The notes beneath the pieces are model-generated. The model did not search any database and was not told the origin of the DNA. It was given only the letters and a program-made list of their open reading frames with translations. Positions 1 through 64,000 of a stretch of 64,000 nucleotides of DNA are shown here, piece after piece; position 1 is the first letter of the stretch, and each line of letters opens with the position of its first letter. This stretch comes from Chloranthus sessilifolius (Eukaryota > Streptophyta > Magnoliopsida > Chloranthales > Chloranthaceae), in the NCBI GenBank assembly GCA_021018995.1, contig CM037587.1, positions 69,273,604-69,337,603 of the forward strand. Direction: 5' to 3'. The position numbers and the translations under genes are program-made.

Positions 1-2590
1 ATACAAAATAAAAGAAGCTAAAACACAAATAGAAAATCTCGAGTTGTTTCTCATTATTTTCAGAAGAGTAAATAAGGGCTCTTGTTGAGCCATGATCCAA
101 AACAAGTAAAAAAAAAGATAGAAAATTATAAAACAAAAAAATATATATATATAGATATCTTCCTGGATGTTTTTCTCCATTTGCATCCTCTTTCCCATCT
201 CGGACCTCTTGAGATCATTTTTCTTTTTTAGGAATCATGTAGGATAATGAGTAGTGAATCATAGGTCGCTTTTGAATATTCAATGGACCCACCGATTTTA
301 TTTTCCTTCTAGATTTCTTCATCATAAATGGGTCTCAAATGTGTGTGAACCCCTGCTTTTAATATGTGCTCCCATGCTTCATTATTCTTTTTATTCATAC
401 ACATCATCAACAAAGGGGTCATTTTATGAATCTTGCTTTTCACCGTATTCTGTTAATCATTTTTATAATCACTTAGATTCATAAGTATCTCAGACTTTTG
501 GGTTTTATTTTTTTTTTCTTTGGGCTTAGGATGTATCATTTGGCATTAGATTTTCTGTTTTAGGAATTTTAGTTTCAAATTCTATTTTTAGATCGCTGAT
601 TTTTTTTTTCTTTCTTAGGTTATTGTGTCCTCGTTTTACTGATTTCCGTCATTTTTCCGTGAGTATAGTTAGTTTCTAACTTTGTTTCCCTATTTTGCAT
701 TCACAAAGTCTGTTTTTGTATCAACACTTTTCTTTTTAACTTTGTATTCAAATTCCCTTACCTTGCTTTTACTGCTTTCTGTTATTAGCATTAGTTTCCT
801 TCCATTTGCTTTGCACTTCTTTTATTTTTCCGATCATATATTCAGTTTTAGATTTTATTTTGTAGCATTCTAGCTTAGTTTTGTTATTTTTCTGTTTATC
901 GAATTTCCTATATTTATATAACATTTTGCTCATATATTTGTTATTTTCTTATTTTATTTTCACGCACATAGTCGCAAATTTTTTCGCTTAGTTTTCCTTT
1001 CTTCTTTTATCCTGCGCCTCGTTTCTCGATTGGTTCAGAACATTGAGGACAATGTTCATCTTAGGTTTGGGGGTATGGCAGGTATGCCAATAAAATAAGT
1101 TAATGCTTGATGCAGCTTATGATCAGCAGAATTTTTGAAAATGAAGTAATCTCACACCTGTTTTTTTGAAAAATGAGGAAGTTAAAACTTTTTAAAATTA
1201 ATTTCTAGTGTAATTCTAATACTTTCATGAAGTGAATGTCAGAAATTTTCCAAAAGAAAATTGATGTTTTAGTAAACCTAAAAAGAGAGAAACCAGTGAT
1301 GATATACCTCGAATTTGAGAAAACCACACCCAGTGAGATTTGGACCTGAAATGTATTCTTTGGAGGTATAAATTGGAAATTTTTTCTGCTCTAGGGACTG
1401 TTTGAACCTGCTTGTTATCAGTAGAAGTTACACATATCCAAGTTAAAATATCTTGACAGCAATCATGATATTAAAATCATGATGTAAGGACTCCTTTTGG
1501 ACAGCTTTGAACTTCAAAAGCCCAACCTTTGAAACCGCCTTGATATGCACCAATTGAGCTTTATAAATCCAAGATTTCTTTGAAACCTCATCAACCTCAT
1601 TTAGCCTAACCTCACTCGAGAATTCAAGGTAAAGGAAAGAAAGTCAAGAAAGGTGAGTTGGGTAACAGCTTGGTAAAAAAAAAATAATTGAAGGCAATGT
1701 CAGACGTTAGAAGAAATGTGGCATTCCACCAATGTTGCTTTGAAAAAAAAAAAAAAAAAAGGAGAAGGCATTTCATTGGAAGTTTGAAAAGAAAGAGAAA
1801 AGATGGCCACTTTGGAAAATTCAAAGAAGAAGATGAAATTGTCAATTGAAGAAGGTGTGTCTATCACCTCCTTACTTTGACCGACTTCTCAATTTTGAGC
1901 TCCATTCCACCCTTTATTCTTGATAAATTTCACCCATAAGCCACATTACAACCCAAGTTAAAGTCCTTCTTGATCAATGATGGATTGAGCTGTCACATGG
2001 AGATAAGGATTTGTGTAATCTATGGTGAAAAAGTAATAAATTCATAATAAAAGCAATGCCTATGTTCCTCGCTTACAATCCTATTTGAGGATGAATTGCT
2101 CTTGAGTGTGTGAAATAGTGCAACCCTCATATTTGCATGGTGAGTGAAAACTCGGTGAGAGTTGAGTTTGAAATCAAATTATTTGGGGTAACATCAAACT
2201 GAATTCTCAAATAGAAGGCAAGCTTTTCATTAATTTTTCTTGTAAAAACTTTTGACACCAATCGAAAGTGAATGGTAAAGGAATTACAACAGAATTTTAG
2301 TTTTGAACTGATGTTTTCTTGAAAATCTTCTTACAACCTGATTGATGCAGGTGTGAATAATCTGATTGGATGAAAGTTTGCTTTAACAGAACTGCATTGA
2401 TTTTAACTGATTTATTGGAGAAGTTTGTGGGTACCTTCACTGAAAACCCTCAGGAGACTTCACTCCTCCACTAGGGATCACCTAGGGGTTTAAAAGGCTT
2501 ATTGCATATGCTAAATGCAACTGTGCTCCCTACAAAAATGGCTTTTCATTCTATTTTTAAATTTTGTCTTTGCTCAGGGACTAGCAAAGC
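1..2590 (+). mobile_element. Athila-like element A: 3' internal non-coding region
   Basis: AT-rich, essentially ORF-free sequence directly upstream of LTR A. Its end (about 1040-2605) matches in layout, and in stretches of sequence, the 3' regions of element D (28100-29755) and element B (reverse strand, 45347-46940). It contains an internal polypurine-like tract at 1061-1074 and a poly-A run at 1743-1760. I see no coding sequence in 1-1060; it would correspond to the region after ORF3 in D. The rest of A lies to the left of the window. Confidence 0.7.
1061..1074 (+). promoter_or_regulatory. Internal polypurine-tract-like sequence of A
   Basis: TTAGGTTTGGGGGT is nearly identical to the tract abutting LTR A at 2591-2605. 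It is preceded by an ACATTGAGGA-type context also found in D (28138-28151). It could be a secondary plus-strand primer; see findings. Confidence 0.5.
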
Positions 2591-2605
2591 TTAGGTTTGG
2601 GGGTG
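2591..2605 (+). promoter_or_regulatory. Polypurine tract of element A
   Basis: TTAGGTTTGGGGGTG lies immediately before the TGTTGAGAAC start of the LTR, where the plus-strand primer is expected. D (29741-29755) and, in reverse, B (45347-45361) have the same layout. Confidence 0.75.
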
Positions 2606-2868
2606 TGTTGAGAACTAGAAAATACCATTTTTCGCCCCTTAATCTGGCCTTGATAGACCCTTGAGAGAACTAAATAAGTGTTTTAAGTGTTTGTTTTACA
2701 GCTAACAATAAAGGTAGGCTTAACCTTGAAAGTAGCTTAAAAGTGCCAAAAAGATGATGACCCATCTTGATCTGGAGGAAGAAGGAGAAAGGACAACCTC
2801 ACGGGCTGTCGAAATGCCTAAAATAAAGAGGACAAAGGCCTAGTTTCAACCTGGAAAGAGGTTTAGAG

Positions 2869-3130
2869 CTTTTCGAAAAGAAGAATGCACTACAGAATGC
2901 TATTCGTAAAGGTCCCCAATCTTTGCGAAAAGGTCCCCAAGCTCTGCGAAAAGGTTTCAAATCTTTGCGAATAGATCTCCAGAAGTTACAGTTCTTTTCG
3001 AAAAGGTCTCCAATTTTTGCGAATAGATCTCTAGAAGTTACAGTTCTTTTCGAAAAGGTCTCCAATCTGTGCGAAAAGAGCTTCAGAAGTCACAGTACCT
3101 TGCGAAAAGTTCTCCAAACTGTGCGAAATG
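2869..3130 (+). repeat. LTR A array of CTTTTCGAAAAG-type motifs
   Basis: By eye, about eleven copies of a 12-base imperfect palindrome: CTTTTCGAAAAG in full at 2869 and again at about 2994 and 3046. TTTGCGAAAAGG and TTTGCGAATAG variants lie between, spaced 20-30 bases apart. The array ends about 350 bases upstream of the TATA box. Open frames crossing it are artefacts of the repeat. Confidence 0.8.
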
Positions 3131-3485
3131 ATATCCTGAAGATTCTTAGCATCTGCAAGGGCAATTCAGTAATCTCTACATGCGCCCCAATGCATTTAAA
3201 AGCCCAGGGACATTCCGAAAGATTTTGAGCACGAACCAAAGGCATATTCTACCCCACGTGAGCACCCAGAGATGAAATAACTTGGCGGGAACTTCTAGAA
3301 ACTCTAACAGACTTTCAAAATGCATAACAGAATTGATGCCTATTTCACCTGATTGGCTGAACCAGATCGAGGAATTCTGATTGGTCAGAATAGATCTGGA
3401 TCCTCGTGCTCGACCACCATTGGTCAATACAAATCTGAGCACCTCAGATTGGTTGATACACATCTGAGCTGGGCTTAGGGAAAAC

Positions 3486-3494
3486 TATAAATAG
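3486..3494 (+). promoter_or_regulatory. TATA box of LTR A
   Basis: CTATAAATAG about 880 bases into the LTR and downstream of the motif array. The same box is in LTR B on the reverse strand at 44438-44447. Confidence 0.6.
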
Positions 3495-4484
3495 ACGAAC
3501 CATTTGCCCAATTTGGGCATCCAGATTTCGAGTTTCATTTCTGTTGCCCCATTTCCAATTCAGATAGCTTGTCCTAAAATTTCGTAATAGCCTAACTTTT
3601 ATTTGTACTTGAGAGCTGTGAGATACTTTTGTAATTCAAAAGAGATGTGTATTCAAGACTACAAATCCGAGAGCTGTTTAAGCTGTGCTCTGTAATTGTA
3701 ATGGTGAATTTGAAAAGGTTGCTGTGAACCGTACATTCTCAATTGGATTTGTGTTGAGGGTTCCCTGTGATCTCTTTATTGCACTAGACTCCTTTAGATT
3801 TACTATTTTTATGCAATTTCCCTTAATTCATTATCCCTGTGAGAATTTGTATTTGTAACCTAATCTCTCACAGCATTTGTAGTGGTGTTTCTCGTTCTGA
3901 ATTAAGGGTTCAGATTAAAGACTATTGGATGGTCTGTGACCATTGAAGTGGACAGACCATAGCCATAAGTTTAACTCTAATCTTTGAGTTAGATTACTTT
4001 CTCTTGCATCTGTGCTGGTTGCCAGATGAAGATTGGATAATATCTCATTTGTTCTACATTTATTCTCATTTTGCAATCTAGTACTAAATCGAAGTTAGAT
4101 ATTATTTCTCCATTCTTATTAATTTACATCAAATCTCCCCAACTCGGATCTGGATCATTTAGTTTAATCTTTACTTTTATCATTTAGTTAACGTGAAAAA
4201 TTCAACCTCCCATTTTATGTGCTATGTAGATAGGATCAGAGGTCAGATCTAGTAGCTCAGATCTGAAGGTTTATCTTAAATTTTAAATCAATTCCCTGTG
4301 GACAATCTTTTACTCACTTATATTTAAAACTTGCTACAATTGGCCCTGATCTTGCAGGCTAATTCACTTCTATCCCTGCTGATATTTCTTTACTCTTTTT
4401 AATATTCTAGATTCATTATAACTTAGCAGTTGCAAACCTGTTTTCAAAACACAAATAAATCAAGCACACTTATAAGTAACAACA

Positions 4485-5097
4485 GAGATCTGGGACAACT
4501 GGGCTAATTCCCTAGAGCGATGGTGCGCATGTTGTTGTAAATCCTGAAGGATTTACAGTATAGTGGCACCATTGTTTCCATTCTGAGGATATGGCTGTTG
4601 CGCAAAGGATTGGTATGGGTTATATGACTATTGGGAATTTAGTAATGTTTTGGATATGTATAAGATAATTCCTGTTGGGTTACTCTTGGGAAGCTATAGG
4701 GATTGTCCCACGGAAAATTATAAGAATTCTCAACACTACCCCACTAAGAGGCAAAGGCCTGCTCTGTCTACAACATGGCTGGATACAAGGGAGTAAGTGG
4801 GAATTCCATTGGGGGGTAAGTCATATTAAGATTCGTCCAAAATGTTTCATCGTGCTTTGCATCTTAAATATTATATAAATATATTATATATTTTTTTAAG
4901 AAAGCATGGAGAGAGACAAATCTGAGCCTCTAGTTTCTGTGGCCAGCAAAAATGTTGAACCTTTAATTCGCTGCTCCGAGTAAACCTGCAAAAGCTTAAG
5001 AAGTGAATAAAGAAAATAAAAAATATAAAGAAATATAAAAAGAGAAAGATAAATATTTATTTTCTTAAATTAATATAGATACAAAATAAAATGCTAT
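4485..5097 (-). mobile_element. Element E: 5' internal stub (minus strand)
   Basis: This is the sequence between LTR A and E's primer site. On the minus strand it is the first 600 bases after the primer site, so it should be leader and the start of gag. I cannot recognise a gag domain; both strands contain many stops and a very AT-rich stretch (4860-5095). The rest of E lies left of A's insertion and outside the window. Confidence 0.5.
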
Positions 5098-5114
5098 CCC
5101 TGGCAGCGGCACCA
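5098..5114 (-). promoter_or_regulatory. Primer-binding site of element E (tRNA-Asp type)
   Basis: On the minus strand it reads TGGTGCCGCTGCCAGGG, close to the complement of plant tRNA-Asp 3' ends (TGGCGCCGTTGCCGGG). This primer is typical of Athila/Tat elements. It lies six bases inside the LTR edge at 5121. Confidence 0.75.
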
Positions 5115-5827
5115 AAAACTTGACTTGGCTTATTATATGTATCTCTAGTTAAGTCTTAACCTATTGCAAGCACACGATAAAAATTGTAGAGCTAGTATAG
5201 GATCATTTCCACGAAGATAGGTTTATATTGTATTTATATATATATATATATATTTTTTGAAAACTTATATTTATCTTTTAAGTTCCTATGCTAATTGAGA
5301 AATATGAATAAAGAATGATTTCTTAAACTAAATATTAGAAAATAAATCCTAAATCCTCCTACTTTAGATTATGGTCGTCAATCACAATCTTCAACTATCG
5401 GATGTTTATAATTTTAAAATACCATCACACTATATCTCAGTCTTCTAGAATTTGGGCGTCAATCAAAGACTAGCATCCTTTAATATAGATTTATATTAAT
5501 CTCTAATCTACTAGAATTTGGGCGTCAATCAAACTCTAGAAAATTGAAGAACAAAAATAAAAACCATTACACTAATCTGCAAGTTCCAACCTGAGTCATC
5601 AATTCAAATCAAAATCTTAAGATGTTTACAAAGCAGTAAATTGTAATAAAATAAATCTAAACTAGAAAGCAAAAGTACAACCATCCAAAGGGTTGATCTT
5701 TTAGCTTCCTCAGCCTTGGTTGTCAGGCAAGACCTTAGAGAACTGTAGATGATGTTACTTTGTAAATCCTAAACTACTTTGATTGGGAGAAAACACAAAC
5801 CTCAGCAGTCAATTGATGCTGTAAAAT

Positions 5828-8196
5828 TGTAACATCCCTAAAAATTATCGTTTTTAATAGTATCCTAGGGATACATGCCCGACTGGTCATAAAAAGGGTC
5901 AAGTGAAAGTCAACTTGATGATTTAGGTTAAATTAGGTTTGATGTGAGTGCGCTCATGTGCGTGGTGTTAGATCTTGTTACGAGGTCACATACACCTGTT
6001 ATGGGTGTGTATGCTTTGTTTCGAAGGGTTGAATTGGGTTAAAAGATTTAAAAGATAAGAGAAGTTATTTCTCTTTGGTTTGGTAGGTGGTTAGGGATTT
6101 ATGAAGAGAGAGAGAGAGAGAAAGGAGGAGGGAGTAAATGCTAGAGGTTTTGTGTGAAATTGCAGATTGAGGCCATACTTGAGCTATTAATCATGACGGT
6201 GACACGTGGGGATTCAAGGAATAGAAGCTAGGAACCATAGCTTGTGGAGTCAAGCCATTGAATCAACCATACTTAGAATTGATGTAAGATTTTTGCAAAT
6301 TATGAATGGGGTGATATTGTGATTATCTTGTTGAGTTATTAAGGAATTTAAGAGATAGAAAAAGGAAAAAATTTTAGAGAGCAAAGCTAGAGGAATTGCC
6401 CGAAGAGGGCTAAGTTCTATCAAAAATCGATTAATCGATTTTGATAAAAAGCAAATTTGGACATTGAAGCACAAAATCGATTAATCGAATTAAATTTCGA
6501 TTAATCGATTTTTGGTTTCGAATAATCGATTTGAAATTGATTACTCGATTGGGTACTCCCAGTTGGCTGGAAAATGAGGAGTCTGGGAAAACTGATTAAT
6601 TGATTTTGGGATCGATTAATTGATTTTAGAATTTCGATTAATCGATTTGGGATTGATTAATCGTTTTGGAAATTCGATTAATCGATATTGGGATAGATTA
6701 ATCGATTTTGATAGTTTTGGGTGGATTCTGTTTTGTACCTTAGGGTTCTGGGAGGGCCTTGTGCCTTCTTCTGTGCATCATTATTGATTATTTGTGTATG
6801 ACGTGACGTACTGTAGGTTGAGTACTTTGATTTTAAGCATGGGGAGCTACCTTGGACCTTGATGCTTAGAGTTGAAGCACGTGAGGTAGGGAATATTCTA
6901 AACTTGTACACTTGATTACAAAAGCATGTATGTAGTGATATTTTAACTATGCAAACTTGTTAAAGCATAGTTAATGGGTTGTGTTTTAAAATGCTAAGAT
7001 AAGTATGTGAAAGTAAGGTGTGTGTGCGTACACGAAAAATGAGAAAATCAATGAGTGTAAGAATTTTGACATCCCAGGGATGTATTTGTGAATAGGGAAT
7101 CTAAGTGATGCATTTGAATGTGAGACATCCCAGGGATGTAAAGTTAATGTGAATGGGCTTTGAATTATTAATATTTAGCACAATTATATGGTGAATAATT
7201 ATATATAATTGCACAATTGATTTAAGGTTTAGAGAATACCCCACCGACACGGCGGTATGCCCGTGACTGACTCGGCAGGATATCTGTGACCGGTTCGATG
7301 GCCAATTCGCACATCAGTAAGACATCCCAGGCATGTATATGAGTTATGTGCCTGTCACCTATGATAAAGGAACTTAGACTATGTTACATGAAAAATAGTC
7401 TTATTGGATGACGATGGAGGGTATTCCATCGGGGCTCGATGCTATATTGCTCGGATATTATTTAAGTTAATTGATTTAAGTCATGAGACCAGCTCAGTTG
7501 TAAAATGAGAACCAGTTGTGCAAGAGATGGCATGTGTAGTGTAGCAATTGCATTTCGTTCATTATTTTAGTATCTCAAACTGTTTTTGAGTTATTTTATA
7601 TTGATGAAATCATACTTCAAATTATGTCATGAAATGTATTTGAGTAAGATGGATATACATGTTCAGATATTTTCCGTATTGAGCTAGGATGTAGCTCACC
7701 CTTTTTGACTATACGTCGTAGGTTCCGAGATAGGAGCTGCTTCTGGTGACGTCAATCTCGAGGACTCGGATTATGTTCCAGGGGAGGATTCTGAGCCTCC
7801 TCCTGAGAAGTTCTTTTAGAAGACCCACTGTGCAGTTTGATAGTTATTTTGAGAGAGATATTTACGACTTGGTATGTCCAACCTGTTTTGTAGGGATAAT
7901 ATAATTATGGAGAAATTCTTTTGTCGAACCATCTGAAGTGACCATTGATACGTCACTGATAGTTCGGGTTGGTTCTTTTGCCCATGCAGTGGCATGGGAT
8001 TGGAACTATCTTTTGGGTTATATATTTTGGCTTTAAATTATAGAATTGGAGATTTAGTTTCGTACTTGCTATTTTGTACATGCTTTAATTAGGGTTGTGG
8101 GGATATACCAAGTGTTTCGCGTGTATCATTGGGGCACGACCTCAAGGGTCATTTTGATGGCACGGTTTTCGGGGTGTTAAAATCTAAGCTGTCATA
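5828..8196 (+). repeat. Solo LTR S1 of a Tekay-like element
   Basis: It begins TGTAACATCCC and ends AGCTGTCATA, the same termini as the LTRs of element M, and clear similarity to M continues inside (the 'ctcgatgctatattgctcgg' and 'taggatgtagctcaccc' blocks). No primer site or coding region follows. E's LTR resumes directly, so this is a solo LTR left by LTR-LTR recombination. Flanks AAAAT (5823-5827) and GAAAT (8197-8201) fit a 5-bp target duplication with one change. A (GA)n run lies at 6103-6120 and a palindrome array at 6426-6710. Confidence 0.85.
6426..6710 (+). repeat. S1 array of ATCGATTAATCGAT motifs
   Basis: By eye, eleven copies of the self-complementary 14-mer ATCGATTAATCGAT (with flanking A/T) and one-base variants, for example at 6426, 6476, 6497, 6611, 6634, 6673 and 6693. 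A non-repeat spacer sits at about 6550-6590. The same array with the same spacer is in both LTRs of M. Confidence 0.85.
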
Positions 8197-8232
8197 GAAA
8201 TTCTTCGATGGTTATTCTTATGTGTCGAGCCT

Positions 8233-8243
8233 CTTATTTATAG
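8233..8243 (-). promoter_or_regulatory. TATA box of LTR E
   Basis: CTATAAATAAG on the minus strand, about 300 bases downstream of the LTR E motif array (S1 is not between them). Confidence 0.5.
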
Positions 8244-8532
8244 ATCATAAGGGTCGGTTTACAAAACTCATAATTCTAATAAAAGAAATTACTAAAATAA
8301 AACTATCCTAATATAACTCTACTTCTAATTTTATCTTTCCTTACTTTCAATCTATTGATGTACTTCTGGATTTCTTCTTTTATTTCTGCAGCAGAATCCT
8401 TTAAGAGTCTTCTTTGTCAATCTTCTCAGATCCATGATTGGCCAGACTTCTAAGTCAAAATTCTTCTAATTTTAAGCATGGCGGTGTTAATGTTCACGTG
8501 ATCAGCAACTTTGGAAGGTGTTCTTTTCTAGA

Positions 8533-8750
8533 AAATCGTCAATCATGGTTTTCTATCTCTATAGTAGCTTTCTCTGAAAAATCGCAAATCACGATTTATA
8601 TCTTTTAACACTGCTTCCTATTGAACGATGCTTAATTACAATTCATTTTCTTCTCTTGTATAGTACTCTTTTCTCTCTGAAAAATCATAAATTACGATTT
8701 CTACTCTATATTTACATTGTTCCGCAAAATCGTAAAACATAATTTTTGTT
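8533..8750 (-). repeat. LTR E array of AAATCG...CGATTT inverted motifs
   Basis: Four copies of a roughly 20-base imperfect palindrome with AAATCG and CGATTT arms around a short AT core, near 8533, 8580, 8685 and 8728. Several are preceded by CTCTGAA. They lie upstream of the minus-strand TATA box. Confidence 0.6.
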
Positions 8751-8948
8751 CTTTTAGTAGCCGATGATTCGTCTTTCGGTTCAATTGTCTTTTTATTGCT
8801 TTATGAATTCATTTTGATGAATATTAACACTTTGATTTTCTTTTGCTATTTTTCTTTAATATCTGCACATCAGCAACTTATTAGTAGCAAACTAAGTCCT
8901 AGCATCACTAAGTTAAGCGTGGTAAAATGGTATATTATGTGACTGATC

Positions 8949-9222
8949 AAATACCTGGGAATCCATAATGTATTCCACGTATCAATGTTGGGGAGATACA
9001 TCTATGACCCCTCACATTTTGTGGAGATCAAACCCGTAGACATCACGGAGGATCTCACCACAGTAGCAAAATCGATCATGATTCTCGATTGGAAAGTTTA
9101 AGTCTTCAAGAACAAAACGATGGCATTGGTGTTGGTACAATGGCAACATCACACGCAAAAGGAGACAACAGGGGAGAATGAAGATGACATCAAAGCAATA
9201 CATCCTAAACTTTTCGAATAAC
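8949..9222 (+). pseudogene. Element X: C-terminal remnant of chromovirus pol (integrase tail/chromodomain)
   Basis: The frame starting near 8949 encodes HNVFHVSML and DPSH motifs. These mark the end of integrase in Tekay/Del-type Ty3/gypsy elements. They are followed by a degraded chromodomain-like segment (ILDWKV, stop, then VLVQWQHH and HPKLFE) ending at the stop near 9222. There is one in-frame TAA. The match is to the same segment of T (18340-18625). Upstream pol is missing because E inserted to the left; 8873-8948 holds no readable motif. Confidence 0.75.
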
Positions 9223-9253
9223 TGGTACGTAATTTTTAGGGACGAAAAGAAAA

Positions 9254-9268
9254 ATTTCGGGGGGAGAA
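9254..9268 (+). promoter_or_regulatory. Polypurine tract of element X
   Basis: Purine run TTTCGGGGGGAGAA directly before TGTTTTGACC, 30-40 bases after the pol stop, as in other chromoviruses. Confidence 0.65.
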
Positions 9269-10142
9269 TGTTTTGACCCGACTCTCTTGGACCTTATTTA
9301 ATAGTTTTAGATCTGAGAAGCACCAAGTGTTGTACTCGTGCACACACCTTATCCTAGCCTGCACTACACAATTTTAGAAAATTCTATATATCATTCAGCC
9401 CACTTAAAAATAGCAATTGAATTTCCTATGAATCCTGCTGCAATAAATCAACTAAGGCAGGTATCTTAATTTCAATATTCTTAGGATTTGAATTGGCAAG
9501 CAATTAGAGTCCTTATAGGACTCACACTTTGTGTAAATCAACCAGCCGTTTAGGATTCTTTTCCCTAATCCCTTTCTTCTTAAATAGAGAACCTAGAGAG
9601 ATTTGAAATTATTTACATCAATTTCTTTTTCTCTTAGCCGCCTCTCTCTCAGTTCTCTTTTCTGCAAGAGCACAACCATTCTGCACTTTCGGTAAGCAAG
9701 ATCCACGCTGATCAACATCGTGAGTTTCAATCCTCCACTGTATCGGTAAACCGTGCATTCTATTATGGAGTCTATTTTTTTTCCATCAAGGATCTTCATC
9801 GCTGCAAAGGTTCTATTGTAAGAGAAAGGAATCTCGAGACATAACTCAGGCAAATCATTCCTCAATCTGATCACTGTCAACACAAGTCATCGCAGAATTT
9901 AATTCATGCTTCAATAGGTGGGTGCCTCTAAATCCATCTTAAATTATTCAATAATTTTTCTAAATTAGAAACCCTAATTAAATCATAAAAGAAATCAGAT
10001 GAAGAATAAGAATTGGGGACGAAAAACTCGACATGTGCATAAAATTGTAGTTTCAACCGGTCGAAATCCAAACTTGACCAATCGAGAATATAGTATATAG
10101 TAGAGGCTTTAGTCTCTGTTTCATTTCAACTAGTCGAAATGG
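9269..10142 (+). repeat. Partial 3' LTR of element X
   Basis: It starts TGTTTTGACC after a polypurine tract. No clear CA end or primer site is seen before Athila-type coding sequence begins near 10143, so its 3' part is probably deleted. A TTAAATAG box occurs near 9578. At 10047-10140 there are TTTCAACCGGTCGAAA and TTTCAACTAGTCGAAA, two near-palindromic copies of one motif; these may belong to X or to a further fragment. Confidence 0.5.
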
Positions 10143-11302
10143 CAGAATGGAGGAGATGATGGACACATTCAAGTAGGTGAAAATCAATCTGCCTTTGCTT
10201 GATGCCATCAGGAAGGTCCCGGCCTATGCTAAGTTCCTTAAGGAGTTGTGCACTCAAAAGAGAAAATCTAGGATCCATTTGTCTAAGAAAATTTTTGCAA
10301 CTAAAAAAGAAAACTTTGTTTTGTCCATAGCTACACTAGCTAAGCTTCAAGGCCTAGGGGTACCTACCATCCCCTGCATCATAGGTGACCACACCATAGG
10401 ATGAGCTCTCTTGGATTTGGGAGCTAGTATCAACCTGCTTCCATACTTAGTGAATGGGAAGCTAGGTTTAGGGGAGCTAAAGCCCACACCTGTGATCCTC
10501 CAATTGGCTGACAGGTCTGAGAGAAAACCTATAGGTATTGTGGAAGATGTGCTAGTGGGAGTAGATAAATTTTTCTACCCAGCTGATTTTTTGGTGTCAG
10601 ATATGGAGCCTACCAAGTGCTGCACTCCAATACCTGTCATTTTGGGCAGGTCATTTCTGGCCACTGCTAATGCTTACATTCAATGTAGGTCTAGAGTGAT
10701 GGAAGTCACTTTCAAAACACTGACAGAAGCTCAATTGAATTATACAACAACCGAAAAAGAGCTTTTGGATGTAGTGTTTGCTTTGGACACCTTTATACCT
10801 TATTTTTACTAGAGTCTAAAATTATAGTTTTTACTGACCACTCTACCCTGAAATACTTGCTGACAAAGAAAGATGCAAAACCTAGGCTGATTCGATGGAT
10901 CTTACTCCTGTAAGAGTTTGATCTCGAGATCAAAGACAAGAAAGGGGTAGAGAATGTGGTATCTAATCACTTGTCCAAGATTGTGATTGATGAAAGTGCT
11001 GCAACACCACTTAAGGATTCATTCCCTGATAAGCAATTGTTTGCCATCAAGTCAAGTTTACCCTGGTTTGTAAATATTATAAATTACCTTGTTGTAGGAA
11101 GGATCCCTTCTCCCAGGTCCAAGATGGACAAAGACTTGTTCTTTTCACAAGTCAAGTATTTTTTCTAGAGGATCCTTACCTCTTTAAATATTGTGTAGAC
11201 GAGGTGATCAGAAAGTGTGTCCCTGACAATGAAGTTCATAATATTCTGAGCATGTGTTATGAAAAGGCCTGTGGGGGTCACTTTGGAGGGAAAAAGACAA
11301 TA
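10143..11302 (+). pseudogene. Athila-like element D: pol part 1 (protease, RNase H, start of integrase)
   Basis: Starts inside pol, homologous to C from about 42061. The aspartic-protease region carries a DLGAS active-site block near 10420 and an IPVILGR strand near 10630. At about 10714 the sequence jumps to RNase H motifs ([14 protein letters not shown], then [12 protein letters not shown]), so the reverse transcriptase is deleted. The frame then reaches the integrase zinc-finger start (CGGHFGGKKTIA) and is interrupted by T at 11303. In-frame stops include TGA at 10402-10404, where an Arg codon CGA is expected, and there are frameshifts around 10812 and 10910. Confidence 0.85.
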
Positions 11303-11307
11303 GCTAA
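11303..11307 (+). repeat. Target-site duplication of T, left copy (GCTAA)
   Basis: GCTAA precedes LTR T and is repeated perfectly at 23292-23296. Removing T plus one copy restores the integrase reading of element D across the junction. Confidence 0.95.
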
Positions 11308-11445
11308 TGTAACAACCCCAGATTTTCGGAACCGTACAAGCCATATGCCACGCACGTGTATGTGTGGTTCACAAGGAAACCTGGGTCAACATATACACAC
11401 GGTGTGTATATGTGAAGTAACATATTATATTTTTCCCTTCCTTTC

Positions 11446-11455
11446 ACTATATAAG
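11446..11455 (+). promoter_or_regulatory. TATA box of 5' LTR T
   Basis: ACTATATAAG in a GA-rich context, 138 bases from the LTR start; identical in the 3' LTR at 21151-21160. If this is the true promoter, the motif array is transcribed. A second TATA-like run (12177-12196) lies just after the array, so the start site is uncertain. Confidence 0.55.
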
Positions 11456-11830
11456 TGAAAGTGGAGAGAAGTCTCTCCACTACGTAACATAATTTTAACC
11501 TAAATAGAGAGGAGGAAAATAGAGAAAGAGAAAAGAGAGTCTTGTAGAGAAGAAAGGCTAAGGCCTTGTTGGAGTGTAAACCGGTGGAAGACCTGGAGAG
11601 AAGGTCGGACCAGAAATGTAGAGAACTCTTCGAAGTAACAGGGATTCGAATGCTAGATCGAGCCATTTCAAGATCCGCCGATTTAGGTAAGAGATAATGC
11701 GTGATAAGTGCTTAGGTATGTCTTAATGATAACCTGCAATGTATTAGGCAATGGCCGATTAATCATATTTAAGATTTAAGGAAATAGGATAGTTTTCTTG
11801 AAGAATCACGGAGTGAAGGTTTTCGCTCCT

Positions 11831-12147
11831 CGCTCGAGCGATCTAAACGTCTCGCTCGAGCGAGGACAAAATATATACCTGAGAATAGTGCGTTCTGGGC
11901 TCGCTCAAGCGAGACCCATATTGAAAGAATAGGCTCGCTCGAGCGAGGTAATCTGACACCTCGTCTTAACCGCTCGAGCGAGGATAAGAGGACGCTCGAG
12001 CGAGGCTGGGCAACCGCTCGAACGAGGTAATCTGACACCTCATTTTAACCGCTCGAGCGAGGATAAGAGGACGCTCGAGCGAGGTTGGGCAACCGCTCGA
12101 GCGAGGTTAAGAGGTCGCTCGAGCGAGGCTAAGTAACCGCTCGAGCG
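11831..12147 (+). repeat. 5' LTR T palindrome array (CGCTCGAGCG)
   Basis: Twelve copies of the 10-base palindrome CGCTCGAGCG, usually followed by AGG: starts at 11831, 11853, 11902 (variant), 11936, 11971, 11993, 12015 (variant), 12050, 12072, 12094, 12116 and 12138. Spacing of 21-22 bases is common. A 79-base tandem duplication (about 11948-12105) accounts for part of the array. The variants are single G-to-A changes at CpG. Confidence 0.95.
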
Positions 12148-13607
12148 AGGCCCCAAAAACTAAAAATTTAATTTCTTTTATATATATAAATATACCTCAT
12201 ATGAACTATGCGCTCTAGGAGTGCTAGTGACCACTGGTGACCATTCTAAGGCATGTCCTTTCGCATGAAATGTAGATTTACGTGAGATCAGTACGTGTCA
12301 TCATTACGTGAAGGGACCACTGGGTTTTTCCTTGAGGTAGGGAACCTTATCGAAACATGTACATTGTTCAATCTCACATATGTGTAGTACAGATTTAATT
12401 GCTAAACTAAGTATCTCATCATGTCACGTAAATAGAGGGTGCGTGTGTAGACTTCAGAAAATAAAGCCAGAGGTCCCAAGGGGACGCAAGAACTACAAGA
12501 TGAATACCTATATGATATCCTGTGTGGGTGCAGATGAGAAGCAGTGGGGAAAAGAAAGTAAGGTGATAAGGCCTAATATATTAAAAATTAGCACAATCAC
12601 GGTGAATAACTACATGTAAAGCACACTTGATATTTTTGTTATTTAAGGTTTGTTTAGAATACCCCATCGACGTGGCGGGATACCCACAACTGACTCGGCA
12701 GGATATCCGTGATCGGTACGGCGGTTAATCCAGATATGATAGCACATCCTGTGGATGTAGATTTAGAGAGCCCGCTACCTAGGGAGAAAGGGGCTTAAGA
12801 TTCCTGTGGAATACAAAATTGATAACTGTCTAGTTAGACGACGATGGTGGGTATTCCATCGGGGCTCGATGCTATATTGCTCGGGGACTATTTAAGTTAA
12901 AGAGTTAAGTGATTAGGCCGAATTCACAACTAAACGAGTAAGATGAGAAAGAACAAAACCATGCAAAGTAAGTAGTTATATTCGTCTTTCCCTTCAGTTA
13001 TTTCGATTATCCTTCCAGATTGTAACAACAGATAAACTGTATTTTTCTTTTACTGCATAACATATATGTCAGAATTAATCTATATGTTCTTTACGTTTCT
13101 CTACTGAGCTAGGATGTAGCTCACCCCTTAGACTATATGTTGCAGGTGCAACACTCGCAGCAACACAGGCTTCGAGAGACGTTGGTCCAATAGGTTCGAA
13201 TTTCGCGGACGGAGAAGAGTTAGAACCTCCTCCTGAGGAATTCTTTTAGAAGTTCTTTACGTTTAGATGTGGTGAGTAGAGAGTACTCGTGGCTTGGCAT
13301 GTCAAGTCCTTTCTTTTAAATGTAATTAAATACTATACTTTCCTTTTGACGAACCATCGGGGGTGATATGATTGTCACCAATGGTTCGGGACAGTTCCTT
13401 TGCTCATGAATTGGCATGAGACCAGAACTGTCTGTTGGTTGCTAGACTTTGATGAAACACAGGGACTTAGTTAGTTCAAAGCTTTGGTATTTTAAATTGT
13501 TGGCTTTTACTTGTTAATTGATGTTCCGCATAGATATAAGGTGCATGACCTCGAGGGTCGTGCTGATGGCACGGATTTTGGAGTGATAAAATTCGGGCTA
13601 TCACAGT

Positions 13608-13619
13608 TGGTATCAAAGC
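13608..13619 (+). promoter_or_regulatory. Primer-binding site of T (tRNA-Met type)
   Basis: TGGTATCAAAGC two bases after the LTR end. The usual plant initiator-Met site is TGGTATCAGAGC, as seen in M at 59712-59723; one base differs here. Confidence 0.85.
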
Positions 13620-13705
13620 TTTTCTTCTAGAAATTCTGACAATTATTCTTTTGTCAGAGCATAGGGACTTCTGCTGACGAAAGTTAGTTTCATATGCTGA
13701 TCGTG

Positions 13706-15068
13706 ATGTCTTCGGGAAGGAGAGGACGACCAAGGGGTGGTCATGATAGGAACTTACGCAGTAGAGGTGAGTTCATCTCGCCAACGAACAAGGTACCGTT
13801 GGGAGAAAGAGAAATTCTCGAGAGTAGTAGTCAAGGGAACAAAGAACAGACCGAAAATCATTATCAAGACTGTCAGGGTCAAAATAAGAGAGAACAAGAT
13901 AGGATCAGGGAGAGAAATGAAGAGAGAGAGGAGCGTCAGAGGATGATGCACACTATGGAAACCATGGCGGCTGCCATGGCAGCATCCTTTTCGGCTCAAA
14001 ATATCGTAATCGATGTCGACCACCTACATCTCGATGGTGCCAACACTAGCAAGCCAAAGATTTACAGTAATTGGGAGGATGAGACCTCCTAACTTTTCAG
14101 GGCAAGCAGACACTATGGCTGCTAAAAATTGGCTAAGTGAGATGGAAAAGCTTTTCAACGTACTCACTTGCACGGAAGATGAGAGCGTCCGTTGGGCAGC
14201 GTACAAGTTAGATGGGGAGGCTGGACTTTGGTGGAAGTCTGTGTCGCGAACTAGGGCTCAGGAGACCCCAAATGTGCCATGGACATGGAATGAATTCGTG
14301 GAAGAATTCAATAAACAGTATTTCCCCGAAGTGGTGAGAAATCAGATGGAAGTACAGTTTTTACAACTCTAACAGAGAAACATGACAGTAAGGGAATACA
14401 GAGTGGAGTTCATGAGACTTGCTTGTTTCGCTTCCGACTATGTGGTTACAGAAGCGATGAAAACAAAGAGGTTTCAACAGGGTTTGAGGCCAGATATTCG
14501 AGGAGGAGTTGCTCCATTTCAGCTGAAAACATACGGAGAGGTTATGAGTAAGGCGCTAGTAGTGGAAGAAGAGAACAACAACCGCTACCGTCAAAGGGAA
14601 CAACAAGGAAGAACAAACGTGGATCAGAACAGAACTGGGAACTACGAGCCAATAAACAAAAAGCCGAGATTCATAGTATAAAATCAGAAACAACCGTTTC
14701 AAGCAGGATATGGGAGACCGACACAACAGAGCACATATCAAAGGTTTCCATTTCCGGCATCAGGGAGACCGATGAGATATGAGAATCCTGCCATTTCTAC
14801 TGGAGCTGCGATAACACAAGGCTTCTCACGAGCTGCATCTTCAACACCAAGGGATACTTGTGCCAAGTGTGGCAAGTCCCACAAAACGGCTGATTGCAGA
14901 CAAGGGATGCGAGGTTGTTTTAAATGTGGCAAGATGGGCCACATGATTAAGGACTGAGGCAAATAATTTTGATTTCACGACCGATGCAAGCAAGGAAAAC
15001 GGTCATGCAAGGGAGAGCCTATGCAGTCACTGCTCAGGAAGCAGGGAACATGCAAGACGTCATTCAAG
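13706..15068 (+). pseudogene. gag: gag of T
   Basis: Start chosen at the ATG of MSSGRRGRPRG because M's gag begins with the same motif. After a basic, charged N-terminus the frame shifts near 14010-14050. The capsid core (Retrotrans_gag family) reads through WLSEMEKLF, LDGEAGLWW and FVEEFNKQYFP, with TAA stops at 14370 and 14679. Two zinc knuckles follow: CAKCGKSHKTADC and CFKCGKMGHMIKD. The last ends in TGA at 14955-14957, exactly where the final Cys of the CCHC knuckle should be. A short indel follows, then RAYAVTAQEAG leads to the putative 5' splice site at 15069. Confidence 0.85.
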
Positions 15069-15237
15069 GTGAGAAATATTTATTTATTTATTTATTTTTA
15101 GAAATTTCATTTCCTTAGATAGAGAAGGTGCATTCAATAGAAATAGTGTAGTTTCTTTTGCTAAACACTAAATTTATTCGTGAACTAGGGATGTGAAAGG
15201 ATGTGTAAATTTTTGTATGTATGTATGTATACTATAG
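15069..15237 (+). other. Putative intron between gag and protease of T
   Basis: CAAG|GTGAGAA at 15069 and TATAG|GTAC ending at 15237. The interior is AT-rich with several stops. Joining the flanks gives VIQ-G-TLTMYEK with the Gly codon split G|GT, which fits the continuous gag-PR sequence expected of Tekay elements. M has the same sites in the same place (58225-58069). Prediction only. Confidence 0.55.
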
Positions 15238-18200
15238 GTACTTTAACCATGTATGAGAAAGGATATGTCTTTATATATGACGCTAGAGTGTTGATAGACC
15301 CAGGGTCTACCCACTCATTCGTCACCCCACGATTTGCCAAGAGGATGAAGATTGTTCCAGAGGTGTTGGACTTCGTCCTATCTGTGTCTATTCCGACTGG
15401 AGAATTAATAAACGCGGAGTTAGCTTGCAAATCTATCATTGTAGCAGTTCGAGACCTAGAGGTGCATGAATTGGAAGCGAAATTGATATTGCTGGACATG
15501 CAGGGGTTTGATGTGATCCTTGGCAACACAAGGCAAATGAATGCAAGAACAAGGTCGTCATTTTCAGACCCAACACAAGAAGATCATTTCGGTTTCAAGG
15601 AGTGAGGTCGTCATCTATGCCACTGATCTCAACAGTAAAGGCCGAGAAAATGATCAGAAAGGGCTGCGACGGTTACTTGGCATTCTTGAAGGCTGATAAG
15701 GAAGAGAAGAATGTCATTTCGGAAATCGCAGTGGTGCGAGAGTTTCAAGATGTGTTCCCAGACGAATTGCCAGGGTTACCTCCAGAGAGGGAAGTGGAAT
15801 TTGCTATCAACTTACCGCCAGGAACGGAAGCTGTCTCAAAGGCACCATACCGAATGGCTCCTACTGAGTTGAAGGAATTGAAGGAACAATTATAAGAACT
15901 TATGGATAAAGGGTTTGTAAGACCAAGTGTGTCTCCTTGGGGAGCACCTGTCTTATTTGTAAAGAAGAAAGATGGGTCAATGCATTTATGCATTGACTAT
16001 CGACAGCTAAACAAAGTAACTGTGAAGAACCGATACCCGTTGCCGAGAATTGATGATTTGTTCGATCAACTGCAAGGAGCAAGGTATTTCTCTAAGATCG
16101 ACCTCAGGTCGGGATACCATCAATTGAGAGTTAGGGCCGAAGATATTCAGAAAACTGCATTCAGAACACGGTATGGACACTATGAATTTTTAGTGATGCC
16201 GTTTGGATTGACAAACGCACCGGCGTCGTTCATGGAGTTAATAAATCGGGTGTTTAAACCACATCTGGATTCTTGGGTCGTAGTGTTTGTCGACGACATT
16301 TTGATATATTCCAAGTCAGAAGAAGAACATGAGAAGCATCTAAGACTCGCTCTACAAACTTTGCGTCAGCACAAACTTTATGCCAAACTCAACAAATGCG
16401 AGTTTTGGTTAGAAGAGGTTAGCTTTTTAGGACATGTCGTCTCCAAGCATGGTGTCACAAGGATCCGTCCCAAAATCAAGCGAGTGAATTGGGAACAACC
16501 TAAGACAAAGACCGATATCCGTAGTTTCCTTGGATGCAAAAGTTACTATCGACGCTTTTGTTGAGGGTTTTCAAAATAGCGGGACCTCTCACACATAAGG
16601 AAGGATGTGAGATTCGAATGGAGTGAGGCGTGCGAGAAGAGTTTTCAAGAACTCAAAATGAGACTCACTTCAGCCCCAGTATTAGCAATTCCTTCAGGCA
16701 GTGGGTGATTCGCAGTGTACAGTGATGCTTCGTACAATGGTTTGGGTTGCGTGCTCAACCAACACAAGAAAGTGATAGCTTATGGGTCAAGACAGTTGAA
16801 AGAACATGAGAAGAATTATCCGACACATGACCTAGAGCTAGCAGCAGTCATATTTGCGTTGAAGATTTGGCGACACTATTTATACGGTGAGACCTTCAAA
16901 ATTTTCACCGATCATAAGAGCCTCAGATACTTGTTCACACAGAAGGAACTAAATATGAGACAACGCAGATGGATGGAGTTTCTTAAGGACTATGACTGTT
17001 CCATACAGTATCATCCAGGTAAGGCTAACGTAGTAGCCGATGCCCTAAGTCGAAAGGGTCCAGCTCTGTTGGCCAGTTTGGTTCTGGGTATGCATAGATG
17101 GAAGTTGTTTGAAGATCTTTCGATGTATGATGCAAATATTGAGCCACGCGCTCTGAGGCCTTTTGGCTAACATATCAGTGAGACCAATAATATTCGAGCA
17201 CATCCATGAGCTACAGATGAGGGACCCAGCGTTAATGAAGAGTCGTCAAGACGTAACTGAGGGCATCAGATCAGATTTCTCAATCAAGGAGGATGGTTCC
17301 TTGTTGTTCAAGGGTCGACTCTGTATTCCGGACAATGTTGAGCTAAAGCGAACTATCCTTGACGAGTCACACAAATCAAGTTACGCGATACACCCAGGCA
17401 GCACAAAAATGTACCAAGATCTGAAAAGGAATTATTGGTGGAGAGGTTTAAAACAAGATGTAGCAGAATACGTTTCACGATGTTTGACGTGTCAACAAGT
17501 GAAGATTGACCATAGACACCCTGCAGGATTGTTGCAACCTCTACCAATACCAGAATGGAAATGGGAATCAATATCTATGGATTTCATCGTTGGACTACCG
17601 TGTACGACAAAGAGATATAATGCCATCTGGGTAATCGTGGACCGACTGACCAAATCAGCACACTTCCTACCTTACAACATGATGTATACAGCAGGAAAGC
17701 TAGCGGAACTCTATATGAAGGAAATAGTACGCCTACACGGAATTCCAAGTAGCATTGTCTCCGACCGAGATCCGTTATATACATCAAAATTCTGGAAGAA
17801 GTTTCAGGAAGGGATGGGGACACGGCTAGATTTCAGTTCAGCTTTCCATCCACAATCAGACTGACAAACAGAACGGGTAAATCAAGTAATAGAAGACATG
17901 CTCAGAGCTTGTATGTTGGAAATGCAAGAATCGTGGGATCAATATTTACCGTTAATCGAATTTGCATATAATAACAGTTTCCAAACAAGCATCGGAATGG
18001 CACCATATGAAGCATTATACGGAAGGCGGTGTAAATCGCCCATCAATTGGGAGGAAACCGGAGAAAAATTTATTTTAGGGCCCGAGCTGCTGAAAGAAAA
18101 TACCACAGTCGTTCGAATCATTAGGGAGAAACTTAAGTCGGCTCAAAGCAGACAGAAAAGCTACGCTGATATCAAGCGGGCCAGCGTCGATTATAAGGTG

Positions 18201-18625
18201 GGTGAACACGTGCTTGTCAAGGTGTCACCTATGAAGGGAGTGATGAGATTCGAAAAGAGGGGAAAATTGAGTCCACGATATCTGGGACCATTCAAAGTTT
18301 GGGCCGAGTTGGCGAAGTTGTATATCGCATTGGCTTACCTCCGGTGTTCGATCGAGTACATAACGTTTTCCACGTTTCTATGCTCAGGAAATATGTGAAT
18401 GATCCTTCCCACATTTTGGAGGGTCAATCACTAGAGATGTGTGAAGACATGAGTATGATAGAAGAGCCGGCAGAGGTACTGGATAGAAAGGACCAAGTGC
18501 TATGCACCAAAATCATTCCCTTAGTACTTGTTCGATGGAAGAATCATCCGACCGAAGAAGGAACATGGGAACGGGAGGCTGATGTCAAAGAACAATACCC
18601 CAAGTTGTTTGAGAGGGTCAATTAG
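15238..18625 (+). pseudogene. pol: pol of T (protease, RT, RNase H, integrase, chromodomain)
   Basis: Protease: VLIDPGSTHSF near 15285. A short deletion at about 15525 removes the segment after VILG. RT (15902-16564) keeps [11 protein letters not shown] and the catalytic FVDDILIY (Asp codons 16292-16297). RNase H (16715-17100) has VYSDAS, ELAAVIF and FTDHKSL. Integrase (17163-18300) has the zinc-binding HX..HPG..CLTCQQ segment, then SMDFIVGLP and IVSDRDP of the catalytic core. The chromodomain (about 18470-18620) has LVLVRWKNHPTEEGTWE. Damage: TAA at 15893, TGA within SD*QTERVNQ near 17862, and frameshifts near 16560, 17150 and 18295. Confidence 0.95.
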
Positions 18626-18845
18626 AATTGTTTGTAAATGGTGATGTCACACAACACTTTGACTTCAACTATAAATTCCTATATTTTTCTAGCTTAAATT
18701 GTTTGTTACGGCGGCCTCCTCATGCGTTTCCGATCACCGTGTCCTTAAGTGATGTTAGGAGGTGATTTGGATCACAATGTTCCAGAACGTAAGAACGGAG
18801 GAAGACAAGATACGAGCCTATGGGCACTGAATCATATGATGGGCT
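18626..18845 (+). other. Spacer between pol and ORF3 array of T
   Basis: A little over 200 non-coding bases after the pol stop. It includes a GGCGGCCTCCTCATGCG block and no recognised signal. Confidence 0.5.
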
Positions 18846-19058
18846 CGCTCGAGCGAAACCTCATACTCGCTCGAGCGCAAGCTACATAAAATAACAAAAT
18901 AGACAAGTTTGGGATCGCTAGAGCAAGGAATAGTGACCGCTCGAGCGAGGTGTATTGGTCGCTCGAGCGAGGATTCCAAGCCGCTCGAGCGAGGCCAAAA
19001 TTATATACCATTTTCAGTTCTGTGATCGCTCGAGCGATAACTAACGACCGCTCGAGCG
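18846..19058 (+). repeat. Second palindrome array of T, upstream of ORF3
   Basis: Eight copies of the same CGCTCGAGCG palindrome as in the LTRs (18846, 18868, 18916 variant, 18938, 18960, 18982, 19027, 19049), again often followed by AGG and again at 22-base spacing. Spacers resemble the LTR array only loosely (for example a CAAAATTATATACC-like piece). It ends just before a TATA-like run and 215 bases before the ORF3 start. Confidence 0.95.
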
Positions 19059-19064
19059 AGGACA

Positions 19065-19076
19065 TACTATATATAG
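19065..19076 (+). promoter_or_regulatory. TATA-like box before ORF3 of T
   Basis: TACTATATATAG directly after the array and about 200 bases before the ORF3 ATG. It resembles the LTR box ACTATATAAG and suggests, without proof, a separate ORF3 transcript. Confidence 0.5.
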
Positions 19077-19272
19077 TGGACAGATTGCTAAAATGCCCAC
19101 TTCTTCTTCACGCGAGGAGCTTGGTGTCGAGCGAAGGTCTAGGGTTTTCACTTTCAAGCATTTTCCGTCCGATTCAAGCCGGATTCGAAAAAATCCGAAC
19201 CGTCCAAACCATTTTCCTAGGTAAAATCTACCTTCTCCACACTCCTTTACGTTTTTAAACTCTATCACTCTA

Positions 19273-20571
19273 ATGGCTTCTTCAAGCCCTAATCCCCAAC
19301 CGAGGAAGCGAATGGCGACCCGATCGCCATCATCGCGAAACAAGGCACCACAACAGCAACCACCTCCACCACCGGCACCCATCCTGATCCAACTTGATGA
19401 TTGGTGGGGCACGAAAGAAATGGAACCCGAGTGGGAAATTCATCCCTCATGCTTTATTGATCCGACATCCACGAAATGGATGTCAGATTTCCTGACAAAC
19501 CACCACCTCCGACCTTTGCTTACACCATTTGGACCTCGATACTATCCGAGATTAGTCCGATTATTTTATCAGACCCTCAAGACCAATGTAAATGAAGACA
19601 CCATCCTCGTCACAATTGACGGGAAGGATTTGTCCTTTGGTGGCGGCGATGTATCCGCTGTCATGAACTGCCCTCTCACCTACACCCCGACACTAAACAC
19701 ACAACCTCCACTTGTTGAGAATGTCGGGTTTCAGAAGATCATTGATGATATTACTGACAGCGCGTCCGCATCGGGTCAATCCATCACCCGATCCCAGTTA
19801 CCACCACACATGTGGTTTTTGGACATCATTTTCAAGAAAAATTTACACCCTACCGGTCATGACCAAGACCGTCGTGACACCTTTTTACGGGCCTTGCACT
19901 CCGCTTTCCACAATAGGTGGTTTTGTGCCCCAATGGTCGTCATAAAAGGCATGGTGCATGTCTATAGGAGAAATGTTAGGGGCGTTATTCCTCCGCCGAT
20001 AAACTGCCTCCCATACGCACGTCTTATCTCCCGACTCCTCGATACGCGTAATGGGAAGGATGGATTCAAGATCAACACCAATGAGTTATCGCTTACCGAT
20101 AACGTTGTACCCTACATAGCCCAGGACCTCAGCCGAAACCTAAAGGGGATTCAAAACAGTGTGAACAAGAAAAGAGATCGTCAGGCCGCAAGGCAAGCTT
20201 CACAGCCACCATCGACTGGACCGGCTACTCCCTCCACTGTGCCTCCACCACATCTGCATACCACCGACTCCAGTATGTTAGGGGAGATTCTCTAACAGGT
20301 ACGGGAGACCCGATTACATCAGCGGTTCCAGGAGGCGCTTCTCATTGACCTCATGGGTCAAGCTTATCCGCAGACGTACCGACAGCGAGTTGCGGCGATG
20401 AGGGATGCCATTTTTGGGACATCTAGTTTGGCCCAGGTGGCTAGGACCACTACAGAGAGTGCCACCCATGCCAGTGAGACCGTTGGTGAGGGTGAGGGAG
20501 ACGGTGCGGAGAGTGACGAAGAATGGGACACAGGCGATGACGACGATGAGTACGAGGAGGAAGATGACTAG
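19273..20571 (+). CDS. ORF3 of T: putative plant transposon protein-like
   Basis: A 432-codon frame broken once by TAA at 20293-20295 (CAA expected, a C-to-T change). The N-terminus is Ser/Pro-rich and basic (RKRMATR, possible nuclear signal). A conserved domain spans residues 35-290: LDDWW, then YYPRLVRLFYQTLK near residue 100, VTIDGKDLSF, MWFLDIIFKKNL, HDQDRRDTFLRAL and LPYARLISRLL. It matches ORF3 of M and D segment by segment, and resembles the family annotated in Pfam as putative plant transposon protein (Transposase_32). The C-terminus is very acidic (DTGDDDDEYEEEDD). It has no RT, integrase or envelope motifs and no membrane segment. Function unknown. It sits after pol on the same strand with its own array and TATA-like box. 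Confidence 0.8.
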
Positions 20572-20999
20572 GTCGCTGTGGATATACTTTTTTTTTGTTA
20601 ATATTATGAAACTAAAAATTTTGTTGGTATGGTGAATGCTTGATACTGCTGTGACATGATTGTCACAAATTATAATTAATGGGCACTAAATTTCTGTTAT
20701 ATATATATGCATGTTGTGATTAAATGATTCTGATAGAATGATCGTAGAACATGACAAAAGTCTTCATGCGTGGTGTGGTATGAACAACTTTTCAACTCTC
20801 AAAATGATCGGTTGTCAGGTTCTAAACTCATCAGGCCGTTTCAGGTGGTTACAAACACTTGTAATCTTTAAATAGATCTTTCGGGTCACGGGACCATATG
20901 ACTAACTGATAAATGAGTATGAGTTAATCAAGGACACAACCATAAAATATGTAGTTTTTGCTTTGGGTCATGATCGATTTTCGAGGACGAAAATCTTAT
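20572..20999 (+). other. 3' non-coding region of T
   Basis: AT-rich sequence between ORF3 and the polypurine tract with no ORF or repeat recognised. The final block 'gaggacgaaaatcttataagtggggg' has counterparts in M and is typical of the end of Tekay internal regions. Confidence 0.6.
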
Positions 21000-21012
21000 A
21001 AGTGGGGGTGAA
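21000..21012 (+). promoter_or_regulatory. Polypurine tract of T
   Basis: AAGTGGGGGTGAA immediately before the 3' LTR TGTAACAACC. Confidence 0.8.
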
Positions 21013-23291
21013 TGTAACAACCCCAGATTTTTGGAACCGTACAAGCCATATGCCACGCACGTGTATGTGTGGTTCACAAGGAAACCTGGGTCAACATATA
21101 CACACGGTGTGTATATGTGAAGTAACATATTATATTTCTCCCTTCCTTTCACTATATAAGTGAAAGTGGAGAGAAGTCTCTCCACTACGTAACATAATTT
21201 TAACCTAAATAGAGAGGAGGAAAATAGAGAAAGAGAAAAGAGACTCTTGTAGAGAAGAAAGGCTAAGGCCTTGTTGGAATGTAAACCGGTGGAAGACCTA
21301 GAGAGAAGGTCGGACCAGAAACGTAGAGAACTCTTCGAAGTAACAGGGATTCAAACGCTAGATCGAGCCATTTCGAGATCCACCGATTTAGGTAAGAGAT
21401 AATGCGTGATAAGTGCTTAGGTATGTCTTAATGATAACCTGCAATGTATCGGGCAATGGCCGATTAATCATATTTAAGATTTAAGGAAATAGGATAGTTT
21501 TCTTGAAGAATCACAGAGTGAAGGTTTCCGCTCCTCGCTCGAGCGATCTAAACGTCTCGCTCGAGCGAGGACAGAATATATACCTGAGAATAGTGCATTC
21601 TGGGCTCGCTCGAGCGAGACCCATATTGAAAGAATAGGCTCGCTCGAGCGAGGATAAGAGGACGCTCGAGCGAGGCTGGGAAACCGCTCGAGCGAGATAA
21701 TCTGACACCTCATTTTAACCGCTCGAGCGGGGATAAGAGGACGCTCAAGCGAGGCTGGGCAACCGCTCGAGCGAGGTTAAGAGGTCGCTCGAGCGAGGCT
21801 AAGTAACCGCTCGAGCGAGGCCCCAAAAACTAAAAATTTAATTTCTTTTATATATATAAATATACCTCATATGAACTATGCGCTCTAGGAGTGCTAGTGA
21901 CCACTGGTGACCATTCTAAGGCATGTCCTTTCGCATGAAATGTAGATTTACGTGAGATCAGTACGTGTCATCATTACGTGAAGGGACCACTGGGTTTTGC
22001 CTTGACGTAGGGAACCTTATCGAAACATGTACATTGTTCAATTTCGCATATGTGTAGTACAGATTTGATTGCTAAACTAAGTATCTCATCATGTCACGTA
22101 AATAGAGTGTGCGTGTGTAGACTTCAGAAAATGAAGCCAGAGGTCCCAAGGGGACGCAAGAACTACAAGATGAATACCTATACGATACGATATATCAGTA
22201 GCATCCTGTGTATGAGAAGCAGTGGGGAAAAGAAAGTAAGGTGATAAGGCCTAATATATTAAAAATTAGCACAATCACGGTGAATAACTACATGTAAAGC
22301 ACACTTAATATTTTTGTTATTTAAGGTTTGTTTAGAATACCCCACCGACGTGGCGGGATACCCACGACTGACTCGGTAGGATATCCGTGACCGGTACGGC
22401 GGTTATTCCGTATACAGTAGCACATCCCAGGGATGTAGATTTAACAATAGACCCCGCCACCTAGGAGAAAGGGGCTTGGGGCAGTATTCCCAGGGAATAC
22501 AAAATTGATAACTGTCTAGTTAGACGACGATGGTGGGTATTCCATCGGGGCTCGATGCTATATTGCTCGGGGACTATTTAAGTTAAAGAGTTAAGTGATT
22601 AGGCCGAATTCACAACTAAACGAGTAAGATGAGAAAGAACAAAACCATGCAAAGTAAGTAGTTGTATTCATCTTTCCCTTCAGTTATTTCGATTGTCCTT
22701 CCAGATCGTAACAACAGATAAACTGTATTTTTCTTTTACTGCACAGCATATATGTCAGAATTAATCTATATGTTCTTTATGTTTCTCTACTGAGCTAGGA
22801 TGTAGCTCACCCCTTAGACTATACGTCGCAGGTGCAACACTTGCGGCAACACAGGCTTCGAGAGACGTTGGTCCAAAAGGTTCGGATTTCGCGGACGGAG
22901 AAGAGTTAGAACCTCCTCGTGAGGAATTCTTTTAGAAGTTCTTTACGTTTAGAAGTGGTGAGTAGAGAGAACTCGTGGCTTGGCATGTCAAGTCCTTTCT
23001 TTTAAATGTAATTAAATACTATACTTTCCTTTTGATGAACCATCGGGGGTGATATGATTGTCACCAATGGTTCGGGACAGTTCCTTTGCTCATGAATTGG
23101 CATGAGACCGGAACTGTCTGTTGGTTGCTAGACTTTGATGAAACACGGGGACTTAGTTAGTTCAAAGCTTTGGTATTTTGAATTATTAGCTTTTACTTGT
23201 TAATTGATGTTCCGCATAGATATAAGGTGCATGACCTCGAGGGTCGTGTTGATGGCATGGATTTCGGAGCGACGAAATTCGGGCTGTCACA
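21013..23291 (+). repeat. 3' LTR of T
   Basis: 2279 bases, nearly collinear with the 5' LTR (TGTAACAACC...GGCTGTCACA). It carries eleven array copies (21536-21817) rather than twelve and lacks part of the 79-base duplication. It is followed by the second GCTAA. Confidence 0.95.
21536..21817 (+). repeat. 3' LTR T palindrome array (CGCTCGAGCG)
   Basis: Copies start at 21536, 21558, 21606, 21641, 21663, 21685, 21720, 21742 (variant), 21764, 21786 and 21808. A third array of the same motif within one element. Confidence 0.95.
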
Positions 23292-23296
23292 GCTAA
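23292..23296 (+). repeat. Target-site duplication of T, right copy (GCTAA)
   Basis: Perfect repeat of 11303-11307. Confidence 0.95.
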
Positions 23297-24369
23297 GGTG
23301 CTGTAGTGTGGTTTTTATTGGTCATCCTTGTTCAAGGATGCTTTTGAGCACTACAAGTTTTGCATGAAATATCAAAAGATGGCATATCAAAAAGGGATTC
23401 AATTCCATTACAACCCATCCTTGTTGTTGAGCCATTTGATGTCTGGGGGATAGATTTCATGGGTCCGTTCCCTCCTTCAATGGGCTTTAAATTTCATCCT
23501 TATGACTGTTGACTATATTTCCAAATGGGTGGAAGCTATTGCCACAAGGACAAATGATCACAGAGTTGTCCTAAGGTTTGTAAAAGAAAATATCTTCCCT
23601 AGATTTGGCACCCCGAAAGCCATTATCAGTGATGGGGGGAGCCATTTCTGTAACAGACACTTTGAGAGCTTACTCAAAAAGTATTCTATTACTCATAGAA
23701 TTGCTACTCCATACCACCCACAGACTAGTGACCAGGTAGAGATTTTTAATAGAGAAATCAATCACATTTTCGAGAAAATAGTCAGGACAGACAGGAAGGA
23801 TTGGTCCCTGAAATTGACTGATGCATTGTGGGCCTATAGGAAAGCCTATAAGACCCCTATAGGGATGTCCCCATTCACATTGGTTTATGGCAAAGCTTAT
23901 CATCTCCCAGTAGAGTTAGAGCACAGGACCTATTGGGCCATTAAAAGTTTAATCATAGATCTAACTTCTGTTGGTGAATAGGAAGCTACAACTGTCTGAC
24001 CTGGAAGAACTTAGGCTAGATGCCTATTCAAATTCTAGAATTTGAATAGGCCAAGAACCTTCTTAGGAAGGACTTTGCTGATGTAGCTAAGGTCATCTTT
24101 GACAAGAACCTTCTTGGGAAGGACTTTGCTGATGTAGCTAAGGTACAACTTTTCAATTCTAAGCTAAAGTTCTTTTCAGGCAAGTTAAGATCCAGATGGG
24201 ATGGACTATTTACTGTCATTCATGCATTCCCATCTGGTGTTGTTGAGATCATGGACCCTACTTCTGGAAGGGTCATGAAGTTAATGGTCAGAGGCTTAAA
24301 CTTTATGTTGATAATATTATGGAGCCCTATGAAACCATTCACTTTCAAGAACCTCCTACTGATGTATGA
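23297..24369 (+). pseudogene. pol: Element D: pol part 2 (integrase)
   Basis: Continues the integrase split by T: zinc-finger second half ([18 protein letters not shown], with Tyr where the last Cys of a CX2C pair is expected). The catalytic core has IDFMGPF in one frame and [10 protein letters not shown], then [10 protein letters not shown], in the next (23502-23981), so there is a frameshift near 23490. The tail contains LRLDAY, KLRSRWDG and GVVEIMDPTSG and ends at TGA 24367-24369. At 24050-24150 a 43-base unit encoding KNLLxKDFADVAKV is duplicated in tandem. This is the Athila-type integrase C-terminus, without a chromodomain. Confidence 0.85.
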
Positions 24370-24615
24370 TCTCCAGCCCCGTATCTTGTGTATCATAGCT
24401 GTTGTTTGTGTTATAAAATTCTATAAATATTATTTTTTTTGTGGTCTGATTTTCATGAATCTTGTTGTGTGCAACTGTTGATGTGTTGTTGAGTGTGAAT
24501 GAGTCTATTTAGCATTAAGAATCATTAAACTTTAATATATGAGAGTGTGCTAGTCTTCATGAGTGTTAAGTAAGCCTATTTTTCTTTTTCTAGAGGATCA
24601 ACAACCTTCAAGGCA
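24370..24615 (+). other. Spacer between pol and ORF3 array of D
   Basis: AT-rich, no ORF or signal recognised. Confidence 0.4.
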
Positions 24616-24882
24616 TCCTCTCGAGAGAATTTGTACATGATTTGGCTGCCCCTCGAGAGGATCTTAAACTTCAAAGCATCCTCTCGGGATAGTTGTTCTT
24701 GAGGCAATACCAGGCTTCAATAGGCTCCAGTGCTTAACAGTAGCTGCTCGATCTCTGCTCGAGAAAATAGTTGGAGCCTCGATAGGATTATGCAGTTAAA
24801 TAAGCTGCTCGAGATCTTCTCGAGAGAAGGAATTCTGTAGCATTGTCAAAGCTCGATTGCCTGAGCTTATAACGCTCTCGTG
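24616..24882 (+). repeat. CTCGAG-type array upstream of ORF3 of D
   Basis: About nine CTCGAG-centred sites, several extended to CTCTCGAGAG: 24618-24627, 24652, 24681 (variant), 24747, 24758, 24777, 24808, 24818, 24850 and 24874. It lies about 350 bases before ORF3. The LTR of D carries CTCGAGCA-type sites (30136-30554). Less regular than in T. Confidence 0.65.
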
Positions 24883-25228
24883 AGGTTCATTGTCCCACTT
24901 CCATCTCTCTGCTAAACACTCTTCACTACTCCAATTTTCTTCTTCACACTCCATTGCTTGCTACCTGCTACTCCACTCGTCTGATATTGCTGACACTTTA
25001 ATCAGCTATCCACACCACATAGTTCGCACTAAGGATCCCCGATTTGGACCACTGTGGACTGTCCTCACAAACACAATCTTGGGTAAGCTCAAATATTTCT
25101 CAGTCCATTTTGTTCAGTGAGTACTTTTTACTGGATTGAGAACCTAATTTTTTGTAGAGGATTAGTGGATTTTGACTTTAGGGAAACCTAGGGTTGAGGA
25201 AAATAAGATAGAAGATTAGGGTTTCAAC

Positions 25229-27860
25229 ATGACTGACAATCCCGATTTTGAGGAAACCCTAATCACCTTGCTTAGCTCTGCCCAAAGCCAGCCACTTTCA
25301 CCAACCAGGAAATCTAAGAGGATAGCCTCATCCTCATCTCCTGCAGATCCTATGGCCCAACCACCACCCAAGAAATCCAAAGTCAGCACAGTACCCATAA
25401 ACCAGAGAAGAAGGGTGAGGGGGCTGCAAAGAAACAAAAGAAGGGCAAGGGAGCTGCCCCTGAGTTTGATCCCTTCACTACCCTAAATGATTTTGTGGAA
25501 AATCTTAGCCTGGTACTAGTGACCATTTATGATATGTCATTTTTCACTAAGGAAGAGTGGGAAAAGGAAGCCATCCTGTTTTTGACAAAGGCCTCCATGG
25601 ATTCTCTGTTGAAGCCTCTGGAAGAAATAGTTTACCCCAGATTAGTGAGGTTATGGTACCAGAACATTAGGGTGAAGGAGTCTGGAGGAGGACCAGATGG
25701 GAAGGACCATGTGTTACTAGTCATGATGAATGATTTTGATGAATTGTGGACACAACTGATATAGCATAGGTATTAGAGATTCCTGCTACATATGATCCAT
25801 CTTACAGCCTGAGACCCCCAATCAGTGCATCATTTAAGGATATTGCCCAACACTTAGCTCAGGAGAAGAAAGCATCAAGAGATTCTGTGATGAGGAGTGA
25901 CATCAGTACAAACCTGTTATTCATGGACATTATGTTGAGGAAGAATGTGTTTGTGGCAGGTCATTAGCAGGAAAGGAGGCACCCAATTGTGGATGCACTG
26001 TACTCCTTCTCCAAGGGGCATTTCTTTAATGCTGCCAAGCTGATTTTTGAGGGGATGGAGGATATACATGGAAAATTAAAGAAGAGGCAGACAGTGCAAC
26101 GTTTACCCTACAGCAGGCTAATCACAACCCTGCTAAAAAAAATAGGTTATGTGTGGAAAGTAGGAGAGCCCGCTGCTGAGTTGTTACCAACTGAATTTGG
26201 AAGAAGGTAGTGGAAAATCAGCATGACATTTATGAATAAGAAGAAAAAGAAGGAAACTGAAGTAGCCCCTCCAAGGCAAACTTCTACTACCACATCAGCA
26301 GCAACCTCTGCAGCCTTGTCAAAGCAGCCATTGTCCACCCTTCCTTCCATTCCATCATCATCACCAACACCTCCTACCCTCCATTATATACCTACATCAG
26401 TACCTTCACCACCCCCACCACCCTCTAGCATTACTTCCATTCCTGTATCAGCTCCTCCTACCATAGTTTTCCCCTACAACCTTCCTACACCTACCATCCA
26501 CAAAAAATACAAAAAGAAAACCAACCACCACACCACAGAACCCAGCCTATCCACTACCATACCCCCACCAATCCAAAGCCCAACACCAGACCCACCATCC
26601 CCTTTTACCTATGGTGACAGTGAGCCAATGGCTACTGCCATTGAACCATCTAACCCCATTGAGCCCAGTGACCCAATTCCCTCTCCTACCCATTCCCCTC
26701 CATTTCCACCTAACCAAGACCAATTCCATATGACCCATGAGCATTTCACAACAGAGGGCTTCTCGGTCCTAATGGACTCCATTGTGGAGGACATTAGGCA
26801 TGAGTATACCCCTCTACCTGAATCCCCACAACCCTACCATTTTAACCATGCCCCTACCTCACCATTCCAACCAATCCCTCCCACCCAACCTGTAACCCCA
26901 GCCATACCTGACCCTCTAACCTAAATCATTTCCCTCCTAACCTCTCTCCAATCCCAAATCCATACCAACACAGAAAACCAAGCCTCCATCCAAACAAGCT
27001 TTAACTCCATCGAATCCATCCTTCAAACTTTTATCCCACCATCCACACCTACCCCAATCCCTACCCCTCCTCCATGGAAACAGCCTTCTACATCTGTGAC
27101 AACAGTTAATGCTAACACCCAAACTAACTTTGACTCTGAAGAGATGGCTATAGTCCCCCTTTCTACATCCTCAACCTTCACCCAAACTGAAACCACTGAG
27201 AAGGAGTTGATCCCTTCCCAAGATCTAATCCCTGCCCAGCCATCCATGTCTGCCTAGCTATCCATGTATGCCCTAGCCTTCTATCCTGCTACTGAAATTG
27301 CTCCTGTCTCCATATCTGCTCATGACCTAATTGAGCCATTGTACCAGCTAATTCCACCCACCCTCAATGTTCACATGGATGCCAACTCATATCTTGCAAA
27401 TGATGTGTGTTAGCTGGTTGCCTTTGTCAGAAATAGTGTCCAGCAGAGATGTGAGGATCAGCTAGAACTGATGAAGACAGCTAATTGGAAAAGTTTGGAA
27501 GCAGTCATACTAGAGCATCAGAAGGAGCTGAGGACCATGCAAGAAAGATTGGACAATGTTGTAACTGTGTATCAACTGTATGAGAGGAGGGCTAACCAAT
27601 ATGAAAGGCTATATGAATCCTTATCAGCCACACTTTTGTCACTGGGCATTAAAGATATACAGCCTTCAGCATAAGGCAAAGGAGTTAAAATACAAGAACC
27701 TACACTTTAGAAGAGCAGTACCAAACTAAGGAAATCAGCAGCCTCAAGGACTAAAGCTAGTGCTGCCAAGGCAGAAAATGTTACGAAGGGTAAGGAGAAG
27801 ACTGCAGGAGACCCCATTGAACTAGATTCTGATTCAGACCACCTTCAGGAGTTGCTATAG
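25229..27860 (+). pseudogene. ORF3 of D: putative plant transposon protein-like, long form
   Basis: About 877 codons with frameshifts near 25410 and 25770 and several TAG/TGA stops. The N-terminus is basic (RKSKRIAS, PPPKKSKV). The conserved domain includes FFTKEEWEKEAILF, VYPRLVRLWYQNI, NLLFMDIMLRKNV, FFNAAKLIFEGM and LPYSRLITTLLKK, aligned with ORF3 of T and M. A long Pro/Ser/Thr-rich linker follows (26223-26924). A probable coiled coil (27471-27674; EAVILEHQKELRTMQERLD) and an acidic end (DSDSDHLQELL) complete it. Athila elements are known to carry an extra ORF here. Function unknown. Confidence 0.75.
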
Positions 27861-29740
27861 TTAAATTTTTAGATTTTTTCTGTTGTTGTTGTTTTTAGGA
27901 CTGTTTGTAACTGTGTTATGTTTCTTGTACTTGTCATTGTATAAATTGTGTTGTTATTTTTGTAATATATTAAATTGTTTGAATAAAAAAAAAATTTGTG
28001 CCAAACTTGCATTGTACTTAGTTTCCTCTCTGTTTACTTTCTGCTAAATGTCAATTTTTTGGTGAATGTGTAATTTCTTTCCATACCGTGCTACCCCTCA
28101 ATACAAGTCTATTGAAACATTGAGGATAATGTTTGTCTTAGGTTTGGGGGTATGGCAGGGTAGACCAATGAAATAGTTAAATTTAGTGCAGCAGTGTAGT
28201 TAGATTGAAATAAAAAAAGTTAATTCCCATCTAACCAATTGTGAAAAGGAAATTAAAACTGTTGGTAGATATTTTAAAACTGAAATCCTTTAAAAATTTA
28301 ACATTTCTATGAAGTTAACATCAAGAAATTTTTTCACAATCAGTACTTAGTAAACCAGAGAAGAGAGAAGAAGGTGAGTATATACCCCATGAGTTCAATT
28401 GAAGACCATACCCAATGAGATTTGGTCCTATAAAAAAATTTCTTTTGAAGAGTGTCTTTGGCAATTTTTTCTGCTCTAAGGAATGATTGATTCAGACCTT
28501 TTCACTAGAAGCTAGGCTCCCCAAATTAAAACTATTTGACAACACTCATGACAATCAGGAGATGGTCCAAGGCCTTCATTTGGACAATTTGAGCCAAAAA
28601 GACCTACCCATTGAATGCCCTTTGTTTACACTGGTTGAGTTTTAAAATCCAATTTTCATTAACCAACACAAGAGTACTTGAACCTAAACCTCATGACCTG
28701 ATTCATCCTTACCCTCACTCTAAGATTTCAGAAGGTAAAGGGGAAGATGTTGAAGATAGGTGAGCGGGGTTCAACATTTTGTCGAAGGAGAAGAGAATAG
28801 ATCTAGAAGAAATAGTGTATCAGTTTATAGTAGTGGCAATCCATTATAAAAAAATAATATAAAAAAAAAAGAGAAGTCAAGAAGAACTTCATCTAAAAAA
28901 TTAAAAAGATGAGAAGAACCTGGCCACTTCAAATCTGAAAAACATGAAAGAAGATGAGGCTCTGATAAAATGAAGAAGATGAAGTCATGAATCACCTCCT
29001 ATCTCTTAGTTGATTTCTCAGTTTTGAATCCTTTCTATCCCTTTTATTCTTTTTAAACCTCAACCATAAGCCACATTACAACCCATCTAAAAGTCCTCAA
29101 TGATCCAAAGTGAAGTGAGCTGGCATGTGAAGAAAAAGGGATGTTTAATCTATGGTGAAAAGAACATGAAGATGTTTGGAATTAGCAGCCATGCCTATGC
29201 TCATGCTTGCAGACCTATTTGAGGACTATAACTGATCTTGAACTACAAAAATTGTGAACACCCTTGAATTTCATTTATGAGAGATAGCCCTAGTGAGGAT
29301 TGGGTCTAAAAATTAACTTCATTGGGCAATGTTTAAACCTGAATTTTGAATTAATGGTGAGCTTAGTACTGATTTTCACAAACTACACTCTTGATGTAAG
29401 CTAATTTGTTGTGATGGAAATACATGTTGATTTAATTGTTAAACTGCTTATAATTACTGTTTTAAACTCCTCTAAATTTGAAAGATTAAGGTGTGGAATG
29501 AAGCTTCATGTGTTGGTATCTAACTTGCCACTATTTACACTATACTTAACTATTTTATTGTGAAGTTTGTGGGTATCTTCACTAAAAACCCTCAGGAGAC
29601 TTCACTCCTCCACTAGGGATCACCTAGGGGTTTAAAAGGCTTAATGCATAAGCTAAATGCATCCGTGCTCCCTATAAAAGTGGCATTTAAATTTTTAGAT
29701 TAACTATTTAGTTTTCCCTTTGCTCGAGGACTAGCAAAGA
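27861..29740 (+). mobile_element. Element D: 3' internal non-coding region
   Basis: Roughly 1.9 kb without ORFs between ORF3 and the LTR. It contains the internal polypurine-like tract at 28138-28151 and A-rich runs near 28850. Close in order and wording to A (1-2590) and to B in reverse. Confidence 0.7.
28138..28151 (+). promoter_or_regulatory. Internal polypurine-tract-like sequence of D
   Basis: TTAGGTTTGGGGGT, followed by ATGGCAGG as in A. It lies about 1.6 kb upstream of the true polypurine tract. Confidence 0.5.
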
Positions 29741-29755
29741 TTAGGTTTGGGGGTG
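29741..29755 (+). promoter_or_regulatory. Polypurine tract of D
   Basis: TTAGGTTTGGGGGTG directly before TGTTAATCAC. Confidence 0.75.
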
Positions 29756-30135
29756 TGTTAATCACTGAATTATGCCACTTTCCACCTCCTAACCTAACCC
29801 TTACTAGACCTTAGAGAGTTATTTAATAATTAAGTTTTGAGCATATTTTTGTAGTTAGAGTTGTTTAATAATTGAGTTTTGAACATATTTTTGTAGTTAG
29901 AAATAAGTTGTAGCATGAGCGGCAATCCATCTCACAAGTTCCAAGAAGAGAGGAATCAGAGCCAAGCATTGGAGCTATTAGAAAAAAAGAGATTGAACCA
30001 TGGTGGTCCCCCACCAATGGACTTTTCAGCATGCCTTGAACCCCTAGATGATCTACACTTAGAGGAAAGTGGGGCCCACACTTAAAGGAGTGCAGCAGCA
30101 GACTGGGCAAACTAGTAGAGAGGCAGAAATCCAAG

Positions 30136-30554
30136 CTCGAGTAGCTATCAAGAAATTCAACACCTTCAGAAATCAAAGCTCGAGCAGCTCTCGAGCAGAC
30201 TTGAGCAGACAAAAGCTTCAGAAGATACCTCTGAAGCAGTTGTCGAGCACATCAATGCTGCGCATTCCATCCACTCGAGCACACTTGAGTAGTTCAAAAC
30301 TCTACTGCAGGAACCACTCGAGCACATCAATGCTTCAACAACATCATGTCGAGCAACTCTTGAGCACTTGAAGACTACTGCATTATATCCACTCGAGCAA
30401 CCACTTAAGCAGTTCAATGCCATCAGAGCAATCCTGTCGAGAAGTTGTCAAGCTGCCTTCAGAAGCATTTCAACCACTCGAGCAGATCTAACTTCAGACC
30501 TACAGCCACTCAAGATCTACTCAAGAATATATTCTGAAGCCTCCAACCACTCGA
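30136..30554 (+). repeat. LTR D array of CTCGAG(CA) sites
   Basis: About eight perfect CTCGAG hexamers (30136, 30179, 30190, 30273, 30317, 30392, 30477, 30549), mostly as ACTCGAGCA. GTCGAGCA and CTTGAGCA variants are interspersed. All lie upstream of the TATA box. Confidence 0.7.
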
Positions 30555-30742
30555 GGCTCAGGTCCCAGCATATTTTGACGGACCTCAAGGGTATTTTAGA
30601 ACTTCCACAACACATGGGACACTTGCTTTTTCGAACTGTCAAGGGCAATACTTGGCTGAAAATGAGCCACATTAGCAGAATCCTAACTAATTTAATTCTC
30701 CTCTTCTCTAATTGGCCAAGGCAAGAAGTCACTTTATGGATT

Positions 30743-30750
30743 GTATATAA
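30743..30750 (+). promoter_or_regulatory. TATA box of LTR D
   Basis: GTATATAAG, about 190 bases after the last CTCGAG site. Confidence 0.55.
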
Positions 30751-31750
30751 GTCACGTAAGCATGCAGAGAAAAGCATATGAAGTAAGGGAGTCGTGAGGA
30801 TATTCTTGCCTTAAGTCATTTTTAGGGTTAGGTCATCTTTTTATTTTTCTTCCTTCCTTAGCTCAGCATGCCTGGCTAAGCCTATGTAATAGATAGGGTT
30901 GATTTAAGCAGTAAAAGGACTATGTAAGAACACTATAAAGGGTCTGGAGGTCTGCATAGACTACGGCCTTGAGGGCTAATCTATTATAAGTACCTTTTAA
31001 GCAATAAAAAGCTATTTTTATTGTTTTATTAAATCTGTAAGTTCTTGTAATTTTCATTTAGATCTTTATTGATTTTCTGCACCTATGGATGCATGAGCTT
31101 GTAGCCTTACAAACATAGTGGCTGCAGTGGTTTTCTTGTTCTGACTTTTTAACCCCGATGACTGGAGTATATCCATGGGATATCTTATGACTATTCAAGA
31201 GGACAGGATATAGCCTAGGACTAGTCCACATCTCAGGATTCTTCTTCCTTGCAGTTGTGCTTGTAGCTAAATGAAGGACAGCTGCAGATCCTGCTCTTGC
31301 TCTGCCTTGCCATGTCTTGCTCAGTAAAAATCAATCCCTAGCTATTTACTTCCCACTTTTCTATTTATTTTATTAAATCATTTCCATCTTTCTCTAAACC
31401 CCCTTTCTGTTATTACTATTTTTATTTTCATTTTTTTATTTCTATTTTTAGTTTAGTGACAAACCAAAACCACCCTCTTTACCTTGCTTTCTAGTTTAGG
31501 TTTAGAGCTCCCAGATCTATAGCAGATTTGGAGATCTGCTTTTATTTTTAGATCATCAATCCCTGTGGGACAAACTCTTACCTATCAAAACTTGCTACAA
31601 CAACCCTAGATCTTGCAGGATTGTGATTGTTTTATGTTGTGTGTTCTGATTTTATTTTTTGACCCCCTCTTTATCTGTTTTGTGCCCTTCTTTAGTGCCA
31701 TTATATTTTAACCATTTTTATAATAATAAAAAAATACAGCCAGATAAATC

Positions 31751-32461
31751 AATTGAAATAGGACTTGATCTTATAGTTTTTAGACCTTTTGGACACAATG
31801 CGAATGTCTATTACCTCTTTTAAGGCTTCTACAATCCTTGAATGAACATGTGAGTCTCTTTAGGGTCTTAAAATGTGTCCAATCATTGTATTGATCAAAT
31901 CACCAAGTTTCATAGATACAACTAACCCTAATAAAGAGTAAATAGATTCAATCATCGAATAAACATGGTTAAATAGTTCTTATTTTCTATTTTTATTCAA
32001 TGCTTCATGTCTTATGCCCATATCAACTTTATTTATGAATACCAATCATTAAGGTGCATGCTTAGTTTCTTTACGATATATATTTCACTATCATCATATG
32101 ACATGCATCATGTAGAAAATTATATTAGGGCATGAGCGTGATAAGCAAAAGAATTAAGACATGACACATAACATAAGTCTTTGCTATGATGCAGTTTCTT
32201 TCACGGTCATGTGGAACATTGAATGTAAGCATCCATGTATGGATACAACTCCCTTATGGTAGTATGTAATGGCACATAAAGTACATCCAGGTTACTATTG
32301 AACCCGTCCTTGGAAAGCATGGTTTAGTGAAGCCTATCGCATCATGGCTCATTCAAAATAAGTTTTAAGTATAGATGACAAATGAACATGTTAGGTATGA
32401 TATATTAAGAAAGTGGGGACTTAAGCCTATGCAAATATGAAATTGGAATGGGGACGGTGAA
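31751..32461 (+). other. Unassigned AT-rich segment before LTR F
   Basis: No coding motif. The last bases (GGGGACGGTGAA before TGTAACG) resemble a polypurine tract. The segment may therefore be the 3' end of another F-type copy, or part of a longer F LTR whose start I misplaced. Confidence 0.3.
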
Positions 32462-33507
32462 TGTAACGTCCATGCCAGAACCAAATCGGGGCGGGGACCT
32501 AAGCCCAAAATCAAATAACGATATGATATGCTAAGACAAGCTATGCTGGCCAACTAAACATGAATTAAGTTTTAGACGTGTCATACCTTACGAGCCACTG
32601 TAAGGGCCCAACGTCTGTAGTCAAGATAGATCTTAAGGACAATACCTTAGCTTTGTCTCAAACTAAGGGGACATTGTTGTTACTATGCTAGCAACCTCAT
32701 CTAGCTGGATAATGATTTATGTTATGATATGGAGGTTAGGTGATTATCTACATGTGGACCTCATATCTAATTGAATTAAGATAAGTTAGATACGATGTAT
32801 GTTGTGTAGGTGTATAGTTTAATAATAAGACTTCTGATATATCATGTATGATAAGGTGATAAGACAGGTAGGAAAAGAAATAAGAAATAGAAGCATCAAG
32901 CACTTTCCATTCTATGTTATACTTTTCAGTTTTGTTATGACATGTTATGAAAATCATGGATATTATTGTAATGCACCGCAACTCAAGCAATTGCATATAT
33001 GATCACCTGGGTAAGTTATGGTAGATCGATTGTGCAATCCGTAGAGTTTACGTGACTGAGTAAACTCAACCCCCTCCTAAAATCTAAGAGTTTCAAGTGA
33101 GGACTTCAATCATCCTGTCTATGATGATGTGGAGGTAGTTGTACCGGAAGCGGCTTATGTAGATGAGAACATTGGCTACCACCCGGATGAGAGTTTAAAT
33201 CTAGCGGACTTCTATGAGCCTTGAGCGTCCCTTTAGCTCTAGTTTCCTTTTACTTTTTGAGAGACATGTTTTAGTCCTTTTTATAATTTTATGAGTTTAC
33301 ATTTAGAACCATATTATCCTTCGTGAAACTTGATTACTTTATGAATTAGATGCATGGCCACGTTTTACTTTATTAATGGTCATCAATGTTTTTCGTTGTT
33401 ATTTCTATGAGTTATGTGTATGTCTGCTTATTGCCTTAACAAGCGAGCGATATCATAACACGGAATTCTAGGCCCTCGAGATCAGGTAAGGATTCTATGC
33501 CGTGACA
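32462..33507 (+). repeat. LTR of element F (chromovirus-like)
   Basis: It ends GCCGTGACA, followed four bases later by a tRNA-Met-type primer site and then gag, so this is a 5' LTR. The start is placed at TGTAACGTCC, typical of this group, but is less certain than the end. No motif array is seen in it. Confidence 0.6.
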
Positions 33508-33511
33508 GAGA

Positions 33512-33523
33512 TGGTATCAAACC
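33512..33523 (+). promoter_or_regulatory. Primer-binding site of F
   Basis: TGGTATCAAACC shortly after the LTR end; tRNA-Met type with changes at the 3' side. Confidence 0.65.
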
Positions 33524-33596
33524 CTAAACTTTACTTCATTAGGGACTAAGTCAAACGAATTCACTAACAAATGACATTTTTTGAAATCAAAACTTG

Positions 33597-34323
33597 ATGG
33601 CTCCACGGTGCAGAGAACCCAATAGTTCTCAAGTTAATGAGGCCTCATCACATGAAGGTTCTCAAGAATTTGAAGTAATGCGCCTATTGCGTGAGATGGC
33701 TACCACATTTAGTCAGTAGGTGACTCAGATGACATTGTCCCATCAGCAGGAAAGGACCCAACTACTGCACGAGATGGAGGTGGAAAGTGAACAATAAAGA
33801 CAAGCTGCCCAAGAGCTGGTCAATCAACGTCAACCTCCTCCTTGATAAGAAAATCCACCCCACGCACCTACCAGATTTCAAGTATTCAGCAGAGCTCGAC
33901 CTGCCAATTTCCATGGTCAGCTCGACCCAATCGATGCTGAAGATTGGATAAGTAAAATCAAGAAGTTCTTTGATATCTCTTCACTTGCAGAACATGAAAA
34001 GGTGAAGTGGGCAATATTTTATCTAGATCAGGATTCAAAGACCTAGTGGAAAGTAACAAAGAGAGTTGCAGATCGAAATAATGATGAAGAGTGGACTTGG
34101 CAATAGTTCAGAGAAGCATACTTCAGAAAGTACCTCTCTGCGGCCACCAAGGCTTAAAAGAAGAAAGAATTCATTGACCTATGGCAAGGGAGTATGACCG
34201 TTGCTGAGTACGAAGCCAAGTTCGACCAGCTATCAAAATTCCATGGGAATTTGATTGTAGATGAAGGCGATAAGCTCTTTGCATTTCAGAACTGCTTGCG
34301 ACCATTCTTTCACAAAAAGTTAG
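33597..34323 (+). pseudogene. gag: gag of F, interrupted by G
   Basis: ATG at 33597, then one reading frame throughout: MAPRCREPN..., a Gln-rich stretch, and the Retrotrans_gag core with FHGQLDPIDAEDWI, WTWQ*FREAYFRKYL and MTVAEYEAKFDQLSKF, reaching NCLRPFFHKKL before G cuts it. There are seven or more in-frame stops. Most sit where CAG, CAA or CGA would be expected, and there is no frameshift. That points to C-to-T decay rather than indels. Confidence 0.8.
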
Positions 34324-35194
34324 TGTAGACACCCCTTTTCACCCTCTCGGTGTATACAAACTCATTTGGTCACCCTTTGACCATGCCACAACTCCCTGAA
34401 AGGGACTAAATCTTTTCAGAAGTATCAAAACCCTAAATACAGGGACTATATACTAAGCACATAGTATATGGTTGAGATATGGGCTGAAATATCAACCCAA
34501 ATGCTCGGACCCAATAAGGCTCGGAAGCCCTTGAATTATGCGCATGACATTATGCACTTAATTCAAGTACCCGCAAAACTAGCTACGCGCAATTCGTCTA
34601 TCTTGGACTAGGGCATGCCTTTCGTGCATCGCTTGAAGTCCTGTAATTCGTGCCTCTATTGTTGCACAGAATTCTATCAACCGTGTCCCCATACATGCGA
34701 AATCAGTCCAGACACGGACTAGGACTCTACTTCCCATGATCGCCCTGTTGGTATGCACTTTTTCTGGGTCGCTTTCGGTTCCCGAAAAGAGTGGCCCAAA
34801 TTGGTCTATGTGGACTCTGACGAAAGGCAATTGAAGGTGAGCGAAAAGTATAGAAGTAAAGAAAAAAAAAGGTAAATTCTATGAAGAAAATACCTGGTTT
34901 GTTGTAATCGCCAGCTGCAGATGTTTATCGACGCTGCAACACGTCACTGATCATGCAGATGTTTATCGTCGCTACAACACGTTACTGATCACGCCTTTCA
35001 TGGGTGTGGGTTCGACTTCTTTACTGAATCATCGGCCTCCTGATGTCAACAGCACTGGGTCACCTGAATGTCTAGTTTGTTTTTCTTCTTTTCCTACTCT
35101 AAGTCTGATTGTCTTTCAATCTTTCCTATTCCTACTGAGAGTCTAAAAGTTTTAATTATTTTGAAAGTTTAATTAAATTAGTCTCCTTGTTCTA

Positions 35195-36055
35195 CTAGTA
35201 GTCTAATTATCTAAAGAGTCCTAATCTTATTAGAAGTCTAATTAATATAAATATCCTAATTTTATTAAGAGTCTAATTAACTTAAATACCCTAATTCTAT
35301 TAATAAGCTAATTACTTTAAATATTCTAATTCTACTAGAACTCTAATTAATTTAAATATCCTAATTATATTAGGAATCTAAAATAAGGGGGTTTGGGCCC
35401 ACTGTGCTAAGGAGGATCGGCCCTATTCCTGGGTACCCTCTACAAGCTCCCTTGGGAAAATTGGTTGGCTAAGGGTCATAAAAAACTAATTTTTGTATCA
35501 GAAAATTAGGATTTTGAATAATAAAATTAAAGGATTTTTAAGATTAAGATTATAACTAAAGAACTAAAATAAGAGAAATTAAAACTCAAATTAAAATAAA
35601 TTCTACGATCTAGAATAATTAATTAAAACAAAACTAAAAACAAGTTCTAGAGATTAAGAATTAGGACCATAAATTTAAAGACTAAAATTAGGAACTGATT
35701 CTAGAAATTAAGATCTAGAACCAAAGATGAGAAAATCTGTGAATTTGAATTTGAAGAACATGAGTTAAAATGTCAGTTCTAACATATTGCGGGATTATAA
35801 ACTAGAAGAGAAAAATTAGAAACTAGGAAAAGAACTAAAATTTGAAACTAAAACTAAAATCTAGAATGAAAATTTAATGACTGAAAGCTAAGACCAGGTT
35901 CTAGAAGCTAAGAACCAGAGATTAAGAACTAAAATTAAAACCTAAAAGCTAAGACTAAAATTCTAAGATCTATGAAATTAAGAACTAAAAGCTAGAACTT
36001 AAGAACTAGAACCTAGAACTAGAAAGGAATTAAAAACTAGAACTGAAAAATTACC
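35195..36055. repeat. Degenerate tandem repeats inside LTR G
   Basis: At 35195-35380, units of about 30-35 bases of the form 'ctaattaatttaaatatcctaattctattag'-like text recur five or six times. At 35556-36055 the sequence is a loose repetition of 'aactaaaa' and 'tctagaa' words on one strand. Confidence 0.6.
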
Positions 36056-36162
36056 TAGGCGCCGGAAGGGCATCTCGAGGTTCCTAAGCTCAGAAGGAAG
36101 GAACTTGAAAACTTGACTGCCGGATCTCGAATTGTTGTTTTTTCTATTCGGGGTAAGGGGTT

Positions 36163-36173
36163 CTATTTATAAG
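36163..36173 (-). promoter_or_regulatory. TATA box of LTR G
   Basis: CTTATAAATAG on the minus strand; the strongest TATA match in this LTR and the reason its promoter is read leftward. Confidence 0.5.
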
Positions 36174-36179
36174 TATTCT

Positions 36180-36640
36180 TACAATTGCGCGCCCTATGGG
36201 GTGCGCTTAATTGGTCGGTGGAATTCAATTAGGAGCCCTATATGGGTCGCTTAATTGAATTATGTGCCTTGTTCCAGGCGCTTAATACACTTTGAGTCGG
36301 TCACGGACTCAGTGAGTGACCGACTGACTGGCTTAGCCGGGTGTCATAGTTCTATTCTAATAGAACTAATTGCACACCCTGATTGGTGTGTGCAATCCGA
36401 TTAAGCGTTGGGTCCAAGGCGCTTAATAGGGGAGTTTAGGCGGTCTAGGAAATTAGAGTCCAGGTCAAAAGGAGACTAATTGTGCGCCAGTGGTCAGGCA
36501 TGCAATCTGATCACGCGTGCCATGTAGGGCGCATAATCCACTCCTAAGGTAGTCCGTGGGAAGGATAAGCCCAGCCCAAAGGGGACCAATGGCGTGCCGG
36601 TGGTCGGGCGGGCAATTGAATCTCACGCACCTAGAAGGGC
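36180..36640 (-). repeat. LTR G cluster of GCGC / GGCGCTTAAT motifs
   Basis: A dozen or so GCGC-centred words, often as GGCGCTTAAT or its complement, including an inverted pair at 36184-36215 (AATTGCGCGCCC and GGGTGCGCTTAATT). They lie upstream of the minus-strand TATA box. Less regular than the arrays of T and M. Confidence 0.5.
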
Positions 36641-36859
36641 ATTGAAATCGGGACTTTTCCCCGATTAGGTCGGGTCTGAACCACAGGGCTATTATTTTAG
36701 CCTGTGCCTCGACCATATACTATTGTTTCAATATATGGTCCCTGTATTAGGGTCTTAAAGCTTTCAGAGAAGGTAAACCCTTTCTAAAAATCATGGGCAG
36801 GTCAAAGGTTGATTGAACAGATTCGTATACTCCGAGAGGGAAAAATTGGGGTGTCTATA

Positions 36860-37423
36860 GATGCCCCTCTTTGGCGCATTCTTGCGAAGTAAGAATGCGT
36901 CAAAGAAGTACACACCCCTTGTCCGAGGTGCCTTCTTGTTTCCTTTGGGAAATCATAAATGTGGACTGGGAATGCTAACATGAAATGCTTGGCTTTCTTA
37001 TCTATTAGCACAAGCTAAAATAGAGCATTCGGGGGCCCAGTGGTAGATATCGAAAGGCGTATTCCTTGGCATGGATGCGAGGGGCATCCCATCGCGTATC
37101 ACAACCTACTGTAAGTAGCAGCCAATGGGGGAAGTCGGTATATCCTAATTCGCGAGTGCAAGGAGCATCCCGTCGCGTTTTGCGACTTGTTACAAGGGGC
37201 ATCCCATGGCATGGCTTGACTTGTTGTGAGGGGCAGTCAAACAGTGAGAAAATGATGCAGTCGAGGTATCGGAGGTGTCATACGAATGTTCAGAGACATG
37301 GTCAAGTGACCAGATAATAAGATATAATATCATGTAATGGCGAAGGCTTTCGCAAGTTATGTCAGACTGGGTGCGTCATTGCTCAACCAATGGCGCGTCA
37401 AGTGTCCTTTTTCCAGTGGACAT
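36860..37423 (-). mobile_element. Element G: polypurine tract and 3' internal end
   Basis: On the minus strand CCAAAGAGGGGCATC (36874-36860) abuts the LTR. The rest has no ORF. It shows three loose repeats of an AGGGGCATCCCATCGCG-type word at 37080-37210. It is cut at 37423 by insertion of C. Confidence 0.6.
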
Positions 37424-37724
37424 TGTTAAGACCTGAAAAGTACCACTTTCTACCCCTTAACTTAATCTCTATTAGACCCTTAATCATTTAATAAAAGTGT
37501 TTTAGGCATGTTTTGTACGTAATAAGCAGTAGCTACCAACAAACCCCTAACCATGCCAAGAAGCTCACTGTTGCCCCAGAACTACCTCAGCAGAACAAAG
37601 GATGAACCCAGACAGAGAGTTGACTGAAGCATAGGCACATCCAAGCAGAAATACATAAAGAAGAATGCCTCGTGCAAATGTCGCAGGGTCCAATTGAACC
37701 AGAGATAATTCCTTCATGCAGTTG

Positions 37725-38225
37725 TCGCGAACCCCTGGAGGAAGCACAACAACTGGTCACGCAATTTACGCGTCGTTCTTATGCGGTTTGGTGCCAAAAA
37801 GAATTGAAAAGCAGGCTTCGTGAGGTCAACCTCGCGAAGCTCAGTCTAAAGCATTCGCACAGTCTCACACAGCTCAAAAGAAGAACCGTTAAGCTTCGTG
37901 TGACTCACTCAAAAGAGAGAGCTTCAGGTATTCCTGTGCGCAGTGGTCGCGAGAAACAAACCTTCAGAGAAATGCTCGCGCGACCCAGAAACTCAAGAAC
38001 ACTGCTTCTTCACGAGGATCTCTAGTGAGATTCACCAAGGGATGCACCGCGCGAGCAATCCCCACGCCATTCAAAGCTGAAAGAGCAATCTCGCGATAGC
38101 CATTTGTATTCCGCGATGACTAAAATGCCAATCCTGCGACTGCATGAATTTCAAGTCAATTCAACCCTGCGATGCCAATTCTACCACGCGAAAAGATCTA
38201 AAATCATTTCTATCCAGCGAGGATC
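37725..38225 (+). repeat. LTR C cluster of TCGCGA-type motifs
   Basis: About fifteen sites around CGCGA or its complement: TGTCGCGAAC 37723, CTCGCGAAG 37831, GGTCGCGAGA 37946, CTCGCGCG 37975, CTCGCGATAG 38090, CCGCGATG 38111, CTGCGACTG and CACGCGAAA, with decayed TTCGTGAGG forms. All lie upstream of the TATA box. Confidence 0.6.
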
Positions 38226-38407
38226 GAATTCTAAACTTCTCCCCACTTCTATAAGGGCAATTTGGGAATTTCCATTAATTAGGGTACATACTCCAATGCT
38301 TCAATCTCTGTGCACACACCCCGAGGCATCCAAGGAACAAGAATGGGCCACAATTACATTAAGAAATTAGGGTTTTCCTAACCCTAATTGGAGGGGAAGC
38401 CGACTGC

Positions 38408-38415
38408 TATATAAG
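38408..38415 (+). promoter_or_regulatory. TATA box of LTR C
   Basis: GCTATATAAGCC about 180 bases after the motif cluster. Confidence 0.6.
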
Positions 38416-39904
38416 CCTAGCTTAGGTTTGAGGATCGACTCTCTTTGGGACTTAACTTTTGTGCTTCTTCTCCAAAAACCAACTGTAGAATTACAGTAGG
38501 TTAAGGTTAGGGTTTAGGAGTTTTCTTATTTTTACTTTTTCTTTCTCTCCATAGTCCAGCATTTTTTGGCTATGCCTTTTGTATGATTATCTGGTATAGA
38601 TTTTAATGGAGTTTTTGTAATAGGATCTGTTACATGTATGGGATATTGTTTTTGTTGTGAGTTGTGTTGTACAAGGCTGTTGCCTTGAGATCCTCCATTG
38701 TTAAGTTATTTTATAAGCAATGGAGGATTGCTTCTAAGGTACTATTTAGATTTAAGTGACCTGTGTGTCCAGATTAGGCACTTTGTGGGCCTTCCCCCAC
38801 CACAGGACCCACTAAATCTGAATCCCCATGGGAACTTGTGCTTGTAGCCTTATGAATATGGTGGCAGCAGCAATGTTTTTGTTCTGTCATAGACCTTTGT
38901 GAGGAGGATAGCCTCTGTGGATAGTCTGTGACCATTCAAGTGGACAAATTATAGCCCTAGGGTGAGGCCAATTCATGGAACCAAGACAGATTCTTCTTCT
39001 CTACACTTGTGCTTGTAGCCTTGTGGGAGATTGTGCAGTGACCGACTCCCCTATAGTTGAATAGATCTGCCATCAGATTGTAGATCTGAGTTGGCTGTAG
39101 AGATTGTAGGCTTGTGACTGGATCATGGCAGTCTTTCTAAAGCAGTGAACAGCCATGCTTAAAAGCTAGTACTCAAACTCTTGCTGGTCCTGTGTGTCCA
39201 AGCTTGTGCACTTTGTAGGCCTAGCCCCACACACAGAACTTTAGAGGATGAGGTTCCTATAGATTCTTGAGCTTGTAGCCTGGAAGAAGTAGTGCCTACA
39301 ATGGTAAACTTGTTGTGACTCACCTCTGGATTGTGGTTCCCCTATTGGATAGTCTGTGACCATTTGAGTGGACAGGTTATAGCCTTAAGGGATTGGATCA
39401 TGGCATAGGAGTGAGTTAGATTCTTTCTCCTCTTTGGTGATAATGTAGCCATTGGACAAGATTTCTATAGTAACAGATCTGAGTCTGAGGTACAAAACCC
39501 CATCAGATCTGTATCTAATAACATACTTCTCATCCTTTTTCATTTTTTTCTCACTGCACCACTCTTCTTAACCCTTTTTGTAATCTAAATAGTCAGTTGC
39601 CTTAGGATTAAGATTATAGTGACTTTAAATCCCCTTCCACTTAGGATTGCCAGATCGGTAGCCAGATCTGGAGAGCCTACTAAGGATAGCTCCCTTGGAG
39701 CTTGAGATCAACTTCCCTATGGGACAAACTCTTACTTATTAAAACTTGCTACAACAGGCCCTGTATCTTGCAGGACTGTGCATATTTTAGACTTGCTGGT
39801 TCGTAATTATCACTCTACCTTTCACTCATTTTTCATTTACCCCATTCTTATCACTGTCTTCAATAAAGTCAGTAGCAAGCACTTAAAATATCTTAACAAG
39901 TTTT

Positions 39905-39920
39905 TGGCGCCGCTGCCGAG
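39905..39920 (+). promoter_or_regulatory. Primer-binding site of C (tRNA-Asp type)
   Basis: TGGCGCCGCTGCCGAG, one or two mismatches from the plant tRNA-Asp complement, six bases after the LTR end. Diagnostic of Athila/Tat elements. Confidence 0.9.
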
Positions 39921-40179
39921 GAGATTGATCTTTTAGTAGACTTTAGATTTTTGATTCTTTATTCTTTGGTAGCTGTACTTGTGAATAATTGATATTGCTG
40001 ATTTACATTTGGAATTTTTCTTCCATATCTGGACCGTAGCAGAGAAGGAGACTGGAATTGCACTGGGAGTCTAGCTACCTTTGTTTGCACTTCTCTAACC
40101 TTCGAAACCTCAGTTTATTTCTCCTTTGAAGATTCCATAAGCAGTTGAATAGGATAGTTGTAATTTTCTTTAGTGCAAT

Positions 40180-43100
40180 GTGTTTGCCAATAGGTTTCCC
40201 TGTTGTTGGTGTGTGTGCATGTTAGGAAGGAGATCTCTTAGTCCTACGTTGGAGCCTGCTAACCCTGAGATTGAAAGGGGTAGAAGACCGAGAAGGCACA
40301 GACACACCACAGTTGAGCCCCCTATTGAAATTGAGATAGCAGTCATGGGTGAAGAACAACCTAGAACATTGAAGGAATTGAATGCTCTAGTAGATTACAA
40401 TTCTCCATTCAGCATTCAATTCCTAGATGTTCAAGGAAACTACGAAATCAAAACTTCCATCATCCAAATGCTTCCCTCTTTCTATGGGCTTAGCAAGGAA
40501 GACCCTTACAAGCACATTGACCAGTTCTTGGCCCTGTGCACGACATTCTCTATTGCTAGTTTGGGACCAGAAGCCACTAGGTTAAGGCTTTTTCGTTTCT
40601 CCCTAAAGGACAGGGCCATGACCTGGTTATCTACTCTCCCAAAGAACAGCATCAATTCCTGGAAAGACCTCTAGACAAGATTTTTGTCAAAATTTTTCCC
40701 AGAGACTAAAACCAGCCAGTTGAGGAAAAACATACTTGCTTTTGCCCAATCCCCAACTGAAGATTTTAATCAAGCCTAGGACAGATTTAAGGAGATGCTC
40801 AAACAATGTCCCCACCACAAGATCCCTGACTGGCAGCTTGTCTAGGGCTTATACAATGGGATAGATGAGAAGAGCAGAGGCATGGTAGATGCCTCTTGTG
40901 GTGGAACATACATGCATAAAACAGCTGATTAGGCATGGGATTTGTTCGAGGTCATAAGTGAAAATGCTTTCCAGAAGATGTCCTCATCTAGAACTGTTCA
41001 AGAGCCTTCTCCTAAGCTGGGGGTGACTGAAACTTCTAAAGGAAAGATGCATGAAGTTAGAGGAAATGATGACCTGAGAATGCAGATGGCCAATCTTATT
41101 GAAAGATTTGATAAACTTTTGACTGTGGTGCAGCCCAAAATGGCTGCACAAGTGATGGAGGCATGTCTGATATGCCAATCTCCGTAGCAAACAGTGGAAG
41201 AGTGCCCATCTGTAGGGCAATACCCTGAGTTTGTAATGGAACAGGCTGCTGCCGTCCAATCTTTTGGACAGCAATAATCTGGTGGCTACAATAAACAACC
41301 ATATCGATACCAGTACCAGAATGTTGGTTACCAATGGAGAGACCACCCAAATTTGAGGTGGAGGCAAGACAATTATGTTCAACCACAACATATGTTGGCC
41401 TTACCTCAAAGGCTACAGTAGTAGTTTAACTAGGGTTATGCCCAAAGGTCGAATTTCCCGCAGCAACAGCAACCCCAGCAACATAATCAATTGGTAGGTC
41501 CCCCACCTCAGCCCCGAAGTGCTTCTTTTGACGATCAGGTTTTAGCCCAATTGCAAAGCCTTAGACCCTTGAATCAGACTGTGACTTCTCACAGTCAAAG
41601 CATCAAGAAAATAGAAGAGTAGATTCGCCAAATAGCCAATGCTCTGGCTAAAAGAGAGGAGGGCAGGCTGCCAAGCCAACCAGTAGCCAACCCAAAGGGC
41701 CAGTATTCCATCGGAGAAGGCTCCTCAAATTTTGAGGGGGCCAATGCCATCACAGCCTTAAGGTCTGGCAAGCTGGTAGACAACCAGGTGGGAAAAGAAC
41801 AAAGAGAGGTCATTCCCAAGGAAATTTCAAGTGAAAATGATAAAGACTTTGTTAGAGCACAGAGTCAAGAACTGCCTGCTGCCCTTCAACAAGAAAAAAA
41901 TAAAGAGGTTGTAGATGAGCCTCAGCAGGAGATAAAAATAGAAAAAAGAAAAAAACAAAAGTTCAATTAAAGGCTTGCAGCTGAGGAACCAGCAGTACCT
42001 CAGCTGCCTTTTCCTCAAGCTTTGAGTGGCCCTACCCCTTTTGATAAGGGTCAGGCACAGATCGAGGAAATGATGGGGACCATTAAGCAGGTCAAGATAA
42101 ATTTACCCCTGCTTGATGCAATCCGACAGGTCCCAGCCTATGCAAAGTTTCAGAAAGACCTTTGTACTCAGAAAAGGAAGGTCAGAGGCCATTTGTCCAA
42201 AAAGGTCCTAACCGTCTGATTAATTAGATTAACCATGACAATACCAGAGAAGTTGCAAGACCCAGGGATACCCACTATTCCCTGTATTATTGATGACCAG
42301 ATGATTGGAAGGGCCAATTTGGACCTTGGAGCCGGTGTTAACCTGCTGCCATAGAGTGTATATCAGCAGTTAGGTTTGGGGAAGCTGAAGCCCACCCCCA
42401 TTGTTCTATTGATGGCTGATAGGTCTGAGAAGAAACCCATGGGAGTGGTTGAGGATATCCTAGTGGGGGTAGACAAGTTCTTCTACCCTGCAGACTTCCT
42501 TGTTTTGGACATGGGTTGTAAGAAGAGTACATACCCGATACCTGTCATTATGGGCAGACCATTTTTGGCCACTGTCAATGCATGCATTCAATGCAGGTCT
42601 GGGATCATGGAGGTCACTTTCAGACATATGCAAGTTGAGCTTAATGAGTATAACAGTGTAAAGTACCCTCAGCTGGACAATGAGGAATGCTTTGCAGTAG
42701 ATGTACTAGAAGACATTGTTGAAGAGGAACTACCCACTCTGCTGTAGTGGAACAATATTGTCACTGATTTAACTGAAGTTTGGAACATGGTGGAGGAAGG
42801 AAGCCTAGCTTTAATGCCAGAAGACATACCCCTAGTGAGGTCTTCTGTGGGCTTAGTGCAGCATTTCAATTGGAAACCTACATTCTTGCCCCTTCCTCCA
42901 ACCAACAATACACTAATCCTGCCATCCATCCAACACGCCCCTGATCTGGAGCTCAAGAAGCTGCCAGAGACATTGAAATATGCTTTCCTCGAGAAAGAAG
43001 AGAAACTTCCTATAATTATCTCCTCTTCTCTTACCAATGAGCAAGAGGAATTGCTAACAGTTTTGAGGAACCACAAGAAAGCAATTGGCTGAACCATTGC

Positions 43101-43473
43101 TGACCTAGGAGAGATTGATGCATCAATCTGTATGCATAGGATTCATTTAGAGGAGGGCTCTACACCCTTCAGGGAAATGCAGAGGAAACTTAATCTTCAC
43201 ATGTAGGAGGTGGTCCTGAAAGAAATTATTAAATTGCTGGATGCTGGGGTAATTTACCCCATTTCTTACTCTGAATGGGTGGCACCAATCCAGGTGGTAC
43301 CCAAGAAGTTTCGCATCACAATGATAACAACTGAGTTTGGAGAGTTGAGACCAGCCAAGCAGACCACTGGCTGGAGAGTTTGCATCGATTATCAAAAACT
43401 CAACTCCAGAACCGGAAAAGACCACTTCCCTCTCCCTTTTATTGATCAAAATTTGGATAAGTTGGCTAGGAAG
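40180..43473 (+). pseudogene. gag-pol of Athila-like element C, cut in RT by B
   Basis: One reading frame holds throughout, with at least fifteen nonsense codons and no frameshift seen. Gag: ELNALVDYNS, FYGLSKEDPYKHI and MTWLSTLPKNSINSW (Retrotrans_gag core), then a Gln/Pro-rich region (41280-41600) and LRSGKLVD. Protease near 42310 has LDLGAGVNLLP and IPVIMGRPFLAT. RT begins near 43200 (VVLKEIIKLLDAGVIYPI, WRVCIDYQKLN, HFPLPFIDQ) and is severed at 43473 after LDKLARK by LTR B. Most stops (TAG for CAG, TAA for CAA, TGA for TGG) are explained by C-to-T or G-to-A. The 259 bases between primer site and first ATG are leader. Confidence 0.9.
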
Positions 43474-44437
43474 TGTTGTTGCCTCTTAGTGTGCTTGATT
43501 TATGTGTATTTTGAAAACAGATTTATAGCTGCTAAATTACAGTGGCTCTAGACTATATAAAAAAAATAAAGAAATATCAGCACAGTTAGAAGAGAATTAG
43601 CCTGCAAGATCAGGGCCAATTGTAGCAACTTTTAAAAGTAAGTGAGTGAAAGATCGTCCACAGAGAATTTGTCTAAAATGTAAGATAAACCTCCAGATCT
43701 GAGCTACCAGATCTGGCTTCTTATCCTATCTAGAAAACTGATAAGATGAGAGGTTTGAATTTGTCACGTTTAACTAACTAAAAACAAAGAAAAATTTAAA
43801 CTAAATGATCCAGATCCGAGTTGGGGGAATGATTGAAACAAAGATGGAGAAGTAATATCTAAATATGATTTGGTCTTTGAAATCTAATGAGAATAACTAT
43901 AGATCAACAGTGCTGATCCAATCTTCATCTGGCTACAAGCATAGATGTAAGAGAGATAAATCTAATTCAAGGATTAGGCTTACACTTATGGCTATGGTCT
44001 GTCCACTTTAATGGCCACAAACCATCCAATAGTCTTTAATCCAAATCCTCAATTCAGAATAAGAAACATCACTACAAATGCTGTAAGAGACTAGGTTACA
44101 AACACTAATTCTCACAGGATTAATGAATCAAGGGAAATTGCATGCAAAATAATGAATCTAAAGGAGTCTAATGTACTGAGGAGATCAGAGGGAACCCTTG
44201 ACATGAGTCCAATGGAGAATGCATAGTTTATAGCAACCTTTAAAACTCATCCTTACAATTTACCACGGCTTACTCTATTTGCGGTCCTTGGATGCAAATT
44301 CTCCTTTGAGTTATAGCAGATCTCACGACTCTCAAATACAAGTACAAAGTAGGCTATTAGACATTTATGTCTGGCCGGGAAATGGGGATTAGAGATGAAA
44401 CTCAAAACTGGATGCCTCAATTAGGCAAATGCTTCGT

Positions 44438-44447
44438 CTATTTATAG
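44438..44447 (-). promoter_or_regulatory. TATA box of LTR B
   Basis: CTATAAATAG on the minus strand, as in LTR A. Confidence 0.6.
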
Positions 44448-44822
44448 CTTTCCCAGTCCACTTAGATGTGTATCAACCAATCGAGGTTCTCGATCAGATT
44501 GACCAATGGTAGTCGAGCACGGGGATCGGATCCGTGATTACGCTCGCCAATCGTAATTCCTCGACCTGGTTCAACCAATCAGGTGAAAATGGCATCAATT
44601 CTGTTATGCATTTTGAAAGTTTGTTAGAGATTCTAGAAGTTCCCGCCAAGTTATTCCCTCTCTAGGTGCTCACGTGGGGTGGAATATTCCTTTGCTTCAT
44701 GCTTAGAACCCTCTGGAATGTCCCTAGGTTTTAAAACGCATTGGGACGTGTGCAATAGATTACTGAATTGCCCTTGTTAAAGCTGCGAATCTCCAGAATA
44801 CTTTTTTGCAGAGCTTAGGGGT

Positions 44823-45062
44823 CTTTTCGCAAAGTGCTGTGACTTTTGAAGCTCTTTTCGCAGTGTTTAATCTTCTCTTCGAATTGTGTTTTCTCCTTTT
44901 CGCAAAGTTCAATCTTCTCTTCGAATTGTGTTTTCTCCTTTTCGCAAAGTTCAATCTTCTCTTCGAAGAGTTCAGATGCTCTTCGAAAGCTAAGCCTGGA
45001 GTTTTAGTCCTTTTCGTAGAGTTCCAGGTTCTTTACGAAAAGTGCAGGTTCTTTGCGAAAAG
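44823..45062 (-). repeat. LTR B array of CTTTTCGxAAAG / CTCTTCGAAGAG motifs
   Basis: Eleven copies by eye, at about 44823, 44863, 44875, 44897, 44919, 44938, 44959, 44980, 45009, 45031 and 45051. A 41-base tandem repeat carries the middle copies. The same motif class and copy number as LTR A, but the individual repeats are arranged differently. Confidence 0.8.
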
Positions 45063-45346
45063 AACTCTGTAGTGCATTTCTCTGTTCGAATTGTTCCCTG
45101 CTTCTCTTACAGGTCTTTGCCTCTTCGATTTAGACCTTTCAACAGCTGATGAGGTTGTTCCTTTACTTCCTTTCTTTGAATTGACATGGATTGTCATCTT
45201 TTTGGCACTTTTAAGCTGCTTTTATGGTTAAGCCTGTCTTTATTGTTAGCTGCAACATAGGCACTTAAAACACTTATTTAGTTCTCTCAAAGGTCTATCA
45301 AGACTTAAGTTTAGGGGTGAAAAATGGTATTTTTCACTTGTCAACA

Positions 45347-45361
45347 CACCCCCAAACCTAA
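45347..45361 (-). promoter_or_regulatory. Polypurine tract of B
   Basis: Minus strand TTAGGTTTGGGGGTG next to the LTR start. Confidence 0.75.
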
Positions 45362-47292
45362 GCTTTGCTAGTTCGCTGAGCAAAGAAAAAAAAAAAAAAA
45401 AAAACAAAGTAAAGAGCCACTTTTGTAGGGAGCACAGTTGCATTTAGCATATGCAACAAGCCTTTTAAACCCCTAGGTGATCCCTAGTGGTGGAGTGAAG
45501 TCTCCTGAGGGTTTTCAGTGAAGGTACCCACAAACTTCTTCAATAAGTTAGTTAAGATCACTGATTACATTACGACCACTTTCCTCAATTGATTATTCAC
45601 ACCTGCATCAGTTATTTTGTAAGAAGGTTTTTTCAAGAAAGATATCAGTTTAAAACTAGAATTTTGTAGTAATTCTTGTTACTATTCAGTCGATTTATGT
45701 CAGAGGCCATTTACAAGGAAAATTAACAAACAGCAAGCCTTTGATTTAGGAATCCAGCTTTGATGTTGCCCTAATCAGTTGATTTTAAACCCAATTCTCA
45801 CTAGGATTTTCACTCAAAAAGCAAATGAGAGGGTTGTACTATTTCACATAGCTCAAGAGAAATTACAGTCCTCAAATAGGGCTGTAAGTAGGAGCATAGG
45901 CATTGCTTTTAGTAATAAATTCACTGCTCCTTTCACCATAGATTACACAAATTCTTATCTCCATGTGATAGCTCAATCCATCATTGATCAGTAAGGACTT
46001 TTACTTGGGTTTTATTGTGGCTTATGGGTGAAATTTCTAAAAAAAGGGTTGGAATGGTGTTCATAGTTGAGAAGTCAGTCAAGGTCAGGAGGTTATATAC
46101 AAACCCATTTTTCTTCAGCATAGTTTCATCTTCCTCTTTTGAATTTCCAGAGCCAAAGTGGAACTTCTAATGAAAATGCCTTCTTTCTTTTGTTTTGCTC
46201 AAATATTTTTCCTTTCTTTTTCGAATTAGCACTGACTGCATGCCACATTCCCTCTGCTGTTTCATCATTGCCTTCAACTTTTACCCTTCTTTTGCTATTA
46301 AATTGTTACTCAATTCTCCTTCCCTCAGCTGTCTTCCCTTTCTCTTCTGACTTCTCGGGGTAGGGTTAGGCTAAATAAAATTGATGAGGTTTATTGGATG
46401 AGATTTCAAAGGATTCATCGATTTATCTGACTCAACCGTGTGTATCAAGGGCAGTTTCAAAAGGTGGGGCTTTGTAAGGTTCAAACTGTTCAACAGGAGG
46501 CCTTTCATCATGTCTTTAATATCATGAGTGCTATCAAATTATTTCGATTTGGATATGTTACACTTCTAGTGTAAGTAAGCAGAATCATATAGTCCCAAAA
46601 GCAGAAAAGATTGCCAAAGCATACCTCCAAAGAATACATTTCAGGCCCAAACCTCATTGGGTGTGGTTTTATATCAACTTCTTGAGGTATATCTTCACTG
46701 TTTTCCTTCATTTTAGGTTTACTAAAACATCAATTTTCTTTTGGAAATTTCCTGACATTTACTTCATGAAAGTTTTAGAATTACACTAGAAATTAATTTC
46801 AAAAAGTTTTTAACTTCTTCATATTTTTAAAACAACAGGTGTGAAAAATATATATAAAAAAAATTGCTGATCCAAAAACTGTACTGATGTTAACTCCTTT
46901 ATTGATTATTGCTATTTCTGTCACACCCCCAAACCAAAGGGTAACAGGGTCCACACTGGTCCAAAACAGAGGAAAAATATATGCAAGAAAGAAAAACAAC
47001 AAAAGTAATGATGGCAAGAAGAGATGATAAATGCATGAGTATACACTAAACAGAATTTTCTATTACAACTTTATAACACAAAAAGTACAATGAGAGCTAA
47101 TAACTGGGGTCAAAATCTGTATCATAGGTTGGTTCAGGTGGCTCCAAACTGGAGTCACCGCCGAATCGAGCTAGAGTCGGTGTTGAGTTGGAGTTCTAAC
47201 TTGATTGAGCTTTCTCGAATGGTGTTTTGTAGCTCGATACTCCTCGATTTGATCTTTTGGTGAGGCCAAGGTGTTCTTGAGGCTAGTGGTCT
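45362..47292 (-). mobile_element. Element B: 3' internal non-coding region
   Basis: No ORF on the minus strand. Includes a poly-A run (45386-45404 on +) and the internal polypurine-like tract at 46922-46937 (minus: TTTGGTTTGGGGGTGTG). Parallels A and D. Confidence 0.7.
46922..46937 (-). promoter_or_regulatory. Internal polypurine-tract-like sequence of B
   Basis: Third example of an Athila-type internal tract, about 1.58 kb upstream of the LTR on the minus strand. Confidence 0.45.
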
Positions 47293-48521
47293 TCAATTTT
47301 TCTTGATCAGTTGGGCTTGCAACATGGACACCTTGTGTTGCTCAGTCCTCACCAGCTGAAATGTTTGACCGAGCAGGTCCCTCATTTTATCTCTTTCAAA
47401 TTTCATAAAGATCTCTAACTTTCGGATTTGGTTTTCATAGGGGGTGCGGATGTAAGCTTGCAAATCAGTTAGCCCCTTTTGAACATCTCTGCGGATATAA
47501 GGGTTATTTTCCATGGCTTTGATGAGGGTGGCATATCGGGGGAGGGGAATGGAATGGTAGGGGACTAAAGGTGGCCCAGCTGTGGGAGGGGGGGAGAAGT
47601 GGCTAGAAGGGGGACAGCAGGGTCTGTCTGAGTGGCTTGCTCAGAGAAAATGGGGAGTGGTGGAGGGGATGGAACCAAAGGGACTTCAGTTTGAGTATGT
47701 GTTGCATGGGTAGTAGTGGTGGGGGTGGGCAGATCAACCAATATTACCTCTGGATCCGTTTGGGTGGCCTGGGAAGAAAAAATAGGTACAGGGGTAATGG
47801 TGGTTGTTTGGGATGTGGAAGCTAAGGTATGGAGCAGCTGTTCCATGGTTCTGGTGATTATCGTGTTGATTTGAAGTTGGGCTTGGATGGATTGGAGGTA
47901 GGTAAGGATTTGGGTAATGGATGCAGGTGTGGGAGAGGTGGGCATAGTAGAGACGGGGACAACTGAGGTGGAGGGTGGAGGTGCAATGGCTGTAAAGGGA
48001 GAGGTTGGAAAGTGGGTGAAGGGAGGAGGAGCAGGTATAGGGGTGGGGTCCAGTTCCATGGTTTCAAAAATAGAACCCCATAAAGAAGAGTAGGCCTCTG
48101 TAGTGAAGGGCTCAGGTTCAGGTGTATGGGAGACCTCAGGTGTGTGGGCTGAATTAGTAGGGGAATGTGAGGGGCTTTGGAGCAGAGGAGTGCAGGAAGA
48201 TGGGGCAATAAAATCTGTAGCTAATTCCTCTAAAACCTGGGCATTGGTGGGAGAAATTGGTGGTGTGAGTATGGTTGGTGTAGAGGGGGAATCCACAATT
48301 GGAATGATGGAAGGTGTGGGGGATGGGACAGCTGGGATAGGTGAAAGTGCAGGGGATTGAGTAGGGGAGTAGGGTGCAAGGGCAACTTCCTCCAAAGTAG
48401 GTGCAGCTGAAGAGCTGGTCACCAAAGGTACTGGCAGAGATGTTTCAAGAAGTGGGGCAGCTAAAGAGCTGGTCACCACAGGAGTTGGTAAAACTGGATC
48501 TGGCACAGTTGATTCTGGCAA
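47293..48521 (-). pseudogene. ORF3 C-terminal part of B
   Basis: The minus-strand frame 48521-47565 is almost entirely Pro/Ser/Thr-rich, with FTTEAYSSLWGSI and ITQILTYLQSIQAQLQ segments. These match the linker region of D's ORF3 (FTTEGFSVLMDSI). After a frameshift near 47540, 47514-47293 encodes a charged, probably coiled-coil segment (QIRKLEIFMKFERDKM). The conserved N-terminal domain is absent because B is truncated near 48550 at the junction with H. The first Met used here is only the first in the open stretch, not a known start. Confidence 0.6.
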
Positions 48522-48550
48522 AATTGAAGGGGCAGGCTTAGGTGCAGGCT

Positions 48551-49668
48551 CTCTTTACCCCATCCCTCATCATCCCAATATATACCCGATCCACCCACAT
48601 TTACCAATGCCCCACCTAACTTCTCTAACCAACCCCATGTCTCACCATTTACCGAGGTCATGCCCATTTTTACTGGGGCCATGCCCAATTTTTCCACCAC
48701 ATTCACCCCATCTATTCCCCACCATCCCTTAAATACACCATCTCCATCCGATCCCTCTCCAATGGCTATGATGGAGGAGATGGTCCAGGCCTACAATATA
48801 TGGAAAGCCTCCCAAAACAACCCCTCTCACCCACACCCCACATCCCTAAATCTATCCCATGCCCTACCAAGCCTCCATGCCTCATTCCCCCATGACCCTC
48901 ATCAACCCGCCATCATCCATACATTCAAACCCCCATTACCTAAAACATCCAAGGCCCAATGGCCCAAACCCCCATCACCCAGACCCATCAGGGGCCCTGA
49001 CTCATATATCCCAAGACCCACTGGGCTAGACCCATCAAGGCCCAATGGGCCAAACCCACCCATCAAGGCCCATTGATCTAGACCCACCAGGGCCCAATGG
49101 GTCAGACCCACCAAGGCCCAATGGGCCATACCCAACATGCCCAAAGCCTCATAGCCCAACCTTCCCAAAGCTTTATGGCCCACCCTTCCGAAGGCCTCAT
49201 GGCCCAAATCCATCAAAGCTCTTTTCCCTACCCCCAAGCGCAGCAAGGCCCAAACCTTGTTGCTTCACACCCATACCCTTCACAAATCCTCCAAAACCTC
49301 AATTACCCATAACCCTCATACCCAGCTAAAACCCATGCCCTGCATCAACCCCAATTTACCCATGTCCCTACACCCCAATGTCATCTTCAAGCTTTTCCCT
49401 ATACCCAATGGCCCCATCAGGCGCCACCCTAAAATCTAACTTCCACTCACCATATCACCCAGTAAAAATTCCCTCACATACAATGGTCACACCCGACCCC
49501 CATTCAGTCCATACAGCATCAACTAGAGAATCCTGCCCTCACTGCACCATATGCAGATCAACAGTATAGTGCTTATGTCAGGGCATTGGCCAACATTAAT
49601 CTTCCTCCCATAATAGCCACCCCCTTGGTAGCACAAAGTGAAGCAAGACTTATTGCTGAAAGGGTAAT
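48551..49668 (+). pseudogene. gag: Ogre/Tat-type element H: gag N-terminal part
   Basis: Frames carry a Pro-rich gag N-terminus. MMEEMVQAYNIWKASQNN lies near 48770. A repetitive stretch (48950-49250) follows, based on a GGCCCAATGGGCC word that encodes GPN/PNGP repeats, then NINLPPIIATPL near 49590. The frame changes at least twice. It is split at 49668 by M and continues at 62174. The start of H is missing; the junction with B lies near 48550. Confidence 0.6.
49664..49668 (+). repeat. Probable target-site duplication of M, left copy (GTAAT)
   Basis: GTAAT here against GTAAC at 62174-62178; one mismatch. Confidence 0.6.
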
Positions 49669-52076
49669 TATGACAGCCCGAATTTTGGCACCCCAAAACC
49701 CGTGCCATCAGCACGACCCTCGAGGCCATGCCCCATAAGCCTGCATGGAACATTGGTATACCCAAGCAACAATAAAGTAATTTGAAAGCATAAAAACTCA
49801 TAAAGAACTAAATCTCAAGTTTTATAAAGTAACATCAAAACACGTAACCCAAAAGATGGTTCTGATCTCATGCCACTACATAAGCAACAGTCACCCTGGA
49901 TGGTTCGCCAAAAGAATATCTCATTTTATATTATATTTTCTCAAAATAGGGCTGGACATACTAAGCCGTACACTTTCTCTCTCAAAAATAAATCAAAGAA
50001 CGCAGAGGTCCTCTAAAAGATATCCTCAGGAGGGGGCTCTAACTCCTCCCTAGGCACGTAATTTGAATCCTCCGGATCAACGTCCCCCGAAGCAGTAGCA
50101 ACAGCAAGCACCGAACCAGCGATGTATTGTCTAAAAGGTGAGCTACATCATAGCTCAATAAGGAAACAATAATGTGAACATATAAATCTACTTACTCACA
50201 TATATTCCATGACATTTAGAAGCATGATTTATCAATACAAATAGCTAGAAAATAGTTTAAGCTAATGAAAGCAAGAACTGAATGCATCTTTTACTCTACA
50301 TGTGTTTACTTGTTTTTAACTTGTTCTCAAAAGACAAAGATCAGCCTCAAAAACATAAATCAAATAACTTAAATAATCCTCGATGCACTATAGCCTCGAG
50401 CACCGATGGAATACCCACCATCGTCGTCTAATCAAACTATTTTTCATTCCTTTTTCATTCATGTAATACTACCCAGGTCCCTTCCTCATAGGCGATGGGG
50501 TACTAAGCTCACATACATCCCTGGGATGTCATACTGGTATATGGATTAGTCGTCGTATCGGTCACGAATATCTTATCGAGTCAGTCACGGGTATACCGTC
50601 GCGTCGGTAGGGTATTCACCAAACCTTAAATCAATGTGCAACTACATATAGTTATTCACTGTGCAATTGCGCTAAATATAGTATTTTAGGCTTGATCAAT
50701 TCTCATTTAATTAACATCACATCTCTTGGATGTTCACAATTTTCCATACATCCCTGGGATGTAACCAACTCATATGCATCACTTAGATGCCCTTATAACA
50801 TCCACACTCCCATGGGATGTCACATACTCATAGCATATTTACTTCCTTACTTAATGTTCAAACACACACACACACAAACTTTAAATTTTAGGTGTTTAAC
50901 TACTTTTCAAGAAAAAATATGCATCTCTATGCTCTCAACGCATAGCTTATTCATTTCCACATCACTACATACATGCTATTATAATTAAAGTACATGTTCA
51001 ATGTATTCCCTACCTCACGCGTTTGAATTCTCAAGAGTCAAGGTCAATAGTGGCTTCCCATGCTCGTACTCAAGCATTCAACCTAAATTACATCATAACA
51101 CATGCAAAGCATCAAGAATGATACATAAAAGAAGGTACAAGACCCCCCCAAAACTCTAAAGTTCAAAACAAAACTCTATCAGTAACTGCAAAAATCGATT
51201 AATCGATCTCCATATCGATTAATAGAAATTCCTAAAATCGAATAATCGATCCCAAATCGATTAATCAAAATTCCAAAATTGATTAATCGGTTTTCCCAGA
51301 CTCCTCATTTTCCAGCCACTGGCAGTGTACAGATGGTTAATCGATTTCAAATCGATTAATCGAAATCAAAAGTCGATTAATCAAAATTTAATTCGATGAA
51401 TCGGTTTCGTGCTTCTGTGTCCAGATTTGCATTTTGTCCAAAATCGATTAATCAATTTTAAAATTCAATTAATCAATTTTGACAGAATCCCAACCTCTTC
51501 AGGCATTTTCTCTAACTTTGTTCTCTCTAACTTTCTCCTTCCAATTCTTTAATTCACCATTTAATCATACATTAATGCACCCCATCATGCACATCATAAT
51601 TTTAAAGAAATCTCACCTCCAATCCAAGTATGGAATATTTAAGGGCTTGGCTCCAAAACCTAGGGCTCTTAGATTTGATTCCTCGAATCCCCACGCGTTA
51701 CCATTGTGATTAATGGCTCGCGTATGGCTTCAATCCGCCATTCCACACAATTCTCTTGCAATTACTTTCTCCTTCCCTTCTTCACTCTCTCTCTCTCTCT
51801 TCATAAATTCTTAACCATCAAAACTAAAGAGAAATAACTCCTCTTTAGTTATTAGACTATTTAACCTATCCATCTTTGGTGTAAAGCACATACACCCCTT
51901 AATATTATATGTGACCTTATAACCAGCTCTAACACCACATATCTAGGTGTGCCCTTTTCACCCTAAGCTTAGTCTAGTCGAAGTCATCTAGTTGAATTTC
52001 TCTTGGTCCAACTTATGACCAATCAGGCACGTATCCCCAAGAAATTATTAAGACTCAAATTTTTGGGGATGTTACA
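49669..52076 (-). repeat. 3' LTR of M
   Basis: Minus strand TGTAACATCC (52076) to GGCTGTCATA (49669), about 2.4 kb; S1 is of the same family. Palindrome array at 51193-51480, (CA)n near 50865 and (CT)n near 51785. Confidence 0.9.
51193..51480 (-). repeat. 3' LTR M palindrome array (AAATCGATTAATCGATTT)
   Basis: About eleven copies, many with one C-to-T-type change, split in two blocks by a spacer (51290-51330). Confidence 0.9.
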
Positions 52077-52089
52077 TTCTCCCCACCTT
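52077..52089 (-). promoter_or_regulatory. Polypurine tract of M
   Basis: Minus strand AAGGTGGGGAGAA next to the 3' LTR. Confidence 0.8.
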
Positions 52090-52484
52090 GAGAATTTTCG
52101 TCCTCGAAAGTAAACTCAAGGGTTTCCCTTCATGGAAGACCCATACACATAAGCAGACAACAACTAATACAACATCATCAGACACGTACAGCATAAACTT
52201 AACGACATGTGCGCGCGATTAACAAGAAACAAAATTTAAGATAACAAGGATTTGAATTTCATAATGGTCTCAAAAAGATACATTTCCAAGGTCTCAACCA
52301 TTTACATTTTTCCAAAATGTTTTCAAAATGCATAAAATGATCACAACAAGTGGCATCCATGCCATATAGTTCAGTACATCAACTTTCAAATAATTACAAC
52401 GCAAAAAGAAACATCACAAGTTAGCAGTCACACAGTGTCGTCCCCTAGCTAATCCTCCTCATCATGCTCATGTGTACCAAAACC
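52090..52484 (-). other. 3' non-coding region of M
   Basis: Between ORF3 and the polypurine tract. An acidic tail (GTHEHDEED, stop near 52450) can be read in a shifted frame at its upstream end, like the acidic end of T's ORF3. Otherwise nothing is recognised. Confidence 0.5.
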
Positions 52485-53879
52485 TAATGCATCAGGAGCC
52501 CATGTCTGCGCCGCCATAACGCGCTAATGGTAATCGCTGGGATACATGAATTGCATGGTTTGATGGAGCAGCACCTCATGAAAATTCATGCGATGGTATG
52601 TCCGAGTGTTGCTCTCCTCCATAGGTCTGTGGTGCTCCAGCATCTGGTGGTTGTTCTCAGCCACCAGGGCGAGAATATCATCAATAGTGCTCAGTATAGG
52701 GGCCTGAGATGCTCGTTTCGTATGAGACCGCATACGTGCAATAGGAGTGGACTACGTAGGGGCAAGAGGTAGTACTAAGGGCTACTCTGTAGGCAGTACT
52801 GGGTTAGGAGGCTGCTCCCCCGCTGCTTGGTCCTATGGTGGTACAAAAGGCTGCTCCCCTGCTACTTGGTCCTGCTATGGTGGTGGGGCATCACCAGCTT
52901 GGGCAGGTGATGGGCCCTCTGGTGGAAGCACCTTCTTCAGAAGGTTGTAGCTGTGGCTCCATGAAGCGATAGAATAACGCTTCACATGATTGGTAGCCCT
53001 TAGCTTGGTTGAAGGAATTACATACTCTATGGCGGCAGAGTAGCACTCAAGCATGCTCGAAATAAGCCGAGCATATGGCATACGCTCCTTCGGCCTTAAG
53101 GGTCCTTTCATCATTTTTCCCTTAATATAAATCATACCCTCCCTAACTAATTTGGAAGCGTCGAACCAACGGCCGCAGTATGCCGCATATAATGCCTGTT
53201 GGACTAATTCCACCCTCTCGGTTTCATGGCGCATTGGATAGTGGTTGCACTTGATTATTGAATCAAGCATCCATAAATGAGGGCGTATGTCAACCCTCTG
53301 TATGGACTTTTCTGATCATTTGTTTCCCCTTGTCATCTCAGTTCTAATCTCCTCAAAATTTATGGGTTGTGGGAAAGGGGGTAAAAGATTAGTCTCAGGC
53401 ATGTAGACCGAAAAATATTCTCATGATTCATGAATGTGGTGTAGGGTAAACAGGTACTTACGACCATCAATTTCGGTCGTAATGGTGCCGGTCTCCCTAC
53501 CCTCCTTTATGTTTTGATAAAACAACCTAATCAACCTAGGGTAATAATAGTCATGCAATGGTTTCAAAATGTTATCGAGGACCGCATTGACGAGGTATTT
53601 TTGGGCCCATTTTGTCTCACCCTCAACCTCCGGGTCCTCAAAAAGAGCTTGATCTATAATGTATTCATTTTCAAAATCTTTCGCAGTCCACCATTCATTA
53701 GGTTGGGGTAAATGGGTGGGCTGAGGTGGTGGTGGTGACGATTCACGTGGTGATGCGTTTGTCGAATAGGATGATGATGATGAAGGTGAAGGTGACGGTG
53801 GTAGTGGCGCGGCATTCTTACACTTTTCGGGAAGCTTAGAAGTTGCTTGCTTCGAAGCTAGCCGAGTCTTAGGCGGCAT
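52485..53879 (-). pseudogene. ORF3 of M: putative plant transposon protein-like
   Basis: One frame of about 465 codons from the ATG at 53879, with at least seven stops. Four successive TAGs (about 52740-52870) each stand where CAG is likely. The N-terminus is basic and Ser-rich (MPPKTRLASKQ). The conserved domain has EWWTAKDF, YYYPRLIRLFYQNIK, EIDGRKYLF, LWMLDSIIKCN, GRWFDASKLVREGM and MPYARLISSML, aligning block by block with ORF3 of T. The C-terminal part is Pro/Gln-rich and then helical (IDDILALVAENNHQMLEHH). Same position after pol and array as in T. Confidence 0.8.
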
Positions 53880-54129
53880 TTTAGGTTTAGAAATGGAAAA
53901 ATGTCGAAACCTAGGGTAGGGATATACTCAAAATGAATTGAAATCGAAAGACTTATGGTTTACCTTTTGTATTCCATCCGAATGGTTAGGGTTTTTGATT
54001 TGTTTTCGATTCCAAAGACCCCAAATACTCACAAGTTTCGCTAGTCCAAGGAAGAAGAAAAAGAGGCTCCAAAGAAAAAAAATTCGTTGGAAATTTGAAA
54101 TGGGAATTTTTTTCCCAAAACTGTTACTT
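53880..54129 (-). promoter_or_regulatory. Leader of ORF3 of M with TATA-like box
   Basis: About 250 bases between array and ORF3 start. On the minus strand CCTATAAGT (54127-54133) lies at the array-proximal end, in the same place as the TATA-like box of T. Confidence 0.4.
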
Positions 54130-54135
54130 ATAGGC

Positions 54136-54402
54136 AAAAATTGATTAATTGATTTCCAAAATCGATTAATTAGTTTTCATCACTTAAACTCAGCTGCGCG
54201 AAATCGATTAGTTAAGTTCAAAAATCGATTGATCGATTTTCAAAATCGATTAATCAAATTTAAATCGATTAATCAAAATTGACTATTATTAATTTTCCAA
54301 GTTTGTCAGCTCACTGATGTGAGCTAGTCGTTCAATCGAATGATTTCAATTAATCGAAAAGCAAAATCGATTAATCAATTTGTAAATCGATTAATCGGTT
54401 TT
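54136..54402 (-). repeat. Second palindrome array of M, upstream of ORF3
   Basis: Nine or ten copies of AAATCGATTAATCGATTT or near variants: 54138, 54158, 54201, 54222, 54243, 54261, 54331/54344, 54363 and 54382. They are split by a spacer near 54280-54330 whose TTTTCCA...CACTGATG wording loosely recalls the LTR array spacer. Same motif as the LTR arrays of this element. Confidence 0.9.
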
Positions 54403-54700
54403 GACAGAAGTACAAAAATATTTACTTTTTATTTTTCTTCCTTTTCTTCTGTCCTTTTGTCAGTTTTTCCATGCCTTTTAGGTGAGTCACGTACTGACCA
54501 TACTTGTGCTTCTCCGTACCTATTGTCCACTCATTGATGTAATTACCATCATGCTAAACATTTGTGACTTCACAAAAGATCCAATTACAACCAACATTTT
54601 TCTTTTCATTTCCTAAATAAGTCGACATAGACGAGCTAACTTCTGCTTAGATAGACGTGTCAAATTTATAAAAAACACATGCAATAATACAATCATGCTC
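54403..54700 (-). other. Spacer between pol and ORF3 array of M
   Basis: AT-rich non-coding sequence; nothing recognised. Confidence 0.4.
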
Positions 54701-57700
54701 TCAACTCTTTGCAAACAAGCTCGGGTACTGTTCCTTCACATCTGCCTCGCATTCCCAAGTAGCTTCTTCGGCCAGATAATTCTTCCATCTGACAAGCACT
54801 AAGGGAATCACCTTTGTTCATAAAACTTGCTCCTTTCGATTCAATATCTGAGTCGCTTCTTCTATCATGGTCATATCTTCGTGCATTTCAAGCGGTTGAC
54901 CTCCCAAGATATGGGTATGGTCATTCACATACTTTTTGAGCATGGATACATGAAACACATTATATACCCGATCAAACAATGGTGATAATCCAATGCGATA
55001 AGCGACCTCGCCTACTCGGCCCAAAACCTCAAAGGGTCCAAGATAACGGGGACTCAGCTTTCCCCTCTTCCCAAATCTCATGATGCCTTTCATGGGTGAT
55101 ACTTTCACAAACACATGCTCGCGAAGAATATAGTCCACACTCGTTCTTTTGATATCGGCATAGCTCTTCTGTTTGCTTTGAGCCAATCTAAGTCTCTCTC
55201 TGATCATATGAACAACAACGACGTTATCTTCAAGTAACTCCGGCTCCAAAACAAACTTTTCACCGATTTCTTCATAATTGATAGGCGGTCTATATCGCCT
55301 TCCATAGAGAGCTTCATAGGGTGCCATCCCAATGCTCACCTGAAAGCTATTATTGTATGCAAATTCAATCAACGGTAGCTGTTGATCCCATGATCCTTGT
55401 AATTCAAGCATACACACTCTGAGCATATCTTCTATTAACTATTTTCTCACTCTGTTTGCCCATCAGTCTGTGGATGGAATGCTGAACTAAAGTCCAATCT
55501 CGTCCCCATGCCTTCTTAAAACTTCTTCTAAAACTTTGAAGTATATAATGGGCACGATCCGAGACAATGCTATTAGGAATCCCGTGTAACCATACTATCT
55601 CCTTCATATACAATTCTACGAGTCTTCTTGCTGTGTACATCGTGTTGTAGGGAAAGAAGTGTGCTGACTTGGTTAATCGATCCACGACTACCCAAATGGC
55701 ATTGTATCTCTTTTTTGTACGCGATAACCCAACAATAAAATCCATGGAGATTGATTCCCATTTCCACTCTGGTCTGGGTAAAGCCTGCAATAACCCAACA
55801 GGGTGTCTATGATCTACTTTCACCTACTGACGTGTCAAACACCTTGACACGTACTTGGCTACATCTTGCTTCAGACCTCTCCACCAATAACTCTTCCTCA
55901 AGTCTTGATACATTTTGGTGCTACCGGGGTGGATCGCATATTTCAATTTGTGAGCTTCATCGAGAATAGTTTATTGTAGATCAGCATCACTTGGAATACA
56001 AAGACGCCCCTTGAATAGTAAGGAACCATCTTCTTTCACTGAGAACTCTGGTTTTGTGCCCTGAATCACATCTTGTCGGATTTTAGTTAACTCCGGGTCT
56101 TTCAACTGTAGCTCGTGAATATGCTCAAAGATCATCGGTCTCACTGTTATGTTGGCCAAGAAAGCTCCCATAGCTTCCACCTCGATATTTACATCATACA
56201 ATGAATGATCTTCAAACAACTTCCATCTGTGCATTCCTATGATCAGATTAGCTAACTAAGCTAAACCCCTACAACTCAAGGCATAGGCTACTACATTAGC
56301 CTTGCCTGGGTGATATTGTATGGAGTAATCATAGTCCTTGAGAACATCCATCTACGCTGCCTCATATTTAACTCCTTCTATGTAAACAGATACCTGAGGC
56401 TCTTATGGTCGATGAAGATCTCAAAGGTCTCATCGAACAAGTAATGTCTCCAAATTTTCAACCCAAATATGATTGCTGCTAGCTCTAGGTTATGTGTCGG
56501 GTAGTTCTTCTCGTAATCTTTTAGTTGTCTTGACCTGCAAGTAATCACTTTCTTGTGTTGGTTGAGCACGCAGCCCAAACCATTATGTGAAGCATCACTG
56601 TATACCGCAAACCCTCCACTGCCTAAAGGAATTGCTAACACTGGAGCTGAAGTGAGTCTCTTCTTGAGTTCTTGAAAACTCTTTTCACACGCTTCACTCC
56701 ACTTAAATCTCACATCCTTTCTTATGAGTCTCATAAGTGGTCCCAATATTTTGGAAAATCCCTCTACAAAACATCGCTAGTAGCTTGCTAGACCAAGGAA
56801 ACTACGGATGTCTGTTATCGTCTTTGATTCTTCCCAGTTTACCACTGCTTCAATCTTTACCGAATCAACTATGACACCATCCTTTGAGACGACATATCCC
56901 AAAAAGCTAACTTTCTCAAACAAAAACTTGCACTTACTGAGTTTGGCGTACAACAGGTGTTCACATAGAGTTTGCAGAATAACTCTCAAATGTTCTACGA
57001 ATACTATGATGCAAGTGTCCAGGTGTGGTTTAAACACCTGATTCATTAAATCCATAAATGGCGTCTGTGCATTCGTCAAACCAAACGACATCACTAAAAA
57101 CTCAGTGTCTGTACCGTGTCCTGAATGTCATCTTCTGGATGCCCATTGTCTTGACCCTTAGCTGATGGTATCCACATCTCAGATTGATCTTGGAAAAATT
57201 CCTTGCTCCTTGTAGCTGATCAAATAAATCATCAATCCTAGGCAATGGATATTTATTCTTGATGGTTAGTTTGTTTAGTTGATGATGGTCAATGCACAGT
57301 CGCATCAACTCGTCTTTCTTCTTGACAAACAAGACTGGTGCTCCCCAAGGAGACATGCTAGGTCTTACAAACCCCTTATCCATGAGCTCTTACAACTGCT
57401 CTTTCAATTCCTTCAACTCAACAGGAGCCATTCTATATGGTGCTTTGGAAACAGGCTCTGCTCTAGGTGCTAAGTCGATAGCGAATTCCATCTCTCTATC
57501 AGGAGGTAATCCTGGCAATTCCTTTGGAAATACATCCTCAAATTCATGTGCAACTGCGATATCTGAAATAACATTCTTCCCTTCCTTATCTTCCTTTAAA
57601 AATGCCAAGTACCCACTGCACCCTTTTTTGATTAAGCGCCCGGCCCTAACTGCGGATACAAGTGGCATAAACGTCGATCTCACTCCTTGAAATAAGAATG

Positions 57701-58068
57701 ATCTCCTCGTATTAGGTCTGAAGATGAAGACTTTGTTCTTACAATTGACTGTTGCACCATGCTGTGACAACCAGTCCATGCCAAGGATCACGTCAAATCC
57801 TTGTATATCCAATAGAACTAAGTTCGTTGCCAGTTCATAGATGTTCCCATCTCTGATGGTCACTATCACCGATTTACAAACCATCTCCATATCGACCGAT
57901 TCCCCAGTCGAAATAGATAACCACTAAGACAAAATCCAGCGTCTCTGGGTTGACCTTCATTTTCTTCACAAATCGAGTAGTAGTAAATGAGTGGGTAGAC
58001 CCCGGGTCTATCAACACTCTAGTCTCATAAGCTACGTCACTCCCCCTTTCCGTACAATTGTAAGGTAC
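54701..58068 (-). pseudogene. pol: pol of M (protease, RT, RNase H, integrase, chromodomain)
   Basis: Protease VLIDPGSTHSF near 58020, then VILGMDWLSQHGA (the segment T has lost). RT (57383-56777): the first catalytic block reads [11 protein letters not shown], Asn instead of the catalytic Asp, and the FVDD block is deleted (CIIVFVEHLRVI at about 57000). RNase H 56746-56378 ([12 protein letters not shown]). Integrase 56234-54818: the zinc-finger CX2C is CLTRQ (second Cys lost), followed by a stop; the core has SMDFIVGLS and IVSDRAH. Chromodomain-like tail LVLVRWKN and EEATWE, ending at TGA 54703-54701, after an in-frame TGA in place of an expected Arg codon near 54818. Several frameshifts. 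Confidence 0.95.
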
Positions 58069-58225
58069 CTTTATCATACATATATGCATACATACATAAC
58101 ATAATATATACATCAAAATCGAATTCGCAAGGATAAGTCTATACTACCTCCTACATAGATGCATTTTTTTTTTCTATCTAAAACTTAAGAAATTAAAATT
58201 CTTAAATTTTAAAATAAATTCTCAC
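58069..58225 (-). other. Putative intron between gag and protease of M
   Basis: Minus strand CAAG|GTGAGAA at 58225 and TAAAG|GTAC ending at 58069, 157 bases, AT-rich. Joining gives VIQ-G-TLQLYGK with the same split Gly codon as in T. Confidence 0.55.
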
Positions 58226-59623
58226 CTTGGATAACATCATTGGTATTCTGTGCTTCTTGGGTAGTAACTGCGTAGGCTCTTCCATGTACGACCGGCTTCC
58301 TTGTTTGTATCGATCTTGGCATGGAAGCAGAAGCCATTCTCTCTTTACTCCTCTCAGGGCAATCTCGAATAATGTGGCCCATCTTTCCACACTTGTAGCA
58401 ACCCCGAGTACCCCTTCTACAATCTATTGTTTTATGAGACTTGCAACACTTGGCACAAGTCTCAACCATAGTAGCAGATGTTGCCCGCGAGAAACCATGG
58501 ATAATCGATACATCAGTGGTGGTAGTAGAGTTCTCATATCTAATTATCCTCCCAGATGTAAGCACAGGTAATCTCTGATAATTTATCTCCTACACTAGTC
58601 TAATATAACCGGTTTGAAACTATTGCCTCTAAATGGGTGCTACGAATCGCGACTTTTTATTCACCAGCTCGTAGTTTCCAACTTTACGTTGATCCATCCT
58701 TCCTCTCCCTTGTTGATCTCTCCTTCGGTACTGATCTTCATTGTCTTCTTCTATTACTAAGGCCTTACTCATGACCTCTTCATAGGTCTTTAATTCAAAG
58801 GCTGCTACCTTTCCCCTGATGTCCGGCCTCAGGCCGCGTTGTAGTCTCTTAGCTTTCATCAAATCCGTCTCTACAAAGTTAGGAGCAAAACAAGAAAGTC
58901 TCATGAACTCTACTCCATACTCCCTCACTGACATCCTTCCCTGCTTGAGCTAAAGAAAATTAACTTCCATTTGATTGCATACTACTTCAGGGAAGTACTG
59001 TTTGTTAAATTCTTCCACAAATTCCTCCTATGCCCATGGCAATCCTGTGGTTTCTTAAGGCCTAGTCTTAAAAATGGACTTCCACCATGGGCCTGCCTCC
59101 CCATCTAACATATACACTGCCCAACGGACACTTTCATCCTTCGTGCATGTAAGTAGGCTAAATACTTTCTCCAACTCACTCAGCCAGATCTTTGCAACCA
59201 TTGGCTCCGCTAGCCGTGAAAAACTCAGAGGACGCATCCTCCTAAACTTTGTTAATACAGAGGACAATGCTTCTGTAGTCCCCACTGGAGGTGTAGGTGG
59301 CTGATGCTAGTCATTGGCATTATGAGCTGCCAAGGACGTCACTTCCTAAGCCATCGCATTTGCCATGGTTTCTATAGTATGCATCATCCTCTTACGCTCT
59401 TCTCTCTCTTTGTTTCTTTCTCTTATCCTCTCCTGTTCTCGCTAGTCCCAGTCTTGACGATCTCTTTCTTGATTCTCTGCTTGGTCTCGGTTCTCTTGAC
59501 CACTACTTCCTGGGGCCTCTATATTCTCCAATGGCTCTCTATTCGAAGCCGAGATAAAACCATCTTTGCTCTGCAAGTTCCTTTCATGGTCTCCCCTGGT
59601 CGACCTCTTCCTCTAGAAGACAT
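58226..59623 (-). pseudogene. gag: gag of M
   Basis: Start at the ATG 59623 (MSSRGRGRPG). A one-base deletion shortly after shifts the frame relative to T. The capsid core reads WLSELEKVF, LDGEAGPWWKS, EEFVEEFNKQYFP and MSVREYGVEFMRLSCF (58934-58629). Zinc knuckles CAKCCKSHKTIDC and CYKCGKMGHIIRDC (near 58390) are both complete. It ends at the putative splice site after DVIQ. Several TAG/TGA stops. Confidence 0.85.
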
Positions 59624-59711
59624 CATGCTCTGCACATGAAACCACAATTTTATTAACAGAAGGTCCTTTACTCTGATAAAATCAAGACTTATCAAAATTT
59701 TAAAAGAAACT

Positions 59712-59723
59712 GCTCTGATACCA
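59712..59723 (-). promoter_or_regulatory. Primer-binding site of M (tRNA-Met)
   Basis: Minus strand TGGTATCAGAGC, two bases inside the 5' LTR edge; a perfect canonical site. Confidence 0.9.
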
Positions 59724-59725
59724 AC

Positions 59726-62173
59726 TATGACAGCCCAAATTTAATCACCCCGAAACCCGTGCCCTCCGCACGACCCTCGAGGCTATGCCCCATAAGCTTG
59801 CATAGAATATTGGTATACCCAAGCAACAATAAAGCAATTTAAAAGCATAAGAACTCATACTAAACTAAATCTCCAGTTCTATAAAGTAACATCAAAATAA
59901 GTAACCCAAAAGATGGTTCTGATCTCATGCTACTGCATGAGCAAGAGAACCCACCCGATCCATCAGTGATGACACAATAGTCACCCATGATGGTTCGCCA
60001 AAAGAATATCTCATTTTATATTATATTTTCTCAAAATAGGGTTAGACATACCAAGTCGTAGAGTTTCTCTCTTAAAAATCAATCAAAGTACGTAGGGATC
60101 CTCTAGAAGAAATCCTCAGGAGGGGACTCTAACTCCTCCCTAGGCACATAATTCGAATCCTCTAGATCAACCTCCCCCGAAGCAGTAGCACCAACAAGAA
60201 CTGGACCTGCGACGTATAGTCTAAAGGGTGAGCTACATCAAAGCTCAATAGGGAAACAACAGTGTGAACATATAAATCTACTTACTCACATATATTCCAT
60301 GACATTTAGAAGCAAGATTTATCAATACAAATAGCTAGAAAATAGTTTAAGTTAATGAAAGCATGAACTGAATGCATCTATTACTCTACATGTGCTTACT
60401 TGTTTTCAACTTGTTATCAAAAGGCAAAGATCGGCCTCAAAAACTTAAATCAAATAAGTTAAATAATCCTCGATGCACTATAGCCTCGAGCCCTGATGGA
60501 ATACCCACCATCTTCATCTAATCAGTCTATTTTTCATTCCTTTTTCATTCATGTAATACTACCCAGGTCCCTCCCTCATAGGTGACGGGGTACTAAGCTC
60601 ACATACATCCCTGGGATGTCATACTGGTGTATGGATTGGCCGTCGTACCGGTCACGGATATCCTGCCGAGTTAGTCACGGGTATACCGCCACGTCGGTGG
60701 GGTATCGACCAAACCTTAAATCAATGTGCAACTACATATACTTTTTCACCATGTGATTGTGCTAAATATAGTATTTTAGGCCTGATCAATTCTCATTTAA
60801 TTAACATCACATCTCTCGGATGTTCACAATTTTCCATACATCTCTGGGATGTAACCAACTCATATGCATCACTTAGATGCCCTTACAACATTCACACCCC
60901 CTTAGTGCGTCACATACTCATAGCATATTTACTTCCTTACTTAATGTTCACACACACACACACACTTTAAATTCCAGGTGTTTAACTACTTTTCAAGAAA
61001 ACATATGCATCTCTATGCTCTCAACGCATAGCTTATTCATTTCCACATCATAGATACATGCTATTATAATTAAAGTACATGTTCAATGTATTCCCTCCCT
61101 CACGCATTTGAATTCCCAAGCGTCAAGGTCCATAGTGGCTTCCCATGCTCGTACTCAAGCATTGAACCTAAATTACATCATAACACATGCGAAGCATCAA
61201 GAATGATGCATAAAATAAGGTAAAAGACCCCTCCAAAACTCCAGAGTCCAAAACAAAACTCCATCAGAAACTGCCAAAATCAATTAATCGATCTCCATAT
61301 TGATTAATCAAAATTCCCAAAATCGATTAATCGATTAATGGAAATTCTAAAATCAATTAATCGATCCACAAATTGATTAATCAGTTTTCCCAGACTCCTC
61401 ATTTTTCAGCCACTGACAGTGTATAGACGATTAATCAATTTCAAATCGATTAATCGAAATCAAAAATCGATTAATCAAAATTTAATTCGATTAATCGGAT
61501 TTGTGCTTCTGTGTCCAGATTTGTATTTTGTCAAAAATTGATTAATCGATTTTAAAATTTAATTAATAGATTTTGACAGAATCCCAGCCTCTTCAGGCAT
61601 TTTCTCTAGCTTTGTTCTCTCTAACTTTCCCCTTTTTCCAATTATTTAATTCACCATTTAATCATACATTAATGCACCACATCGTGCACAACATAATTTT
61701 AAGGAAATCTCACCTCCAATCCAAGTATGGATGATTCAAGGGATTGGATCCAAAAGCTAGGGCTCTTAGCTTTGATTCCTTGAATCCCCATGCATTACCG
61801 TTGTAATTAATGGCTCACGTATGGCTTCAATCTGCCATTCCACACAATTATCTTGCAATTACTTCCTCCTTCCCTTCCTCACTCTCTCTCTCTCTCTTCA
61901 TAAATTCTTAACCACCAAAACTAAAGATAAATAACTCCTCTTTAGTTATTAGACTATTTAACCCATCCATCTTTGGTGTAAACCACATACACCTCTTAAT
62001 GGTATATGTGACCTTATAACTAGTTCTAGCACCACACATCTAGTTGTGCTCTTTTCACCCTAAGCATAGTCTAGTCTAAGTCATCCAGTTGACTTTCTCT
62101 TGGTCCAACTTACGACCAGTCGGGCATGTATCCCGAGGACACTATTAAGACTCAAATTTTTGAGGATGTTACA
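59726..62173 (-). repeat. 5' LTR of M
   Basis: Minus strand TGTAACATCC (62173) to GGCTGTCATA (59726), about 2.45 kb. Array at 61277-61575, (CA)n near 60955 and (CT)n near 61885. Right flank GTAAC resumes element H. Confidence 0.9.
61277..61575 (-). repeat. 5' LTR M palindrome array (AAATCGATTAATCGATTT)
   Basis: Eleven or twelve copies collinear with the 3' LTR array, with a different set of point changes and one local duplication (61321-61340). Confidence 0.9.
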
Positions 62174-64000
62174 GTAACTCCCATGTATAAGGAATCAGTG
62201 CAGTTGAAAGAACAGCTAGACTAAATTAAGAAGCAGCTATTGAAATGGGAGGAGTTGAAATCCATGCCACTGATTTTTTAGACTTGTGTTTATTCGCTGA
62301 GGTCCCCCTACCCCCAAAATTTAAAATGCCAATTTATTATAAGTACAAAGGCACTGGAAATCCCATTGCAAACCTCAAGTCTTATTATGGGGACATGTGC
62401 CAATATGAGGGAGATGAAAGACTACTGATAAATGTCTTTCAGAAAAGTTTAACTGGTTCGACTATGAGATGGTTCACATCTCTAGAACCGTCTATGATAA
62501 AGACATGGAAAGATCTGACTCACTTGTTCCAAGAGCAATATGTCTACAATATAGACATTGAACCTCGCAAGTCAGACTTGGCCTGATTGAAGCAAAACCA
62601 TAATGAAACCTTCAGCGATTACAAAGGGCGTTGGAGAGCACTTGCAGCTCACGTGGGAAACAAGATACATGATGACAAACAAATTGAGATGATTTCAATG
62701 AATATTCTGCCAGTGATCTTAGATTTTCTCGTTTACCAATAGTAGTCCAGGTTTACTGATTTGGTAAGAAACCCCAATCATTGCAAGGATGCTATCAGGG
62801 AAGGTTGTCTAAGAAAGAACGTGCCTGGTGGAGCCAGCGGGGTCAGATGGTTTTTTGGGCAAAGAAATGAGAAAAGAGAAGGAGCCGATATTCAAAATAT
62901 CACCAACACCTGGCCCAACACTAATATAACTCCATTGCAATTCAAAGCCGCCTAGCCAGCTCCTTTTAGGACCGAGCCGATGCAAAGAACCGAGAATGTG
63001 CAAGGAGCACAGATGACTCCAAAGTAGAAAAGGGCCCTCTATGACCAAGTTTTATTCCCTTGAGACAATCTTTGAATGTACTTTTACCTTTATTAATAAA
63101 AAAGGTACTAGTCACAGCCCTCCAACCACGACCTCCTCCAAATCCTATCCCAAGGAACTACGACCCCAACACTCACTGTAATTTTCATCAGGGTCTGGGT
63201 CACCCAACCGATCGTTGCTTTCCATTAAAGCATGCGATACAAGATTTAATTGAGGCCGAGAAAATAATTCCACCTGTACCTTCCCAAGTGAACCAGCACA
63301 CAAACGTACATTAAGCACCGTTGCCCCACACCTTCCCGGTGGGGCAGGTCTAAGACCCATTGTCGGTATGATCAAAGAGGACGATGAGGAATTTGAATTT
63401 GATCTGTCAGAATTTATCAGTGACTGAGAAAGTTTTATAGCACCAAGGCAAAGGGATCAAGAAGAAAGAGGTATTGGGGTGATTGAACCCTTGAATTTGT
63501 CAGATTATTTCCCCAACCCTGCACCCCAGATTGAACCCTTAGATCTTAGGGTTTACTTCTCATTACCCACTCCTGTGAATTATATTCAAATTAATGCCTA
63601 TCAGGCATACATTGCCACCCCCACCAATTACCCAATAGCCCATCATGACCCCCAGATCCCACCACCACCTTTTAATTATCAGTGGTCCACCCCTACCCCA
63701 TTACCCCCGACACAACCACCCATAAACCACTCCACCCATCCCCGGCCTCGGAGATCAACCAATCATCGCCACCCTTCCTAAGCCATTAGTACAAGTGCAT
63801 CAGATACTGGCAGCCACTCTATTTTAGATTTTGGGACCAACTTACAATCCTCATCAGGTTTCGCTCTGTTAAGAATAGACGAATTCCAATGTCAGTAGTA
63901 GTAGAGAAGAGGCAGTGGACTTTGTTACCAGATCTAGGAAGATGTGTAAGCAACCAGAGGCACCAGTAGCAGCGTAAGCCCAACCAGAGGGGAAGAAAGA
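62174..64000 (+). pseudogene. gag: Element H: gag continuation (Ogre/Tat type), runs off window
   Basis: After M the gag resumes (QLKEQLD near 62205). The capsid core 62245-62586 has FKMPIYYKYKGTGNP, NVFQKSLTGSTMRWF and IKTWKDLTHLFQEQY, followed by NETFSDYKGRWR after a stop. A zinc-knuckle-like CNFHQGLGHPTDRC lies near 63177-63218 with LKHAIQDLIEAEKI after it, as in Ogre-type gag. 63310-63780 is acidic and then Pro-rich. At least three frame changes and several stops. Protease, RT and the 3' half lie beyond 64000. Confidence 0.75.

Follow-up and report, generated by a model that had tools for sequence, protein, structure and literature searches.

Family-specific palindrome arrays recur in the LTRs and ahead of an extra gene in Ty3/gypsy retrotransposons of Chloranthus sessilifolius

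Results

Element T and its three arrays

The 64-kb window, by which we mean the whole stretch of DNA that was analyzed, contains a complete LTR element, T, on the + strand. Its LTRs, at 11308..13605 (5′; TGTAAC...TCACA) and 21013..23291 (3′), were located by self-BLAST, in which they are 93.8% identical, and their ends were set by eye, as was the target-site duplication GCTAA at 11303-11307 and 23292-23296. T has inserted into another element, W, which it interrupts. The interior holds a pol region (15902..18622, +), in whose interrupted frame Pfam recognizes RT, RNase H, integrase, a Tf2-1-like SH3 domain and a chromodomain, and an extra gene, ORF3 (19273..20295, +), whose 340 codons resemble PF20167 (Transposase_32) with 35 bits, below that family's curated cut-off of 45. 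The chromodomain at the integrase end (PF00385) scores 28.4 bits against a cut-off of 25.1 and places T among the chromoviruses of the Ty3/gypsy superfamily.

The palindrome CGCTCGAGCG is repeated at three sites of T, all on the + strand: 12 times in the 5′ LTR (11831..12147; 10 copies exact, 7 of the 11 spacings 22 bp), 11 times in the 3′ LTR (21536..21817; 10 exact), and ahead of ORF3 (18846..19058), where seven exact copies are joined by one with two mismatches (CGCTAGAGCA, at 18916) and five of seven spacings are 22 bp. A first-pass annotation of the locus had counted 12, 8 and 11 copies; allowing at most one mismatch we find 12, 7 and 11, the eighth internal copy being the doubly mismatched one. 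These 30 matches are the only ones in the window at that threshold, confirming the annotation's remark that the motif forms no run elsewhere, and 100 dinucleotide shuffles of the window gave a mean of 0.20 and a maximum of 2. The annotation also had the internal array followed by a further word and then ORF3, and a TATA-like word, CTATATATAG / TACTATATATAG (19064..19075, +), does adjoin the array downstream.

The LTR and internal arrays agree in the motif and in little else, as had been noted from the sequence. Their motif columns are 95.8% identical and the three bases after the motif (AGG) 67%, while the rest of the spacer is 29% identical against a composition expectation of 28.5%. With spacers alike only at the level of composition, we reject for T the idea that the internal array was recently copied from the one in the LTR. 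Between the two LTRs the motif is barely better kept than its surroundings (0.973 for motif columns, 0.955 for flanks).

Element U and a second palindrome

A relative of T, element U, occupies 49669..62173 on the − strand, with LTRs found by self-BLAST and trimmed by eye at 59726-62173 (5′) and 49669-52076 (3′) that are 89% identical. It repeats the arrangement of T with another palindrome, CGATTAATCG/AATCGATT. Each LTR array has nine matches (61281..61548 in the 5′ LTR, at ≤1 mismatch; 51196..51454 in the 3′ LTR), and the pre-ORF3 array (54139..54400) has six matches to CGATTAATCG and more to AATCGATT; right after it come the TATA-like CCTATAAGTA at 54132 and ORF3 in two open pieces of the same frame (53424..53879, 152 codons, and 52878-53315), all on the − strand. 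The counts of the motif are far above chance, as they are in T. A solo LTR, S (5828..8196, +), which shares about 72% identity with the LTRs of U, carries an array of CGATTAATCG at 6428-6704 (+), and the array is better conserved between S and the 5′ LTR of U (motif 0.895, spacer 0.84) than the flanks on either side (0.73 and 0.72).

T and U thus have different palindromes, each common to the element's own LTR and its own pre-ORF3 array. Measured as the cosine of k-mer counts, the likeness of LTR and pre-ORF3 arrays is 0.87-0.92 within T or U and 0.00 between them, and seven control stretches reached at most 0.07 against each array. The elements have diverged unevenly: protein identity is mostly 58-84% for pol pieces and only 34% for ORF3, and no alignment is possible over the initial 1.26 kb of the LTR, so that the half of the LTR with the array and the ORF3 module have diverged together. 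Gag, too, differs strongly (48%), and fast divergence is therefore not peculiar to ORF3.

Elements W and V

W, which by-eye resemblance of protein words leads us to take as Athila-like, has an array of CTCGAG/CTCTCGAGAG at 24620..24857 (+), ahead of an ORF3 region in several open pieces (25229..26207, +) homologous to the ORF3 of T, and an array of CTCGAG in its LTR (30136..30555, +) with spacings near multiples of 10.7 bp. The match between the two arrays is weak (cosine 0.27), and a search for a TATA-like box after the pre-ORF3 array found none. In family V, an LTR array of CTTTTCGAAAAG/CTTTGCGAAAAG at 2869..3130 (+) has spacings mostly of 21 and 31 bp, and a second LTR has a like array at 44789..45121 (−) with spacings mostly of 20-21 and 31 bp. 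The LTRs of T, U, S, W and V therefore all carry a multicopy palindrome specific to their family, of the kind that marks Sireviruses, and the same palindrome stands ahead of the extra gene clearly in T and U and weakly in W.

The spacings bear on the molecule in which the palindromes act. None of 5,000 random placements was in as good a phase as the W LTR array; V gave p 0.037, on three distinct spacings, and U (p 0.045) and the two W arrays pooled (p 0.057) were borderline. T shows no helical phase beyond its common 22 (p 0.89), and a universal helical phase is thereby ruled out. The palindromes might instead work as RNA, their copies pairing into transcript hairpins that serve in packaging, in translation control or as a source of small RNAs. 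The arrays do fold more strongly than their shuffles (z −7.0, −7.65, −5.9 and −2.6), though any array of one palindrome must; the near-helical spacings of the W LTR and V, on the other hand, suit DNA, and the pre-ORF3 arrays of T and U precede the TATA-like box and so would lie outside an ORF3 mRNA begun there. We consider a role as RNA improbable.

Retention and co-change across the genome

Copies were compared within one species. For T, 119 candidates were scored, and we took the 30 with the highest scores (the window copy and 29 others). Within this set at least four pre-ORF3 sites are present in 28 copies and at least two in all 30, a TATA-like word follows the final site within about 50 bp in 24, and in most the distance from that site to the start of ORF3 is ~220-235 bp. 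Nine diverged copies, at 78-86% identity, all retain both arrays, and a tenth (L034), represented by its pre-ORF3 side only, has five sites there; LTR arrays of the T family can be spaced at 23-24 bp. For U, the window copy and 16 from 149 others listed, taken on the + strand and over a range of identities, all have the pre-ORF3 array (17/17), and a TATA-like word stands 223-250 bp ahead of the gene in the six U relatives checked (6/6). In the 50 kb of neighboring DNA no ORF3 relative was found at E 1e-4; that stretch contains three word arrays of five copies each.

The U motif variant rises and falls jointly in the LTR and pre-ORF3 arrays. Twelve of the 17 copies could be scored, five with fewer than three typed sites in the LTR piece being dropped, and the variant fractions of the two arrays are correlated with a Spearman coefficient of 0.83 (permutation p 0.001, n=12, kinship ignored). 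In T a minor variant, CTCGCGCGAG, is often confined to one of the two arrays. Two of the observations that the first-pass annotation had named as counting against its reading can be made in the sequence. One, copies without the pre-ORF3 array, did not turn up among the best 30 of the 119 T candidates; the other, independent drift of LTR and internal motifs, is contradicted by the palindromes of T and U and by the co-change in U, the minor T variant being less consistent.

With these comparisons two explanations that dispense with an element-encoded binder can be weighed. The arrays might be functionless and share no factor, having grown as tandem repeats and been copied from LTR to interior by gene conversion or template switching. 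Tandem duplications of 79 bp and 44 bp indeed build part of the T LTR array, and the copy number is unequal between its two LTRs (12 and 11), yet the T 10-mer is constant where the LTR and internal spacers differ, the S and U arrays outlast their flanks, and the distance from last site to ORF3 is steady in most of the 30 T copies; we find such an origin distinctly improbable. The arrays might also be targets of a host silencing factor, the divergence between families then being escape. CpG-rich palindromic LTR arrays could attract silencing, and those of maize Sireviruses have reportedly been argued to do so. An escaping element, however, should lose or break its sites, whereas most sampled copies keep several at both places, and this explanation seems to us very improbable.

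The ORF3 protein and further PF20167 loci

The ORF3s of T, U and W are homologous. Searches of Pfam and for other domains or structural relatives recognized no DNA-binding domain in ORF3 and no convincing relative of solved structure, AlphaFold gave no usable model (six pieces, pLDDT 40.5), and the viral contigs searched held no relatives of ORF3 or of the integrase. Two pattern hits, L001 (67% G+C) and L002 (47%), were set aside as short repeats, judged unrelated by base composition and local sequence only.

We took five further PF20167 loci (L083-L087) from 150. The ORFs of L083, L084, L085 and L087 score 54.8-67.3 bits, above the 45-bit cut-off, and the L086 piece (36.9 bits) falls below it, as does that of W (16.4 bits). 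In three of the five (L083-L085) the gene is preceded by an array of CGGACGTCCG, a motif with the CGG-CCG core, and only two of the further loci clearly match their own LTR stretch: in L085 the likeness between LTR piece and pre-gene array is 0.07 only, the palindromes before the gene of L086 differ from those in its presumed LTR stretch, and L087 has no array before its gene. The polypurine tract AGGGGGAG follows the gene three times in L084, twice in L085 and three times in L087 and is absent in L083 and L086; two of the three loci with CGGACGTCCG arrays (L084 and L085) thus have the tracts of Sirevirus type. The elements of the window lack these signatures. The CGG-CCG core is missing from the motifs of T, U, W and V, CGGACGTCCG has no match in the window at ≤1 mismatch, and in place of multiple tracts there is a single AGGGGGAG, on the − strand at 58040 (none on +), which is in sense for U but lies inside its body, far from the 3′ LTR.

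Discussion

The layout that we describe is already known in Ty1/copia Sireviruses, whose repeated palindromic motifs (RM) are family-specific, recur many times in the LTR and also stand before the ENV-like gene of those elements that have one (PMC2829016). As described there, 77 of 79 linker copies precede the ENV-like gene, and the TATA box lies on average 37 bp past the LTR island; the RM is presented as confined to Sireviruses and, except in Tnd-1, as having a CGG-CCG core, and the sections considered here put forward no element-encoded binder (PMC2829016). Our analyses extend the layout to Ty3/gypsy. The palindromes of T and U resemble the RM in being family-specific and in occupying both the LTR and the region before an extra gene. 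T, in contrast to Sireviruses, carries a chromodomain, and U is related to T; W is presumably Athila-like, and the palindrome centers are of TCGA or TTAA type.

We propose that the arrays of T and U are element-private operators and that ORF3 is the element's own regulator, acting through the palindrome on its own promoter and on the LTR; judged from sequence comparisons, we give this roughly an even chance. ORF3 would have a promoter of its own, an array of one palindrome followed by a TATA-like box and a leader of ~200-250 bp, and with the same palindrome repeated in the family's LTR, ORF3 promoter and LTR would answer together. The protein is most likely nuclear and would bind the palindrome of its own family and, as the site has dyad symmetry, would probably do so in dimeric form; once bound, it would activate its promoter and LTR or shield them from silencing.

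The same joint response could be had from the host, each family having captured the sites of another host transcription factor such that LTR and internal promoter answer one signal. The Sirevirus motifs matched mainly the sites of stress factors (PMC2829016); the lack of a recognizable DNA-binding domain in ORF3 points the same way. Against this, the different palindromes of families in one window, and likewise the gradual co-change of the variant in both U arrays, would need many factors or repeated switching, and linker copies are absent from the four Sirevirus elements that lack ENV (PMC2829016). We regard host factors as an unlikely explanation, if one to be taken seriously.

Regulation by ORF3 has two known parallels. 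VANDALs are Mutator-like and not LTR elements, and T and U, with LTRs and pol, stand outside that lineage of DNA transposons. In VANDAL21 of Arabidopsis a short motif is dense in the non-coding parts and its arrays grow by tandem duplication; such motifs differ by family and evolve with the encoded protein, and binding by VANC21 and loss of methylation have been demonstrated (PMC5735166), where for T and U both are conjectured from sequence. The arrays of T and U are similarly dense and family-specific, the T LTR array has grown by tandem duplication, and the motif changes along with the element, between T and U and in the variant of the 12 U copies, although the motif bound by VANC21, YAGTATTAY, lacks palindromic symmetry (PMC5735166). 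The first-pass annotation had tentatively cast ORF3 as a VANC-like factor: the paired arrays and their co-change fit that suggestion, and its other half, DNA binding by ORF3, found no support in the domain searches. That annotation did not bring in the partner arrays of U, W and V or the Sirevirus parallel. Foamy viruses offer a second parallel in Tas, a single element-encoded activator with two targets, the LTR and an internal promoter (PMC8670036, PMC4929722). The logic is that proposed here for ORF3; these are animal retroviruses, and the likeness is one of logic, with no claim of homology.

Extra genes of this kind have been described in other plant elements. Sunflower Athila elements have a sense ORF between pol and 3′ LTR with similarity to PF20167 and a predicted nuclear product, Retand elements have family-specific tandem repeats in the region from pol to 3′ LTR, and the extra ORF of sunflower Tekay lies in a 5′ position and matched no known domain; the passages covered do not describe palindromes matched between LTR and pre-ORF region, unlike what we see in T and U (PMC11728184, PMC7264820, PMC11963269). 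Somewhat more tentatively than for T and U themselves, with prospects a little short of even, we suggest from these sequence patterns that PF20167-like genes may form a large plant family of transposon-encoded, palindrome-specific DNA-binding regulators, the gene and its palindrome, placed both ahead of the coding sequence and within the LTR, making up one module in Ty1/copia Sireviruses, Ty3/gypsy chromoviruses and Athila-like elements, with a private code per family that changes in concert.

If PF20167-like proteins do read palindromes, many env-like or transposase-like genes of plant retrotransposons would become self-regulators, and an element could activate or protect itself without waking its neighbors. 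Such a code would be directly testable with two proteins and two palindromes and would predict which elements hosts can control separately, and plant retrotransposons would gain a VANC-like or Tas-like system common to superfamilies.

Palindrome arrays in element T

Element T (11308-23291, plus strand) is a complete element, flanked by the target-site duplication GCTAA (identified by eye) and with an LTR pair that is 93.8% identical. Its pol encodes reverse transcriptase, RNase H, integrase and a chromodomain, and is followed by a palindrome array, the TATA-like CTATATATAG and ORF3, an extra gene with a weak match to PF20167 (35 bits; cut-off 45). With at most one mismatch, CGCTCGAGCG has 30 matches in the window against 0.2 expected, 12 in the 5' LTR, seven before ORF3 and 11 in the 3' LTR, and no match anywhere in the window outside these arrays. 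The three arrays described by the first-pass annotation are thus real, with all matches within the stretches it had named; of the eight internal copies it counted, seven hold at this tolerance and the eighth carries two mismatches.

The LTR and internal arrays agree over the 10-mer (95.8% identity), less so over the next AGG (67%) and, as had been claimed, not over the remaining spacer, at 29% against 28.5% from composition. The most frequent spacing is nevertheless 22 bp in both (LTR, 7/11; internal, 5/7). Motif and spacing kept among unrelated spacers argue for selection on the sites, and the unrelated spacers argue against a recent copying of the LTR array to the internal site. The comparison of the 5' and 3' LTRs is neutral, as the motif (0.973) is scarcely better kept than its flanks (0.955).

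The pattern extends across the 2.17-Gb genome. Among the best 30 of 119 scored T-family ORF3 copies, the window's own included, we looked for any without an array before ORF3, and found none: the minimum was two sites and 28 copies had at least four. At least four sites also lie in the 1.5 kb downstream of ORF3 in 27 of the 30, and a TATA-like word follows the last pre-ORF3 site within about 50 bp in 24. All nine diverged copies (78-86% ORF3 identity) keep both arrays, with at least four and at least five sites. Over the 29 other copies, column agreement is 0.953 in the motif and 0.905 in the spacers; for CpG, it is 0.949 in the motif and 0.915 outside. A minor variant, CTCGCGCGAG, occurs in 7/30 pre-ORF3 arrays and 3/30 downstream pieces, all three downstream carriers also having it before ORF3.

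A different palindrome in the related element U

U (49669..62173, minus strand; LTR identity 89%) is a second element in the window, related to T with protein identities mostly of 58-84% for pol pieces, 48% for gag and 34% for ORF3. It carries a different palindrome, CGATTAATCG / AATCGATT, in arrays in both LTRs and before ORF3, spaced mostly by 19-23 bp; 33 of its 36 matches in the window lie within U and the LTR copy S. By enriched 8-mers, LTR and pre-ORF3 arrays are alike within T (0.90-0.92) and within U (0.87-0.89), whereas the similarity between T and U arrays is 0.00, and seven control stretches from T, U and the interrupted element W score at most 0.07 against every array. No alignment to the U LTR was obtained for the initial 1.26 kb of the T LTR, where the array lies; beyond this point the LTRs are 68% identical. 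Between S and the U 5' LTR, conservation is higher in the array (motif 0.895, spacers 0.84) than in its flanks (0.73 and 0.72). S itself (5823-8201) has by eye near-matching flanks, AAAAT and GAAAT, and looks like a solo LTR.

By eye, splice-donor-like words stand 5' of the LTR array (T, 11680-11700; U, 61711-61720, minus), and 3' of it lies a short, conserved coding-like stretch (T, 13140-13250; U, 60090-60210, minus) terminating in EELE(P/S)PPE(E/D)FF and a stop; a leader intron may contain the array.

We compared the window's U with 16 of the other 149 listed copies (70-86% identity). All 17 have 8-13 AATCGATT-type sites and none has the T motif before ORF3. In the 12 with a scorable array in the LTR piece, the share of the variant ATCAATC for ATTAATC correlates between LTR and pre-ORF3 arrays (Spearman 0.83, permutation p 0.001, kinship ignored). 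The covariation of the two arrays considered in the first-pass annotation is thus seen for this U variant and less consistently in T, where the nine diverged copies show no consistent agreement between arrays for CTCGCGCGAG. A local tandem amplification may account for three U-type ORF3 copies at G000:C10:57408364-57412976, which share one orientation and follow each other at intervals of about 2.1 kb.

Other families and loci

T is nested within W, which looks Athila-like by eye and has an ORF3 homologous to T ORF3 (E 1.8e-20). W has CTCGAG-centred arrays in its LTR and before ORF3, with 13 exact CTCGAG in the two stretches and 16 in the remaining window outside T's arrays; they match each other weakly (cosine 0.27, against 0.12-0.16 with T). 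The LTR spacings approximate multiples of 10.7 bp (0/5000 random placements equally good); the pre-ORF3 array is phased by TCGA centres (p 0.0016) but unphased by a looser motif (p 0.14), and both arrays pooled give p 0.057. In family V, LTR arrays of CTTTTCGAAAAG/CTTTGCGAAAAG (2869-3130 and 44789-45121) have spacings of 20-21 and 31 bp, about two and three helical turns; no V ORF3 region was seen within the window.

Other repeated words include GGCCCA/TGGGCC about 24 bp apart (48950-49244), upstream of a proline-rich frame (47565-48521, minus), either a coding or a promoter repeat; TTAAGATCTA, present five times within 300 bp (35708-36008) when one mismatch is allowed; and five-copy arrays of ACTGCGCGAG, CTTCGCTAGG and AACCTTAGGA in neighbouring DNA (L038 266-651, L038 9191-9571 and L040 295-384), with no ORF3 relative beside them in the fetched tiles. 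Short direct-repeat pairs containing CGCTCGAGCG or CGATTAATCG in two viral contigs (L001 12805-12836, L002 3321-3349) look unrelated.

PF20167 has at least 150 matches over the cut-off in this genome and none in 14 control genomes. Of these, we sampled five loci, L083-L087. With up to two mismatches, CGGACGTCCG occurs 9, 9 and 10 times before the gene in L083, L084 and L085, and two, four and two times in the stretch of about 1 kb after it, L084 having three further sites beyond. L083 (0.54) and L084 (0.57) show a clear match between the pre-gene stretch and the LTR stretch, but the motif, common to these loci, is not private to any of them. The other three loci depart from this arrangement: in L087 the motif follows the gene and is missing before it, the L085 LTR piece scores only 0.07 against its own pre-gene array, and in L086 CTCGCGAG precedes the gene while the stretch taken as LTR has other words. 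An array of eight TGATCGATCA copies in L087 (17-196), one of them carrying a mismatch, has spacings of 19-45 bp and lies 1.2 kb upstream of the gene; it may belong to yet another element. AGGGGGAG polypurine tracts follow the gene in L084 (three), L085 (two) and L087 (three), and none do in L083 or L086. Since multiple tracts of this kind are described in PMC2829016 as a Sirevirus hallmark, these three loci are probably Sireviruses; so, probably, is L083, whose gene resembles that of L087 (81-84% identical). The L083 ORF and T ORF3 are distant relatives (21% identity, E 7e-5 and 4e-4).

A candidate element-encoded factor

A common host factor acting on all arrays does not predict this pattern: palindromes differ between families in one genome, LTR and ORF3 promoter agree within T and U, and in U they change together. 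An element-encoded factor does, and ORF3, the gene after the array, is the candidate. Its product would act on palindromes in its own promoter and in the LTR, either activating transcription or blocking silencing. Domain searches recognised no DNA-binding domain in ORF3, no solved relative was convincing (best E 0.078) and structure prediction gave no usable model, so that DNA binding by ORF3 is something we infer. The earlier reading of the motif as a binding site and ORF3 as its factor is strengthened but unproved. The proposed circuit can be likened to foamy virus Tas, which, according to the abstracts of PMC8670036 and PMC4929722, acts on the LTR and an internal promoter, and the evolution of the motifs to that seen with VANC21 and VANC6 (PMC5735166).

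The closest precedent is in Sireviruses. According to the accessible text of PMC2829016, family-specific palindromes occupy their LTRs and the region upstream of ENV-like genes; linker copies lie almost all before ENV (77 of 79), the four elements without ENV have none, and the TATA box follows the island by a mean of 37 bp. The Sirevirus motif GTCGGACGTCCGAC contains the CGGACGTCCG of L083-L085. That text calls the feature Sirevirus-specific and proposes no element-encoded binder. In sunflower, PMC11728184 ties PF20167 to an Athila extra ORF. Across titles and abstract starts in the open-licence literature, nothing closer appeared on the motif system in Athila or chromoviruses, on PF20167, or on Sirevirus ENV as a DNA binder. 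The layout of T and U is a Ty3/gypsy extension of the Sirevirus feature, and PF20167 is likely the common partner.
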